From assembly GCA_039111635.1 (NCBI GenBank), contig JBCAQO010000002.1, forward strand, positions 434,001 through 498,000: a DNA stretch of 64,000 nt, given 5' to 3'. The translations under genes and the position numbers were made by a program. Shown here in pieces: positions 1 to 64,000 of this stretch. Within the stretch, counting starts at the first letter, position 1; every line of letters begins with the position of its first letter. The DNA comes from Heterobasidion occidentale. Its lineage: Eukaryota > Basidiomycota > Agaricomycetes > Russulales > Bondarzewiaceae. The notes below the pieces were generated by a model that saw only the letters and a list, made by a program, of their open reading frames with translations, was not told where the DNA came from and did no database searches.

Positions 1-91
1 GCTGCTCCTCGCGACGCCGAATTAACCACTCCAATATCGTGTATCGTGACCTCTTACTTATTTCTGACTCCGCCACCGCGGATGCAAATAG

Positions 92-2175
92 CCTTCGGCC
101 CCCTCATGTTCGGACCGCTGAGCGAGATCTACGGCCGCTCACGCGTCCTGCAGCTCGCCAATCTCATCTATTTCGGTACGCCATTCTCTCCACTCTCCCC
201 CATTCGGATCTCACACGGTTCATATTTTTTCTCCGACTTCCCTTCCGTGCCTTATCCCCGTCCACTTAACGCCACTCCTGTTATTATCGTCGGCGCGTCG
301 GCGTTTTTTTTTTGGCGGTCCTGTGTCCAATGCGTGAAAATAGCGTTCAACCTCGCGTGCGGCTTTGCCCAGAACAAAGGCCAGCTCATCGCGTTCCGGT
401 TCCTCGCAGGTCTAGGTGGATCCGCCCCGCTCTCGGTGCGTCTCTCTCTCTTCCTCGTTCTCCTACCCGAACGACTCCTTCAAACCCGAGGATTTCTGAC
501 GCGCAAGTATGCTTCCAGGTCGGCGGGGGCGTCATAGGCGACTGTTTTCTGCCTGAGCAGCGCGGACAGGCGCTCGCGATCTACTCGCTCGCGCCGATGC
601 TGGGCCCCGTCGTGGGCCCTGTGATCGGCGCGTGGATCGCGGAGAAGAGCCAGTGGCGGTGGGTGGTGAGTTTCTCCTTTGATGGCGGGACGGCGAATTT
701 TGTTGCTGAGATTGATCTCTAGTTTTACGCGACGACGATTGCGGACGCGTTCGTGCAGGTCTTGGGCATCCTATTTTTGAAAGAGAGTGCGTGTTTTCTC
801 CCTTTGCTTTGACCAAATGGCAGTGTGATTTGACCTTTGTGCGCTGCTTCGTAGCGTACGCGCCAGTGCTGCTCGAGCGCAAGGCGGAGCGCATACGCAA
901 GAGCATGACGCCTGAGAAGGCCGAGAGCGTCGTCGTGCGCACGGTGTTCCAGGGCGCAGACCGACAGTGCGTAACGTTTATCCTCCCAAGACCGACCGAC
1001 CGCTGACGTTCTTTTCTTTCTGCTCCTTTCTGTGCGTGGTTTGCGTGCGGACTCGGCAGCTGGCGGACGATCCTCGCCAAGGCGCTCGTGCGCCCGTTCG
1101 CGCTGTTCGTCTCCGAGCCGATTGTGCAGCTCCTGGGGGTGTACATGGCGTTCGTGTACGGGCTCATATACTGTGCGTGGTCCTTCCCCCCTTTCCTTCC
1201 TCCGCGGCTCGCGCGTTTTCTCAATTCCACCCCCACGGCGTACAGTGTCGATCACGACGATGCCGTCCATATTCCAAGGCATCTACGGCGAGTCCGTGGG
1301 CATCGCGGGGCTGAATTATATCGCGCTCGGCCTCGGGCTGTCGGGCGCCTCGCAGATCAACGCGCGCACGATGGACAAGGTGTACGTGATGCTGAAGAAG
1401 CGCAACGGGGGCGTCGGGAGGCCGGAGTTTCGACTGCGTGAGTAGTCGCTTTTTGTGCTTTGGTTTTCTCTTCTTTTCTCTTCTTTATGCTCCTTTTTGT
1501 CGGTTTGGGTCGTGGCCGTGAAAGAGAAGACGAGAGGCTGATGGCGGAGCTTGGGATCTGCAGCGTCGATGGTGCCGGCGACGGTCTTTCTCCCCGTGGG
1601 CCTGCTCATTGCGGGCTGGTCCGCGCAGACGCATTCGCACTGGATCGGGACGGATATCGTGAGCTCCTCGCTTCTCTGATGACGGCCTTTTGTTGACTCC
1701 CGCGCGCGTCAGGGCATCGTGCTCATCGGCGCGGGGTCGATCCTCAACTTCCAGAGCATACAGACGTACGTGATCGACGCGTTCACGCTGCACGCCGCTT
1801 CCGGTGCGTCGTCCGTGTGTTTCCTCTCCGCTCCTCGGACTGCGGTTCTGACAGGACGCATTTGGGGTTTGTTTTGTTTCGCGCATAGCCCTGGCTGCGA
1901 CGTCGTTTCTGCGGTCGATCGCGGGGTTCGGGTTCCCGCTGTTCGCGCCTGCGATGTACAACGCGCTCGGGTTCGGCAAGGGCAACACGATCCTCGCGTG
2001 CGTGGGGATCCTCATCGGATGTCCTGCGTGCGTGCCGTCTAGCTTCTCCCCCTCTTCGTTCCGTGGCGCTGACGCTTTCTGTTATCTTTTGTGCGCTGCG
2101 CGATGTAGGCCGTGGCTGTTCTGGCATTACGGCGAGCGGATACGGGCGGCGAGTCGGCATGCGCATAAAAGCTGA
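92..2175 (+). CDS. MFS drug/H+ antiporter-like transporter, 5' end outside window
   Basis: Integral membrane transporter of the major facilitator superfamily, DHA1/multidrug-resistance-like. It probably exports small molecules across the plasma membrane; the substrate cannot be told. Visible exons are about 92-175, 344-435, 519-665, 723-787, 855-966, 1060-1172, 1246-1437, 1564-1658, 1713-1803, 1890-2027 and 2109-2175 (stop TGA 2173-2175), separated by 50-170 nt introns. The first complete exon carries the loop motif FGPLSEIYGR after transmembrane segment 2 (MFS motif A). The third carries the antiporter motif GPVVGPVIGAW (motif C). The last exons give a hydrophobic C-terminal half (ALGFGKGNTILACVGILIG) and a basic tail ending HAHKS. 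The N-terminal segments lie left of the window. Family assignment is firm; substrate is unknown. Confidence 0.88.
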
Positions 2176-2914
2176 GAAGAGTGAGTTAGAGGATCAGTCG
2201 CTCGATGGAGATTCAGCTCGGAATCACGCGGGAGCGTAATGGATGCCATCCTCCAACAGCCTCCAACCCCCGTCTCCTACTCACCTCGACTTTCGCATGC
2301 AACATAGACGCGCGACCCACTCGTTGACGCCGCATACCCTCTGCGCTCATACCCGCCGTACGGCATCCTTTCAAATGACCCACTTCTACATGAAATCCCC
2401 GTACTGAGATTTGTCGGGACAACGAGGCGCCTCCCTCCGAGGGGCCACTTGATGATCTGATCCACGAGTTCACCTAGCATACGTGCGTAGCCTTGACGAT
2501 TAACGATCCTGTGGGGCTGTGCATATCCCCATTCATTACCTTTTGTACTTCGTTTATGGGTACACAATACGATCGCAGTCGGAAATACTCCAGCTGGAGG
2601 CCTCTGTGAGGCCTCGAGTTGTGCCGCGTGGGTCGCACGGGCGTGCTGCGCATGTTCCGCATGCGATTGTGCATGTCTTTGTCGCCGTTGTCTCGCAGAG
2701 CCAAAGATAGACGGTTCGGAAGGGAGGTGTGTGTCAGGACGCGGAACAACAAGTGCGGGGTAGACCCTAACCTCGGCACAGGGGCTGTAGTGGCATTAGG
2801 TAAGGGGAAAGTGGTACGATTGTCGGTCGCAGTGGAGCCGCCGTCGCCGCATATACCGCACAACAACACTGGTGTTGTCTCCGTCTCTCTCTCTCTCTCC
2901 TCACCACACTCCAC
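2176..2914. other. intergenic, MFS 3' side to GH5 promoter
   Basis: No supported gene. A CT-rich tract (ctctctctctctc, about 2884-2899) lies just before the GH5 start codon. Such pyrimidine tracts are common in fungal promoters and 5' UTRs. Open frames here on both strands show no recognisable protein. Confidence 0.6.
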
Positions 2915-5874
2915 ATGCCCCGAATACCTTCTGTCTCGCCGACGACGGGCAACCTGGTCTCCGCGAGCTTCGTTCACACCGTCGAGGGCAGCTTCGTCGA
3001 CTCCACAGGTCGCACACTCCTCTTCAGAGGCGTCAACCTCTCGGGCGCATCCAAGGCCCCTGTGGGCGAGCCATCCTACATTCTCAACGGCTTCTGGGAG
3101 GACGCGGAGAACGGCGGCAAGAGCTTCATCGGGCGCCCCCTCAACATCGACGACGGCTCCGCCGATGTCCATCTAGCGCGCCTGCGGGGATGGGGCTTCA
3201 ACATACTCAGGTACCCCGTCATGTGGGAAGCCCTCGAGCACGAAGGACCGTGAGTGCTCTTCTTGATCGCTTGGCTCCGCCCCTTCCTTCTTCCTGTGGC
3301 TGACCCGCGGTGCGTCGTCAGCGGAAAATATGACTATGAGTTTATGGACTATACTGTTCGTGTGTTGCGCAAATGCAAGGAACATGGATTCAAAATATAT
3401 ATGGATCCACATCAGGACACGGTGCGTCTCGCGGATATCGATGCCTTGTCGTATCCTGGGCTTATCGCCTTCGCTCAGTGGTCCCGTTTCTCTGGCGGCT
3501 CGGGTGCACCCTATTGGACACTCCCCGCATGCGGCATCGACCCGCGAAATTTCACCGCTACCCAGGCCGCCATCGTCCACTGCGAATACCCCAGCACACA
3601 GCAGCCCGACCCCGCCTCGGTCCCCGCCATGATCTGGTCGACCAACTACGGCCGGCTGGTCTCCCAAACCCTCTTCACGCTCTTCTTCGCCGGGCGCGAC
3701 TTTGCGCCCAAATGCGTGCTCGACGGGCAGAACATTCAGGACTACCTCCAGGCGCACTACATCGAAGCCTTCGGGCAGCTCGCGGAGCGCATCCGCGACG
3801 CGGGCGACCTGCTCGACGACTGCGTGATCGGGTGGGACAGCATGAACGAGCCGTCGGAGGGCTTCGTGGGCTACCCGGACCTGAACGCGCTCCCGCAGCA
3901 CCAGACCTCGACGCTCAAGAAGGGAACGACGCCGACGCCCGCCGAGTCGCTCCGCCTGGGCATGGGGCACGCGCAGACGGTCGCGAACTGGACGTTCGGC
4001 GCGTTCGGCCCGCGGCAGGACGGCACCGTCACGATCGACCCCAAGGGCCGCACGGTGTGGGCGGACCCCGCGACGGAGCCCGACGGCGTGCACCCGCAGT
4101 ATGGGTGGACGCGCGACCCCGCGTGGCAGCTCGGCGTCTGCGTGTGGGCGCTGCACGGCGTGTGGGACGTCGAGACGGACTATGTCCTCCGGCCAGACTA
4201 CTTCCGGTATCTTTCCGACTCTGGCGGCGACGAAGAAGACGGGGGCGTGGACGCGGCGGGCCCGCGCGAGGTCGCGTTCATCGCGGATTATTGGGCGCCG
4301 CACTGGCAGGCGTATGCGCGGCGCGTGCGCCAGGCGCACCCGGAAGCCATCCACTTCGTCGCACCGCCCGTGTTCGCGCAGCCGCCGCCGCTCGACGAGC
4401 GCGACCTCGGCGGGCGGTGCGCGTACTCGACGCACTACTACGACGGGCTGACGCTCATCACGCGCCACTGGAACTGGTTCAACGCGGATGCGCTCGGCGT
4501 CCTCCGCGGGCGGTACCATTCGCCGGTGCAGGCCGTCAAGCTCGGCGAGCGCGCGATCCGCAACTCGCTGCGGGAGCAGCTCGGCATCTTGAAGGCGGAC
4601 GCGGAGATCCTGGGCGCGTACCCGACGATGATCGGCGAGATCGGGATCCCGTACGATATGGACGACCGCGCCGCGTACGGGTACACGGACGGCGGGCGGC
4701 ACAGGGGCGACTATAGTAACCAGCAGAAGGCACTCGACGCGAGCATCAACGCGATGGACGGCGCCAACGCGCTCAACTACACGCTGTGGAACTACTGCCC
4801 CGACAGCTCGCATCCGTGGGGCGACGGCTGGAACATGGAGGACCTCAGCCTGTGGAGCCCGGACGACCTCCGCCCGCGTGAGGGCGACGGGGAGATGTAC
4901 CCCGGCAACTTTGGGACAAGTCGTCGGCCCTCCTGCTGAAGCACAAGGGCGGCGCGCGCGCGTCGGAGAGCGTCGTCGCCGTCACCATCGCGCACGCGCC
5001 GTTCCCGCCCGGCGCGTCCGCGCTCTCGCTCTCCACGCTCCCGATCGCGGGCGCGCTCGGGCTCGCGGCGGACGAGCAGCAGCAGCAGCCGCGCAAGGAG
5101 ATCACGTCGACCGAGCGCTGGCACAGCGCGTTCGACTTTTTGACCGACGGCGCGCGCGGCGTGCGCGCGTTCAGCCGGCCGTACCCGACCGCGACCGTCG
5201 GCGCGCCCATGGACATCGAGTTCGACGCGGACAAGAGCACGTTCCGGCTCACCGTGCGCGTGCGCGCGGAGGACGCGCCCGTGCACCCCACCGACCACGC
5301 GCCGCGGCGGCCCTCACGGCCCGGCACGCCCGCGTCGGAGTCGGGCGCCTCGCTGGCGTCGGCGTCGATCGCGTCTGCGTCGTCGACGTCGGTGGCGACG
5401 ACGGACCTGAAGCACGAGTCGCCGCCGACGGAGATCTTCCTCCCGCTCGTGCACTACGCGTCGGACCAGGCGGTCGGGGCGCTGCTCGCGCAGTCGGAGC
5501 ACACGATGGACCCGTCGGGGTCGGCGGGGACGGTCGACGGGGATGCGGATGGGCTGCATGCGAGTCGGTCGAGCGAGACGCTTGGCGGGAGCCCGTATTA
5601 CCCGCCGCGAGCCGCGGGGCTGCGCGCGGGGCCGGGAGGGCTGGCGGTGGAGGTGGAGGTGTCGAGTGGGCGGTTCGAGGTCGTCGGGGAGCTGGTGCGG
5701 TGGTGGTACGATGTGCCAGCGGAGGGGGAGCCGGAGCGCGAGTATTGGATCACGGTGAGGAGGCGCGGGGGGCGGGTGTGGACGCGGGAGGAGCGGGAGG
5801 TGGAGCGGGAGGGGTGTTGTTGGCGCGTGGGGGACTTGTGTGAGGAGACGACGAAGGGGTGCGCGGTGATGTGA
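2915..5874 (+). CDS. GH5 glycosidase of the fungal EGCrP / steryl-beta-glucosidase group, CaaX C-terminus, apparent frameshift
   Basis: Glycoside hydrolase family 5, related to fungal endoglycoceramidase-related proteins that cleave glucosylceramide or steryl glucosides in membranes. Exons are 2915-3249, 3322-3421 and 3479-5874; introns of 72 and 57 nt, the second in frame and stop-free. The predicted protein is about 943 aa if one base is restored. N-terminal TIM barrel: LLFRGVNLSG, MDPHQD, WSRFSGGSGAPYW. Acid/base Glu is about 269 in WDSMNEPSEG; the nucleophile Glu is about 532 in MIGEIGIP. The C-terminal beta domain includes DFLTDGARGVRAFSRPYP. Near 4913-4916 the frame must change: the upstream frame stops at 4939, while the continuation DKSSALLLKHKGG is in another frame after a run of three G. 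The last residues are CAVM, a CaaX motif. There is no signal peptide, so it is probably cytosolic and membrane-tethered (inference). Confidence 0.85.
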
Positions 5875-6412
5875 GGTGAGGTGAGGTGGGGTGGGGGTGT
5901 ATGTTATTTCTTCTCGGTACCCTTATTTTTTCTCTTTTCTTTTTCATTCTTTTATTTCTCGTGAGTGTTCGTTGCTCTGCGCTCATCTTCTTGCTCCGCT
6001 ATGTCACGCTATCTTCCTCCACGACGCGCATCTCTAATCTGCCTCGGGCCGTCCCTGACTTTGCTCCTCCCGCGGACGCTTGTACTATATATAGATATAC
6101 TGTGTACATATAGCATACGCGGCACTACGCTGGCTACGGCTCCTCACGCGCGATTTCGATTACCCCCCAGCTACTGGCCAGCGGCATCGACATTTGTAGA
6201 TAGCGTACCTTACCTCTCCGCAATTGATCACGGTTGGGCGTGGTTCTCTGGTGTAACCTCAGGGTGCGCGCACGCACATGTGCTTTCCGCGTTGCAGGTT
6301 TGTGCCGCCCTCGTAAGCGGCGCGGATGCACAGACGAATAGAGCGTAAAGTGGGGGTTATTGTGATCTATATATTAGGGCATCGCGTACGCGAGGGAAGG
6401 GCAGGGCAGGGA
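5875..6412. other. convergent intergenic region, GH5 and OPA3 3' ends
   Basis: No gene supported. It holds the 3' UTRs of two convergent genes. A T-rich stretch at 5905-5960 and an AT-rich stretch around 6085-6110 (tatatatagatatac) are plausible 3'-end and polyadenylation regions of the GH5 gene. Confidence 0.5.
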
Positions 6413-7417
6413 TCATGCGCCGGCGGTGCGGTCCGTCTCTGGTGGCGGGGACGACGGTGGAGAAGGCGGGAGGTCTGGTGGCGATTGCGATTGCGATTGG
6501 GCGTGGGTGTGCGGAGACGGGCGCGGTATCCGCAGGGGCGTGTCTTCGAGCTCGACCCAGCCGCCGCGGAGCCCGATCTCGACGACGCGCTCGAGGATGC
6601 GCGTCAGCTCTTCGTTCCTGTGCGCGCGCGTCAGGAGCCGCAGACGCACGGGCGGAGGGGAGGGTGTCGGAAAGGCGAGACGGGGACGGGGACAGACTGC
6701 TAGTACGCACTTCTGCTGCTCCTCGAGCACGCGCGCGTCGCTCTCCTCCGCGCGCTGCGCGAGCGCCTGCACGCGCTGCACGACGTCCTCGATGCGCTCG
6801 TCGACGTCGTCGCGCCGCTTCGAGGAGCTGCGGGACGAGCGCCAGGTCTCGGTGAGGATGAGCCCCGCAGCGACGGTGAAGAGGAAGCCTTCGGCGAGGA
6901 AGTTGGCGCCGTTCTCGATCGCGCTGGGGCGTGCGGGGGTGGGGGGTCAGCGTCTATGGGTAGGGTAGGGTGGGGTGGGGTGGGGACGGAGGTAAAGGTG
7001 GAGGAAGGGAGACGAAAAGAGAGGAAGGAAGAGGAGAGATGCGCACCGTGCTTCAGAGAGCGGGCGGACGTGCTTGGCGGGCTCGCCGAGGAGGTTCGTG
7101 CGCAGCTTGATCTCGTACCTATACATCATCTGCGCCAGCGACACGCACACGTTGCGGAAGCGCTCGTGCCTGCGCGTCCGACGGCGGCGGGGGCGAGCAG
7201 CGGGGGATCGTCACCGAGTTACGACGCCGCGGCGAGGAAGGAGACGGAAACGGCGACGCACTCTTTCGCCTGGTTCTTGATCTGCGCGCTGATGGGCTTC
7301 GCGAGCGTCTTTGAGGGCGGGTGCGGGGGTTGGCAACGCGGCGGCGAGCAGGAGGACACGGCAGAGAGCGGGTGGACTCACGCGGATGAGCAGCGTCCCG
7401 AGTTTGACCGTGGCCAT
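6413..7417 (-). CDS. OPA3-like mitochondrial protein
   Basis: Homologue of optic atrophy 3, a conserved mitochondrial (inner membrane) protein of unclear biochemical role. Exons on the minus strand are 7417-7382, 7308-7262, 7169-7047, 6923-6711 and 6617-6413, giving 207 aa; all introns are GT-AG. The start is the ATG at 7417 giving MATVKLGTLLIR, the canonical OPA3 N-terminus. It is followed by TLAKPISAQIKNQAKEHERF, then VCVSLAQMMYRYEIKLR and the hydrophobic NGANFLAEGFLFTVAAGLI, all hallmark OPA3 segments. A coiled-coil-like region (RIEDVVQRVQALAQRAEE) follows. The last about 35 residues are Pro/Ser/Gln-rich (SQSQSPPDLPPSPPSSPPP), longer than in animal OPA3. Every exon junction restores frame, which supports the model strongly. 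Confidence 0.93.
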
Positions 7418-7987
7418 GCCGGTGTGCGCTGCGCGTCTTGGGGGTGGGTGTGTGTGGGGAAGTGGTGGTAGCGGTGGTGGTGGTGAGCACCAGGGAATGG
7501 GGACGGTGGAGTGGAGGTGGGGAAGTGGAGGTGTGGCAGTACGGCACGGGACAGCGCGGACGTCAGCCTGTTCGCCGAGCCACGAGATCGTATCGGCCAT
7601 CAACCGACCTCAGTGTCTCTCCTTCCTTCTCAAAAGCCTGCACAACAGGCACGTCTTTGCCTCTGTAAGAGTATTGTAAACGATGCACCAACACTACAGA
7701 AGTACGATGTCCGGACAGATCCAAGCCCGTCCGTAAAGCAAACACTTCGAGGTAATCAAACAGGAGCGCGGAGCCCGAGAGCGCATGTATGTAGCAGCTA
7801 GACCGACATTCGTACAGACGAGAGCACAGGAAACCGAAACCGGAGCGCGGGCTACCCTCTAGCCAACGCACGAGCACACATCGCGTATCCACCACCCGAT
7901 AGAACAAGAACACAACGTCCCGCGATCTGATACACGGCGCACAGGGCGCCACTGGCAGCAAGCCAGGTCGCCGGGCGAGCGAAGCGC
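7418..7987. other. intergenic between OPA3 promoter and CDC73 3' end
   Basis: About 570 bp lie between the OPA3 start and the CDC73 stop, both on the minus strand. It must hold the OPA3 promoter and the CDC73 3' UTR. GT/GGTGG-rich sequence at 7437-7545 is adjacent to the OPA3 start. No further gene seen. Confidence 0.5.
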
Positions 7988-9869
7988 TCAGGCCATCATC
8001 AGCGACGGCTTGTTCTGCGTCGTCCACGTGTCGAGCATCTTCCAGAAGTGCGCCACGGTCGACTTGTCGACGTGTCGCCGATTGGGGTCGATCTGCAATA
8101 GAACTATGAGCACGGGTCGGAGAGACGGGCGGGCAAGCAAGCAAGCGCGGTACCTTGATCTCGGTGACGTTCCAGTCTTTGATCTTGGGGTTCGGCGGGT
8201 CGTTCGTCCACGACACGTACACGCCCTTCACTGCAATAGCACCAAGGCAAATAAAAATAAAAATAAACCAAGCCAAGCCATCAACACCCCACCGCAAGGC
8301 TATCGCGCCCAGCGCGGGACTCACCGTGGTGAAACAGGCTGAGCGGCTCCTTCCACTTGTACGGCCGGAACTGCCACGCCTGGCCGGTCGTCATCACGCA
8401 CACGACGCGGTCCCACGCGTCCGCGCCGAACTTGTTCAGCGCGTCGACGCTGTCCACGACGTAGTACCGCTGGTTCGTCGTCGTCTCCCGCCCTGAGGGG
8501 TCGATCGTCGTCCGCCGGCGGTACACCGGGATCAGATCCTCCGGGCGCGTGTTGCCCTCGGCGGCCGCGCGCGCGCGCGCGTCCGAGGAGGGCTCGAATC
8601 TGAGGAGGTGGGTGAGTGTTTGCAGGGGAGAGGGAGGGCGGGCGTACAGGGCGTCTTCGAGGAAGCGCTTGACGTTGTGCATGGTGACGAGGGCGGTCGG
8701 GGAAGAAGAGATCATGATGATGGGGTAGTAATTTTCTGTGTGCGCGAGGTCAGCGTCGGTGCCGTTTCGCTGTGGCAAAGACTGCGCGGGGACAGCGGCA
8801 CTTGCTTTGTCTGCGCGCGAGCAGTTTTGGGTCTGGGCGTATCGTGCGAGGCGTGTCAGGAAGGAGCGAGACGAGACGGTGGGGGGTTGGGCGAACCTGG
8901 GACAGCGGGGATCGCGGCGGGAGCTTTGCCCGGCTTCTTCGCGTCCTTGATGGCCTTCAGCTTTGCGGTGTACGCGTTCCGTATCGCCGCGAAGTTCTGT
9001 GCAGGGGGAGGTCATGTCAGGTCATGTCAATATGCAGAGCGAGCGGGACGGACGTTGGCTTTGATGCCGCGCAGGACGGTGGTGCGGTCGCGCAGCTCGA
9101 CCTCGCCCTGCCTGATCTTCTTGACGATCTCGAGGTCGTGCGCGTCCGCGACGTAGCGCCGCTTCGCGGGCGAGGCGGTGCTGCCGGCGGCGCCAGCGGC
9201 GTGGTGGTGCGCGTAGCCGGCGGCGGCGGATGGCGTGCGCCCGTGCGAGGCGTGCGCGGCGGTGCGCAGCGTCGAGCGGGCGTGTTTGGAGAAGAAGCCG
9301 TCGGGCGGAGGGGTGCCGGGGGGCGTTGTCGTGCCCTCACCTCCTAGGAGCGAGCAGGGGAGGAGACGCGGCGTGAGGAGCCGCTTCCGGGGTGTGCGCA
9401 GGGTGCGCGGGACAGGCATGGGCTAGGGCTAGGGTTGGGGCTCACCGGTGGGCGGGACGACGCTGTCGAGGTGCGCGAGCTTTCCCGAGAGCCACTCGAC
9501 GACGCCCTTGCGCTCGGTCAGGCCGACGAAGCCGACGGCGAGCCCGCTCTCGCGCGCGTGCTTCATGTACTCGGCGCTGCTTGCGTCGCGCAGGGACCAC
9601 GCGAGGTATACGGCGGCGAGGGAGAAGAACGCATCGGGCTCCGCGTGTGGGTCGGACGGCGCTGTGGCGGCGGTGTTGGCGCTGGCGGAGGCGGCGGGGC
9701 GGCGGAGGCGGGTTGGGGTGGACTTGGGGAGGACGAGGGTGGGGGAGAGGCGGAGGTGGGTGGCGAGGAGGAGGGAGGGTGCGAGGGCGTCGGCGCTGTC
9801 GACGGGTGCGATGAAGAATTTGGAGGAGGCGGCGCTGCGGAGGGCGGCGAGGGCGTCGGGGGAGCTCAT
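7988..9869 (-). CDS. CDC73: Paf1 complex subunit Cdc73 (parafibromin homologue)
   Basis: Component of the nuclear Paf1 complex, which travels with RNA polymerase II and promotes elongation and histone modification. Exons on the minus strand are 9869-9446, 9343-9054, 8996-8897, 8735-8648, 8599-8325, 8230-8154 and 8092-7988; 452 aa, every junction in frame. The N-terminus MSSPDALAALRSA matches the Cdc73 N-terminal region. The middle has RRYVADAHDLEIVKKIRQGE and NFAAIRNAYTAKLKAIKDAK. The C-terminal Ras-like domain is complete: NYYPIIMISSSPTALVTMHN, RYYVVDSVDALNKFGADAWD, RVVCVMTTGQAWQFRPYKW, VKGVYVSWTNDPPNPKIKDW and HVDKSTVAHFWKMLD. Divergent from IPK across 384 bp. Identification is secure. Confidence 0.96.
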
Positions 9870-10253
9870 CGTGGGTGACGATGTCGAGGAGCGAGGCGGC
9901 GACAGCGGAGGCGTGGGGTGTGTGTGGCGCGGGACAAGTGCCCGGTGGTCGAGCGGCTATCGCGGCGCGAGCGTGTGCGAGTGTTCGAGGCTGAGTCCTC
10001 CACATAATTTTCGTATCTGCCTTTCTGGGACACCTCCTCTTGCACGCTCCCTTCACAAGGCAGTCGTCGTTTTATCTAATGTCTTTCTGTCGTCAAGACC
10101 CGCAAGCCACCGTTCAATGCCTCGATGCTTCCATCTTGCAGACTCATTTCTCCACGTGATTGCATCAGGCTCTCATCTCCGCCACCACCGACCCTGAACC
10201 TCCCTGAACTCCCCAAACTCTCCCTAAACTCATCCTCCTACCTACCTACCACA
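9870..10253. promoter_or_regulatory. bidirectional promoter, CDC73 (-) / IPK (+)
   Basis: Only 384 bp separate the CDC73 start codon (9869, minus) from the IPK start codon (10254, plus), so this interval should carry both promoters and 5' UTRs. The IPK-proximal part is pyrimidine-rich (cctcctacctacctacc before the ATG). The duplicated IPK copy at 16.2 kb lacks this region except about the last 10 bp. Confidence 0.6.
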
Positions 10254-11510
10254 ATGACAGACACCCCGCCCACCCCACCCGTCGACATATCAGCCGCACA
10301 CGCCCTCGCCAGCCAAGTCGGCGGCCACGCCGGCGTGCTCACCACCGAGGACGGCTCGCTCATCATCAAACCCGCGCTCGCGCTCGAACACCAGTTCTAC
10401 CAGCACGCGGCCGCAGATGCGACGCTCGCGCCTCTGCGGCGGTGGATACCGCGCTTCATTGGGACGCTGAGGCTGGAGGGGCAGACGGGCGCGGGGGGCG
10501 AGATCGAGATCGGCGGTGCGGCGAGTACAGGCGCGGGCGTGCAGAAAGATGAGTGCGATCCCCCATCGGCGGGCGTGCCGCGTGGCTGACGTGCGCGCGC
10601 GCGCGCCCTGCACAGTCCCTCGTGCTCGAGAACCTCGCGCACGCGTTCGCGCGGCCGAACATCCTCGACGTCAAGCTCGGCACCGTGCTCTTTGACGAGG
10701 CCGCCCCGCCCGAGAAGCGCGTGCGCATGGAGAAGACCGCGCGCGAGACGACGTCCGCGCAGACGGGCGTGCGGCTCACCGGGTTCCAGGTGCGCCCCTG
10801 CGCTCGTTCTGCTTTGCGGCTCCGCGCGCGGCGGCTTTGCTCACGCGCCGCGCCGCGCCGGGCAGGTGTTCGACAACGCGACGCGCGCGCCGGTCAACAC
10901 GCCCAAAGCGTACGGCAAGTCGCTCGCGCCCGCCGACCTCCCCGCCGGCATCGCCAAGTTCTTCCCCGTCGCCGTCGCCGCCCCCGATTCGACCCCCGCT
11001 GCGCCCTCGTCCTCTCCCTCGCCATTGGACGCGCCGCAGAATACAGGCCTCCCCGCGCGCACGCTCCTCCCGATCCTGTCCGCCATCATCCACGACGTGC
11101 GCGCCGTGCGCGCGGCGCTCGCGGGCGTCGAGATGCGCATGGTCGGGGGGAGCCTGTTGGTCGTGTACGAGGCGGAGTGGGCGCGCGCGGCGGCGGGCGT
11201 CGAGTGGCTGGCTGCGCACCCGGATGGCGCGGATGAGGACGAAGAAGACGATGAAGATGACGAGGAGGAAGAGGAAGAGGAGGACGAAGAGGAATCCCAG
11301 GAGGAAGAGGAGGGTGTGCAGAAGCCTGGGCCGCCCTGCATCGTCCGCCTCATCGATTTTGCGCACACGCGCCTCAAGCCGGGCGAGGGCCCCGACGCGG
11401 GCGTGCTCCAGGGCGTGGACACGATTCTGCGGCTGCTGCAGGGCCGCCTTGCGGAGGTGCAGGCAGCCGCAGAGGCAGAGGTGAGATCAGAGGCGGATGC
11501 AGAGGTTTAG
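10254..11510 (+). CDS. inositol polyphosphate kinase (IPK family), intact copy
   Basis: Kinase of the inositol polyphosphate kinase superfamily (Kcs1/Arg82/IP6K-related), phosphorylating inositol phosphates in the cytoplasm or nucleus. Proposed exons are 10254-10538, 10616-10789 and 10866-11510 (367 aa). The first intron boundary is less certain; an alternative donor at 10575 would give a 41-nt intron. The signature PxxxDxKxG is seen as PNILDVKLG, followed by TARETTSAQTGVRLTGFQV and YGKSLAPADLPAGIAKFF. The C-terminus has IVRLIDFAHTRL with the catalytic-site IDF. An uninterrupted acidic tract of Asp/Glu (about 11233-11313) splits the C-terminal lobe. It is the first gene of a tandemly duplicated segment; the second copy at 16247-17469 is a pseudogene. 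Confidence 0.9.
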
Positions 11511-12078
11511 ATCAAGGTATATAGAAGAGGGCGCGCGGACGCGCGCGCTGTATAGTATGTGTGGACGTGTGTGCTAGAGGAGGCTAATTCATCGGCTTTT
11601 AGACGGACAATGAGCGATCCTGTCCGAGACGACGAGGGCGAGCTGAACACCTTGGTGATCACATCTCTCTCCACTCCGTCGATGCAACTACTGAGCTCTC
11701 CAGCGCGTCGCATGCGCGCGGCTGCCTCCTGGCTCTCGCAATGCGCGAATATCGGGGATTCGAAGGCCGCGGGCTTCGAGCGCGTGACCAGCTCCGCGAG
11801 CCCTGTTCAGAGATTTTCTTTCCTGTTGACGTCGACGACCACATGCGGTGGACTCATGGCCAGGCTGAACTGTATGTGCTACCCATGAGGCAAGTCAAAG
11901 CCTACTTAGCTGTCTCTGCGACATGACCTGAGGTGCGTAAACCTTTCAAAGAGGCTCACCGGGACCCCGCTCGTCGAATGACGCCACGATGCGCCACGAT
12001 GCTCCTTATCGTGCTGTGATCCGCCGACGACTGTAGGCAAGTACCTTGCTGGTTACGTGCAGGCGGGTGCACAGTTCT

Positions 12079-12308
12079 CGACTGGCAGCCTCGGTGTTTC
12101 CGAACATCGGCTGGCAGCCTGAGAAATCGTGTTCGAGAGACAGACAGGAGCTTTGCGCATGCCCTAAATTGTTTCCAGCGGAAAACAGCTTTCGACTGGC
12201 AGCCCCAGTGTTTCCAAACACCGGCTGGCAGCCTGAGAACTCGCGTTCAAGAGACAGACGGGGGCTTTGCGCATGCCCTACATCGTTGCCAGCGGGCAAC
12301 AGCTTCGA
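12079..12308. repeat. 114-bp tandem duplication (two units)
   Basis: Two direct units begin with cgactggcagcc at 12079 and 12193. They share blocks ctggcagcctgaga, gagacagac and gctttgcgcatgcccta. Period is 114 bp (38 codons), so a minus-strand frame reads through as two 38-aa repeats. I see no start context or family and treat it as non-coding. Unit B of the large duplication (about 18078-18200) has only one unit, so the event happened after or independently of the large duplication. Confidence 0.7.
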
Positions 12309-12542
12309 GAACTCCGCCATCGTATAGAGAGCAGAGTTCCCGTTCCGCTTCAACGTGCGAGATATCTGTGCTAAGTAGGATCTCGACTAGACCAACAGCC
12401 TAGCTGTGGCAATCCTCAAGGAATGACATCGAGGTCAACACGGAAGAGTGGCCGTCTGATACAAAAAACGAGTTTATTTGGGGGTCGTCAGCGCGGCTGC
12501 TCCTACCACCACCGCAAACCCTCTTGATTATCACGAATCACA

Positions 12543-12650
12543 ATGCAGACAAAGGCCATATTGGCCGCTTGCGCCGCTGTGCTCGCCTCAAGTTCTATCG
12601 CTGCTGCCACTTCCGTTGACCCTCCGACCAACAACTTTGCAATGATGAAG
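12543..12650 (+). pseudogene. P1-A, truncated small secreted peptide gene (exon 1 only)
   Basis: Exon of exactly 36 codons beginning MQTKAILAACAAVLASSSIA, a typical signal peptide, then a Pro/Asn-rich stretch ending AMMK, followed by a GT donor at 12651. The paralogue P1-B at 18420 has an identical 36-codon exon 1 layout and a clear exon 2, but here the downstream exon is missing. The sequence after the donor instead matches unit B sequence near 19,480, implying a deletion of about 0.9 kb. A short alternative end (acceptor about 12671, ERAQTL then stop) cannot be excluded. Confidence 0.6.
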
Positions 12651-12722
12651 GTATGGCCTGTACCACGGAGGGCGAACGAAGGAGCGGGCTCAAACACTGT
12701 AAAGTAATAACACTCCCCTATT

Positions 12723-13683
12723 TCAACACCCTTCGGCCACAAAGACAGAATTGTTAAAATGTGTCTTAATGCGGTGCTCCCTCGCCCAGTCCTGAATCCT
12801 CTCGAAATTTCGACACGTGTGCATGACACCGCCTGAAGGCACCGACAACTGTGACGCTTCATCCCACACCCAAACAATGGTGCTAATATCGGACGAACAC
12901 ATGAGTGACTGGCGAATGCTGTCGAGGCAGTGGCTGAGGTGATCGGGCGCCAGAAATTTTGCCTGAATACGACCACTGTAGTACTCGGGATTGAGTGCCC
13001 ATCTGATGATATTCTATACAGATGGCGTCGGGGTCAGGTAGAGGTACGCGATAGACGAAAAGCTTACGAGACAGTGCAGCTCGTGGAAGACATCCAGTGT
13101 GACAATATAATTGCGTTCGTCTCCGGGAATGGGTCTTGTTCTGTTTGTCAACCGCGCAGCCTGGCTCTTCGGTATCTGCGATATCCCGACTGCGAAGAAA
13201 GAATTACGATTGTGAGTTGTCCCGATGAACCAAGAGATGCACGTTCAGCCATACAACTATAGAGTTCCTCCCAAGCTTCATCTACAGCATCCGACGGCGG
13301 TCCTTGATAGATCGTCTGTTCAGACCCGAATCCACTGATCCATCTGTACGCTTGATACTCAAGAACCTCCTGTGCTGGCGCTAAATGGAAATGTGAATAA
13401 TGAGACAGAGTGGAAACCACTTAGATGTACACATACAATACAGAGCTTGTGGGAAGATTGCACTTCGCGGCCCCCGGTGCAAATCGGCGTAGAAGAGAGA
13501 CAGAATGACAAGGATACACAGGATCACTTGGGCGGTGAGAGCGACTGTCACAAAGCAGCGACGCCACATCGTCCGGCGGTCGGGTCTCACAAATAGTTCT
13601 ATAAGCTTCGACGCCTCAGCATTTCCGATGCTGTCGTCAGTGGGGGAAATAAGGGGGAGAAAATCCACAGAATTGTTTCGCAT
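12723..13683 (-). CDS. UstYa family (DUF3328) oxidase
   Basis: Type II membrane-anchored oxidase of the UstYa/DUF3328 family, whose studied members cyclise or oxidise precursor peptides in fungal RiPP and related pathways in the secretory route. Exons on the minus strand are 13683-13437, 13380-13255, 13189-13068 and 13013-12723; 261 aa with all GT-AG junctions in frame. Residues about 40-62 form one transmembrane segment (VALTAQVILCILVILSLFY). Then come the family blocks YSPAQEVLEY, SGFGSEQTIYQGPPSDAVDE, LYSFGISQIPKS and PIPGDERNYIV. Both diagnostic metal-ligand motifs HxxHC are intact: HELHC at 160-164 and HLSHC at 190-194 (followed by LDSIRQSLMC). Neighbours are the small secreted peptide genes P1-A and P2-A. 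A degraded copy lies in unit B. The family is clear; substrate is inferred only from context. Confidence 0.92.
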
Positions 13684-14540
13684 TCCTGGGAGTTTGTTGT
13701 TGTGGAGGAGGTTTAGATGTTCCTCTTATGAGGCCCGCCTAGACTGGGTGACTTCAGACCCAATATGTATTGCATGGCCTTGTCGAGACCGCTAGCAGCT
13801 GTGGATCTATCAGAGAAGTCAAAGTGATTTGTCTCTGCAGATAGTATTGGGTAATCGTGTTGTTCATGATGACCCTGCTACATGGTCAGCTGGTGAGATG
13901 ATAGATGACGGGACAATCGTTGTCCTACGCCTTGAACAGTGATCTTTCTGGCATCTAGAGGAGAAGGCGATCTACGCTCAAAGATAGAGGCAAGTATCTT
14001 ACTGTCTCTGGGCGGGTTGAGCCTTATTTTCGGTGCAGAATAAAAGTTCTAGACAGCCCGAGAAATGATTCCCTTCGAGAGTTTGCGCATGCGCGAAAGC
14101 GTCGCTTGGTTAGTTCCTTGGAAGTTCGATGTCCTATCGAGAGCATAGCCTTCTGTAACATTTCCGGTATAGCATATGATATCTCGAGACTAGTGGAGAC
14201 GTCAGCATATAGTGGAAGTAAAGGATTACCGTCATCATGCTGATTACACTGACCAGATGACGGAACATGATAGCCATTGACGCATCCGTTTTCGAGTCTT
14301 CTAGAAGATCCTTTCGCAGCATCAGCATCTCCACAAACTCTGGACGGCATGAGGAAATTCGTGCCAAAATCTGTTCCGCGTGCCAACATAAAGATTAATA
14401 GGAAGTTATCATGCCTAAGAAGACCATCGGTGAGAAAGCGCGAAATCCTAATTTGGCCACAACAAATCTAGTCTAAGACATGACTGAATGGCCTCAAGTA
14501 CGACAGAAACAGGGTCAGCATGGGGAAGTAATGCTTCAGA
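13684..14540. other. UstYa upstream region with unrecognised conserved segment (about 14030-14470)
   Basis: Between the UstYa start and the P2-A promoter. The minus strand at about 14470-14030 has open stretches (FGTNFLMPSRVCGDADAAKG and a hydrophobic HLVSVISMMTVILYF) that align, with indels, to unit B at about 20150-19800 (PNFLGRPGFYGHIDAVKNGA). The shared wording suggests a former or multi-exon gene present before the duplication, but no family is recognised and no continuous reading frame can be built. Confidence 0.35.
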
Positions 14541-14547
14541 TATAAAA
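14541..14547 (+). promoter_or_regulatory. TATA box of peptide gene P2-A
   Basis: tataaaa, 78 bp upstream of the P2-A start codon, inside the block agatataaaaggcgagctc. The same block upstream of P1-A (12458) and P1-B (18328) reads gatacaaaaaacgag and gatacaaaaagcgag, and in dead P2-B it reads gatagaagaggcgag. P1 and P2 thus share promoter ancestry, and the box is ruined in P2-B. Confidence 0.6.
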
Positions 14548-14618
14548 GGCGAGCTCATCTCAAGGACGTTTAGCAGCCTCCATCACACCACTAGACTGAA
14601 ACCTCCTCGACCACAAAA

Positions 14619-14915
14619 ATGAAGTTCATAGCTATCTTCGCTGCTTGGGCCGTCACTCTCGCCGGGACTGCTATGGCCGCTCCTACCAGTAACGTAGAGC
14701 TAGTGAGGGTATGCTTAACTCGACTGGCATTCACCGTGTTGTCGCAAGCGATCTAACGACTACCTCGTTGCGCAGGAGCGGGACGTTGACACTGGTTTTG
14801 GAATCTACAACCATGCAAAGGTGGAGTTGCATTGATGATATCTCACAACAAGTTATTCAATGATCTTAAGGCTTTCTAGAAAGACGATGACGACAATTAT
14901 GCTCACCCCGACTAG
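14619..14915 (+). CDS. P2-A, small secreted peptide (candidate RiPP precursor)
   Basis: Three exons, 14619-14708, 14776-14820 and 14880-14915, give a 56-aa protein; introns of 67 and 59 nt have GTATGC..CAG and GTGGAG..TAG ends. If the second intron is retained the protein ends as KVELH at 14839. Residues 1-20 (MKFIAIFAAWAVTLAGTAMA) form a signal peptide with cleavage before APTSN. The mature part has VRERD, then VDTGFGIYNHA, a KK pair and an acidic tail DDDDNYAHPD. A TATA box lies 78 bp upstream. Exon organisation (signal peptide plus xPTSN in exon 1, R-D start of exon 2) matches P1-B, so the two are old paralogues. The gene lies about 0.9 kb from the UstYa gene. Function unknown; a substrate role for UstYa is my inference. 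Confidence 0.65.
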
Positions 14916-16231
14916 GAATGCATGGTAGAATTGTGCCTATTCTCTTTTGAACGTTTCAGGCTAATAGTACACATTCTCCTATGGCTTGAAGATCGCCTGA
15001 TCCCCTATGGACACAAGGGGATTTGTTTGTGGCAAAGAATATAAATTTGATGGTTGACCTTGATGAAACTGAGATAGCATAAGCGTGATAAGGAAATTTC
15101 AACTGCCGTAGGGGTTCGGGAAGGGTTACAAGGGCAGAAGAGGGTGTCAGATTATATGAAGCAACAAGTGGATGAAGACGAACCGCTTTATCCCTCAGCA
15201 CTGATTAAAGTGTACCAGAAAGGTCTTCCAGGGCGCATTCGAAAATATTCCAGAATGTGGAAATGGCGAGCCGTTCACGAAGTCGGGCTGGCGAATTTTG
15301 AGCGCATCTGAGTTATAGTACATCTACTTCAGGGCTAACGCACCAATGTACAAGCAGCATTTAGTCATCGACTTGCACTGATATTCACATGAATCGTCCT
15401 GTGAAAGGCCGCATCAGTGTTGTATCGTGCCCAGACGCGACCATGGGCGATCAGCTTACTCTGATCAGAGTTTTCCCCCACGCGGACAATAATGACGGAG
15501 AACATAGGCACGCTACGATATGTATGAGGAAACCAGCGTAGAGTCAAGTGAATGGAGCAGGAAGAATCTGGAGGCAGGATGAGCCGTGGATTCAGAGCTA
15601 GGAAGAGACCCACCCCATCAAGTCCTCATTGATATGCCATGCATAGACTATTTATCAGCCTGCTGAGGAGACCAAGACTGAATCAGAGCGTGTCGGTGTC
15701 GTGGCGAGTTGTAACCCTAACCTCAAACATCTACTCGCTCGTCGCGTCTACTCGCGTACGTCCTCCGACGTTGACCCTCACGAGAGACTTTTGAGATCGA
15801 TGCCCATTGTTTTCGCTGCGAACCTCTCCATTAACATATTATGCGTTTGACCCATCCATGCGAGTGGAAAATCTTGATTTAAAAGCCATCGTTGACTAGC
15901 AGAATGCTGAACAGTAAATTCGGTTTCTCAAGTAAGTGTCTCCAGGCTTCCACTATTGAGCGCTGCCAAGACTCGAACACTCACATAGTTTATAGGTTTA
16001 TCTCTGGCCCAAGTGCATTATCCATCTCATGGTACGGCAAGACATTCCGTGCAGGGTGTCCGGACTTCGTACGCTCACGATGGCCATGTCAGTGGTCACG
16101 ACACTTTTCCCTCAAGATACTTGAGACACATCAATCAGAAGCGCCGTCCAGGTGACCTTCAACTGCACACCACTTGGACGTTTCGGGTCTTTGTTGCAGT
16201 GTTATCCTTGTTCGCCTGGCAGGGAGGGTTA
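14916..16231. other. unrecognised region, end of unit A
   Basis: No supported gene. Minus-strand open stretches at 15613-15365 (including SCSIHLTLRWFPHTYRSV and IAHGRVWARYNTDAAF) and 15201-14956 look protein-like and align to unit B at about 21290-20700, where they are more broken. They may be exons of one decayed or unknown minus-strand gene. The last part, 15890-16231, is well conserved in unit B (21560-21846) without an obvious product. Confidence 0.35.
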
Positions 16232-16246
16232 TGACCTCCTACCACA

Positions 16247-17469
16247 ATGACAGACACTTCGCCCACACCCCCTGTCGAAATGTCAGCTACGCACGTGCTC
16301 GCCAGCCAGGCTGACGGCCACGCTGGCATGCTCGTTATAAAGCCCGCGCTTGCGCTCGAGCACCAGTTCTACCAGCAGGCGGCCGCGGACCCGGCGCTCG
16401 TGCCTCTGCGGCAGTGGATACCGCGCTTCTATGGGACGTTGCAGCTGGAGGGCAGGACGGGCGCGGGGGCGAGATCGAGGTCGGCGGTGCGGCGAGTACA
16501 GGCGCCGCTGTGCAGAAAGATGAGGATCTTTTCTTGTCGGCGGGCATGCCGCGAGGCTGACGTGCGCGCGCTCGGCCCTGCACAGTCCCTCATGCTCGAG
16601 AACCTCGCGCACGCGTTCGCGGGGCCTAAAATCCTCGACGTCAAGCTCGGCACCGTGCTCTTCGATGAGGACGCCCCGCCCGAGAAGTGCGCGCGCATGG
16701 AGACGACCGCGCGCGAGACGACATCCACGCAGACGGGCGTGCGGCTGACCGGGTTCCAGGTGCGCCCCTGCGTTCTGCTTTGCGGATGCGCGTGGCGGCG
16801 CATCGTGTAGGTGTTCGACAACGCAACACGCGCGCCGGTCAACACGCCTTAATCGTACGGCAAGTCCCTCGCACCGCCGACCTTCCGCCGGCATCACTAA
16901 TTTTTTCCCCGTCGCCGCCCGTTCAACTCCAGCTACACCCTCGTCCTTTTCCCCACCCTCTCTCTCGCCCTTGCCCTCGGATCCGCCGCAGAATACAGGC
17001 TTCCCCGCGCGTACGCTCCCGATCCTGTCCGCCATCATCCGCGACGTGCACGCCGTGCGCACCGCGCTCGCGGGCGTCGAGATGCACATGGGCGCGCGCC
17101 GCTGCGGGTGTCGAGTGGCTGGCTGCGCATCCGGATGGCGTGGAGGAGGATGAAGATGGTGATGATGATGATGGCGAGGACGAGGGAGAAGAGGATGAGG
17201 AAGAGGAAGAGGAAGACCAGGGCGAGGAGGAAGACGAGGACGAGGACGAGGACACGGAGGAGGAGGGAGAGGGTGTACAGAAACCTGGGCCGCCCTACAT
17301 CGTCCGCCTCATCGACTTTGCGCACACGCGCCTCAAGCCGGGCGAGGGCCCCGACTCGGGCGTGCTACAGGGCGTGGACACGATTCTTGAGCTGCTGCAG
17401 GGCCGCATTGCGGAGGTGCAGGCAGCCGCAGAGGCAGAGGCGAAATCAGAAGCGGCTGCAGAGGTTTAG
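16247..17469 (+). pseudogene. inositol polyphosphate kinase pseudogene (duplicate of 10254-11510)
   Basis: Degraded copy of the IPK gene. Exon 1 starts MTDTSPTPPVEMSATHVLAS and tracks the parent until a lost G near 16468 shifts the frame. Exon 2 keeps PKILDVKLGTVLFDEDAPPE and ARETTSTQTGVRLTGFQ. Exon 3 has an in-frame stop (TAA about 16850) right after APVNTP, further indels around 16880, and a deletion of the segment around 17085-17100. The acidic tract and IVRLIDFAHTRL near the end remain open. It lacks the parental promoter. Confidence 0.88.
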
Positions 17470-18419
17470 ATCAAGGTATATAGAAGAGGACGCGCGGGCG
17501 TGCGCTGTATAGTATGTGTGGACGTGTGTATTAGAGGAGGCTAATCTATCGACTTTAGACGGGCAGTGGGCGACTGTGTCCGAGATGGCGAGGGCGAGCT
17601 GAGCACCTCGATGATCAATTCCCTCTCCGCTCCGCCGATGCGACTACTGAGCCCTCCAGCGCGTCGCATGCGCGCGGTGCCTCCCAGCTCTCGCAATGCA
17701 AAAACATCAGGGAATTGGAAGGCCGCGCGCGTCGCGCGCGTGACCAGACTCTCCGCGAGCGCTGTTCAGACATTCCGTTTCCCGCTGACCATAGACGACC
17801 ACGTGCAGTCATCTTGCGGCCAGGCGGTACTGTATGTGCTGGCCATAAGGGAAAGCCAAAGCCTACTTGGCTGTCTCTGCGATATGACAGGTGCGCCGAC
17901 CTTCCAAAGAGACTCGCCGCGACCCTGCTCATCAATTGACGGCACGATGCCACATGAGGCGGCTTACCATGCTGTGATCAAAACGGTGCTTTGTGTGCAT
18001 TTGAAACAAGGTCAGGTGTCGTCGACAATTGTAGGCAATTACTCTTGCCGATTCCGTGGAGGTGAGTGCACCATCTTCGACTGGCAGCCTCGGGGATTCT
18101 GAGCATCCGGCGGGAGCCCAAGAAATCGTGTTAGACAGAGAGAGACAGACAGGGGCTTTGCGCATACCCTAAATTGTTGCTAACGGGAAACAGCTTCGAG
18201 AATTTTGCCGTCGTATAGGAGGCATAGTTCCCGTTGTGCATTAGCGTGCGAGGTATCTGTCCTTACTGGGACTTCAGCGGCAATACTCAAGAAATGGTAC
18301 CGAGGTCAAAAGGTAGAGAGGCCGTCTGATACAAAAAGCGAGTGAATCTGGGAGTCGTCTAGCAGGCTCCCTACGCATGCCATCGCATCTCCAAATCATC
18401 CTGACCATCGTAAATCGCA

Positions 18420-18720
18420 ATGCAGACGAGAACTATATTGACCGCTTGCGCCGCTGTGCTCGCTTTGATTTCTATCGCTGCTGCAGCCGCAGCGGACACT
18501 CCGACCAGCAACACTGCATATTTGAAGGTAAGGCCTGTGCTGCTTATGCATAATGACCACCGCGCAGCTGTCTTTCCGAAGATGATCTGACGACAGCGGG
18601 GCATTGGTCCTACAGAGAACGGATGACAACAGTGTGGATCCGGTCCACATCGTATGGAAGCACCCGACCGATCTGCAACCGCGGAGAGAGAAAAACGTTA
18701 ATTGTGCGATAGACAATTGA
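18420..18720 (+). CDS. P1-B, small secreted peptide with Kex2-type sites (candidate RiPP precursor)
   Basis: Two exons, 18420-18527 and 18616-18720, with an 88-nt GTAAGG..CAG intron; 70 aa. Exon 1 encodes a signal peptide (MQTRTILTACAAVLALISIA, cleavage likely in the following Ala run) and then DTPTSNTAYLK. Exon 2 starts with R, so splicing creates a KR dibasic site (YLK|RTDD). A second dibasic, RR, follows DLQP. The segment between, TDDNSVDPVHIVWKHPTDLQP (21 residues) would be released by kexin. The tail EKNVNCAIDN follows. This is the layout of fungal secreted propeptides processed by Kex2 and of dikaritin RiPP precursors, but with one core rather than repeats. Neighbouring UstYa in unit B is degraded; the intact one is 5 kb upstream. 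Confidence 0.62.
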
Positions 18721-19479
18721 ACCGCGGCGGGCGAACAGGTAAGGATCCCACGATATCGACTCCTCGCAGATAGCTCGATGACGCATAAATCGTGCAGAGA
18801 AGAGTACCGTCGAACCCAGAGATAAAGTCCGACGAAAGAGTAGGGACATCCACCATCTCTTTTCAACCCTTTGTGCTGATACGCCTGTCGTTTGAATAAG
18901 CCAATGTGACGCGGCCGCCTCAGCTCTTTGTCAATTCTTGTCAGCGTACTTTCGAAATATATTGTTTCTGTTGGTCAATTCTTTCTCGTGTGCCCGGAAG
19001 AGCTCGGGTGTTAGACGTGATGCAACGGCAGTAAGATTTTCATAGCGCCATGTTGTGACAGAACGGAAAATGTGTGGTCAAATGGAATATCCCTGCCAGG
19101 AGTGGCAAGTGCGTATGTATGGATCCACCTACCCTTTACCGCTAGCATCATACGACCGCAGAGGTCTTCCCGGTGTATTGCCTGAGATTCAAATGTGTCT
19201 TGCACAGGTGCTAATGACGGGATGTAAGTAGGAGAGAAAAGTGAGTAAGAAGGTACTGTATTGGTGTTCAGTGTATCAGGCGGAAAATGCTGACGTACAA
19301 GACAGAGTGTTGGAATGTGCGCAAAGTGGAGATAGAGAATGCTGAAGCTGTTCATAGGGTAAAGTATATGCCGATTTCATGAAACCGGAAACCCAGATCC
19401 TAGAATGAAGGTGTGCACAAAGGTGAGCAATTTCTCTGTTCGGTCGTGTGAAGCGCTTGTTCCTTTCCTATCCCACGGA
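18721..19479. other. unit B-specific stretch, no gene seen
   Basis: Sequence present in unit B but missing from unit A between P1 and UstYa. Open frames on the minus strand (for example 19355-19011) show no recognisable family. Confidence 0.4.
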
Positions 19480-19790
19480 GACAAACGAAGGAGAAGGTTC
19501 AGACACTGCAAAGTAATAGCACTCCCCTATCTCAAAATTCGTAGGCTACGAAGCGGCACGATGAGGGTGCACTCATATCAGATACTATGAGTACGACAGG
19601 TGAGAACTACGAACGCACAACTTGAGGAGAGATTGCAATGCGTAGACCCTCACGATAATTCAGAATAGACGTGGAAGATCGCGAAATACCTAGGCGGTGG
19701 GAGCACTTATCATGAAGAAGCGACTTGACTGACTGTCAGCAATCCTATGAATTTCCCCCAGCACTGTCGGACAGGCATGTCATAGTGAGT
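19480..19790 (-). pseudogene. degraded UstYa trace in unit B
   Basis: Unit B sequence aligns to the UstYa gene of unit A only at its ends. 19482-19525 matches the 3' end (caaagtaatagcactcccctat against taaagtaataacactcccctat). 19688-19727 matches exon 1 around the transmembrane segment (cctaggcggtgggagc against cttgggcggtgagagc). Exons 2-4, including both HxxHC motifs, are absent. Confidence 0.45.
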
Positions 19791-20284
19791 TCATTGATAA
19801 GAGGGCTCAGTGCGCGCCTGATATACTCTGACTAGATGTTTTAGTGTCAAGTGGCTCAGCATATGGTACTCTTGAGACTACGGAAGCTGTCAGCACATGA
19901 TGGAAGCCACGATTATTTGACCACAGTACTTACCATGTTCATGCTAGTCAACTGACCATATGACGGAATGTGACAGGTATTCGCGACGCATCTAGTATTC
20001 AAGTGTCCTAGAACATGCAATGAGTTCATTCAAATATCTCACTGCGCCATTTTTTACAGCATCAATATGTCCATAAAATCCCGGACGGCCAAGGAAATTT
20101 GGTTCTAAATCCTTCCGCGTGCTAACTTGGAGATTGGAAAGCAGTTGACATGCTTTAGCCCTGAGAAGATCACCATCATATGGAGCGCACCATTTCTAGG
20201 TTGACCACAGTGAATCTAGTCAAAGACATGACTGAACAACCTCGATTACGACGAAAACAGACGGTCAGCATGGGCGGTGCTCCG

Positions 20285-20465
20285 ATAGAAGAGGCGAGCT
20301 CATCTGGAAGACGTTTAGCAGCCTCCTCTACTGAAACCTCCTCGCTGCTTGCGCTATCACCCTCGCCAAGACTGCTATGGCTGCTGTGATCTAACGACTA
20401 CCTCGTTACGCAGAGGTCAAGACGTTGATTCTGTCTATTATCTTTACGAGGTAGAGTTGCTTCGC
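20285..20465 (+). pseudogene. P2-B, dead copy of the P2 secreted peptide gene
   Basis: Aligns to P2-A promoter, exon 1 and intron: ggcgagctcatct, tttagcagcctcc, ctgaaacctcctcg, tgctatggctgc and taacgactacctcgtt are shared. The start codon and most of the signal-peptide codons are deleted, the TATA box is mutated and the acceptor is followed by frame-changing indels. Not expressible as a secreted peptide. Confidence 0.6.
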
Positions 20466-21932
20466 CATGTTGTCACAAAGCGATCTAACGACCTACGCAA
20501 AGGGGAAAAGACGTTAATATGCCTATATATACGATGCACCAAAGGTAGAGATGCATTAAGGATGGCTCATGGAAAGTTATCAAACGACATTCGAGCTTCA
20601 CAGAAACGAGATAGAGATTACCCCAACTGGAATTACACAGTGTGAGTGCGCCTATTCTCTTTCGAACGTTCTGGGCTGATGGACACATTCCTGCATAGAT
20701 GCCAGGTCACGGATCTCCTATGAATGACTCGTTGGAGTTTGTCTGTAACAAAGAATATAAGCTCCATGGTCTCCCGTCACAGAAATGATGTGGCTTGAGC
20801 GTGATGAGGAAATCTTACCTGTCGCAGGAGTTATCGATCTGCTGGGAAGGACTACTAGGAAAGAAGAGGATGTCAGATTATCAGAAGTAACAAATAGATG
20901 AAGATGAACCATGCTCTCCCTGGGACCCTCAGCACTAAAATGAAGTGCGCGAGAAGCGTCTACCACCGGGGTGCCCTCGAAGATCTGCCAAACCGTGGAA
21001 ACAATAAGTGTGCAGCTATCCTTGCAGCCGTCGTCATCCATGCTCAAGATCGGGCCAGCGACTCGAATCAAGCATGGTAGCGCGTCCGAGTTGCACCCAC
21101 TCCAGGACTGAAGTGCTGACTCGCTGAAGTACAGGCGGCCTTTCGTCGTTGACTTGCACTAATGCCAAGTTGACTCGTCCTGTGAGAGAGCTGCATCATG
21201 CCCGAGCGTCAACTTACTCAAACAAAAGTGTTATCCTTCACGAACAATGACGATTGAGAACGGATCTGAGGCGCATCATGATGTGCGAGAGAGAAATCAG
21301 TGTAAATCTCAAAGGAACCTGAAGCCGGGAGAAGCCGTATTGGGTGGAGAGCCAATTGTAACCCCAACCTCAAACATCTACTCGCTCTTCGCGTCCTTCG
21401 ACGTCGACGGTATGATGTTCGAGACAGACTTTTGAAATCACTAATTCTTTTCGCCACGACCCTCTAATCATATCTCTACGCATCCACCCATTCATGCGAG
21501 CTGAGAAATTCTGCATCAACCACTACGTGGACTGGAAGAACGTTGAACATATCTTGAATCGGTTTCTCGTGTGAGTGTCCCACTGTCGAGCACTGTCAAG
21601 ACTCAAAACACCTCACGAGTGTAAGTTTTCTTTCCTCGAATACCAGGTGCATTGTTCTTTTCATGGTTCGGAAAGACGTTCTGCACAGAGTGTCCAGACT
21701 CCGTACGCTCATGATGGCCATGTCACGGCACTTGTCCTTAGATGCACCAATCAGGGGCGCCGTCCAGGTGACTTTCAACTGCACGCCGCGTAGACGTTGC
21801 GGGTCTTCGTTGCATTGTCATCCTTGTTTTGCTGGCAGGGAGGGCTACGAGCGTGTCTTGCATCAAAAACAAACGACGTGATTCGTAACTTGGATCTAAC
21901 AGCAGACCGGAGGTCGTGCATGCTAGCGGGGT

Positions 21933-22110
21933 ATGTCATGGTATGTCAATAGCTTTTTCCATATTCGGTTTGAATGCGGTCACAAACACATCACCTGTCA
22001 GTTCATGCCGCAGAACTGTTCTGCAGATATTCAAGTAGCGAATGAAGATCAATTCGCGATCAACGAGCTGAAAGCACAGTTTGGAATGCGGCAGAGACAT
22101 TCAATATATC
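21933..22110 (+). pseudogene. fragment of an S28 peptidase gene
   Basis: The frame around 21998-22090 reads FMPQNCSADIQVANEDQF then INELKAQFGM. It corresponds to SMAKNCSADVEAVIAHFDNV and IDALKDEYGM of the complete S28 peptidase at 23426-25644, with an internal deletion. No catalytic region is present. It marks a former neighbouring paralogue or an abortive duplication. Confidence 0.65.
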
Positions 22111-23425
22111 GTCGTTCAATTGAAGATGGGCGCTGCTGTGGTAGCTCACAGGCCGCCCCGAATGTTCAAGCGATGATGCCTCCGGCCAATCGCCTCTTAT
22201 GGTGAATGGTTATTGTATACTTCTCTCGTTCATGTAGGTCACGGTAGAAGGCTGAACGAAGTTCGGCAGGTGGATCCATTGCGCCGTTGTTCGCGGATGC
22301 AGCCGGCATCAATAGCACGTTGCGTCAGCTCATCATCGAGCTCGAAGCCTTCCGCTGCTTCGACGTGCTCTGCAGAATCAAGAAGGCAACACTCCCGTGT
22401 ATGCGAATCTGTTTGGCCGAGTAGAAGCCTCAGCGAGACCCATCCGGTCCTAAACCTCGCTTCCGGTCGCATGCACCCTCGCCCTCGAATGGCCGAGTGG
22501 TATCCACATCCAAATGCATCCCATGACGGACTTGTAAGTTTGGATTCTTTCTGCCATTTCTGTCAATCTTAGATCGTAAAACTGGCGTATTCGCGCATGA
22601 CAGTGGCTTTTGGGATGTTCATTTGACACTTCCTGAGCAAATATTCTATTTACCCGCTCGCCTGTCAGTTCTGCCTCCTTCATTTTCGAAGAGCGGTCTT
22701 CGCTCATTACGCCAGGATTAAAAGCTAACGAAATGGAACGGAAATTGCCGGTGCCTGTCCCCTTTGCTCTTGCCTTGCTCCGTTACAGTTCCGTTACTTA
22801 TTTTCATATTTCACTGTTTCGATAGACTTGAGATGTCATACAGGGTTATACGCATTCGGCATGACTCTGCTTTTTTTCATCAGCTATCTCTATGGCGGCC
22901 GTTTATGAAATATGACGCTTCGATGCGATCCGGGAGCGGGGTACAGCAGGGTAAGTAGGGTAGAGCCTGGTAGAAATATCGTCGCGTGAATCATCTGCGG
23001 TAAGTTTCCAGATACAAAATTTGTTAGGCATTCACTTTCCTCACAAATGACATGCGCAAGCAAGGCAGTCATCAGTGCACCCATTCGTACTTCAATAGCT
23101 TGCAAAGGGGCATGCCATCCCGATTCTCCCTCGGTGCCTGCTTCCCTGACGCATGATGTTCATCACACCACCTGTCCCGACCTCTCCAGACCCGCTGCGC
23201 TGTGTTCAAGACGAATACCTATACTTCACCCGTCCGGAAGAAAGGAGGACAGCATGGATGATCTTCCGATATTCCAATTGAATATAAATGAATTGTCCGA
23301 CGGTATTCGCAGCTCATCGGCGGCAGGCGGCGCAGGGTGCCTTGTCAGAAAACACATAAAAGAGGCTGCAGAGAAAATGGTCACCCTCCATCCCTCTCTG
23401 CTTTGAGTTCATCGGGGTCTACGCG
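22111..23425. other. gene-poor interval upstream of S28 peptidase
   Basis: No recognisable gene. A minus-strand frame at 22707-22450 (MSEDRSSKMKEAELTGERVN) continues in another frame to 22239 and looks weakly protein-like, but no family or start context supports it. The right end should carry the S28 promoter. Confidence 0.35.
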
Positions 23426-25644
23426 ATGATGATGCGTCTGCTTGCTGTCGTTCTTCCTTTGCTATCCTCCTCTGGACTTGCTCTTGGCAGAATCCCAGAT
23501 GGACGTCTGCACGCAAATACACCTCCCAGGCCAGGCATTCCTCGCATTGCCGCGCCAACAGGTCCTGTTGTGCATGCGTCGTCAGCCGCGACACTTCCTC
23601 CATACAACACAACGTACTACTTCGACCAGCTTATAGACCACAACGATCCCAGCTTGGGCACGTTCAAACAACGGTACTACCACACATGGGAGTTTTACGA
23701 GTCTGGCAAGTTATTTATCAATGTCGATTTTTAGCCAAACACCGCTGACATGGGTCAATTTTCAGGTGGACCGATCATATTGTTCACTCCGGGGGAAGAG
23801 AACGCTAAAGGTAGACCATTCTCGCTGATGCATCGTTGACCTTCCTCTCACATTGTCTCGTGAACAGACTACATTGGGTACCTCAGGAACTCGACTATAA
23901 ACGGCAAAGTAGCTCAGCAGCAAACTGGCGCAACGATCGTTCTTGAACATCGGTTTTATGGGTCCTCGAACCCGTACAACAACCTGTCCGTCGCGAGCTT
24001 GAAATACCACACAATTCAACAAGCGATCGACGACCTCGAGTACTTCGCAGAGAACGTCCAGCTGGCTATGCCCGGCGGAGATGCTGTTGCGCCTGGTCAA
24101 GCGCCCTGGATTTTGTTCGGCGGGAGCTATAGCGGTAAGCCGTCTAATTGAAAACCGACGCACAACCCTCTAATCTTAAATCCAAGCCGCACTGACAAGT
24201 TATACAATGGTCAAGTAAGTCGGCCTTCACTAGCTCTTCGACAATTGAACTAAATATTTCCTACTAGTAAACCTGGCCTTTTCTGGGCTGGGTATGCGTC
24301 TTCTGCAACCGTGCAGAACATTGTGTAGGTGAAGTCACCTTCCCAGTCGACTAACCTCACATTCTTCACATTTCTTTATAGCGACTTCTGGGGATACTTT
24401 GAGCCTATCCGCCAATCTATGGCCAAAAACTGCTCCGCCGACGTTGAGGCGGTGATTGCGCACTTTGATAATGTCTTCGAGAACGGGACGCAGTCTGAAA
24501 TCGATGCGCTCAAAGACGAATACGGTATGGCAAATGTTACACACCTCGACGATGTCACGGGAGCATGTACGTCTCACTGATTCTGACTGCGTTACTCAAG
24601 CGATTGACCGTCATTTGGCCAATTTTTAGTGCGCAACAACCTATGGGACTGGCAACTCTTGGAACCTTCTTCAGGTCCTGGGACCAAGTTCTTCAATTTC
24701 TGCGACGCTCTGGAAGTCAAAGACGGCGTCAGCGCATCCGAGAGCGGCTGGGGCGCTGATCATGCTATCAGCGCTTGGGGATCGTACTTCAAGAACACTT
24801 ACCTTCCGAAACGTAAGCGGTCACTGAGTGAACAGTCCCAGCGTGATGCTGATTGTCCATCACAGTCTGTGGCACAGTGAACGCAGAGTACGTCATTCCG
24901 GCAGGCTATTGCTGCAATTTCGGAAGACTGATATATCTCCTTGAATAGAGATTGTCTCAGCACATATCTATCAAACCAGACCTTCTGGACTGATATCTCG
25001 GTCGACAATGCTCAGCGATCGTGGTCTTGGATAGTGTAAGTTCTTTGAAAAGAGGTTACATCTCATAACTTAACGGCGACTGGGATTTACAGATGCAATG
25101 AAGTCGGTTTCTTGCAGGTTGGAGCGCCAGCCGATCATCCCACCCTCGTATCTCGCCTGAACACCGTGGCAACTGAAGCGGTCAGTTTGTCTAAACTTCC
25201 TACCTTGCAAATTCAGACTCACATATTGTATAAATGCAGAGGCAATGTCAGGAACAATTTCCTGCTGCATGGGACTCAACACCTACGATCGACGTCGAGA
25301 AAACAAATGTGGCATACCACGGTTGGAATGTCACGGTTGACCGCCTTTTCTTTGCCAATGGCCAACGTGCGTGTCTATCGCAGAGTCTTGGGGTGTTCAT
25401 TGAATTCCTGATTTACTCCTCCATTGCAGGAGATCCATGGCGCGAGGCAACGCTTTCTGCCGACGGCGTGAACGTTCAGGGTACAGAGAGCCAGCCGGTC
25501 GTAGTGAGCGATGGCTTCCACTGCTCGGACCTTCTCACTAGGAACGCGCTGGTCGACGATACAATTCTCGATGTGCACACCCAGGCGTTGGCTAGCATGA
25601 AAACGTGGTTGGCGGACTGGACGCCGACCAGCTCCAAGCGGTAA
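23426..25644 (+). CDS. secreted serine carboxypeptidase-like protein, peptidase family S28
   Basis: Family S28 (lysosomal Pro-Xaa carboxypeptidase/dipeptidyl-peptidase II type) secreted peptidase cleaving near proline. Twelve exons: 23426-23705, 23766-23810, 23868-24134, 24187-24214, 24268-24324, 24382-24566, 24630-24812, 24866-24887, 24949-25035, 25093-25180, 25240-25366 and 25430-25644; 527 aa and fully in frame. Signal peptide MMMRLLAVVLPLLSSSGLAL. Domain starts YYFDQLIDHNDPSLGTFKQR. The nucleophile is Ser195 in GGSYS; catalytic Asp458 lies in GQRDPW and His487 in DGFHC. Several N-glycosylation sequons occur (NST, NLS, NCS). Intron 1 has a GC donor (G|GCAAGT at 23706). Family call is firm. 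Confidence 0.93.
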
Positions 25645-26227
25645 TTGGGCGGAGCCTTGCATAAGAAAAGCTATCCGATTAAGAGAGACGAGTAGACATT
25701 TTACGCGCCTTGACGAGTACGAATATGGAATGAGAGTTAGGACTGCAGTGGCATCATTTGAACGCGACATTTTGGATGTAGAATCTCACCTTGAGACTGC
25801 ACAGGCGAGTTGCCCGCTATGCACGCCTAGTAGTCTAGGCAGTGGAATATGCATATGTTGCTAATGCGAGAGTAGACGCATATACTGTCGACATTCTTCA
25901 CAATTTCCCAACCTTACTCTCGTGAAGTCGGCGTGAGACTATTTTATTAAGAGCTTGGAGAAGTATCTCTTCCCATAGGTCGCTGCCGGTGACCCAAAAT
26001 CTATAAGGAGCCAAGCGAAGAGAGAAGGGGGGTAATTCGCTAATCAAAAGGTACGCTGTGCTCACTTATTAGGATATTCGACATAAGTAAATGACACTTG
26101 CTCCCCTATGGTCCGTCCACCGTAATGCTATTCAGTAATCAAAGATACTCGCCGCGATTTATCCTTAGGAAGGAAAACCGTATCAACATAGGCGAGGAAA
26201 CACGCATGGGACCACGCGAGAGTCGGA
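25645..26227. other. convergent intergenic, S28 and SUV3 3' ends
   Basis: Between two convergent stop codons. AT-rich in parts (for example 26030-26100). No gene seen; it must contain both 3' UTRs. Confidence 0.5.
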
Positions 26228-28714
26228 CTATGTCCGTTTTCTGCCCATGGTCAGCAACTCGACGCGGCTTTTCACTAGCTTCTTTGATACAACCGGGGTC
26301 GTCCGATTCGCCGCGTTCGTCCGCAGACTATACTCCATCGCCCGCTCCACAGACTCTTTCAGCGCCGTGGCCTGGTCCTTCGCGAAGAAAGCGACGGGGC
26401 GCTGGACGTAGAGCCAGTTGTAGGTGGAGAGGACCCTGTGCAGCGTCTCCAGCCTCCCGAGGACGTTCGGGGACACAGGTTCGCCTGCTTTGGCGTTCAT
26501 CATCTGCAGAACGTCGTTCAGGTCCTCCAGCAAATCCGTTGACTCTAGTACGCGGCGAAGGTCCACCCGACCTTGGTCACGGAAGAGTTTGAACATCCGC
26601 CCGACGCATTCCTTGCACACCGAATCCCGCATCGGTAACGGCGCGTTTCCAAACACGCCGCGGTCGTGCATCGAGAGCCCCTCAGAGAATTCGTCTACGA
26701 AGCGCGCGGCCGCAAGTTCGTTCGCACCCAACTCTGTCGGTTCCAGCGCCGGCGTGAGCCACGAGACGTATTGAAGCACCTCGAGCGCGGTCATGTTAGA
26801 TGCACCGGGAGGCAGCGCGCTGAGAACGTTCTCGAACACGCCCGGACCAAATCCGACACGCGCATAAGTGATGTACTGGATCGGCGCGTCCATGGCCACT
26901 CGCAGACGGGGCAGGTCGTCCGGGTTGAGGGTCGTCACGATGCCGCCTTGATCTCCGTCGCCATGAAGTCCGTAACGCCCAGCCCGTCCGCCGATTTGTT
27001 TGATTTGCGAGTTGGAAAGCGGCTTCACCTTGCTTCCATCATATTTTGCAAGGGCCTCGAATACGACACGCTTGATCTTCCTAAAAGAGAGAAAGAAAAA
27101 AGGAGTTGACATTGGTCAAAGAAAACCTCTCAGGCGTACTCACAAGTTCAGCCCCATGCCGATGGCGTCACTGCCAATCAAGACATCGTACCCGCTGTCT
27201 GGGTCATTGAACAGCGCAGCTTGCTCGGTGCGTATCTCAGGAGGCAGACGCCCATACGCGATGGCGCACCGAAGGCCGGTCACCCTTTCGACTTGCTCCT
27301 TCAACCGGAAGATGTGTGAGCGGCTGAACGTGACGATGCAGTCTCCTTTCCGGATCTGGCTCAGGTCGGATGAGAGACTGGTGTCGGCGATGGTGAGGGG
27401 CGACAGACGCTGATGTCTATTAATGATGAGTTCGTCACCGGTGTCGGCAAGCAAGGCCTGAATGATGGGCACGGCTGTCTCTTCCCCACATAAGTGCAGC
27501 TCGTTCGCACAGGCACCGAGCACGGCGGTTGTCCAAGCGCCTCCGCGATAAGGGTCTGCAATCATCTGAATCTCGTCCAGCACCACCACCTCATACCGTC
27601 GCTGCAGCATAAACATCTCCACCGTACAGCTAGAGAGCGCTGCGTTCTCCAGGAGTTTCGATTCCTCGCCTGTGATCAAGCTGCAGGCCCTCGCGTAGCG
27701 CGGGTCGCCGATCTTGCGGATCGTACGGGGCTGAGACGGATCAGTGTCAAAGTTGCTGTCGTCAGCGGGCTCGATGACGGGGTCGTTCTCAGGATCTGCA
27801 CCGAGGGGGACGATCTGACCTGTATTTAGTCGCTCGTAAATCTCGTGCGCGAGCAGGCGCAGGGGCCCGAGATAGGTCCCGGAGGAGGCGGCAGCGAGCG
27901 CACGGAGGGCGTTGTGCGTCTTTCCGCTGTTCGTGGGCCCGACATGCATGATGACTTTGCGATGAATTGCGCGAGCGTGGGGGAACACGTCGGCGAGGCG
28001 GGAAAAGTCGACCGATTTCCGAAGGGCGCGTACGTAGTGGAGGGTTCCAGGAGAGACAAGGTCTCCGCGCGCGGGGTCAGAGGCCCATGCATAGAATATA
28101 GACGTTAGCATGGAGTCGAGAGTGGAGGATTTGTCGGGTCCGGAGAGATCCCGGGCGAAGCGGGCTATACGCTCTTTGCTATAGGTAGCCGGGTCGAACG
28201 CGATGCCATTGTACATGTCATTCTCGAACGCGTCCATGAGGGGACGAAGTTCTTTTGCAGGAATGCCGAAGCGTCCTAACCTTGCCCGCACATGGCCTGC
28301 CTTGGACCAGAAAGCGACTTCGCTTTGCAATATGTCCAAGATTTGGTTAGCTGAGAGCGTGGATGCAGACTTTGGCTTCGGTCGATGTTTCGACTTCGAG
28401 CCGTGCGGCATGCGGTCGCGTGGCGCATTCGAAGGCGGTGGCCAAGAAGGATTTGGTGGGAGTGGCAAGGCCTGGGAAGGGGTTATGTGCGAAGGCCGGA
28501 GGCTGGCATATCTTCTGGTGAAGAGGCGGGTTTCGAGATGTGCAGCGAGGTTGGTACGTACACGGCAATGCGAGCAGATGGAGAGAGGGACGCGCTGCAT
28601 ACACGAAACGGCTTGTACTATGCCTCGGTTCAAAGGTATTGGCCGCGAATTTCTTGGTCGTAGATTGGTGCGGGGGGGATGGTTGAGGACTGTGGAGGAT
28701 GACGCCGTGTCCAA
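26228..28714 (-). CDS. SUV3: mitochondrial ATP-dependent RNA helicase SUV3
   Basis: Suv3-type DExH RNA helicase of the mitochondrial degradosome. Exons on the minus strand are 28714-27144 and 27080-26228 with a 63-nt intron (GTGAGT..TAG). The longest form is 807 aa; a second ATG at 28600 (residue 39) gives MQRVPLSICSHCRVRTN, a better mitochondrial presequence with an RRYAS processing-like site, and may be the real start. Walker A GPTNSGKT is at 259-266 and motif II DEIQ at 380-383. GMGLNLKIKRVVFEALAKYDG and IKQIGGRAGRYG (motif VI) follow. The C-terminal Suv3 domain includes LEDLNDVLQMMN and STYNWLYVQRPVAFF. Its upstream region is cut by the 22.6-kb transposon nest starting at 28769. Confidence 0.95.
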
Positions 28715-28768
28715 GCGGCAAATTTACGAGGTGTAGAGCATAGGAGCCGTGGGAATCGTTCTCCTTTA

Positions 28769-28953
28769 TGGCAACAGGGACTGGACTGCTCATTTTGCAA
28801 TCGAATGCCGCGCTTTGACATAAGCGGCATGGCATATGACCCCAGAAACCCCTCGTTCGAATATTTATAATTGAAATTTCAACTTTTCGAACCAGTAAAT
28901 GCACCAGCCAGGTCTGAAATTCCATAAGTGAGCTATGGAATAATACTAGCAAG
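28769..28953 (+). repeat. left terminal inverted repeat
   Basis: Matches the reverse complement of 51152-51337 at roughly nine bases in ten. Contains the palindromic subterminal block gccgcgctttgacataagcggc. Begins 55 bp upstream of the longest SUV3 start codon. Confidence 0.85.
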
Positions 28954-29403
28954 GAGTTGAATATAAATATTGGCAGTGACTGGTGAGTGTGCACCATAGC
29001 CCAGGGAATGTTATTTGTGCAGATGCTACCTATGTATTTTTTAAAAGGGCTGGGGCATCTATGTATAAGCTAGTATACCCAATTGGGCACAGTATGTTCA
29101 GCTGTGTATGGCTAAATGAGTGCTGGGCAGCACAAAGGCTAGGAATGGCAATGGTCATGCCTTTATATACTGAGCAGTGCAAAACTGTTAGGTCGTAGAC
29201 CTATCACGTGCACCGATGCACGAAGGGGTCCCTAGGCTAAACCTCTGCTGGTTCGAAGAGTTGTAAACTCCAACGGATAAAGACAATGGAGTGCCTCTGA
29301 GCTCTTTCGAGGAATGCGGGGTCACTGTCTGCTTTGTCCTCAAAGAGATGGAGGAGATGAGTCTCGAGATCTTCTCTGTAGAGAGAAGGAACTGGATGCT
29401 CTT

Positions 29404-30025
29404 TGTTACGAACTGCTCGTTCAGTAACCCAAGAGTAACAGGTTCTTCCCTAGGTCGCACAAAATGGACTGAGTGGTAGACGGAGTCTCGACTATATCAG
29501 ACGTTGATACAGGAGGGAATAATGATTGACTCTAAGCTACACAGTGTGAAGACCGTGTAAGAACAAAGAGCTTCGTATTCGAAGATACAAATGAACGAAA
29601 GAGAATAGACTGAAGACCCTCAGCCTATTCTATGGGCCTTATATACTGTATGGGGTATAGGGTAAGAGTCCGTGTGCCTCTCCAGGTTTCCATCCTAGGA
29701 GAGCTGTGGCCGCCGTCTTTCTCATCGGCGCCTACTCTTGTACTTCTCCAGTCGCACTGATCCATCATGGTGCGACGAGGTGCTTACCCATAAGCCCTAA
29801 GCCCATGGCATGTGAATGCCTCCCTTATCACTGTGTGATCTCCGTAAGCCTCATGTCCCTCTCATATAGCCTCTACCGATGTCTTGAAGAACCATCGGTC
29901 TTGTCGGCTCCTAAGGACATGCCGAATACCTTGATGTACGCTCCGTAGTGGAGCCGCCTAGCATGTGATGCTTGATCCATCGGTTAGACCGGCCGTGAAG
30001 GGCCCCGATCGGTCAAGTCATAACA
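29404..30025 (-). repeat. Gypsy copy 1, 3' LTR
   Basis: 622-bp LTR with TGTTA...TAACA termini, nearly identical to 37036-37657. An 80-codon open frame inside it on the plus strand is incidental. Confidence 0.92.
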
Positions 30026-30045
30026 TTACCCCCTTTCTAGGTCCC
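30026..30045 (-). other. polypurine tract, copy 1
   Basis: Immediately inside the 3' LTR; on the sense (minus) strand it reads gggacctagaaagggggtaa, the expected plus-strand primer position. The same sequence adjoins the 3' LTR of copy 2 (39493-39512). Confidence 0.7.
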
Positions 30046-30840
30046 AACTCCTGAGGGGACTACTCGCTTGAGCAGCAGCGAGCTTCATCGTCATTCCACA
30101 TACAATTGCTTGCTGATCGTCAAATAGATTGGGATGCGTCTTCCCAATATCACTGCGTTTTCTGGGGCGAGGACCGACCTACGTCGTTTACAACGCCTAG
30201 GAGTTTTCCTTCTCCGTTGAGCTGTTTGATTTGAAGTCCTGCAGTATCAGCCACAATACTGTGTTTCTCCTCGGTGTTCTTCCTTCACCGTACGTTTTGT
30301 GTGAGTACACTCCTAGAGTCAATAGGCAGCTACTCGACCAGGGCTCCCTGGTAGGTTTGATGAGCCAGTGTCATCTGGCGACGATGCAGAAAGGTGTCGT
30401 GCGAATGATTATAAGATGAAATAGAAACTCGTCTGTGGATGGGTGTGTGTCGTTCTTCTTTCAAAGTGCCGAAGGCCATGTCTCAGTGTTTCCAGGATAG
30501 ATCTTCATCTCCTTGATCTCCGGTATCGAGGGGGACTCCAGGTGTGTGGTTGATCGCTTTACTAAGGCTTAGGCCCACCAACCTATCAAGAGCGAACATT
30601 TCTCTTGACTTGTCTTGAGTCCGGCAAGACCCCTTTGAAGATCCCTAACTCTGTCAGCCCCATACGGTGGCCTTGTCAGGTTAGAGATTGAGTGTTCGTC
30701 CAGAGTTTGTTTTTCACTAAGGGTATTGGACACGAGGTAAGGACTTTGAGGAATAGACTTCGAACCCCCATGGTCCCTTGAATAGACCATGGTGTCCACC
30801 TTGACGGTAATTATGCGGGGTCAGCGTAAGGTATGTCCTG

Positions 30841-32380
30841 GTAGTTTAACGTCGTGCCGGACGTCCGTAGTTTTGCGTCTTTGCGGACGTCGGCTAGTTT
30901 ATCCTTAAGTCTTCGCGGACTGAGGCTAGTTTATACACAAGTCGTCGCGGACTGCCCTGCTAGTTTATGCCAAGGTCGTTGCGGACCTATCCATCTTCCA
31001 ACGTAGGAGTACCTGTAAACAAAATGGTAGACCATTTCTGTGCGCCGGAACATTCATCGGTGATGCACATAGGGCCCTAGACCAAGTACAGCCATCTTGA
31101 CAGGGTTCCCATTGAGGAAGGATGGTGACGGTTTATACTATATCAAACCGGATAACTTATAGAGTTGCGAGAATAGACTGGAAGCCTATTTTGACACAAC
31201 TCACATGGCCCTGTAAACGGAAGGGCAGCTCAGTTTATCGTCATGAAGGACGGCAACTAGTTTATAGTCATTGCGGACGTCCGCTATCGCCTGGCTTGAA
31301 CCTCCCGAGCCTCGATAGATTTAATCCTCCGGGGTGAGGGTAGTTTAAGGTCATTTCGGACTGGTTGATGGTCAAGGTCGTGGCCATCAATCACGTCTCC
31401 TATACTTGAAGGAGTGAATAATTTATCGTCATCGCGGACTAGATCAACATCGTGGTGTCAACAACGATGTCGATCGACATCTCCTATGCTGAAAGGAGTG
31501 GTAGTTTAACGTCTTTGCGGACGCTCGTAGTTTTACATCGTTGCGGATGTATGTGACACGAGGCACGGTCCCAGTTGCCTCTTGACTGGCCCTTGAAGCG
31601 GAATCCTTGCTTCGGACTTCAAGGGTAGAATGGGCGCGCCATGGAGTAGTCGTGGTCTTGTCGTCGGAAGACTGACAACCCGCTCCATGTCCCCAAACCC
31701 CTCGCACGGAATTGAACCGTGTCGACCCCATATTCTTTTACTGTAGGGCGTATGGAATATGGAAGCGCCTCGACCTAGTCGGCAGGGTTCTGCAACGGTG
31801 GAGGCCCTCACTTCCACCGTTTGCCAGAATGCAACCACGCTCCGAGGGTCTTGGTAGCTTTAGCGTCGTTCCGGTCCGGACAGTAACTAGTTTATCGTCG
31901 TTGCGGACCAAGCCTCTCGTAGTTTTACATCGTTGCGGATGTATTTTCTCCGTTTTGGGTACTAATGGAGTGCGGCCATCAGTTCCTGCATCGCTGATAG
32001 GGTCCCCTAATGCGGAAAAGACCTGTAAAACTGGAGATCCAAAGTGGGACGTCCAAGACACCTGTCAGACCTTGACAGCGAGGTTGGTCCACCGTTCCCC
32101 AACGGTGGGTATGCAACACGATTCCCACCAATATTCATGCATCATTCATGTACCAGTCGGTTATGTTGTGAAATCCTAAGGGCCTACTAATGCGGAAAGG
32201 GCCTGTAAAACTGGGGATCCAAGCGGACGCCCGATTCGCTTGTCAGAATACCTCCCTTGACAACGAGAGTGTTGAATGCTTGTCCTTCATCTTGAGACCG
32301 GAGGGCTGCAACGCGAAATGGTCAGGTACTTCCCCTGCCTTCTTATCTTTTCACAGTTTAACGTCATGCAGGACGTCCGT
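30841..32380. repeat. array of about 15 degenerate 22-bp motifs in the Gypsy 3' region, copy 1
   Basis: Plus-strand consensus is roughly tagtttaNcgtcNttgcgg followed by acg. Examples begin at about 30841, 30868, 30894, 30927, 30960, 31231, 31257, 31340, 31418, 31500, 31528, 31853, 31886, 31919 and 32356. Spacing varies from about 27 to 300 bp. The interval has no convincing ORF. Confidence 0.7.
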
Positions 32381-32581
32381 TCCGGCGTCCTGTGCGTGAA
32401 AACCGGTACCCTGTGATGCGGAGAGGTCCTTTCCTCTCCGTCATCATGCTAAAACCCGGGGTTCCTCAATCCCTGGTTTTAGTATCCTCGCCAATGTCTC
32501 CATAATCTCCGTACCCTTCGTCCGGTCTGTAGTAGGGGTCGGTGTCGTCGTAGTTATCGCCTTCGACCTCGTCCCAGGCGT

Positions 32582-33556
32582 CTAGTTCCGCTCGAGTCCA
32601 GGAAGTAGTTCGCTGAGTCGGGCGCTGGCGGATTGGAGCTCTTCTACCAATGTGCGGATGTGCTCCTTCAGCTCGATTATCCCGAGGACGGTTTGGAGTT
32701 GGCGAATCTCTCGGTCGAGTTCTTCTAGGACTGCTTCGCCTGGGCTGAGGGTTGCCCTTGTTCTCTGTGCCCCTAGTCCTTCATTCCTCCTGTACCTTGG
32801 AGGATGCTCCTCATTGCTGCCTCCTGCGTCCTGCCCGGTGGATTGTCCTGCCGATATGGGAGGAAGGGCCTCTCGGTCTCTTCGGGCCTGTCGTTGGACC
32901 GTAGCCCAGACATATTCGGTCTGGGTGGATGCGTCTCGACTGCTTGTAGCCGGTACCGCTCTGCTGGCTTCGCTCCATGGTTGGACGCGGAATGGGTCAG
33001 TCCGAACGGGACGGGCGTGACTTGAATGTCCTGTGTCGGTGTGCGAGATGAGGGCGGGTAGGAGCTCCAGATTGATGAAGGAGGAGAATTCGTCCGGATG
33101 AATGAGTAGGGCGTAAGCCCCATTATTTCCTCGGGCATACCAGGAGGCGGCCCTGTGATCATCTGCGTAGGCCAGAAGCCTGACCTGGTCACTCGCGTTA
33201 GCGAGGCGTCGGGGTATGTCGTCGCTCTCGCTTCCTGGTTGCCCTGCGAAGAAGTTAGCGAGCCTTTGAAGGCCAGCGCTGGCCATCTGAATTACCGCGG
33301 AGATGGTGGTGCGCTGGAGTAGTGCGTCTCCTAGTCCTTCCAACTCTCCGGGGTGCAGATCTCGACTACTGGTAGGGGGTCCTCTGCTCCTGGCAGCTGA
33401 TGTACCAGTCGTGGCTGGTTCCTGTACACCTGCCTCAACAGTTGTAGGCGATGCCAGGTTCGAAGGGTTTCCTGGTCTTCTTCCGCCTCTCGTCTCCTGT
33501 CTTGCGTCTCCTTGAGCCAACGCTGTCGTCGGTCGCGGAGGCGTTGACGGAGCACG
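32582..33556 (-). CDS. extra ORF after the pol region of Gypsy copy 1 (5' part lost in gap)
   Basis: Unknown protein encoded in the sense strand of the retrotransposon between the chromodomain and the 3' region. The visible 325 codons contain a low-complexity Pro/Ser/Arg-rich first half, then ISAVIQMASAGLQRLANFF and YALLIHPDEFSSFINLELLP. A C-terminal predicted coiled coil (LDREIRQLQTVLGIIELKEH) ends at LLPGLERN. The homologue in copy 2 (41925-43302) has the missing start MSDHSSLDYSPGRAM. No family recognised. Confidence 0.6.
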   Translation of the reverse strand, partial: RAPSTPPRPTTALAQGDARQETRGGRRPGNPSNLASPTTVEAGVQEPATTGTSAARSRGPPTSSRDLHPGELEGLGDALLQRTTISAVIQMASAGLQRLANFFAGQPGSESDDIPRRLANASDQVRLLAYADDHRAASWYARGNNGAYALLIHPDEFSSFINLELLPALISHTDTGHSSHARPVRTDPFRVQPWSEASRAVPATSSRDASTQTEYVWATVQRQARRDREALPPISAGQSTGQDAGGSNEEHPPRYRRNEGLGAQRTRATLSPGEAVLEELDREIRQLQTVLGIIELKEHIRTLVEELQSASARLSELLPGLERN

Positions 33557-33656
33557 NNNNNNNNNNNNNNNNNNNNNNNNNNNNNNNNNNNNNNNNNNNN
33601 NNNNNNNNNNNNNNNNNNNNNNNNNNNNNNNNNNNNNNNNNNNNNNNNNNNNNNNN
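33557..33656. other. assembly gap (100 N)
   Basis: Run of 100 N. Left-hand sequence aligns to copy 2 near 43003 and right-hand sequence to copy 2 near 45592, so about 2.6 kb of Gypsy sequence (RNase H, integrase, chromodomain, start of the extra ORF) is missing here rather than 100 bp. Confidence 0.95.
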
Positions 33657-35273
33657 TTCCATAGCGACGTGGTCCTTTGAGATCGTGTACCCAAGGTAGT
33701 TCAATTTTTCCTTGTGGAACTCGCACTTCTCTGGTTTGAGTAGAGATCGTTGTCGCGCAGGATTTGGAGGACTCGCCGAAGAATCACAATGTGTTCCGCT
33801 GTGGTCTTCGTGAAGATGAGTGTCGTCCATATATCCGTTATTTTCCGGGCCAGGATGAGTTCTTGGAAGATCATGTTCATCATGGCTTGGAAGGTTCCTG
33901 GGGAGTTACAGAGCCCAAAGACATCACCGTGGGCTCGAAAAGTCCCAAGGGTGTGACGAAGGCCGCCTTGGATTCGTCTCCCTTCTTGATGCGCACGTTG
34001 TTATATCCCCACCGAACATCGAGCTTTGAGAACACCGTTGCGCCCTTAATGATATCCAATAGTTCTTGGATCAATGGCAGGGGGGTGACATCTCGAATAG
34101 TGTGTTCGTTAAGGTGGCGATAGTCTTGTACCGGACGGAGCTTCCCATCTTTCTTGCCTATGAAAAAGAAAGAGGCTGCGCTATGTGCTGTTGACCGACG
34201 TATTGTTCCTCTGGAAAGGTGCTCTTTGACGAACTTCCCTAGCTCGTCATGCTTTTCCGGGCTCAAGGGAAATATCCGCGGGGTCTGGGGTACAAAAGAC
34301 GGTTTGAGGTTTATCGCGTGGTCCCATACTGTATGTTGGGGAAGCCTCTGTGATCGTCGTTCGCTGAAGATGTCGAGGTAAGAATGATATTCTGTCGGCA
34401 CCCGACCCTTTAAGTCGGTGGTGTCGATTTCTTCCTCCAGATCTTCGTCAAAGCTTGCGAACCCCGAGGGTTCTGGGGCTACCTTCCTAACGATGGGTTC
34501 TCCCGCGCTATCCATTGCGGAGGAGTCAGACGGTGTTTGCGCTTCTTTAGCGACTTTTCCTGAAGCTTCGCCCTGGGCTGCTTTCTGCTGAGCTTGCCGG
34601 CGTTCCTTCCTTTCGGCTACTTGTTCTTCGAGCCATTCCCGAGCTTGGCGTTGTCGGGATTTGTGCTCGAGTAGTTCCATGAACCGAGTTTTCCATTCCT
34701 TCGTGGGTACTTGGCTCCATTGTTCTTTGGTCCACGTCCACGAAGGCCCTACCGGTTCTGAGACAAGATGCGGTTTCATCCGCTGAGGAACCTTGTCACC
34801 GCGTAGTTTCGCTAGCCATGCCTTCTTGGTAGGCTCTTCCCTTGCCTTGGTAAACCCATACGGTTGTTGGCAATCTCTGGGGCAACGATCAAAGTGTACC
34901 TCACGGCGCCTCCACCCGATGGAGGGGTCGTGGTATTTCAGCCAATCCGTTCCTAGGAGCATGTCGTCTTTCCCTAGATTGGTGATGAACATTTGACGCG
35001 TTCAGTGTGAGTTCTCCCCCGTCTGTCCTTGACGGTGAGATTCGCGTCCAGGCCTCGTCGAATGAGGCCTGCCTTGTTGATGGTGTCATCGACGTTGCGA
35101 ACGCGGATGGGGCGGTTTAAAGGATAAGTGGGAAGGTTGTGCTTCTGTACCCATTCCTCATTTACCAAAATCCCTTCGCATGCTGAGTCGATGGCGGCTC
35201 TGGCTCCAGCGCTTCTTCCTCGAGTTGTTAATCGCACGTCAAGTCGAATGGGGGTAATAATGTGACTGTTCAT
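33657..35273 (-). pseudogene. Gypsy copy 1 pol fragment: protease and reverse transcriptase, broken
   Basis: Sense (minus) strand. Retropepsin-like segment at 35273-34974 (ARAAIDSACEGILVNEEWV, Asp-Ser-Ala at the active-site position). Then DDMLLGTDWLKYHDPSIGW, the linker, and RT with [45 protein letters not shown] and FSKLDVRWGYNNVRI. After PTVM the frame breaks. In the region that reads VYMDD in copy 2, bases are missing (about 33815-33835), so the catalytic aspartates are lost. Integrase side is in the gap. Not functional. Confidence 0.88.
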
Positions 35274-35350
35274 TGCTCCAATTCGAATGTATGACGGGGA
35301 ATCATACTCGAGTTTCCTCGACCCTCTCTCTTCGGCTGGTGAAGGAGAGG

Positions 35351-36780
35351 TCAGGAAAAATCCTCTGCCAGATCCACCAACATCTGCCTTTGCTCGGCCT
35401 TCCCTACTCCTTGGAAGAGCGCTCGGACGCCATTAATATCACTGATGGGTCCGTTGCTTCGTCGTCCGTTAGGCGGTACGTAGCGCTCTCCATCGCTCTG
35501 GCGTGATCCTCCCCTTCTCGCGGAAGGGTCCTCACGTTCCACCGAATTACCAGGTTGTGATACCCGACGGTGGTGGCCATGAGAACTCCCCTCCTCCAAT
35601 CCTCGATGTAGTCGCGCATCGTTTCCCACCGGGGATTCTTGCTCGTCTTCATCCTCCATGTCTGCAGCGCGAGTTCGTCTACCTCCTCTGCCCACCGACT
35701 TGCGCGAATTTCCTCGAGACGGGGGAACGCCTCTACGAGGGGAAGGACAATCAGCTATCCCGTGCCCTGGCTTTCCGCAATTGTAGCAGGAGAAGGGAGC
35801 AGGTCTCTTGCCATCGTATACACGCTTGTTCCGATTGGCGTCTCTTTTGCGAGAGGCGTCAATGTCCATGTCAACCACCTGGTTGTTCATTCTTCGAGGA
35901 GCGGTGGTAGAGTTATAGCGGCGAGCTGGTTGGAGGTGAAAGCGATTGAGGAAGTCGCTTCGGAATGAGGTGGAATTGGCTAGGATCGCCTTTTGAGCAC
36001 TTCGGGCTCTCAAGCGTCCATCTATTTCACAGGCAGTGTTGACCCAATCTTGGATTGTGTCCTTCGGCGGAGTTTCTTTGTCATAGATTTTGTCCATGAC
36101 CCTCGGGTCAAGCCCTCTCTGGAAATAAGGAACTTGTTCCCTGTCGGTGATGTCGGTGTCGGCGGCGATAAGGATGAATTGGTTCGAATATTCATCCACC
36201 GTCATCTTTCCCTGAGAGAAAGACATGAGGGCGCTTCGGGCCTTGTCCGTAAGGTTCGTTTCCTTGAACTGGAGTTTAAACCTGACAAGGAAGTCGTCCC
36301 AAGTTCCTACGGTCTTGGGCGGGGTCGCCCCTACTGTCTTCTTTAGGAAGCTCTCTGCCCATACGCCGGCCGTCCCATACCTCATGCAAGAGAGAGCGAG
36401 AGAAACTTTGTCTGAATCCGTCTTGTATCGGTCTGGTTCTGCTGTAAAAAGGAGGAGGCAATTCATGATGAATTTCTGTGATTGTGTTCGGTCCCCTTCA
36501 AAGTTATCAGGGAGCTTGAGCTTGCCCCTTCCCGACGAGACGGGGGGTCTGTAGGATTTGACATAATATTTCGGGTGTTGATCGGTGTTTGAATATCCGA
36601 GGATTCGGACTCAGATGTTCCTTCTTCTTCCTCCGATGTGTCCGGGATTTCCGGTTCGGGGTTCCTGTACTGGGGTGGTTCTACCCAGTCTTCTGCTGTT
36701 TCGTCCCAAGCCCACTCAGCTTCTGTTCCGTCTTCTCTTGTGAAGAAGTATCGTCCTTCTCGGTACGAGCAGTTTATCAA
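35351..36780 (-). CDS. Gypsy copy 1 gag
   Basis: Capsid-type polyprotein. The main frame 36466-35351 (371 aa) has the Ty3/Gypsy capsid domain (VKFSLALSCMRYGTAG-like block: VSLALSCMRYGTAGVWAESF; WDDFLVRFKLQFKETNL; SALMSFSQGKMTVDEYSNQF) and one CCHC zinc knuckle CYNCGKPGHGIADC. Upstream, 36780-36463 encodes the acidic leader MINCSYREGRYFFTREDGTE and continues through MSNPTDPP. It joins the capsid frame only if a one-base difference in a G run near 36542 (six G here, seven in copy 2) is allowed for. Confidence 0.85.
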
Positions 36781-37023
36781 AGTTTGGGGGTGCTGGCCGA
36801 TTGGTGTCGGAGTAATACCAGCGGTTTTCTCTTGATGGATAGGACGATTGTTCTGTCGAAGTTGGTTCTGGGTTCGTCTAGTGCCTGGTGGAAATCCTAG
36901 GCCTAGGTCTTGCTCCAGGGTGTGTGAAGTAACTCTCTTCGGTGGGGGTCTATGCCACCGACGAGGGTTGTGAGAAAGAGTGTGGCAGCAAGCAAAGTGT
37001 GGTGCAAGGTAGGGGCAAAAGCG

Positions 37024-37033
37024 AGTCTATTCT
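37024..37033 (-). promoter_or_regulatory. self-priming primer-binding site, copy 1
   Basis: On the sense strand agaatagact lies 3-4 nt after the 5' LTR. Its exact complement agtctattct lies in the LTR (37234-37243, sense strand) 34 nt downstream of the TATA box tatataa (37271-37277), i.e. at the expected transcript 5' end. That is the arrangement of Tf1/sushi-type self-primed elements. Confidence 0.6.
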
Positions 37034-37035
37034 AG

Positions 37036-37657
37036 TGTTACGAACTGCTCGTTCAGTAACCCAAGAGTAACAGGTTCTTCCCTAGGTCGCACAAAATGGA
37101 CTGAGTGGTAGACGGAGTCTCGACTATATCAGACGTTGATACAGGAGGGAATAATGATTGACTCTAAGCTACACAGTGTGAAGACCGTGTAAGAACAAAG
37201 AGCTTCGTATTCGAAGATACGAATGAACGAAAGAGAATAGACTGAAGACCCTCAGCCTATTCTATGGGCCTTATATACTGTATGGGGTATAGGGTAAGAG
37301 TCCGTGTGCCTCTCCAGGTTTCCATCCTAGGAGAGCTGTGGCCGCCGTCTTTCTCATCGGCGCCTACTCTTGTACTTCTCCAGTCGCACTGATCCATCAT
37401 GGTGCGACGAGGTGCTTACCCATAAGCCCTAAGCCCATGGCATGTGAATGCCTCCCTTATCACTGTGTGATCTCCGTAAGCCTCATGTCCCTCTCATATA
37501 GCCTCTACCGATGTCTTGAAGAACCATCGGTCTTGTCGGCTCCTAAGGACATGCCGAATACCTTGATGTACGCTCCGTAGTGGAGCCGCCTAGCATGTGA
37601 TGCTTGATCCATCGGTTAGACCGGCCGTGAAGGGCCCCGATCGGTCAAGTCATAACA
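37036..37657 (-). repeat. Gypsy copy 1, 5' LTR
   Basis: 622-bp LTR in sense-strand 5' position; TATA box at 37271-37277 on the minus strand and putative transcript start about 37243. Confidence 0.92.
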
Positions 37658-38283
37658 CTCTTCTCCTGTCCAACAGATGGCCCGAGGGGGTGTCCAACTG
37701 AGAACGCGGAAGGCGGCGAGGCCTTGGTAGTAGCGGATGAGTAGAGGGAGGGATGGGAAGGGAGACAAGTCCAGTGCTTCGTCAGACCGTGCAAGGAGTT
37801 TCTCAGATCTGACAGAGATCACGAAGCGTGAGCTAAGAAGGTAGCCAGACGCCGGGTGCAGTGCAGAGATCAAGTGTATTACAGGTGAACGAGCTGAGCT
37901 TCTTAGAAGCTCATCTCGGCTATTTATACAAAGAAGTATCTAGGGCTGGATCACGATCTGGTCTGTGCACTTCTCAGGCACCGAAGTAAACGATCGAGAT
38001 CTGTAAGCTAGAATGTGTCATCGACCTGTCATATAACTAAGTATAGTAACTGGATCACTAATGTCTGTTCGCATCTCCGATCGATCAGGAACCAGGAACT
38101 GGGGTCAGGAACCAATGTCTGTCCGCATCAAGAAGTAGGAACCAGAAGTCAGCGTTCATGCGTCAGCATGTAAATGGTAACGAGTCAGAGAAAACGGTCC
38201 GGGTCTGCATACTGTCCAAAGCACTTGACCAGCTCATCCACTCACATGCGAAGCACGTGTTAGGACGCGGTCCTAACAAAAAC

Positions 38284-38876
38284 AACTAGTAGGTTTATTA
38301 TTATTATTATTATGATTATAATATTGGCTTTATATCTAGTCATTGTGATGACTGTGTTCTAACATGTGCTTTGCATGTAAGCTAAGAGGTCAGTCAAGTG
38401 CTTCAGCTGTGACTTGAACTTAGACTTGTTTCTAACTTATTGTCATTGACATGCTAACACATGAACATTTATGTACTTACATTAACATACTTCAGTATGA
38501 ATACTTACTTATGCTTCGAACAGCCTTAGGTCCTGACCAGAGCCATTGTTCCTGAATCTTATTAGATGTGGACAAACATCAGTAATTAACTTATTAAACT
38601 TGAATAGATTGTAGACCAATGATGAAGGACAATCATCATTGATTACAAATCTTCATTGTTTACTGATGTAATATGCTTTTTGACGTCTGTCGCTTTGCAA
38701 ATACGTAGATTGACATTTAGGTGCACAGACCAGATCTTGATCTAGCCTTAAATAGCTTGTAAGTATATATAGAATGAGCTAGAAGCACAGAAGGCTTTTT
38801 CAGCTTATTCACCTGTAACACACTTGATCTCTGCACTGTGCCCAGCATCTGGCTACCTTTCTAGCTCTCTAAGTGC
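38284..38876 (+). other. degenerate LTR-like sequence
   Basis: From 38355 (tgttctaacatgtgctttgc) to 38876 the plus strand resembles, in opposite orientation, the solo LTR at 37663-38278. Shared blocks include cacttgatctctgcact and ggctacctt. It is a diverged relative, cut at 38876 by Gypsy copy 2 and probably resuming at 49590. Its right end was not found. Confidence 0.45.
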
Positions 38877-39492
38877 TGTTACGAACTGCTCGTTCAATAA
38901 CCCAAGAGTAACAGGTTCTTCCTAGGTCGCACATGAACTGAGTGATGGACGGAGTCTCGACTGTATCAGACGTTGATACAGGAGGGAATAATGATTGGCT
39001 CTAAGTTACACAGTGTGAAGACCATGTAGGAACGAAGAGCTTCGTATTCGAAGATACGAATGAACGGAAGAGAATAGACTGAAGATCCTCAGCCTATTCT
39101 ATGGGCCTTATATACTGTATGGGGTATAGGGTAAGAGTCCGTGTGCTTCTCCAGGTTTCCATCCTAGGAGAGCTGTGGCCGCCGTCTCTCTCTCCGGCGC
39201 TACTCTTGTACTTCTCCAGTCGCACTGATCCATCATGGTGCGACGAAGGTGCTTACCCATAATCCCTAAGCCCATGGGCATGTGAATGCCTCCCTTATCA
39301 CTGTGTGAACTTCGTGAGCCTCATGTCCCTCTCATATAGCCTCTACCGATGTCTTGAAGAACCATCGGTCTTGTCGGCTCCTAAGGACATGCCGAATACT
39401 TTGTGTACGCTCCGTAGTGGAGCCGACTAACATGTGATGCATGATCCATCAGTTAGACCGGCCCGAAGGCCCCGATCGGTCAAGTCATAACA
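38877..39492 (-). repeat. Gypsy copy 2, 3' LTR
   Basis: TGTTACGAACTGCTCG start, TAACA end; pairs with 48965-49584. Confidence 0.92.
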
Positions 39493-40305
39493 TTACCCCC
39501 TTTCTAGGTCCCAACTCCTGAGGGGCTACTCGCTTGAGCAGAAACGAGCTTCATCGTCATTCCACGGACAAGTGCTTTGTGGTCGTCAAAATAGATTGGG
39601 ATGCGTCTTCCAATATCACTTCGTTTTCTGGGGCGAGACCGACCTACGTCGTTTACAACGCCTAGGAGTTTTCCTTCTCCGTTGAGCTGTTTGATTTGAA
39701 GTTCGGGCATAGCCACAATACCTGTCCCTTCTCCCGGTGTTCTTTCCTTCACCGCACGTTTTGTGTGAGTACACTCCTAGAGTCAATAGGCAGCTACTCG
39801 ACCAGGGCTCCCTGGTAGGTTTGATGAGCCAGTGTCATCTGGCGACGATGCAGAAAGGTGTTGTGCGAATGATTATAGGATGAAATAGAAACTCGTCTGT
39901 GGATGGGTGTGTGTCGTTCTTCTTCCAAAGTGCCGAAGGCCATGTCTCAGTGTTTTCCAGGATAGATCTTCATCTCCTTGATCTCCGTATCGAGGGGGGC
40001 TCCAGGTGTGTGGGTTGATCGCTTTACTAAGGCTTAGGCCCACCAACCTATCAAGAATACGACATTTCTTGACTTGTCTTGAGTCCGGCAAGACCCCTTT
40101 GAAGATCCCTAACTCTGTCAGCCCCATACGGTGGCCTTGTCAGGTTAGAGATTGAGTGTTCGTCCAGAGTTTGTTTTTCACTAAGGGTATTGGACACGAG
40201 GTAAGGACTTTGAGGAATAGACTTTGAACCCCATGGTTTCTTGAATAGACCATGGTATCCACCTTGACGGTAATTATGTGGGGTCAGCGTAAGGTATGTC
40301 CTGGT

Positions 40306-41835
40306 AGTTTTAACGTCGTGCCGGACGTCCGTAGTTTTGCGTCTTTGCGGACGTCGGCTAGTTTATCCTTAAGTCGTCGCGGACTGAGGCTAGTTTATAC
40401 AGAAGTCGTTGCGGACTGCCCTGCTAGTTTATGCCAAGGTCGTTGCGGACCTATCCATCTCCCAACGTAGGAGTACCTGTAAACAAGATGGTAGACCATT
40501 TCTGTGCGCCGGAACATTCATCGGTGATGCACATAGAGCCCTAGACCAAGTACAGCCATCTTGACAGGGTTCCCATTGAGGTAAGATGGTGACGGTTTAT
40601 ACTATATCAAACCGGATAACTTATAGAGTTGCGAGAATAGACTGGAAGCCTATTTTGACACAACTCACATGGCCCTGTAAACAGAAGGGCAGCTCAGTTT
40701 ATCGTCATGAAGGACGGCAACTAGTTTATAGTCATTGCGGACGTCCGCTATCGCCTGGCTTGAACCTCCCGAGCCTCGATAGATTTAATCCTCCGGGGTG
40801 AGGGTAGTTTAAGGTCATTTCGGACTAGTTGATGGTCAAGGTCGTGACCATCAACCACGTCTCCTATACTTGAAGGAGTAAGTAGTTTATCGTCATTGCG
40901 GACTAGATCAACATCATGGTGTCAACAACGATGTCGATCGACATCTCCTCTGCCGAAAGGAGTGGTAGTTTAACGTCTTTGCGGACGCGCGTAGTTTTAC
41001 ATCGTTGCGGATGAATGTGACACGAGGCACGGTCCCAGTTGCCTCTTGACTGGCCCTTGAAGCGGAATCCTTGCTTCGGACTTCAAGGGTAGAATGGGCG
41101 CGCCATGGAGTAGTCGTGGTCTTGTCGTCGGAAGACTGACAACCCGCTCCATGTCCCCAAACCCCTCGCACGGAATTGAACCGTGTCGACCCCATATTCT
41201 TTTACTGTAGGGCGTATGGAATATGGAAGCGCCTCGACCTAGTCGGCAGGGTTCTGCAACGGTGGAGGCCCTCACTTCCACCGTCTGCCAGAATGCAACC
41301 ACGCTCCGAGGGTCTTGGTAGCTTTAGTGTCGTTCCGGACGGTAACTAGTTTATCGTCATTGCGGACCAAGCCTTTCGTAGTTTTACATCGTTGCGGATG
41401 TTTTTCCGTTTTGGGTACTAATGGAGTGCGGCCATCAGTTCCTGCATCGCAGATAGGGTCCCCTAATGCGGAAACGACCCTGTAAAACCGGAGATCCAAA
41501 GTGGGACGTCCAAGACACCTGTCAGACCTTGACAGCGAGGTTGGTCCACCGTTCCCCAACGGTGGTATGCACACGATTTCCCACCAATATTCATGCATCA
41601 TTCATGTACCAGTTATGTTGTGAATCCTAAGGTAAGGGCCTCCTAATGCTGAAAGTGCCCTGTAAACTGGGGATCCAAGCGGACGCCCGATTCGCTTGTC
41701 AGAATACCTCTTGACAACGAGAGTGTTGAATGCTTGTCCTTCATCTTGAGACCGGGCTGCAACGCGAAATGGTCAGGTACTTCCCTGCCTTCTTATCTTT
41801 TCACAGTTTAACGTCATGCAGGACGTTCGTTCCGG
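40306..41835. repeat. degenerate 22-bp motif array in the Gypsy 3' region, copy 2
   Basis: Same motif set and order as in copy 1 (30841-32380), for example tagtttatcgtcattgcgg at about 40885 and tagttttacatcgttgcgg at about 40991 and 41379. Conserved in number between copies despite indels elsewhere. Confidence 0.7.
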
Positions 41836-41924
41836 CGTCCTGTGCGTGAAACCGGTACCTGTGATGCGGAGGGTCCTTTCCTCTCCGTCATCATGTTAAA
41901 ACCGGGGTTCCTCAACTCCCTGGT

Positions 41925-43302
41925 TTAGTATCCTCCGCCAATGTCTCCATAATCTCCGTACCCTTCGTCTGGTCTGTAGTAGGGGTCGGCGTCGTCGTAG
42001 TTATCGCCTTCGACCTCGTCCCAGGCGTCTAGTTCCGCTCGAGTCCAGGAAGTAGTCCGCTGAGTCGGGCGCTGGCGGACTGGAGTTCTTCTACCAATGT
42101 GTGGATGCGCTCCTTCAACTCGATTATCTCGAGGACGGTTTGGAGTCGACGAATCTCTTGGTCGAGTTCTTCTAGGACTGCCTCGCCTGGGTTGAGGGGT
42201 TGCCCTTGTTCTCTGGCTCCCTCGTCCCTCATTCCTCCTGTACCTTGGAGGATGCTCCTCATTGCTGCCTCCTGCGTCCTGCCCGGCGGATTGTCCTGCC
42301 GATATGGGAGGAAGGGCCTCTCGGTCCCTTCGTGCCTGTCGTTGGACCGTAGCCCAGACATATTCGGTCTGGGTGGATGCGTCTCGACTACTTGTAGCCG
42401 GTACCGCTCTGCTAGCTTCGCTCCATGGTTGGACGCGGAATGGGTCAGTCCGAACGGGATGGGCGTGACTTGAATGTCCTGTGTCGGTGCGCGAGATGAG
42501 GGCGGGTAGGAGCTCCAGATTGATGAAGGAGGAGAACTCGTCCGGATGAATGAGTAGGGCGTAAGCCCCATTATTTCCCTCGGGCGTACCAGGAGGCGGC
42601 TCTATGATCGTCTGCATAGGCCAGAAGCCTGACCTGGTCGCTCGCGTCAGCGAGGCGTCGGGGTATGTCATCGTTCTCGCTTCCTGGTTGCCCTGCGAAG
42701 AAGTTAGCGAGCCTTTGTAAGGCCAGCGCTGTGGCCATCTGAATTACCGCGGAGATGGTGGTGCGTTGGAGTAGGGCGTCTCCTAGTCCTTCCAACTCTC
42801 CGGGGTGCAGATCTCGACTACCGGTAGGGGGCCCTCTGGTCCTGGCAGCTGATGTACCAGCCGTTGCTGGTTCTTGTACACCTGCCTCAACAGTTGTAGG
42901 CGATGCCAGGTTCGAAGGGTTTCCTGGTCTTCTTCCGCCTCTCGTTTCCTGTCTTGCGTCTCTTTGAGCCAACGCTGACGTCGGTCGCGGAGGCGTTGAC
43001 GGAGCATGCCTTCCTTCTGCTTGACGTCCTTCATCGTGCTCGTCATGAGCTCTCTCAAACCGTGGTGAGGCTCGGGAACCCGTTCGATCTTCGACGGTGA
43101 GCGCGGTTTGGTGGACACTGATTTGTACTGGAACTCCTTCTGGAGTCGTTGGGCGGCTGCCTCGGCTAGGGCGTCCAGTGTCGGGGTTGGCCACGGCCAG
43201 AATGATGTCTGGTGAGGGATTTCTTGAAGGAGAGGAGGTAGTCCCGTCATCAATGAGCATGGCACGCCCAGGGGAGTAATCAAGGGAGGAGTGGTCGGAC
43301 AT
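41925..43302 (-). CDS. extra ORF after the chromodomain of Gypsy copy 2 (frameshifted)
   Basis: Starts at 43302 with MSDHSSLDYSPGRAMLIDDG and runs to 42571, then continues in another frame to 41925 after a small indel near 42580 (copy 1 reads through there). About 450 codons in total. Middle region is Arg/Pro/Thr-rich, with FERAHDEHDEG; the conserved core is ISAVIQMA..LQRLANFFAGQ and IHPDEFSSFINLELLPALIS; a coiled coil lies near the C-terminus. Product and role unknown. Confidence 0.6.
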
Positions 43303-43359
43303 GTACTGGGGAGGATTCTTGCTTTGAAAGAGGGGGAATGCCTCCCTTTTTATATCTTT

Positions 43360-46300
43360 CTAAAGCCTAATCGCCGCTGGTCGGGGTTTGTCTGGGTAGC
43401 TTTCGTGGAATTCACGAAGCGCCTCGTCGGCCGTATCTTTGAGGAGGGCAAAGGGTTCCCAAGTGTTATCGGCCTCGGAGTATCCGACCCACTTGACAAG
43501 GTACTTGGTCCCTCGTCCCTGGCGTCTTGAATCTAGAATGGCCTCCACTTCGTAGTGCTCTTCTTCATTCAAGATCTCTGGGGCAGGTCTGGGAAGTTCC
43601 TTCCGTGGGCCTCTGTCTCATGATATTCCGTGAGTATGGAGGCGTGAAATACCGGGTGTATCTTCCATGTTTCGGGTATTTCCAACCGATAAGCCAGAGG
43701 ACCGATTCTTTCAGTCACTGAAAAGGGCCATAGCGTCTAGGTGCCAGCTTGAATTCGGATGAGTCGTCCGAATATGGGTTCCTTCTAACCAAACTTGGGT
43801 TCCTACTTCCCATTGCGGAAGTTTCCTGTGTAGGTCCCGGTCCTTGGCGTGCTGCGCTGCTATTTGTAGACTTGCGGCCGCATCCTCTTGGACTTCTTTG
43901 ATTAGTCGCAACGTTCAGTTACTGCGGGCACCTTGGTCTTCCAGAGCTGAGTCGACCGAATATGGTGGGTTGAACCCGTAAAGGACTTCAAACGGCGACT
44001 TCCCAGTGGCGGAGTGTCTTCGGGTGTTGTGGGAGAATTCTGCGAAGGGGATCAAGTCTACCAGTTATCTTGATGGTAGTTGCAGAAAACTCGCAGGAAT
44101 TGCTCGATCTCTTGGTTTACCCGTTTCTGTTTCTCCGTCCGTTTGGGGGTGATAGGCCGTGCTGAGGGCAGGGGTGATTCCCATTCCTTTCCATAGTTTT
44201 CCCTTGTGAACTTTGCAGCAAATTGAGGACCTCTGTCGGACACCACTTTGGTTGGCAAACCATATCGTTTGAACACATTGTCCTGGAAGAGCGTCGTGGT
44301 TTCTGCGCCGTGATTGTCTTCTTGCACGGAGTTAGGGAATATTCCTTTGACAGACCCTGATCGACTACCACATTGATCGAGTCGTAGCTCTGCTTTCTGG
44401 AGGTCTGTTACGAAGTCGGTGGAGATAAGCGCCAAGGGCGTTTGTTGTGGTTTCCAACGGTTGGATCGGTGGATGGGTCCTATGGGAAGGGTCTTGGTAG
44501 ATTGGCAGACTGCACATCCATCCACATATGCGTGTACGAATTTGGTCAGGCTTGACCACCAGTAATGGCGTTGGACCAATTCTAAGGTCTTTGCTCGACC
44601 GGGTGTCCTGTAGCCATAGTGTCATGGTGCGTTTTGACAATCATTCGTCGAAGGAGGTCGTCCTTTGGGACGCATATGTAACCGTCGCGCCTTGTGATGC
44701 CCTCTTCATGTGTCCATTTTCCTAGGTCGCCCTTCATTGCGTTTGGACCTTTTTCAGCAGTTTCTTTGAGGGCGACATCAACAGCAAATCGTGTTCCGAG
44801 CGCGAGTGTCGAATAAGGGAGAGGATGTCCGAGGATACGAGTTCTGTTGCTTTGACGTGTATGCCTTCGCTTGGCTCTACTAGAGTTTCGCTGGACTCGG
44901 TGAAAAGTCTGGACGGGAGTAGAGTCTGTGCCTTGTTATCAGATTCCACCCCTCACTAAGGTCTGGACGCCTGGACAGAGCATCCGCATGATTAGTAGTT
45001 CCAGCTTTGTAACTGAGCTGGAAATCAAATCGGGACAAAAACAGACTCCAGCGCGCTTGTCGCCTTGACATTCGCGCGCCGTTTTAAAGTGTTCTAGGTT
45101 TTTATGGTCCGTCCAGAATTCAAAGGGGGTTGTCGAGCGCCTTCGAGGTAGTGTTTTCCAGTGTTCCAGTGCCTTGATGATGGCGAGGAGTTCGCGATCA
45201 TGCACGTCGTAATTTCGTTCGGCGGTCGGTACGTGAGAACGATCCTGAGAGGTATGCAACAGGGTGCCAGTCATTATCAGGTCCTTCCTGTAAAAGGACT
45301 GCACCATATGCTGCGAGGGAAGCGTCGGTAACAAGCGGTAAGGGCGCATCGGGTCAGGGTACAACAGGACGGGTCGGCTGGTGAAGGTTTTCTTCAGTCG
45401 ATCGAACGCCTGTTGGCACTCCGTGGTCCAGTCCCATTTCACATCCTTCTTTGTGAGGTCATGCAGGGCCGAGCGATCAGAGAGAATTATCAATGAATCG
45501 TCGGTAGAAGTTCCCTAAGCCTAAGAAAGAGCGGATGTCGCGAACTGTCGGGGAGTGGGCCATTCCTGGATAGCTTCAATCTTCGAGTCTTCCATAGAGA
45601 CGTGGTCCTTTGAGATCGTTTACCCAAGGTAGGTCAACTTTTCCTTGTGGAACTCGCACTTCTCTGGTTGAGGTAGAAATCGTTGTCGCGCAGGATTTGG
45701 AGGGGACTCGCCGAAGAATCACAATGTGTTCCGCTGTGGTCTTCGTGAAGATGAGGATGTCGTCCATATATACCGTTATTTTCCGGGCCAGGATGAGTTC
45801 TTGGAAGATCATGTTCATCATGGCTTGGAAGGTTCCTGGGGAGTTACAGAGCCCAAAGAACATCACCGTGGGCTCGAAAAGTCCCAAGGGTGTGACTATG
45901 GCCGCCTTGGTTTCGTCTCCTTCCTTGATGCGCACGTTGTTATATCCCACCGAACATCGAGCTTTGAGAACACCGTTGCGCCTTAATGATATCCAATAGT
46001 TCTTGGATTAATGGCAGGGGGGTGACCGTCTCGAATAGTGTGTTCGTTAAGGTGGCGATAGTCTTGTACCGGACGGAGCTTCCCATCTTTCTTGCCTATG
46101 AAAAAGAAAAGAGGCCGCGCTATTGTGCTGTTGACCGACGTATTGTTCCTCTGGAAAGGTGCTCTTTGACGAATTTCCCTAGCTCGTCATGCTTTTCCGG
46201 GCTCAAGGGAAATATCCGCGGGGCCTGGGGTACAAAAGACGGTTTGAGGTTTATCGCGTGGTCCCATACTGTATGTTGGGGAAGCCTCTGTGATCGTCGT

Positions 46301-47202
46301 TCGCTGAAGATGTCGAGGTAAGAATGATATTCTGTCGGCACCCGACCCTTTAGTCGGTGGTGTCGTTTTCTTCCTCCCAGGTCTTCGTCAAAGCTTGCGA
46401 AACCCGAGGGTTCGGGCTACATTCCTAATGACGGGTTCTCCTGCGCTATCCATTGCGGAGGAGTCAGACGGTGTTTGCGCTTCTTCAGCGACTTTTCCTG
46501 AAGCTTCGCCCTGGGCCGCTTTCTGCTGAGCTTGCCGGCGTTCCTTCCTTTCGGCTACTGTGTTCTTCGAGCCATTACGAGCTTGGCGTTGTCGGGATTT
46601 GTGCTCGAGTAGTTCCATGAACGAGTTTTCCATTCCTTCGTGGGTACTTGGCTCCATTGTTCTTTGGTCCACGTTCCACGAAGGCCCTACCGGTCTGAGA
46701 CAAGATGCGGTTCATCCGCTGAGGAACCTTGTCACCGCGTAGTTTCGCTAGCCATGCCTTCTTGGTAGTGCTTCCTTGCCTTGTAAACCCATACGGTTGT
46801 GGCAATCTCTGGGCAACGATCAAAGTGTACCTCACGGCGCCTCCACCGATGGAGGGGTCGTGGTATTTCAGCCAATCCGTTCCTAGGAGCATGTCGTCTT
46901 TCCCTAGATTGGTGATGAACATTTGGACGCGTTCAGTGTGAGTTCTCCCCCGTCTGTCCTTGACGGTGAGATTCGCGTCCAGGCCTCGTCGAATGAGGCC
47001 TGCCTTGTTGATGGTGTCATCGACGTTGCGAACGGATGGGGCGGTTTAAAGGATAAGTGGGAAGGTTGTGCTTCTGTACCCATTCCTCATTTACCAAAAT
47101 CCCTTCGCATGCTGAGTCGATGGCGGCTCTGGCTCCAGCGCTTCTTCCTCGAGTTGTTAATCGCACGTCAAGTCGAATGGGGGTAATAATGTGACTGTTC
47201 AT
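43360..47202 (-). pseudogene. Gypsy copy 2 pol: protease, RT, RNase H, integrase, chromodomain (frameshifted)
   Basis: Sense strand order: protease 47202-47017 (IDSACEGILVNEEW); KDDMLLGTDWLKYHDPSIG at about 46900; RT from 46341 ([20 protein letters not shown]) to 45700 with FGLCNSPGTFQAMMNM and VYMDDILIFTKTTAEH intact; RNase H at 45493-44939 (ERNYDVHDRELLAIIKALEH, FWTDHKNLEHF); integrase zinc region and core at 44640-44058 (HYWWSSLTKFVHAYVDGCAV); chromodomain 43572-43360 (EEHYEVEAILDSRRQG, YLVKWVGYSEADNTWEP). At least five frameshifts separate these blocks, so no intact polyprotein exists. Confidence 0.9.
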
Positions 47203-47279
47203 TGCTCCAATTCGAATGTATGACGGGGAATCATACTCGAGTTTCCTCGACCCTCTCTCTTCGGCTGGTGAAGGAGAGG

Positions 47280-48494
47280 TCAGGAAAAATCCTCTGCCAG
47301 ATCCACCAACATCTGCCTTTGCTCGGCCTTCCCTACTCCTTGGAAGAGCGCTCGGACGCCATTAATATCACTGATGGGTCCGTTGCTTCGTCGTCCGTTA
47401 GGCGGTACGTAGCGCTCTCCATCGCTCTGGCGTGATCCTCCCCTTCTCGCGGAAGGGTCCTCACGTTCCACCGAATTACCAGGTTGTGATACCCGACGGT
47501 GGTGGCCATGAGAACTCCCCTCCTCCAATCCTCGATGTAGTCGCGCATCGTTTCCCACCGGGGATTCTTGCTCGTCTTCATCCTCCATGTCTGCAGCGCG
47601 AGTTCGTCTACCTCCTCTGCCCACCGACTTGCGCGAATTTCCTCGAGACGGGGGAACGCCTCTACGAGGGGAAGGACAATCAGCTATCCCGTGCCCTGGC
47701 TTTCCGCAATTGTAGCAGGAGAAGGGAGCAGGTCTCTTGCCATCGTATACACGCTTGTTCCGATTGGCGTCTCTTTTGCGAGAGGCGTCAATGTCCATGT
47801 CAACCACCTGGTTGTTCATTCTTCGAGGAGCGGTGGTAGAGTTATAGCGGCGAGCTGGTTGGAGGTGAAAGCGATTGAGGAAGTCGCTTCAGAATGAGGT
47901 GGAGTTGGCTAGGATCGCCTTTTGAGCACTTCGGGCTCTCAAGCGTCCGTCTATTTCACAGGCAGTGTTGACCCAATCTTGGATCGTGTCCTTCGGCGGA
48001 GTTTCCTTGTCATAGATCTTGTCCATGACCCTCGGGTCAAGCCCTCTCTGGAAATAAGGAACTTGTTCCCTGTCGGTGATGTCGGCGTCGGCGGCGATAA
48101 GGATGAATTGGTTTGAATATTCATCCACCGTCATCTTCCCCTGAGAGAAAGACATGAGGGCGCTTCGGGCCTTGTCCGTGAGGTTCGTTTCCTTGAACTG
48201 GAGTTTAAACCTGACAAGGAAGTCGTCCCAAGTTCCTACGGTCTTGGGTGGGGTCGCCCCTACTGTCTTCTTTAGGAAGCTCTCTGCCCATACGCCGGCC
48301 GTCCCGTATCTCATGCACGAGAGAGCGAGAGAAACTTTATCGGAATCCGTCTTGTATCGGTCTGGTTCTGCTGTGAAAAGGAGGAGGCAATTCATAATGA
48401 ATTTCTGTGATTGCGTTCGGTCCCCTTCGAAGTTATCGGGGAGCTTGAGCTTGCCCCTTCCCGACGAGACGGGGGGGTCTGTAGGATTTGACAT
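47280..48494 (-). pseudogene. Gypsy copy 2 gag with nonsense codon
   Basis: Starts MSNPTDPPVSSGRGKLKLPD; capsid domain as in copy 1. A TGA at 47889-47891 replaces the CGA (Arg) present in copy 1 (FRSDFLNRF). Downstream frame 47819-47280 keeps the CCHC knuckle CYNCGKPGHGIADC. Otherwise nearly identical to copy 1. Confidence 0.88.
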
Positions 48495-48964
48495 ATTATT
48501 TCGGGTGTTGATCGGTGTTTGAATATCCGAGGATTCGGACTCAGATGTTCCTTCTTCTTCCTCCGATGTGTCCGGGATTTCCGGTTCGGGGTTCCTGTAC
48601 TGGGGTGGTTCTACCCAGTCTTCTGCTGTTTCGTCCCAAGCCCACTCAGCTTCTGTTCCGTCTTCTCTTGTGAAGAAGTATCGTCCTTCTCGATACGAGC
48701 AGTTATCAAAGTTTGGGGTGCTGGCCGATTGGTGTCGGAGTAATACCAGCGGTTTTCTCTTTGATGGATAGGACGATTGTTCTGTCGAAGTTGGTTATGG
48801 GTTCGTCTAGTGCCTGGTGGAAATCCTAGGCCTAGGTCTTGCTCCAGGGTGTGTGAAGTAACTCTCTTCGGTGGGGGTCTATGCCACCGATGAGGGTTGT
48901 GAGAAAGAGTGTGGCAGCAAGCAGAGTGTGGTGCAAGGTAGGGGCAAAAGCGAGTCTATTCTAG

Positions 48965-49584
48965 TGTTACGAACTGCTCGTTCAATAACCCAAGAGTAAC
49001 AGGTTCTTCCCTAGGTCGCACAATGAACTGAGTGATGGACGGAGTCTCGACTGTATCAGACGTTGATACAGGAGGGAATAATGATTGGCTCTAAGTTACA
49101 CAGTGTGAAGACCGTGTAGGAACGAAGAGCTTCGTATTCGAAGATACGAATGAACGGAAGAGAATAGACTGAAGATCCTCAGCCTATTCTATGGGCCTTA
49201 TATACTGTATGGGGTATAGGGTAAGAGTCCGTGTGCTTCTCCAGGTTTCCATCCTAGGAGAGCTGTGGCCGCCGTCTCTCTCTCCGGCGCCTACTCTTGT
49301 ACTTCTCCAGTCGCACTGATCCATCATGGTGCGACGAGGTGCTTACCCATAAGCCCTAAGCCCATGGCATGTGAATGCCTCCCTTATCACTGTGTGAACT
49401 TCGTGAGCCTCATGTCCCTCTCATATAGCCTCTACCGATGTCTTGAAGAACCATCGGTCTTGTCGGCTCCTAAGGACATGCCGAATACCTTGGTGTACGC
49501 TCCGTAGTGGAGCCGCCTAACATGTGATGCTTGATCCATCGGTTAGACCGGCCGCGAAGGGCCCCGATCGGTCAAGTCATAACA
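48965..49584 (-). repeat. Gypsy copy 2, 5' LTR
   Basis: 620-bp LTR; right flank agtgc completes the target-site duplication. Confidence 0.92.
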
Positions 49585-50039
49585 AGTGCTAAGGCCTCTA
49601 TTTTTGTAGCTTTACGAGCACTCTAGCACTGACCTTATGAAGAATCCCAGAGACCACTAGGTGCTCCCACAGCCTAGAGCAATTCCCTCCAACACCCACT
49701 ACAAACTTAACCTCATGACATTGGGCCAACATAGTTCTTCTTGAGCATTGCAGTCAGCACCTTGTATTATCTTGCCTACTCTTTACATGTATTACATGAC
49801 AACCTCAAGCCCATAGCACCATCCACAGCAGCACTAAGCTCTCACCATACATACCTTGAGCATCGACCACATAGGCAGAGCCATGAGCAACTCTGTAGCA
49901 CACAATTATAGTGAGTTTTATTGTGTGCATTTATTGAACAGTATAAGTCTTGCAATACACTTCTTTTTATCCTTGGCAGAGTTTACCTTATCTCACTACT
50001 ATACCCTTTACTAAATATTGCTTTGTCTCTCAACTATGG
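49585..50039. other. AT-rich remnant of the host element between insertions
   Basis: No coding signal. Probably continuation of the older degenerate LTR-like sequence interrupted at 38876. Confidence 0.4.
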
Positions 50040-50671
50040 TGTTATGAACTGCTCGTTTGGTAACCCAAGAGTAACAGGTTTTTCCCTAGGTCGCAAAACA
50101 GACTGAGGGGTGGATGAAGTCTTTGACTGTATCAGGCAATGACACAGGAGGGAATAATGTTTGTTCGTATTCGAAGATACGAATGAACAAAGGTTCTACA
50201 GTATGAAGACTGTGGGTGAACGAAGGTCAGTATGCAAAGATACCAAGGAACAAAGAGAATAGACTGAAGATCCTCAGCCTATTCTATGAGCCTTATATAC
50301 TATATAGGGTATAGGGTAAGAGTCCGTATGCTTCTCCAGGTATCCATCCCAGGAGAGCTGTGGTTGCCGTCTCTCTCAGCCAGTGCCTACTCTTGTACTT
50401 CTTCAGTCGCACCAATCCATCCTAGTGCGACAAGATGCTTACCCATAAGCCCTAAGCCCATGGCATGTGAATGCCTATCTTATCAATCCGCTGTATCCAT
50501 GATCTTTCCATATACCCTCTACCGATGTCTTGAAGAACCATCAGTCTAGTCGGCTCCTAAGGACATGCCGAATACCTTGATGTACGCTCCATAGTGGAGC
50601 CGCCTAGCATGTGATGCTTGAACCATCAGATAGACTAGCCCTGATAGGCCCCGATCGGTCAAGTCATAACA
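50040..50671 (-). mobile_element. diverged solo LTR of the same Gypsy family
   Basis: 632 bp from TGTTATGAACTGCTCG to GTCAAGTCATAACA, flanked by a 5-bp duplication tatgg (50035-50039 and 50672-50676). Clearly related to the other LTRs but with more substitutions and an internal insertion near 50160-50240, so it is an older insertion or a sister subfamily. No internal domain. Confidence 0.88.
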
Positions 50672-51151
50672 TATGGTGCAATAAAACCTCATGGTCCATG
50701 AGCATCTCTGCACATGGTTTTTCTTTATCTTTTAGAGTTCTAGTCTTGGCATAATGTCAACTAGACTTTACCTTACAATGTTGTGTTTACTTTATCTACT
50801 GTAATTTACTATAAATACCTACTTGTGATGCTGCAATAGACCAGTTTTGAACACCCCTCTATTTAAAGCTCAACTTTGCAAAAAGATCTCGCTTGTATAA
50901 ACAAGTTGCTACTGTGCTAATGTCCATTTCTCCTGACCTGCTGGGTGTACTCAACATTAATATCACAGACAAGACACTTTTGATCATTCTATTTGCCCTT
51001 CTTTAGCCAACCACCAAAGGGCATAGAGTTGACCCTTGTCCTTATCTCTTAATATGATGTTTATTTCTTCATATAAACATGAGTGGTTTACAAGTGATAG
51101 AAGCTCAATATTACTTAGGCAGGTTGCTTTGTCCAATCTCTAGTACTTATA
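50672..51151. other. inner right part of the TIR element
   Basis: AT-rich, no recognisable gene or transposase. Confidence 0.4.
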
Positions 51152-51337
51152 CCTTGCTAGTATTATTCCATACCTCACTTATGGAATTTCAGACCTGGCT
51201 AGTACATTCACTGGTGCTGAGAGTTGAAATTTTAATTATAAATATTCAAACAAGGGGTTTCTGGGGTCATATGCCATGCCGCTTATGTCAAAGCGCGGCA
51301 TCCGATTGCAAAATGAGCAGTCCAGTCCCTGTTGCCA
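51152..51337 (-). repeat. right terminal inverted repeat
   Basis: Inverted copy of 28769-28953. Its outer end lies 48 bp upstream of the MRPS33 start codon at 51386, followed by TA. Confidence 0.85.
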
Positions 51338-51385
51338 TACTCTTAGGCTCTCGTCGAGTTCCTCCTCCTCTGCAGTATTGCCAGC

Positions 51386-51763
51386 ATGGCTTCAGTTGCA
51401 CCCTCTCGTCTCGCAGCCCTCGCGCGTCTGCGATGCTCCATATTCCAAACGTCCTTTACCCCACATCCTTGCGCACCGGTGCCAAGTACCTGCGTAAACG
51501 GCTGGTGGGCCCTTCGATGCTCAACTACTACCCCCACGAAGTCTCCATTGCAAAACTGAATTCATGGAACCCTGGTTGGGACTTGGTGGATCTGAAGGAG
51601 CAACAGAGGGTGCAGGACGTCGATGCAAAAAAGAAAAGAGGCAAAGGGACGCCGAAGAAGGCGAAGACGAAAGGCACGTCTCACGCATATCTTTTCGTCC
51701 ATCGCTTCCTTATAACGGGCCTTGAATATAGCGGAAAGTCGTCGGTCGCACAGGAAACGGTAG
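51386..51763 (+). CDS. MRPS33: mitochondrial small-subunit ribosomal protein S33, apparent frameshift
   Basis: Component of the mitoribosomal small subunit. Expected start ATG 51386 gives MASVAPSRLAALARLRCSIF then QTSF. The conserved body TSLRTGAKYLRKRLVGPSML, QQRVQDVDAKKKRGKGTPKK is one frame off, so one base seems missing at about 51455 (tttacccc; an extra A would give the usual NPTSLRTG). An in-frame ATG at 51433 (MLHIPNVLYPTSLRTG) would avoid the frameshift but drops the conserved N-terminus. Exon 1 ends at 51673, intron 51674-51731 begins with GC (GCACGT) and ends TAG, and exon 2 51732-51763 supplies the conserved basic tail ESRRSHRKR. About 106 aa. The nested transposon ends just upstream. 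Confidence 0.8.
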
Positions 51764-52947
51764 ACCCCCCAAATGCCGTCGTGTATCTTATTTTCCGCTT
51801 CCCTTCACTTCCCATCGATTTTCAAGCCCTTCATACCACGCCTCTCAAGCTTTTGGGCATCGCACCATAAAGCATGCCAGTCAATACATTCATAACCTGC
51901 ACATAAATCAAGTCAAGCGTTTGAGGGGTGTTCTTCAAGTGCCAGCGTCATTATTGAGCAGATTGGTGAGTGGTGGGACGGGCACGAGGAGTCCAAACGG
52001 GGATGATATCCACCCTCTCGTCTCATTCGCAACGGATGAATTGCTTGCCGCTCTTGTGAGTCTCTTCCGTCCGCAGAGCTTGTTCTGGACCATAGGAGCG
52101 GTTTCGTCTGGCTGACTTTCTTTTCATGACAGAGGCAATCAGCCCCAAACACTGAACAATGACCACTTGATTTTGTCTGCATTGAACCTCTCCATGTGAA
52201 CAATATCTTTCACTTGCGACGAGAGAAGTCATGGTGGTCTGTCTCGCTCGAGCTCTTATGTGACAACTTCATAGGCTATATCCACAAGCGAGTGTCAGAC
52301 CACATCCCCACATCGTTCTACCTAGCGTTGTCGGCATCGACCTCTTCGCCGGCGGTCCTCTGCGTGCGCAGGCAATAATGAGAACGCCAGCAACGATGCA
52401 ATAGGTGACTTTCGCACGAATTGTCTCTTCACGTTGACAGTTCGTCTCCAACCCCGATGCTCTGTACAGGTAAATTTGATTGGGATGCGACAAAGACACG
52501 CTTGGTTCAAATCAACACAAGTGGTGATCTCAATGTGAGAGAGACGCAAATATTGTCCACAATTCCCTCGTTTTCATGACGCTCCCTGAAATATTGAGAC
52601 GCTCGCGTCAGACAGAGACCGGACATAGCCGCATAGGACGAAATAGTCGCGTTCATGCCGAGTCCTGCCGAGGCTCGCTGCGCACACTCTGCGCACTGCG
52701 CCCGAGTGCAAATCGTGCTCTGAGCTCTTTTTCACAACGACTCTCTGTCAAGACCATCACTGCTAGAGATTCCGATTCATCAATAACCTAGTTTTCTTGG
52801 CTTGAACTACGAAGCACGCACACACGCACCAAGTAGGTCAGCACATCCATACGATGCCGATGTCATCAAGAACGCTCAATCCTGTTCATCTATAGCATTG
52901 GTGGGGAAGACTCACATTGCTGCCCCCTCGTGAATCACGAATCCACA
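51764..52947. other. intergenic MRPS33 to F-box 1
   Basis: About 1.2 kb without a supported gene. Short open frames on both strands have no recognisable content. The right part (about 52800-52947) resembles the region upstream of F-box 2 (57270-57435), for example gaagcacgc and a nearby gtaagt- or gtaggt-like site, so it probably includes promoter, 5' UTR and a possible 5' UTR intron. Confidence 0.45.
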
Positions 52948-54794
52948 ATGGTAGGGCTCCTTTCGACACTTTCACTGCCACAGCACTGACGTCCTTTTAG
53001 GAAGAAGCTCAGTCCGTATCGCGTCCTGCTACCTATCGACTCAATCTATTCGACTCGCGCAACGTCAACCAAATCGCGCGACTCCTCCTCATACCCGATC
53101 TAGATATCAGGATTGCTGCATCTCGAGCACACAACGAGGCATTGCCCATTTCACAAATACCAAACGAGGTATTGGAGAAAATTTTCCACTTCTACCTCGA
53201 TGGACAGGAGAATCGGTACCAGATGAGGATCCGAGGAGGACACCATGTATGTGAACCGCTGGAACCGTATCCGAAATGGTTCAAGATCACTCGTATCTGT
53301 AGTCGATGGCGTCGCGTTGCGCTTGGCTATTCTAGCTTGTGGTCTACCATTGCCTACGATTCTAAGAGGTGGTTTGACCTCTGCATCGAAAGACTACCTC
53401 CAAATCAGGTCATTGATGTTGCTCTGTATAACATCATCGGCGTTCACATCAATCAAACCATGATTTGTTCACAGATTGGACGCATCCGCACACTAGATAT
53501 CGAGGGATATGAATATTTCATGAGCCTTTTCTTGGATGGCCTCACTGGCCCGGCCCCTGCACTCGAAAAGATGTCTTTAACTATAAGATATGAATATGTG
53601 CGCGGCGGCCACAGACCTGTAGTCATTCCTACAAATTTTATCAAGAGCGCCTACCGTCTCACCGAATTGACGCTAGGTGATGGAGTTTGGATAGAGGATG
53701 GATCATATACTTTGGCCAGTTTAACACACCTTCGAGTGAGATCCAGTGTCACGATTCCTAAACTACAATCTCTGCTTCAGAGGGTCCCGCATCTACGCTC
53801 CGCGAACATCGAGTGGATCGATCAATTCTCTTCGCGCATGAATCATCCTGACTCAATAGTCACAGTGACATTGCCCGATCTGCAGACTCTCCGTGCGACC
53901 TTCCGTCTAGATACTTCAACAGGTGAACTCACTGCCTTTCACTTGCTCCCTAACCTCCGCCTCCCTTCGCTTGCATGCTTGCACCTCGTCAATTATCTAG
54001 ACTGTACCTCTGTGGAGGTTTTGGATCACATGACAACTGCTATGTTGAGGTTCTTGGGACAGCCGAATGCGTTGCCACGTTCTGTTCGCAGCATCGTCCT
54101 ATATTATGATGGCAAACAAGAAGAGAGGCTCCAGTGTTTTTCGTGGGCCGAAGGCGGGAGGACAACAAATTTACCGCCCGACGACATCCTTGCCCCTGTC
54201 CAATCTCCATTCTGTTTTTCCTACGCGTGGCCCTACTACGGGCAGAGCCTAAAGACATCGAGGCTTTGCCAATTTCTAGATTCGATACTCAGGTTTATGC
54301 CTCTCGCGGACGTGCAGACCTTGACCTTAGGTTTGTCACACTGTGAATTTCCTGTGTCTTATTGGCTATCAGCGCTCAGAACTCTATCCCAAGTGGAAGA
54401 AGTCACAATCTATGAACATCGTGACTTAATCACCTTTCTCCGCGCTGCCACTCCTCCCATTGGCGGATGTTCGGGTGAATTTCTCTTTCCCCGTCTGAAG
54501 AGTCTCGTTATCAAACTTGCGAAGATGTCGAGACGCGGTCGACCGCTCGCTCATGCCTTATACCCTTTCATTGAGGGGCGAGGACTAGCGAATCTGCAGT
54601 TGAAGCAGTTGGACTTTGAGACTTCGAATGCCTTTCTTTGTCGGCTCAACAGGCGCTTGTATGGGAAGGTGAATGTGACTTGGAACGGGAAGAAGATGGT
54701 GCCGCACGTCGCTAAGTCAAATGGCCCTCGAGCGGTGGCGGATTCGATGTATGATGGGGGGTGGATGGATTTGGACGAAGGGTCTCAGGAGTAG
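52948..54794 (+). CDS. F-box protein 1
   Basis: F-box protein of the large basidiomycete family, probably a substrate adaptor of SCF ubiquitin ligases. Start codon 52948-52950 is followed directly by a 50-nt intron (52951-53000, GTAGGG..TTTTAG), then one long exon 53001-54794; 598 aa. F-box at about residues 48-105: LPISQIPNEVLEKIFHFYLD and WFKITRICSRWRRVALGYSS LW. The rest is leucine-rich without clear repeats (for example LQSLLQRVPHLRSANIEWID; FMPLADVQTLTLGLSHCEF). It ends DSMYDGGWMDLDEGSQE. Close paralogue of 57436-59267, with the same unusual start exon. Confidence 0.85.
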
Positions 54795-55409
54795 GCGAAG
54801 AGTGGTTTCACCGACATTTGGGGATAAATGTTCCTTATCTGTTGCGGCATTCTTGGTGATCGCCCTTGCATAGACAGCCCAGTGAAAACACAGAATATCA
54901 CCATCATGTATACAACAATGAAATCGATAAAACGTGTCGTGTACATAGTTGTACGACGTTCCTTACCACGGGAGATGCAGATACTGCGATGATGATCTTG
55001 AAGACGTCGTACAGAGGCAGCATGCGGTGAACGGGAGAAAAATGTTGAATATGCACATCTACCATTCGGTCAGCATAGGCAAAGTCTACAAGGTGCCTGG
55101 AAAAAAAATGTGGGATGGCAATGGGCTGGCAGGAATTGAGCAGAGAGTGTCCGGCAGCCGACCGCGTCCGACAAATACGTCACCTGGTTTCATCGCACTC
55201 TCGGCCTATCTCAGATTCCTACGCTCGCAACTTTCCTCGAGTCTGCTTCAAGTCGTCCCGCGGCCTTCCATCTCGCCTCCCGCCATGGCACAAGTAAAGG
55301 ATCCAACGACAGAGGCAAGCACGCGACATCGGCGAACCTCCATGAAAAACCTCGCTCTGCAAGCTCATCTCCGTCGTCGATCGGCCTGTCAAGGCCACTT
55401 GTCGGGACT
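54795..55409. other. intergenic after F-box 1
   Basis: 3' region of F-box 1 (54795-55100) resembles the region after F-box 2 (59268-59560): gcgaagagtggtttcaccga, gttgcggcattct and gatgatcttgaa/gaggacg are shared, showing the duplication included 3' flanks. No gene supported in the rest. Confidence 0.5.
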
Positions 55410-56836
55410 CTTCTGACGGCTGGCTCTGAGCTCTCACACTGAAACGGTAAGCAAACTCACTTTTGTCCACCTTTCACCGCGACATTTCTCCTTCTGTGCT
55501 TTTTTGCGCTAGCTCTGATGCCCACCTCTTTACGAGCACGGCGGCGCACGGGCCCCGCATATCCAGCCTGTCTGCGACCACCTCTCACCCTCACGTTCGT
55601 CCGAGAATGCCTGGATTACCGCGCCCTCTGGAAGTGTCCGAAGGCAGCCGGATACGGTACATTCCCTCTGCTACGCTCGCTTGGAACATTATTCTCGTCC
55701 AAGATACTGTACGCTACCCCCCGCAGCTCACTCACCAGGCTCGGACGCAGTTGACCCCATTCCGCTGACCTGTCCGTTTAAAAAACGAGCTGTTGCCGAC
55801 GCACACCCAGATCCGGCCGCCTCGTTATGACAGGGCAGCCTATGACCAACTTATCAGCTGGAGGGTACTGTGATATTGATCCTCCTGGCTTTCTTGCGAC
55901 CTTCGCTAGTATCTAAACGCACCCCAGCTTCTTCCAACAAGACTCGGCTAGCCGAGAATAGGCATGAATCTGCTCCAATTGCCCGAAGAACTCACGAGGG
56001 CTTTCACGCAAAGATTCGAAACTTGCACCTTGCTCTATCATTCGACTACTAGGCTGTTGGAGCTGTTTCCATTGACCTTGTCAACGTCCCATCCCTTCTC
56101 AAGTGCGTTTCGATGTCGGCATAATCGCTGCGAGCATCTTGGAGCGCGCAACAGCTGACTTCAACGCATCAAGGCAAAGCATTTGGCTGTTGCACTAAAT
56201 GGAAGGAGTGACCTTTTTCTATGATGCCACGAGAGGGAGATGCCCGGTGCTCCAATGCTCGATGTTCTCAAGGATAGAGTAGAATCGAAAGTTTCCTATC
56301 TCCTTATCATATCGGTGGGCGTCATCTTCAGAGGTGTGCGACCAATGGGCATGATTATCAGGCATCTTCCTCGAGAACGTCTTGGAGTGCTGTTGGGATA
56401 TGGACGTGACGCTCTCGATGGCGGAATGGCGGTCCGCCTTTCGCGATTTCATCGGTGTGGAGACGCTCGTCATCAGCAAACGCTGCGACTTTTCCACGTT
56501 GCTTGAGGCTGACACTCCACACGGCGCGGACGACTTTCTCGTCCCCAAGCTGCGGAGGCTTGCGATATGGATGCCGAACGCTTCCGAGGGTCGCCGAGTG
56601 CCGCTTCTGGATAATATCGTCGTTCATTGAAGGGCGAACGGCGGCTCACCTGCCGGTTGAGGTGGCCTTCCTCAGTGGTCCTTTCTTGCGTCGGCTTGAT
56701 AGGCGTCTATACGGCCAGGCGCTGTATGACCTGGGATAGCAAGGAATTCGTGCCAGATACCTCCCGTGCCGGTCGGAGACCTCGAACGGGGTCAGATACA
56801 ATGTATGACGATGGATGGATGGGCATGTTTGACTGA
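55410..56836 (+). pseudogene. decayed middle F-box paralogue
   Basis: Promoter/5' UTR-like sequence at 55425-55500 resembles that of F-box 2 (tcacactgaaa, cgcgacatttc). Coding remnants appear late: 56382-56630 (MAEWRSAFRDFIGVETLVIS; ADDFLVPKLRRLAIWM), 56627-56740 (LRRLDRRLYGQALYD) and the family C-terminus DTMYDDGWMGM at 56796-56836. F-box and most of the middle are lost, and frames shift between blocks. This third member lies between the two intact paralogues. Confidence 0.7.
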
Positions 56837-57435
56837 TCACTCACAAAGTAGGTAGAACGCGGGGTTCATCAGAGAGTAGGTAGAGCAGTTGAGAGGCAGA
56901 TCTCAGAGGCCTGGTTCTGCTTGGGCCCGGGCCGTTATATAGAGCGTGCGCTATGTATGCTCTGCACCATTGCTGTGTGATCGTTATATTCTATACCAGT
57001 GGCATGCTGCGCCAACATGATATCAAGTCTCACAGATCTGTCCAAATAGACGGGAGCCTATGGATATCCGGAGATCAAGTCGTAGGTTGAAGCTGAAGGA
57101 GGATTGCATCCCTTTCTGCCTTTGGGAGACTACCGGAGCGGAGCCTTGCCGAGCACTTGCCGAGCACGCCTGCAAGTGAGTCATCAGTGCAACTCGTGTC
57201 GGACTCGAGGCCTCTACCCTCACCCAAAACAACTGCATGTCAAGCTCATCACACTGAAAACGACACTCATCCAACAACGAACGACGAAGCACGCTCGTAC
57301 ACACAAAGTAAGTCGAACCAGGTCAAATCACGATTCACGATACTTATGTCAACTGACTCGACTTATGATTCAAAACAAGAATTTTGTCCCTCCATACCAC
57401 CAGCGCGACATTTCACTGCTGATTGGGACCTTTCA
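56837..57435. other. intergenic, upstream of F-box 2
   Basis: No gene supported. Probable promoter and 5' UTR with an intron-like segment beginning gtaagtcga near 57309. Confidence 0.45.
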
Positions 57436-59267
57436 ATGGTAAAGTTCTTTTAGATAATCTCGCTCTCACCGTTCTTATATCCTCTCAGGAAGAAGCTCAG
57501 TCCGCACCTCCTCCTGCCGATCTATCCGACTTGCGTAACGTCAACAGTGGACAGGATGTACAACACTTCATCATTCCCGATTTAAACTCCTCCATCGCTT
57601 CACTTCGAGCGCACAATGAATCATTACCCATCTCGCAATTGCCAAACGAGATGTTGGAGAACATTTATGACTTCTGCCTCGATGGATGGGAGTGGCAGCC
57701 CCACTACCGATCAATAAGAGACTTCTCTTGTTACAGACACTTCACTCGACAGTATCCGGGATGGATCCAGCTCACACATATCTGTAGCCGATGGCGTCGC
57801 GTTGCGATTGGCTATCATCGCTTGTGGTCTACCATTGCCTCCGATTCTAAACCGTGGTTCGACCTCTGCATTGAAAGATTACCTCCAAAGCAGATCATTG
57901 ATGTCGCTCTGGAAATCAGCAACACTCAGGTCGCTCGAACCATTCTCTCTCAGATTATTGGACGAATCCGCACACTGCATATCAAGGGATATTTTGATGC
58001 CATCAGCCATGCCTTGGATGGTCTCACTGGCCCGGCCCCTGCACTCAAACATATGTCTTTCACTATAAGTCTTGTGCGCGACGGCCACAGACCTGTAGTC
58101 ATTCCTGCAAATTTCATCAAGAGCGCCTACCATCTCACCGAATTAACGCTAGGTGATGGAATTTGGATAGAGGGTGGACCGTATACTTTGGCCGGTCTAA
58201 CACACCTTCGAGTGAAATCCCGTGTCACGATTCCTGAACTACAATCTCTGCTTCAGAGGGTCCCGCATCTACGCTCTGCGAAGATTGAGAGGATCAATGA
58301 ATACCCTTCGCGCATAAACCCTGACTCAATAGCGACAGTGACTTTGCCCGATCTGCAGACTCTCCGAGCAACCTTCTTTCCAGATCCCTCAACAGATGAA
58401 CCCACTGCCCTTCACTTGCTCCCTGACCTCTACCTCCCTTCGCTTGCATGCCTGCACCTCGTCAATTATGCAGACAATATGTCTGTGGAGGCTTTGGATC
58501 GCATGACAGCTACTATGTTGAGGTTCTTGGGACAGCCGAACGCGTTGCCACGTTCTATCCGCAGCATTGCCCTATATCACGGTGGCAAACAAGATAAGAT
58601 GCTCCAGTGTTTTTCGTGGCCCGAAGGTGGGAGGACAACAGATTTACTACCGGAAGACCTCCTTGGCCCTGTTCAATCCCAATCTCCGTTCAGTTTTTCC
58701 TACGCGTGGAGGCATTCTCGCAGACACCCAGAGACATTGAAGCTCTATCAATCACTTGATTCGATAATTAGGTTTATGCCTCTCGCAGACGTGCAGACCT
58801 TGACCCTGGGTTTGTCAAACTGGAAATTTTCTGTGCCTTACTGGCTATCAGCGCTCCGAACTCTATCCCAAGTGGAAGAAGTCACAGTCTATGAACATCA
58901 TGACTTATCCAACTTTCTCCGAGCCGCCACCCCTCCCATTGGTGGGCGTTCGGGTAAATTTCTGTTTCCTCGTTTGAGGACGCTCGTTATCAAAACTTCG
59001 AAGATGCCGAGACGCGGTGGAGCGCTTGCTCATGCCGTGTACCCTTTTGTTAAGGGGCGGCAATTAGCGAACCTGCAGTTAGATCAATTGGATCTTCAGT
59101 CTTCGAACTCCTTTTCAGGTCGGCTTAACAGGCACTTGTATGGGAAGGGGAATGCGACTTGGAACGGGAAGAAGATAGTGCCGTACAAGTTGAACGGCCC
59201 TCGAGCGGTGGCGGATTCGATGTATGATGGAGGGTGGATGGATTTGGATGAAGGGTCTCAGGAGTAG
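57436..59267 (+). CDS. F-box protein 2
   Basis: Paralogue of F-box 1. ATG 57436-57438 is followed by a 50-nt intron (57439-57488, GTAAAG..CTCAG), then 57489-59267; 593 aa. Protein begins M-EEAQSAPPPADLSDLRNV. The F-box LPISQLPNEMLENIYDFCLD and WIQLTHICSRWRRVAIGYHR come next. The shared body includes SAYHLTELTLGDGIWIEGG, IPELQSLLQRVPHLRSAKIE and FMPLADVQTLTLGLSNWKF. It ends DSMYDGGWMDLDEGSQE as F-box 1 does. Likely SCF adaptor of unknown target. The unspliced upstream ATG would be out of frame, so the intron is needed for the start. Confidence 0.85.
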
Positions 59268-59617
59268 GCGAAGAGTGGTTTCACCGACATTTGGGGACGA
59301 TTGTTTCATCTTTTTCTGTTGCGGCATTCTTAGCGATCGCCCTTGAATAGACAGTCTAGGTAAGACACTGAATGTCACCATCATGTTTACGATAATGCAA
59401 TCAACAAATTGTGTCGAGCACAGCATTGTTCCTACCACCGAGTACTAGGATGATGATCTTGAGGACGTAAAGGTGTAGCATGGGGTAAAGAGAAACGTTG
59501 AATATGCACATCCACTGTCAGCATTGGCGATGTCTAAAGGTACATGGAAGAAAATGTCACGTCCGTGAGAGACACTTGCTCTTGCTAGCGTCACAGGGAG
59601 AAACACACGTGGAAATT

Positions 59618-60407
59618 TCAACCTACCATCTCGGCAGGGTCGCTAGCCGCGCCTCCTAACCCTCCCATTGCGGTGAGAGACCTAAAAAATAGCTGATCGA
59701 ATCCCGACTGCAAACCGAGCCTCTCCAGCGCGCCGTTGTAGTCCTCTTCCTCTGTATCCAGGCTTTCCATCCACTCTTCCATTGTCCCAGTCCCCGTCAC
59801 GAGCAAGCTCCGCAGGCGCGTCCGTTCTGTCTGGGTGACGGGCGACGAGCGCATAATCGGAGCTCCTGGGGTCAAGATGACGTCGACTCCCTCGCTTAAG
59901 ACGGGATCCCATGCTTGTGAGTGTAGAACTGCAAGCCAGCCGCGATCGAGGACGTCCAGCCATTCAAGGAGCTCGGGAAGCGTGTCTGTATCCGGAAGAT
60001 ATCCTAGGATGGAGTGCATGATGTCGTTGGTCAGACGAAGAAGATACGCAGTGCGCAAGGAAGTTGATGGATCCAATGGAGGAATTTGCAGAACGAGCGA
60101 GAGAATGATGCGCGTAGCTTGGAGATAGGATGACAAAGTGGGTAAAGTGGACGAGACCTCAGATCTATTGAGGAGGTTTATGTTAGATACTAGTGACTTT
60201 GTATGGGGCCAGATAAAGGTACCTCTTCTTGTAATTCCTCGTTAAGTCGAGGAATCTCTCTTCTAGATGATCCATCAGCTTCCGTTCCTGCTTGCGAGTG
60301 AGTGGATGCAGATTGTTGAACTCTATCGATGGTTTGGTGTCCCGCGCATCTTCCGTGATAACAGAATCATCAACATCGGGTGAGGGAGAACTGCTGTTCA
60401 GACGCAT
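59618..60407 (-). CDS. conserved fungal protein of unknown function
   Basis: Two exons on the minus strand, 60407-60223 and 60164-59618, 58-nt intron GTACCT..TAG, 243 aa. N-terminal part: MRLNSSSPSPDVDDSVITED then RKQERKLMDHLEERFLDLTR, a charged helix. The body is helical: LPTLSSYLQATRIILSLVLQ, DTLPELLEWLDVLDRGWLAV, QTERTRLRSLLVTGTGTMEE. C-terminus: LGLQSGFDQLFFRSLTAMGG. Codon pattern and splice continuity argue for a real gene. A further exon after the GTAGGT at about 59626 is possible. I do not recognise the family. Confidence 0.7.
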
Positions 60408-61110
60408 ATTTGGTGATCCTACTGTGTGCCCCTAAGATTGACAGTTCTCCTTATTTAGTGATCCCTGGTTATGAATATCTGACAAGAAGTGGGGCGCCGC
60501 TACGCACCTATGGATATAGTACAGAGTTCCTCTCGTTTTTGGTAGCTGAGGAGTGCGAAGCGCTTCTCATTGCAACTGCTCCGGTGACTGGGAGTACTCC
60601 GAAAGAACAACCGCTACACTCGGTCAACCGTCGAACGCCAAGGGTCTGGTTCATCCTCAACGCACACTGTGATGCTTACGTCAACAATTGCCACGACAGT
60701 CTGTCAGCAAGCCGCAGTGCCGGTTCTCACCTAACCACCGAGTGCTGGCCCTGGAATCTCCAGAAAGCTCACTCCTCGTCCCGTCAAAGATCCCAAATCA
60801 GTCTAGTCTCGTTTGTTTTTAGAAATCATATGTATGGAAATGTGACGGTGAACTTACTGAGCCAAAAACCATCTGCAGAGTATGTAGTATCAATCATCTA
60901 TCAGTCACCGGATCCTCAATTGACTTCCCAGCGAGGGCCTTACCTAGTATATCATGGTAACCACGAGCACGCTTTGCTTCCATCGTTGATGTGCGGAAAT
61001 TCGAAGATGCGCATACATACAGAAATCACGTCATATTCGTTTCGTATGCTATGTATGTCACAGGCATGATACACTCCACACAACAAACCCAGCGACTGAG
61101 CTCACTTCAT
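60408..61110. other. interval between two minus-strand genes; ambiguous plus-strand ORF
   Basis: It should carry the promoter of the unknown gene and the lipase 3' UTR. A plus-strand frame of 229 codons (60380-61069) is open but starts inside the neighbouring gene's first exon, lacks a recognised domain and has no convincing start. On the minus strand ATGGAAGCAAAGCGTGC (about 60985) followed by a GTAAGG donor might be an upstream start of the unknown gene. Confidence 0.35.
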
Positions 61111-62555
61111 TTATGCAAACACACTCTGCACCACTCGGACATATTCCTTCTTACCGTGCGCTTGCAGATCAAGAAATGCGAGACTTTGGAGCATACTGGG
61201 AGTCATCTTTGCCGCTGCATCCCCATCCTCATCGAGCAGGACCATCTCTCCACCAGGAAATAGCACCTGCGGTGGCAAGGGAGGATATGCAGGTACTTTT
61301 GAATCGTTCGTGGTCCGCGCTAGGTACTTCCCAAGAGCGTCCGCCATCCAGAGTGCGTAGGCGAGATCGGCGCGGGGTACAGGATCTTTCATATTGAGGA
61401 ATGAGATGACGCGGTCGGTCGGGCGTCCTGATGATATAGGGTTAGGGACGGATGCGATGGCCGCAGAACCAAAGGTGATGCAGTGCACGGCATCGACTGC
61501 CTCAGATGGCATTGTTAGCAGGTCATAAACTTGATTGTCGTTCAACGTACATTTATTGAAAAGGCTGATATCTTTAGAGTGAAAGAGGTGATACAAGAGG
61601 AAGGCTGTTCCTCCTCCTGCCGAATGGCCGGTAAAGACAAGAGTAGAGAAATCGGTTGAGGCTCGAACTATTGCCTCCCTGACGTCGGAATACATGGCCT
61701 GCGCAACGTCGAGAAAGCCTCGGTGAACCTGGAAGTGGTTTGTGTCGTTGTGCTGCCGCACAATGTGTTTCAGCCTTCGAATATAGACACGACTGCACAC
61801 CTACCTTGTCATCAAAGAGAGCAGTATTGTAGGCGTTGGCGTCGACATTGGTCATGTTGTCCGCAAAAGATTGGAGGAATCTGTTTGTCGCAGTTCCACG
61901 AACGGACAAACACAAGGCGCCGGTAGCGGAGTCTTTGAATAAAGCCCAATTCTTTGTATTCTTCCAGTAGTTCGCTGGCGAAGCATCAATGAGTTCTGCA
62001 GATGCTGGCTGAGCACTGAGAAGCAGGGCTCGGTTGCCGCCCTTGAATGAGGAGATGGCATCCTGTGTTTGAAGGGAATAGACCTCCGCGGCTGCCCAAA
62101 CGGAGAAGTGCACATATGGAATAAGTGCGGTGTTGAGTTCATCTCTGGAAGCACAGGCTAATGGGCCAAATGACGCGCAACATTAAATGTCGCACAGACC
62201 TTGTCCAACTCTCTAGGGTGACTGGAAAGGAAAGATCGACGACGTCGCTCCCTTCTTCATCTAGGGATACGGCGAGTCCGTCGAGCGCCTCCTTCACCTG
62301 TGGCAGACCTGCAAGCAACGAATCAGCCTGCCTATCAGATAGCTCTGAAAGCCCTCCTCCAGCTCCAGGATATTACAACGTGTGCGACTCACTGATCTCG
62401 CCGTTCTCGAACGCTCTAGCAAATGCTCCCACGACCGCCGCGAAGTTCTGGGAGGCTCGACCGGATTGGGTACTAGCACAGACCTGGCCGGATGCACCGA
62501 TTGTCATCGCTGTGGAAAGTGAACCGGCCCGGCTGGCGTTGTGAGTGCTCTGCAT
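61111..62555 (-). CDS. class 3 (fungal) lipase-like protein
   Basis: Alpha/beta-hydrolase of the lipase class 3 family. Exons on the minus strand are 62555-62393, 62308-62200, 62144-61805 and 61728-61111; 409 aa, introns 84, 55 and about 76 nt, all frame-preserving. The start is the first in-frame ATG (MQSTHNASRAG); no signal peptide, so probably intracellular, though an upstream exon cannot be ruled out. Conserved pieces: VHFSVWAAAEVYSLQ, NWALFKDSATGALCLSVRGT, VHRGFLDVAQAMY. The nucleophile elbow GHSAGGG (about 61611-61628) is in LVFTGHSAGGGTAFLLYHLF. ITFGSAAIASVPNP and FLNMKDPVPRADL (candidate catalytic Asp) follow. Family firm, substrate unknown. Confidence 0.87.
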
Positions 62556-62732
62556 GTCTAGTCTGAGCTCAAGTGGTATTGAGAACGCGCGAGGCAAAGA
62601 ACGTACAGTCGTCACGGCGCCTACTATTCTTAGATCAGGTTGCTATCCGCAAAGGGTACTATCACCTTCATGCTTCTTCGAATTTTAGACGCTGACTTGC
62701 TAAACGTGGAGTAGACTCTGACCTTGGACGAT
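62556..62732. promoter_or_regulatory. short divergent promoter, lipase (-) / unknown gene (+)
   Basis: About 177 bp separate the two proposed start codons, so a shared promoter is likely. No distinct element seen. Confidence 0.4.
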
Positions 62733-63823
62733 ATGAACGCAGCTGCATCATTCCATGGGACCAGCACCAACCATTTTCCCGACATGGAAAAGAAACCAAA
62801 GGACGACAACCGATCTTGGCCTACATGGACGACGTGGCCTGAGCAAGGCAAAGACGCAATTGCCTCTGCAATCAACGAGTTGTTCTGGTCTTCAGCCAGC
62901 GAGGCTATCAACACCATCCTATCACTGTCCCTTGACGTTGGAAGATGTTCGAAAATAAATCTTTCGGCGCTCTCCAAAAACAATGTGACCAGCCAACCAC
63001 CAAGTTCGGAGCCGTTCAATCCGCCAGAAGATGAAAAGGCGTTCCGGCACATTGCTCTCTGCTTGCTACAAACTATAGGTATGCAAGCACTTCCTGTTTG
63101 CAAACGTAGACAGAGTGTCAAATTTGAGACAGGGCTGTTCGATTGTTCTGTCCTGCTGGAGCACCGTGGGGATACACTAGGAACCGGGGTTGATGCGCTG
63201 GACTGGATGTTTAGCCATCCCAAATTGCGATTTGCGACTCGTAGCACGCTGCACTGGGGAAATGCACACGGATCCATCATTTATGGTCCGCTACGATTCG
63301 AGACGGGGGTTAAAACGGAGGACAGTCTGTAAGCGTTATTATGACTAGATCAAAGGCGGCGCACCTTCTGACTCGGAACACCAGTGTCGATGGCGTTCTT
63401 ATAACATGTCTTTTCAACCCGCGTGGAAAACGTCCGGCATTGCGTATTGTTCCCCTCACGTCCGGAAGAGACCTCGGTTCGTATCGCCTCGATTCTACAG
63501 ACTTGCGCAATATCCCTTCTGGGAGAGAGTGTCGAATCCCGACCCTTTCGCCGTTTGCCTTAGTCAAGCAGGCGATTGACGGCATCTTTGTTCAGATCAA
63601 CAACAAAGATCCATGGTCCGATGCCATCCTCACCTCGTTCGTATCGTCTGTGTTGGAGTATCATCACGCTAAGAGCGTACAGCGATTGGGATACGCAAAA
63701 TTAGAGCATGTCAGACGCGAGCATGTACAAAGAATCACGCACCTCATGCGTTTCCAAGGGCAGACCGCCTACGGCACCTTCGTCGAGACCAGGATACACG
63801 CATTCATCTACCTTGTGGTCTAA
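62733..63823 (+). CDS. hypothetical protein
   Basis: Two exons, 62733-63328 and 63385-63823, joined by a 56-nt GTAAGC..CAG intron in frame; 344 aa. Starts MNAAASFHGTSTNHFPDMEK. N-terminal region is acidic to neutral with AIASAINELFWSSASEAINT and EDEKAFRHIALCLLQTIGMQ. The second exon contains VDGVLITCLFNPRGKRPALR, PFALVKQAIDGIFVQINNKD and EHVQRITHLMRFQGQTAY. No signal peptide or clear membrane span. No family recognised. Intron length and frame continuity fit the other genes here. The opposite strand is also largely open, which lowers certainty. Confidence 0.6.
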
Positions 63824-64000
63824 AAGCCGAACATCGCGACCTGGCATTCTATATTCCACAACTGTCAGCATTTTTGCAGCGCAGTGTTGGAATCTCAATG
63901 CTTCCTTCGCCAAATAGGATGCGACTCTGCAGGGAGTGGGATTGCTGGGTCACATACGTACTTTGCGGCCCTGCCGAGCACTTCTAAAGTGCTCCGACTC
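63824..64000. other. right edge, no gene seen
   Basis: Only 177 bases remain after the unknown gene's stop; nothing recognisable. Confidence 0.4.

Follow-up and report, generated by a model that had tools for sequence, protein, structure and literature searches.

Surveys for the substrates of UstYa enzymes look for repeats. Enzymes of this class, also known as DUF3328 proteins, are marked by two HxxHC motifs (PMC12048977), and the characterised dikaritins that they help to build, of the ustiloxin, phomopsin and asperipin-2a type, are listed under ascomycetes in the available text of PMC9233826. Ding et al., as cited in PMC7329392, described precursor-like genes with DUF3328 neighbours from throughout Dikarya, and of the 1680 KEPs (KEX2-processed repeat proteins) of Basidiomycota in the accessible portion of PMC7329392, 103 are reported to have a DUF3328 neighbour. 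Two lichen clans of DUF3328 clusters, R1 and R2, have the enzyme without a repeat precursor; a possible single core is suggested by the authors, and no precursor is named in the sections available to us (PMC12048977). Within the part of the UstYa/DUF3328 literature that we could consult, no description of a single-core UstYa precursor was found. Here we describe a Heterobasidion occidentale locus, contained in a 64,000-nucleotide stretch (hereafter the window), in which a UstYa gene lies beside candidate single-core precursor genes, with a related gene at a second locus.

The window UstYa gene is intact and carries both HxxHC motifs, as a first-pass annotation of the same DNA had claimed. Its four-exon model, with three GT-AG introns placed by eye, encodes a 260-aa product with an N-terminal hydrophobic segment and the motifs HELHC and HLSHC. 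The match to the PF11807 profile reaches 184.5 bits against a curated cut-off of 25; this score, the listing of relatives and a PDB search all used a 261-aa version that differs from the 260-aa model at the second splice junction. No PDB relatives were found by sequence with that query (best E 0.97). When the 260-aa model was aligned with its closest paralog and 38 of 120 relatives among the matches listed (40 sequences altogether), five of the six His and Cys residues of the motifs fell in invariant columns, and H189 in a nearly invariant one.

Table 1 Features of the UstYa locus (positions within the window unless prefixed C11).
Feature	Position	Strand	Details
Duplicated unit 1	10240-16234	no strand	IPK gene, P1-A, UstYa, P2-A
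Duplicated unit 2	16234-21850	no strand	broken IPK copy, P1-B, lost UstYa, P2-B relic
P1-A, leader exon alone	12543-12650	plus	second exon deleted; deletion adjoins UstYa 3' end
UstYa/DUF3328 oxidase gene	12723-13683	minus	exons 13683-13437, 13380-13258, 13189-13068, 13013-12723
Short non-coding element	14171-14192	plus	between UstYa and P2-A; further copies 19858-19880, C11:171250-171272
P2-A, intact small secreted-peptide gene	14619-14915	plus	exons 14619-14708 (signal/leader), 14776-14820 (middle), 14880-14915 (last)
P1-B, intact frame, unit 2	18420-18720	plus	leader exon 18420-18527, mature exon 18616-18720
P2-B relic	about 20330-20640	plus	first exon without ATG part

UstYa is flanked by small intron-split genes whose products carry N-terminal signal peptides predicted by a hydropathy rule, again in keeping with the first-pass annotation. 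P2-A encodes 56 aa and P1-B 70 aa. In the splice models, which were drawn by eye, KR is formed across the splice junction of P1-B and RR follows further on, with one possible core between them, while in P2-A KK is formed across the second splice junction, after the core; these putative dibasic Kex2 sites (KR and RR in P1-B, KK alone in P2-A) depend on the splice models. P2-A keeps its GT-AG splice sites and has a TATA match 78 bp before the ATG, a match that was found neither before P1-A, P1-B or the P-type gene on C11 (see below) nor before either UstYa gene. A scan of the 64-kb window for signal-peptide-like exons of 24-42 aa whose last codon, next to a GT donor, encodes K or R, a filter shaped on these genes, returned three places, exactly P1-A, P2-A and P1-B; 100 Markov simulations of positions 12001-21000 gave a mean of 0.05 matches and a maximum of 1. 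Pfam matches to the P peptides were all sub-threshold and were rejected as chance.

The locus is a tandem duplication of two units that are 78% identical over their IPK part; the duplication and the P2-B relic were absent from the first-pass annotation. One intact copy each of UstYa, P1 and P2 is left. P1-A, described earlier as truncated, indeed consists of its first exon only, since unit 1 lacks the stretch that corresponds to the second exon of P1-B, and between the P1-A and P1-B first exons dN/dS is 0.54 (0.22-1.3), a range that includes neutrality. In unit 2, UstYa survives as a 3'-end match at 19467-19553 and weak traces at about 19616-19724 (E 0.004 to 0.94).

The pairing of UstYa with a P gene recurs at an unlinked locus on C11. 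The closest paralog of the window UstYa lies there (77% identical, 197 of 256 aligned residues), head to head with a P-type gene at 423 bp from ATG to ATG, the same arrangement as in the window. A genome search with P2-A exon 1 returned only itself and C11:170676 (E 0.198); because P1-A and P1-B escaped this search, it is not exhaustive and may miss unlinked, distant P genes. At E<0.001, alignment between these loci is confined to UstYa together with about 135 bp upstream of it, the P promoter and exon 1, and a single small element. The element is found in three places genome-wide, using a search pattern derived from these same three. Comparison of the two UstYa genes indicates that UstYa is under purifying selection, with a dN/dS of 0.33 (bootstrap 0.21-0.50) that falls to 0.21 from about residue 79 onward, and the first exons of P2-A and the C11 gene give a dN/dS of 0.35 (0.12-0.84; 484 of 500 bootstraps usable). 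Neither a clear acceptor site nor a dibasic pair could be seen by eye in the P gene on C11; it may therefore be broken, and its downstream dissimilarity could then be decay. Of the five IPK-family matches in the genome, four are in the window and one is on C3; IPK was rejected as a member of the recurring set, since there is no IPK match on C11.

The alignments place P2-A, P1-B and the C11 gene in one gene family with related promoters. Their 120-bp promoters align with z scores of 8.8 (P2-A and C11), 6.6 (P2-A and P1-B) and 5.5 (P1-B and C11), which none of 1000 shuffles reached. For exon 1, the scores in the same order are 11.1, 3.8 and 2.7, reached by 0, 2 and 11 of 1000 shuffles, and the 250 bp downstream do not align (z 0.6, 0.5 and 0.3). 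This pattern fits a conserved leader followed by a variable core, where the mature part of the C11 gene is only putative. A pattern search for further P relatives had 23 matches in the genome. Four were perfect and are the genes behind the pattern; among the other 19, with 1-2 mismatches, inspection in frame showed none preceded by a signal-peptide exon, and they were rejected as relatives. A backward control pattern had 13 matches. In public proteins, 0 of 19 candidates scored at E 10 or better in an alignment search of 5.8 billion proteins, which can miss short, intron-split or unannotated genes.

The locus resembles dikaritin loci in having a two-HxxHC DUF3328/UstYa enzyme beside a gene for a secreted precursor, in which Kex2 sites may be present. 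Unlike the repeated dikaritin precursors, however, P1-B and P2-A have one possible core each, a caveat raised at first pass and borne out by a scan for repeats that covered the window and 10 loci, in which neither the window nor C11 has repeated cores. No tyrosinase is found near UstYa and the P genes (three matches genome-wide, none on C2 or C11), and a six-frame genome search, in which introns can hide genes, gave no S41 peptidase match, in line with the earlier remark that no dedicated peptidase is visible. An S28 peptidase gene, from 23426 onward, lies outside the duplicated block. With no repeats, no tyrosinase nearby and no S41 peptidase found, this is therefore not a canonical dikaritin locus; what stands of the earlier "RiPP-type locus" reading is the P gene family and the pair that recurs on C11. 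Basidiomycete KEPs with DUF3328 neighbours are similar in combining a secreted precursor with such a neighbour in Basidiomycota, but KEPs are defined by a signal peptide and repeats separated by Kex2 sites. P1-B and P2-A contain no repeats, and a repeat-based survey would miss them. The KEP kind is present in the same genome: two UstYa loci on C7 (L017 and L018; C7:572.8k and genes at C7:720.1-720.9k) have Kex2-type repeat precursors, the only repeats found in the scan. The lichen clans R1 and R2 share with the window a DUF3328 enzyme without a repeat precursor, whereas here candidate precursors can be named.

These observations are consistent with a two-part module of secreted P propeptides and a UstYa oxidase, plausibly a single-core variant that is dikaritin-like without being filed as a dikaritin, and we give this reading a probability of about 0.5. 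Each P gene would encode a signal peptide followed by a brief conserved leader, P-[TS]-[SN]-N-x-x-x-x-[KR], which runs up to an intron, and then a short mature part that varies between genes. A basic pair could be placed by splicing before the core (K|R in P1-B) or after it (K|K in P2-A), where, following signal cleavage, Golgi kexin could cut. A membrane-anchored UstYa on the same secretory route would then recognise the peptide and oxidise, and perhaps cross-link, an aromatic core residue to give the product.

It is also conceivable, although somewhat unlikely, that the P genes encode small secreted peptides that act as signals or effectors without modification, and that they lie beside UstYa through block duplication, with no joint function. 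The C11 pair could indeed be one block duplication, which would account for it, and linear, minimally modified peptides are reported from other Agaricomycete precursors in the available text of PMC9769878. Moreover, a domain scan of 20 window ORFs (18 of 157 listed and two others, covering multi-exon genes in part) found neither PKS nor NRPS domains nor any other tailoring domain. Against this, at a synonymous divergence of about 0.4 both genes still align while nearly all of their surroundings do not, and the IPK neighbour was not retained with the pair on C11.

The same domain scan speaks against a different substrate for UstYa, whether from a non-ribosomal pathway, from a small-molecule pathway or in the form of some other peptide, with the P genes unrelated. 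DUF3328 enzymes are present in polyketide and non-ribosomal clusters (PMC12048977, as far as its text was available), which bears out the earlier caution that UstYa genes occur outside RiPP clusters, but the lack of tyrosinase matches on C2 (0 of 3) and the renewed pairing with a P gene on C11 make this reading improbable. Least probable of all is that the locus is decaying and P1-B and P2-A are functionless relics. It is true that P1-A, P2-B and the second copies of IPK and UstYa have been broken or lost, and chance can keep short frames open; however, the purifying selection on UstYa, the TATA box and splice sites retained by P2-A, and the P2-A/C11 leader dN/dS below 1 all argue against decay.

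If single-core genes with conserved leaders are UstYa substrates too, as the two-part module would have it, the precursors of orphan UstYa enzymes in mushrooms may be among the genes that automated calling passes over. Searches could start concretely from the leader exon, and the pair on C11 is a first natural comparison. For Pleurotus, 16 UstYa-like genes are reported, six of them developmentally expressed, in the accessible part of PMC8893723.

More tentatively, and with considerable doubt, the module might be a basidiomycete RiPP-like system on a cassette plan, in which the promoter-leader exon stays constant and is recognised by its own UstYa oxidase and the short core exons that follow phase-0 introns undergo replacement or duplication. 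Exon turnover, rather than in-frame repeats, would then be the source of new cores, as the P2-B relic may illustrate with its doubled core-exon unit: the tail of intron 1 is present twice (20388-20413 and 20480-20502), each time followed by a middle-exon-like stretch, a doubling recognised by eye.

The UstYa oxidase gene (UstYa/DUF3328 family, PF11807) is intact and carries two HxxHC motifs, as the first-pass annotation had reported. A profile search confirms this assignment, with a PF11807 match far over the cut-off. In a 40-sequence alignment (the window UstYa, its paralog on the unlinked contig C11 and 38 of 120 relatives listed), H159, H162, C163, H192 and C193 are invariant and H189 is nearly so; the window protein carries all six. 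Among the matches listed, the best-ranked named relatives come from Mycena, Pleurotus and other Agaricomycetes (45-54% identity), and sequence search found no relative of solved structure.

Small signal-peptide genes had also been described on both sides of UstYa (P2-A, P1-B and a truncated P1-A), and this description holds. Using a filter modelled on these three genes themselves, a scan for leader-type exons finds three places in the window, exactly these, as against a mean of 0.05 such exons per 9 kb of simulated sequence. P2-A and P1-B share a common plan, in which a signal-peptide exon of 30 or 36 residues is followed by a phase-0 intron and a short mature part; the leader reads P-T-S-N-x-x-x-x-K/R, and the intron lies immediately 3' of the K/R codon. 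P1-A consists of leader exon 1 only, and a TATA match is seen for P2-A only. Across 95 kb of other UstYa loci, the same scan returns the P gene on C11 and two exons without the leader motif.

Self-comparison places these genes in a tandem duplication whose content is an inositol polyphosphate kinase gene (PF03770), P1, UstYa and P2. The second kinase copy has internal stops, UstYa is gone from unit 2 but for a 3'-end match and weak traces at ~19616-19724, P2-B is broken, and in unit 1 the second exon of P1-A is lost; UstYa, P1 and P2 are each left with a single intact copy. Read by eye, the relic P2-B has a doubled core-exon unit (core, candidate mature peptide). Our boldest reading, hinted at by this single relic, is that cores may increase in number by exon duplication. 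Directly outside the duplicated block lies a serine carboxypeptidase S28 gene with a hydrophobic N-terminus, one exon piece of which is a PF05577 match (65.3 bits).

Coordinates of features in the window and at other UstYa loci
Feature	Position	Strand	Remarks
UstYa	13683-12723	minus	four exons, 260 aa
Tandem duplication	10240-16234 vs 16234-21850		units 1 and 2
S28 gene	23426-25760	plus	limits by eye
Short non-coding element	14171-14192; 19858-19880; C11:171250-171272		3 places in genome
Closest UstYa paralog	C11:170253-169299		197/256 residues identical
P-type gene	C11:170676
Repeat precursor C7:572.8k	C7:572439-572811 (L017)	minus	5 repeat units ending in MDF
Repeat precursor C7:720.1-720.9k	C7:720144-720861 (L018 5645-6362)	minus	~14 units such as DEDLEKTLSFRR
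Tyrosinase match	C14:324001-324525		27.9 bits

The genome searched (45 Mb, 159 contigs; window, G000:C2:434001-498000) has PF11807 matches at 19 places, which we merged into 17 genes in 9 groups. UstYa is under selection (window versus C11, dN/dS 0.33, bootstrap range 0.21-0.50), and its linkage to a P gene recurs on C11, where the two stand head to head (ATG-to-ATG, 423 bp). With P2-A exon 1 as protein query, the whole genome yields two matches, P2-A and the C11 gene; the E value of the latter (0.198) is weak by itself, and the match is strong because of its location beside a UstYa paralog. This search misses P1-A and P1-B and is therefore no proof that further P genes are absent. A pattern search gives four perfect matches, the four P genes used to build the pattern. 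At E < 0.001, alignment between the two loci is confined to UstYa, P, ~135 bp of sequence upstream of UstYa and a short non-coding element, which precedes P2-A in the window but follows the P gene in C11.

Families of modified-peptide precursors combine a conserved leader with a variable core. The P genes are homologous: similarity is found in the 120-bp promoters (z of 8.8 for P2A-C11, 6.6 for P2A-P1B and 5.5 for P1B-C11; 0/1000 shuffles each) and in the leader exons (z of 11.1, 3.8 and 2.7 in the same order; 0/1000, 2/1000 and 11/1000), and is lost in the 250 bp 3' of exon 1 (z of 0.6, 0.5 and 0.3). Exon-1 dN/dS is 0.35 for P2-A versus C11 (0.12-0.84; 484/500 bootstraps usable) and 0.54 for P1-A versus P1-B (0.22-1.3, a range that includes neutrality). 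The same pattern would be expected if the C11 gene were decaying, and by eye it shows neither a clear acceptor site nor a dibasic pair.

If the P genes encode precursors, the signal peptide of the propeptide would be cleaved, kexin would cut at basic pairs made by splicing (K|R, plus RR, in P1-B; K|K in P2-A), and UstYa would oxidise an aromatic core residue, Y in P2-A and W in P1-B. That the P peptides are UstYa substrates is our inference. UstYa-P linkage and P homology support part of the RiPP-type reading in the first-pass annotation; a canonical dikaritin locus is not supported. Dikaritin precursors carry several repeated cores, whereas the P genes have one possible core each and show no repeats in a repeat scan. 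Tyrosinase has three matches in the genome, none on C2 (the window's contig) or C11, and the genome search found no S41 peptidase match. We therefore do not class the locus as a dikaritin, although its mode of action may be similar. PMC7329392 reports DUF3328 genes near 103/1680 repeat precursors in Basidiomycota, and the authors of PMC12048977 consider a single core possible for lichen DUF3328 clusters without repeats.

Two loci on C7 are the most clearly dikaritin-like ones observed in this genome. Both contain a Kex2-type repeat precursor with a signal-peptide exon and an intron, flanked by UstYa genes at C7:565.3k and 574.4k (L017) or at C7:717.2k and 722.2k (L018); in a single-frame scan, only one UstYa per pair has both HxxHC motifs. 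Pairing of UstYa with tyrosinase is a known feature of ustiloxin-type clusters, and the UstYa genes at C14:317-319k likewise have a tyrosinase match ~5 kb away.

For the SUV3 helicase frame of the window (best 120 of 2950 matches), the top match is 98% over 80%, the best named relatives, at 55-61% identity, are Bondarzewia, Artomyces, Amylostereum, Multifurca, Dentipellis, Gloeopeniophorella, Auriscalpium, Lactarius and Russula, and other Agaricomycetes rank close after these genera. Membership of the fungus in the Russulales is therefore most likely. Self-comparison also reveals a further duplication (52946-55107 vs 57434-59554, 79% identical), with an F-box-like match slightly under the cut-off in the former copy and none in the latter. 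Ty3-type retrotransposon sequence, with gag and RNase H matches and several near-identical long repeats, occupies ~29400-50700 and encloses a run of N at 33557-33656.
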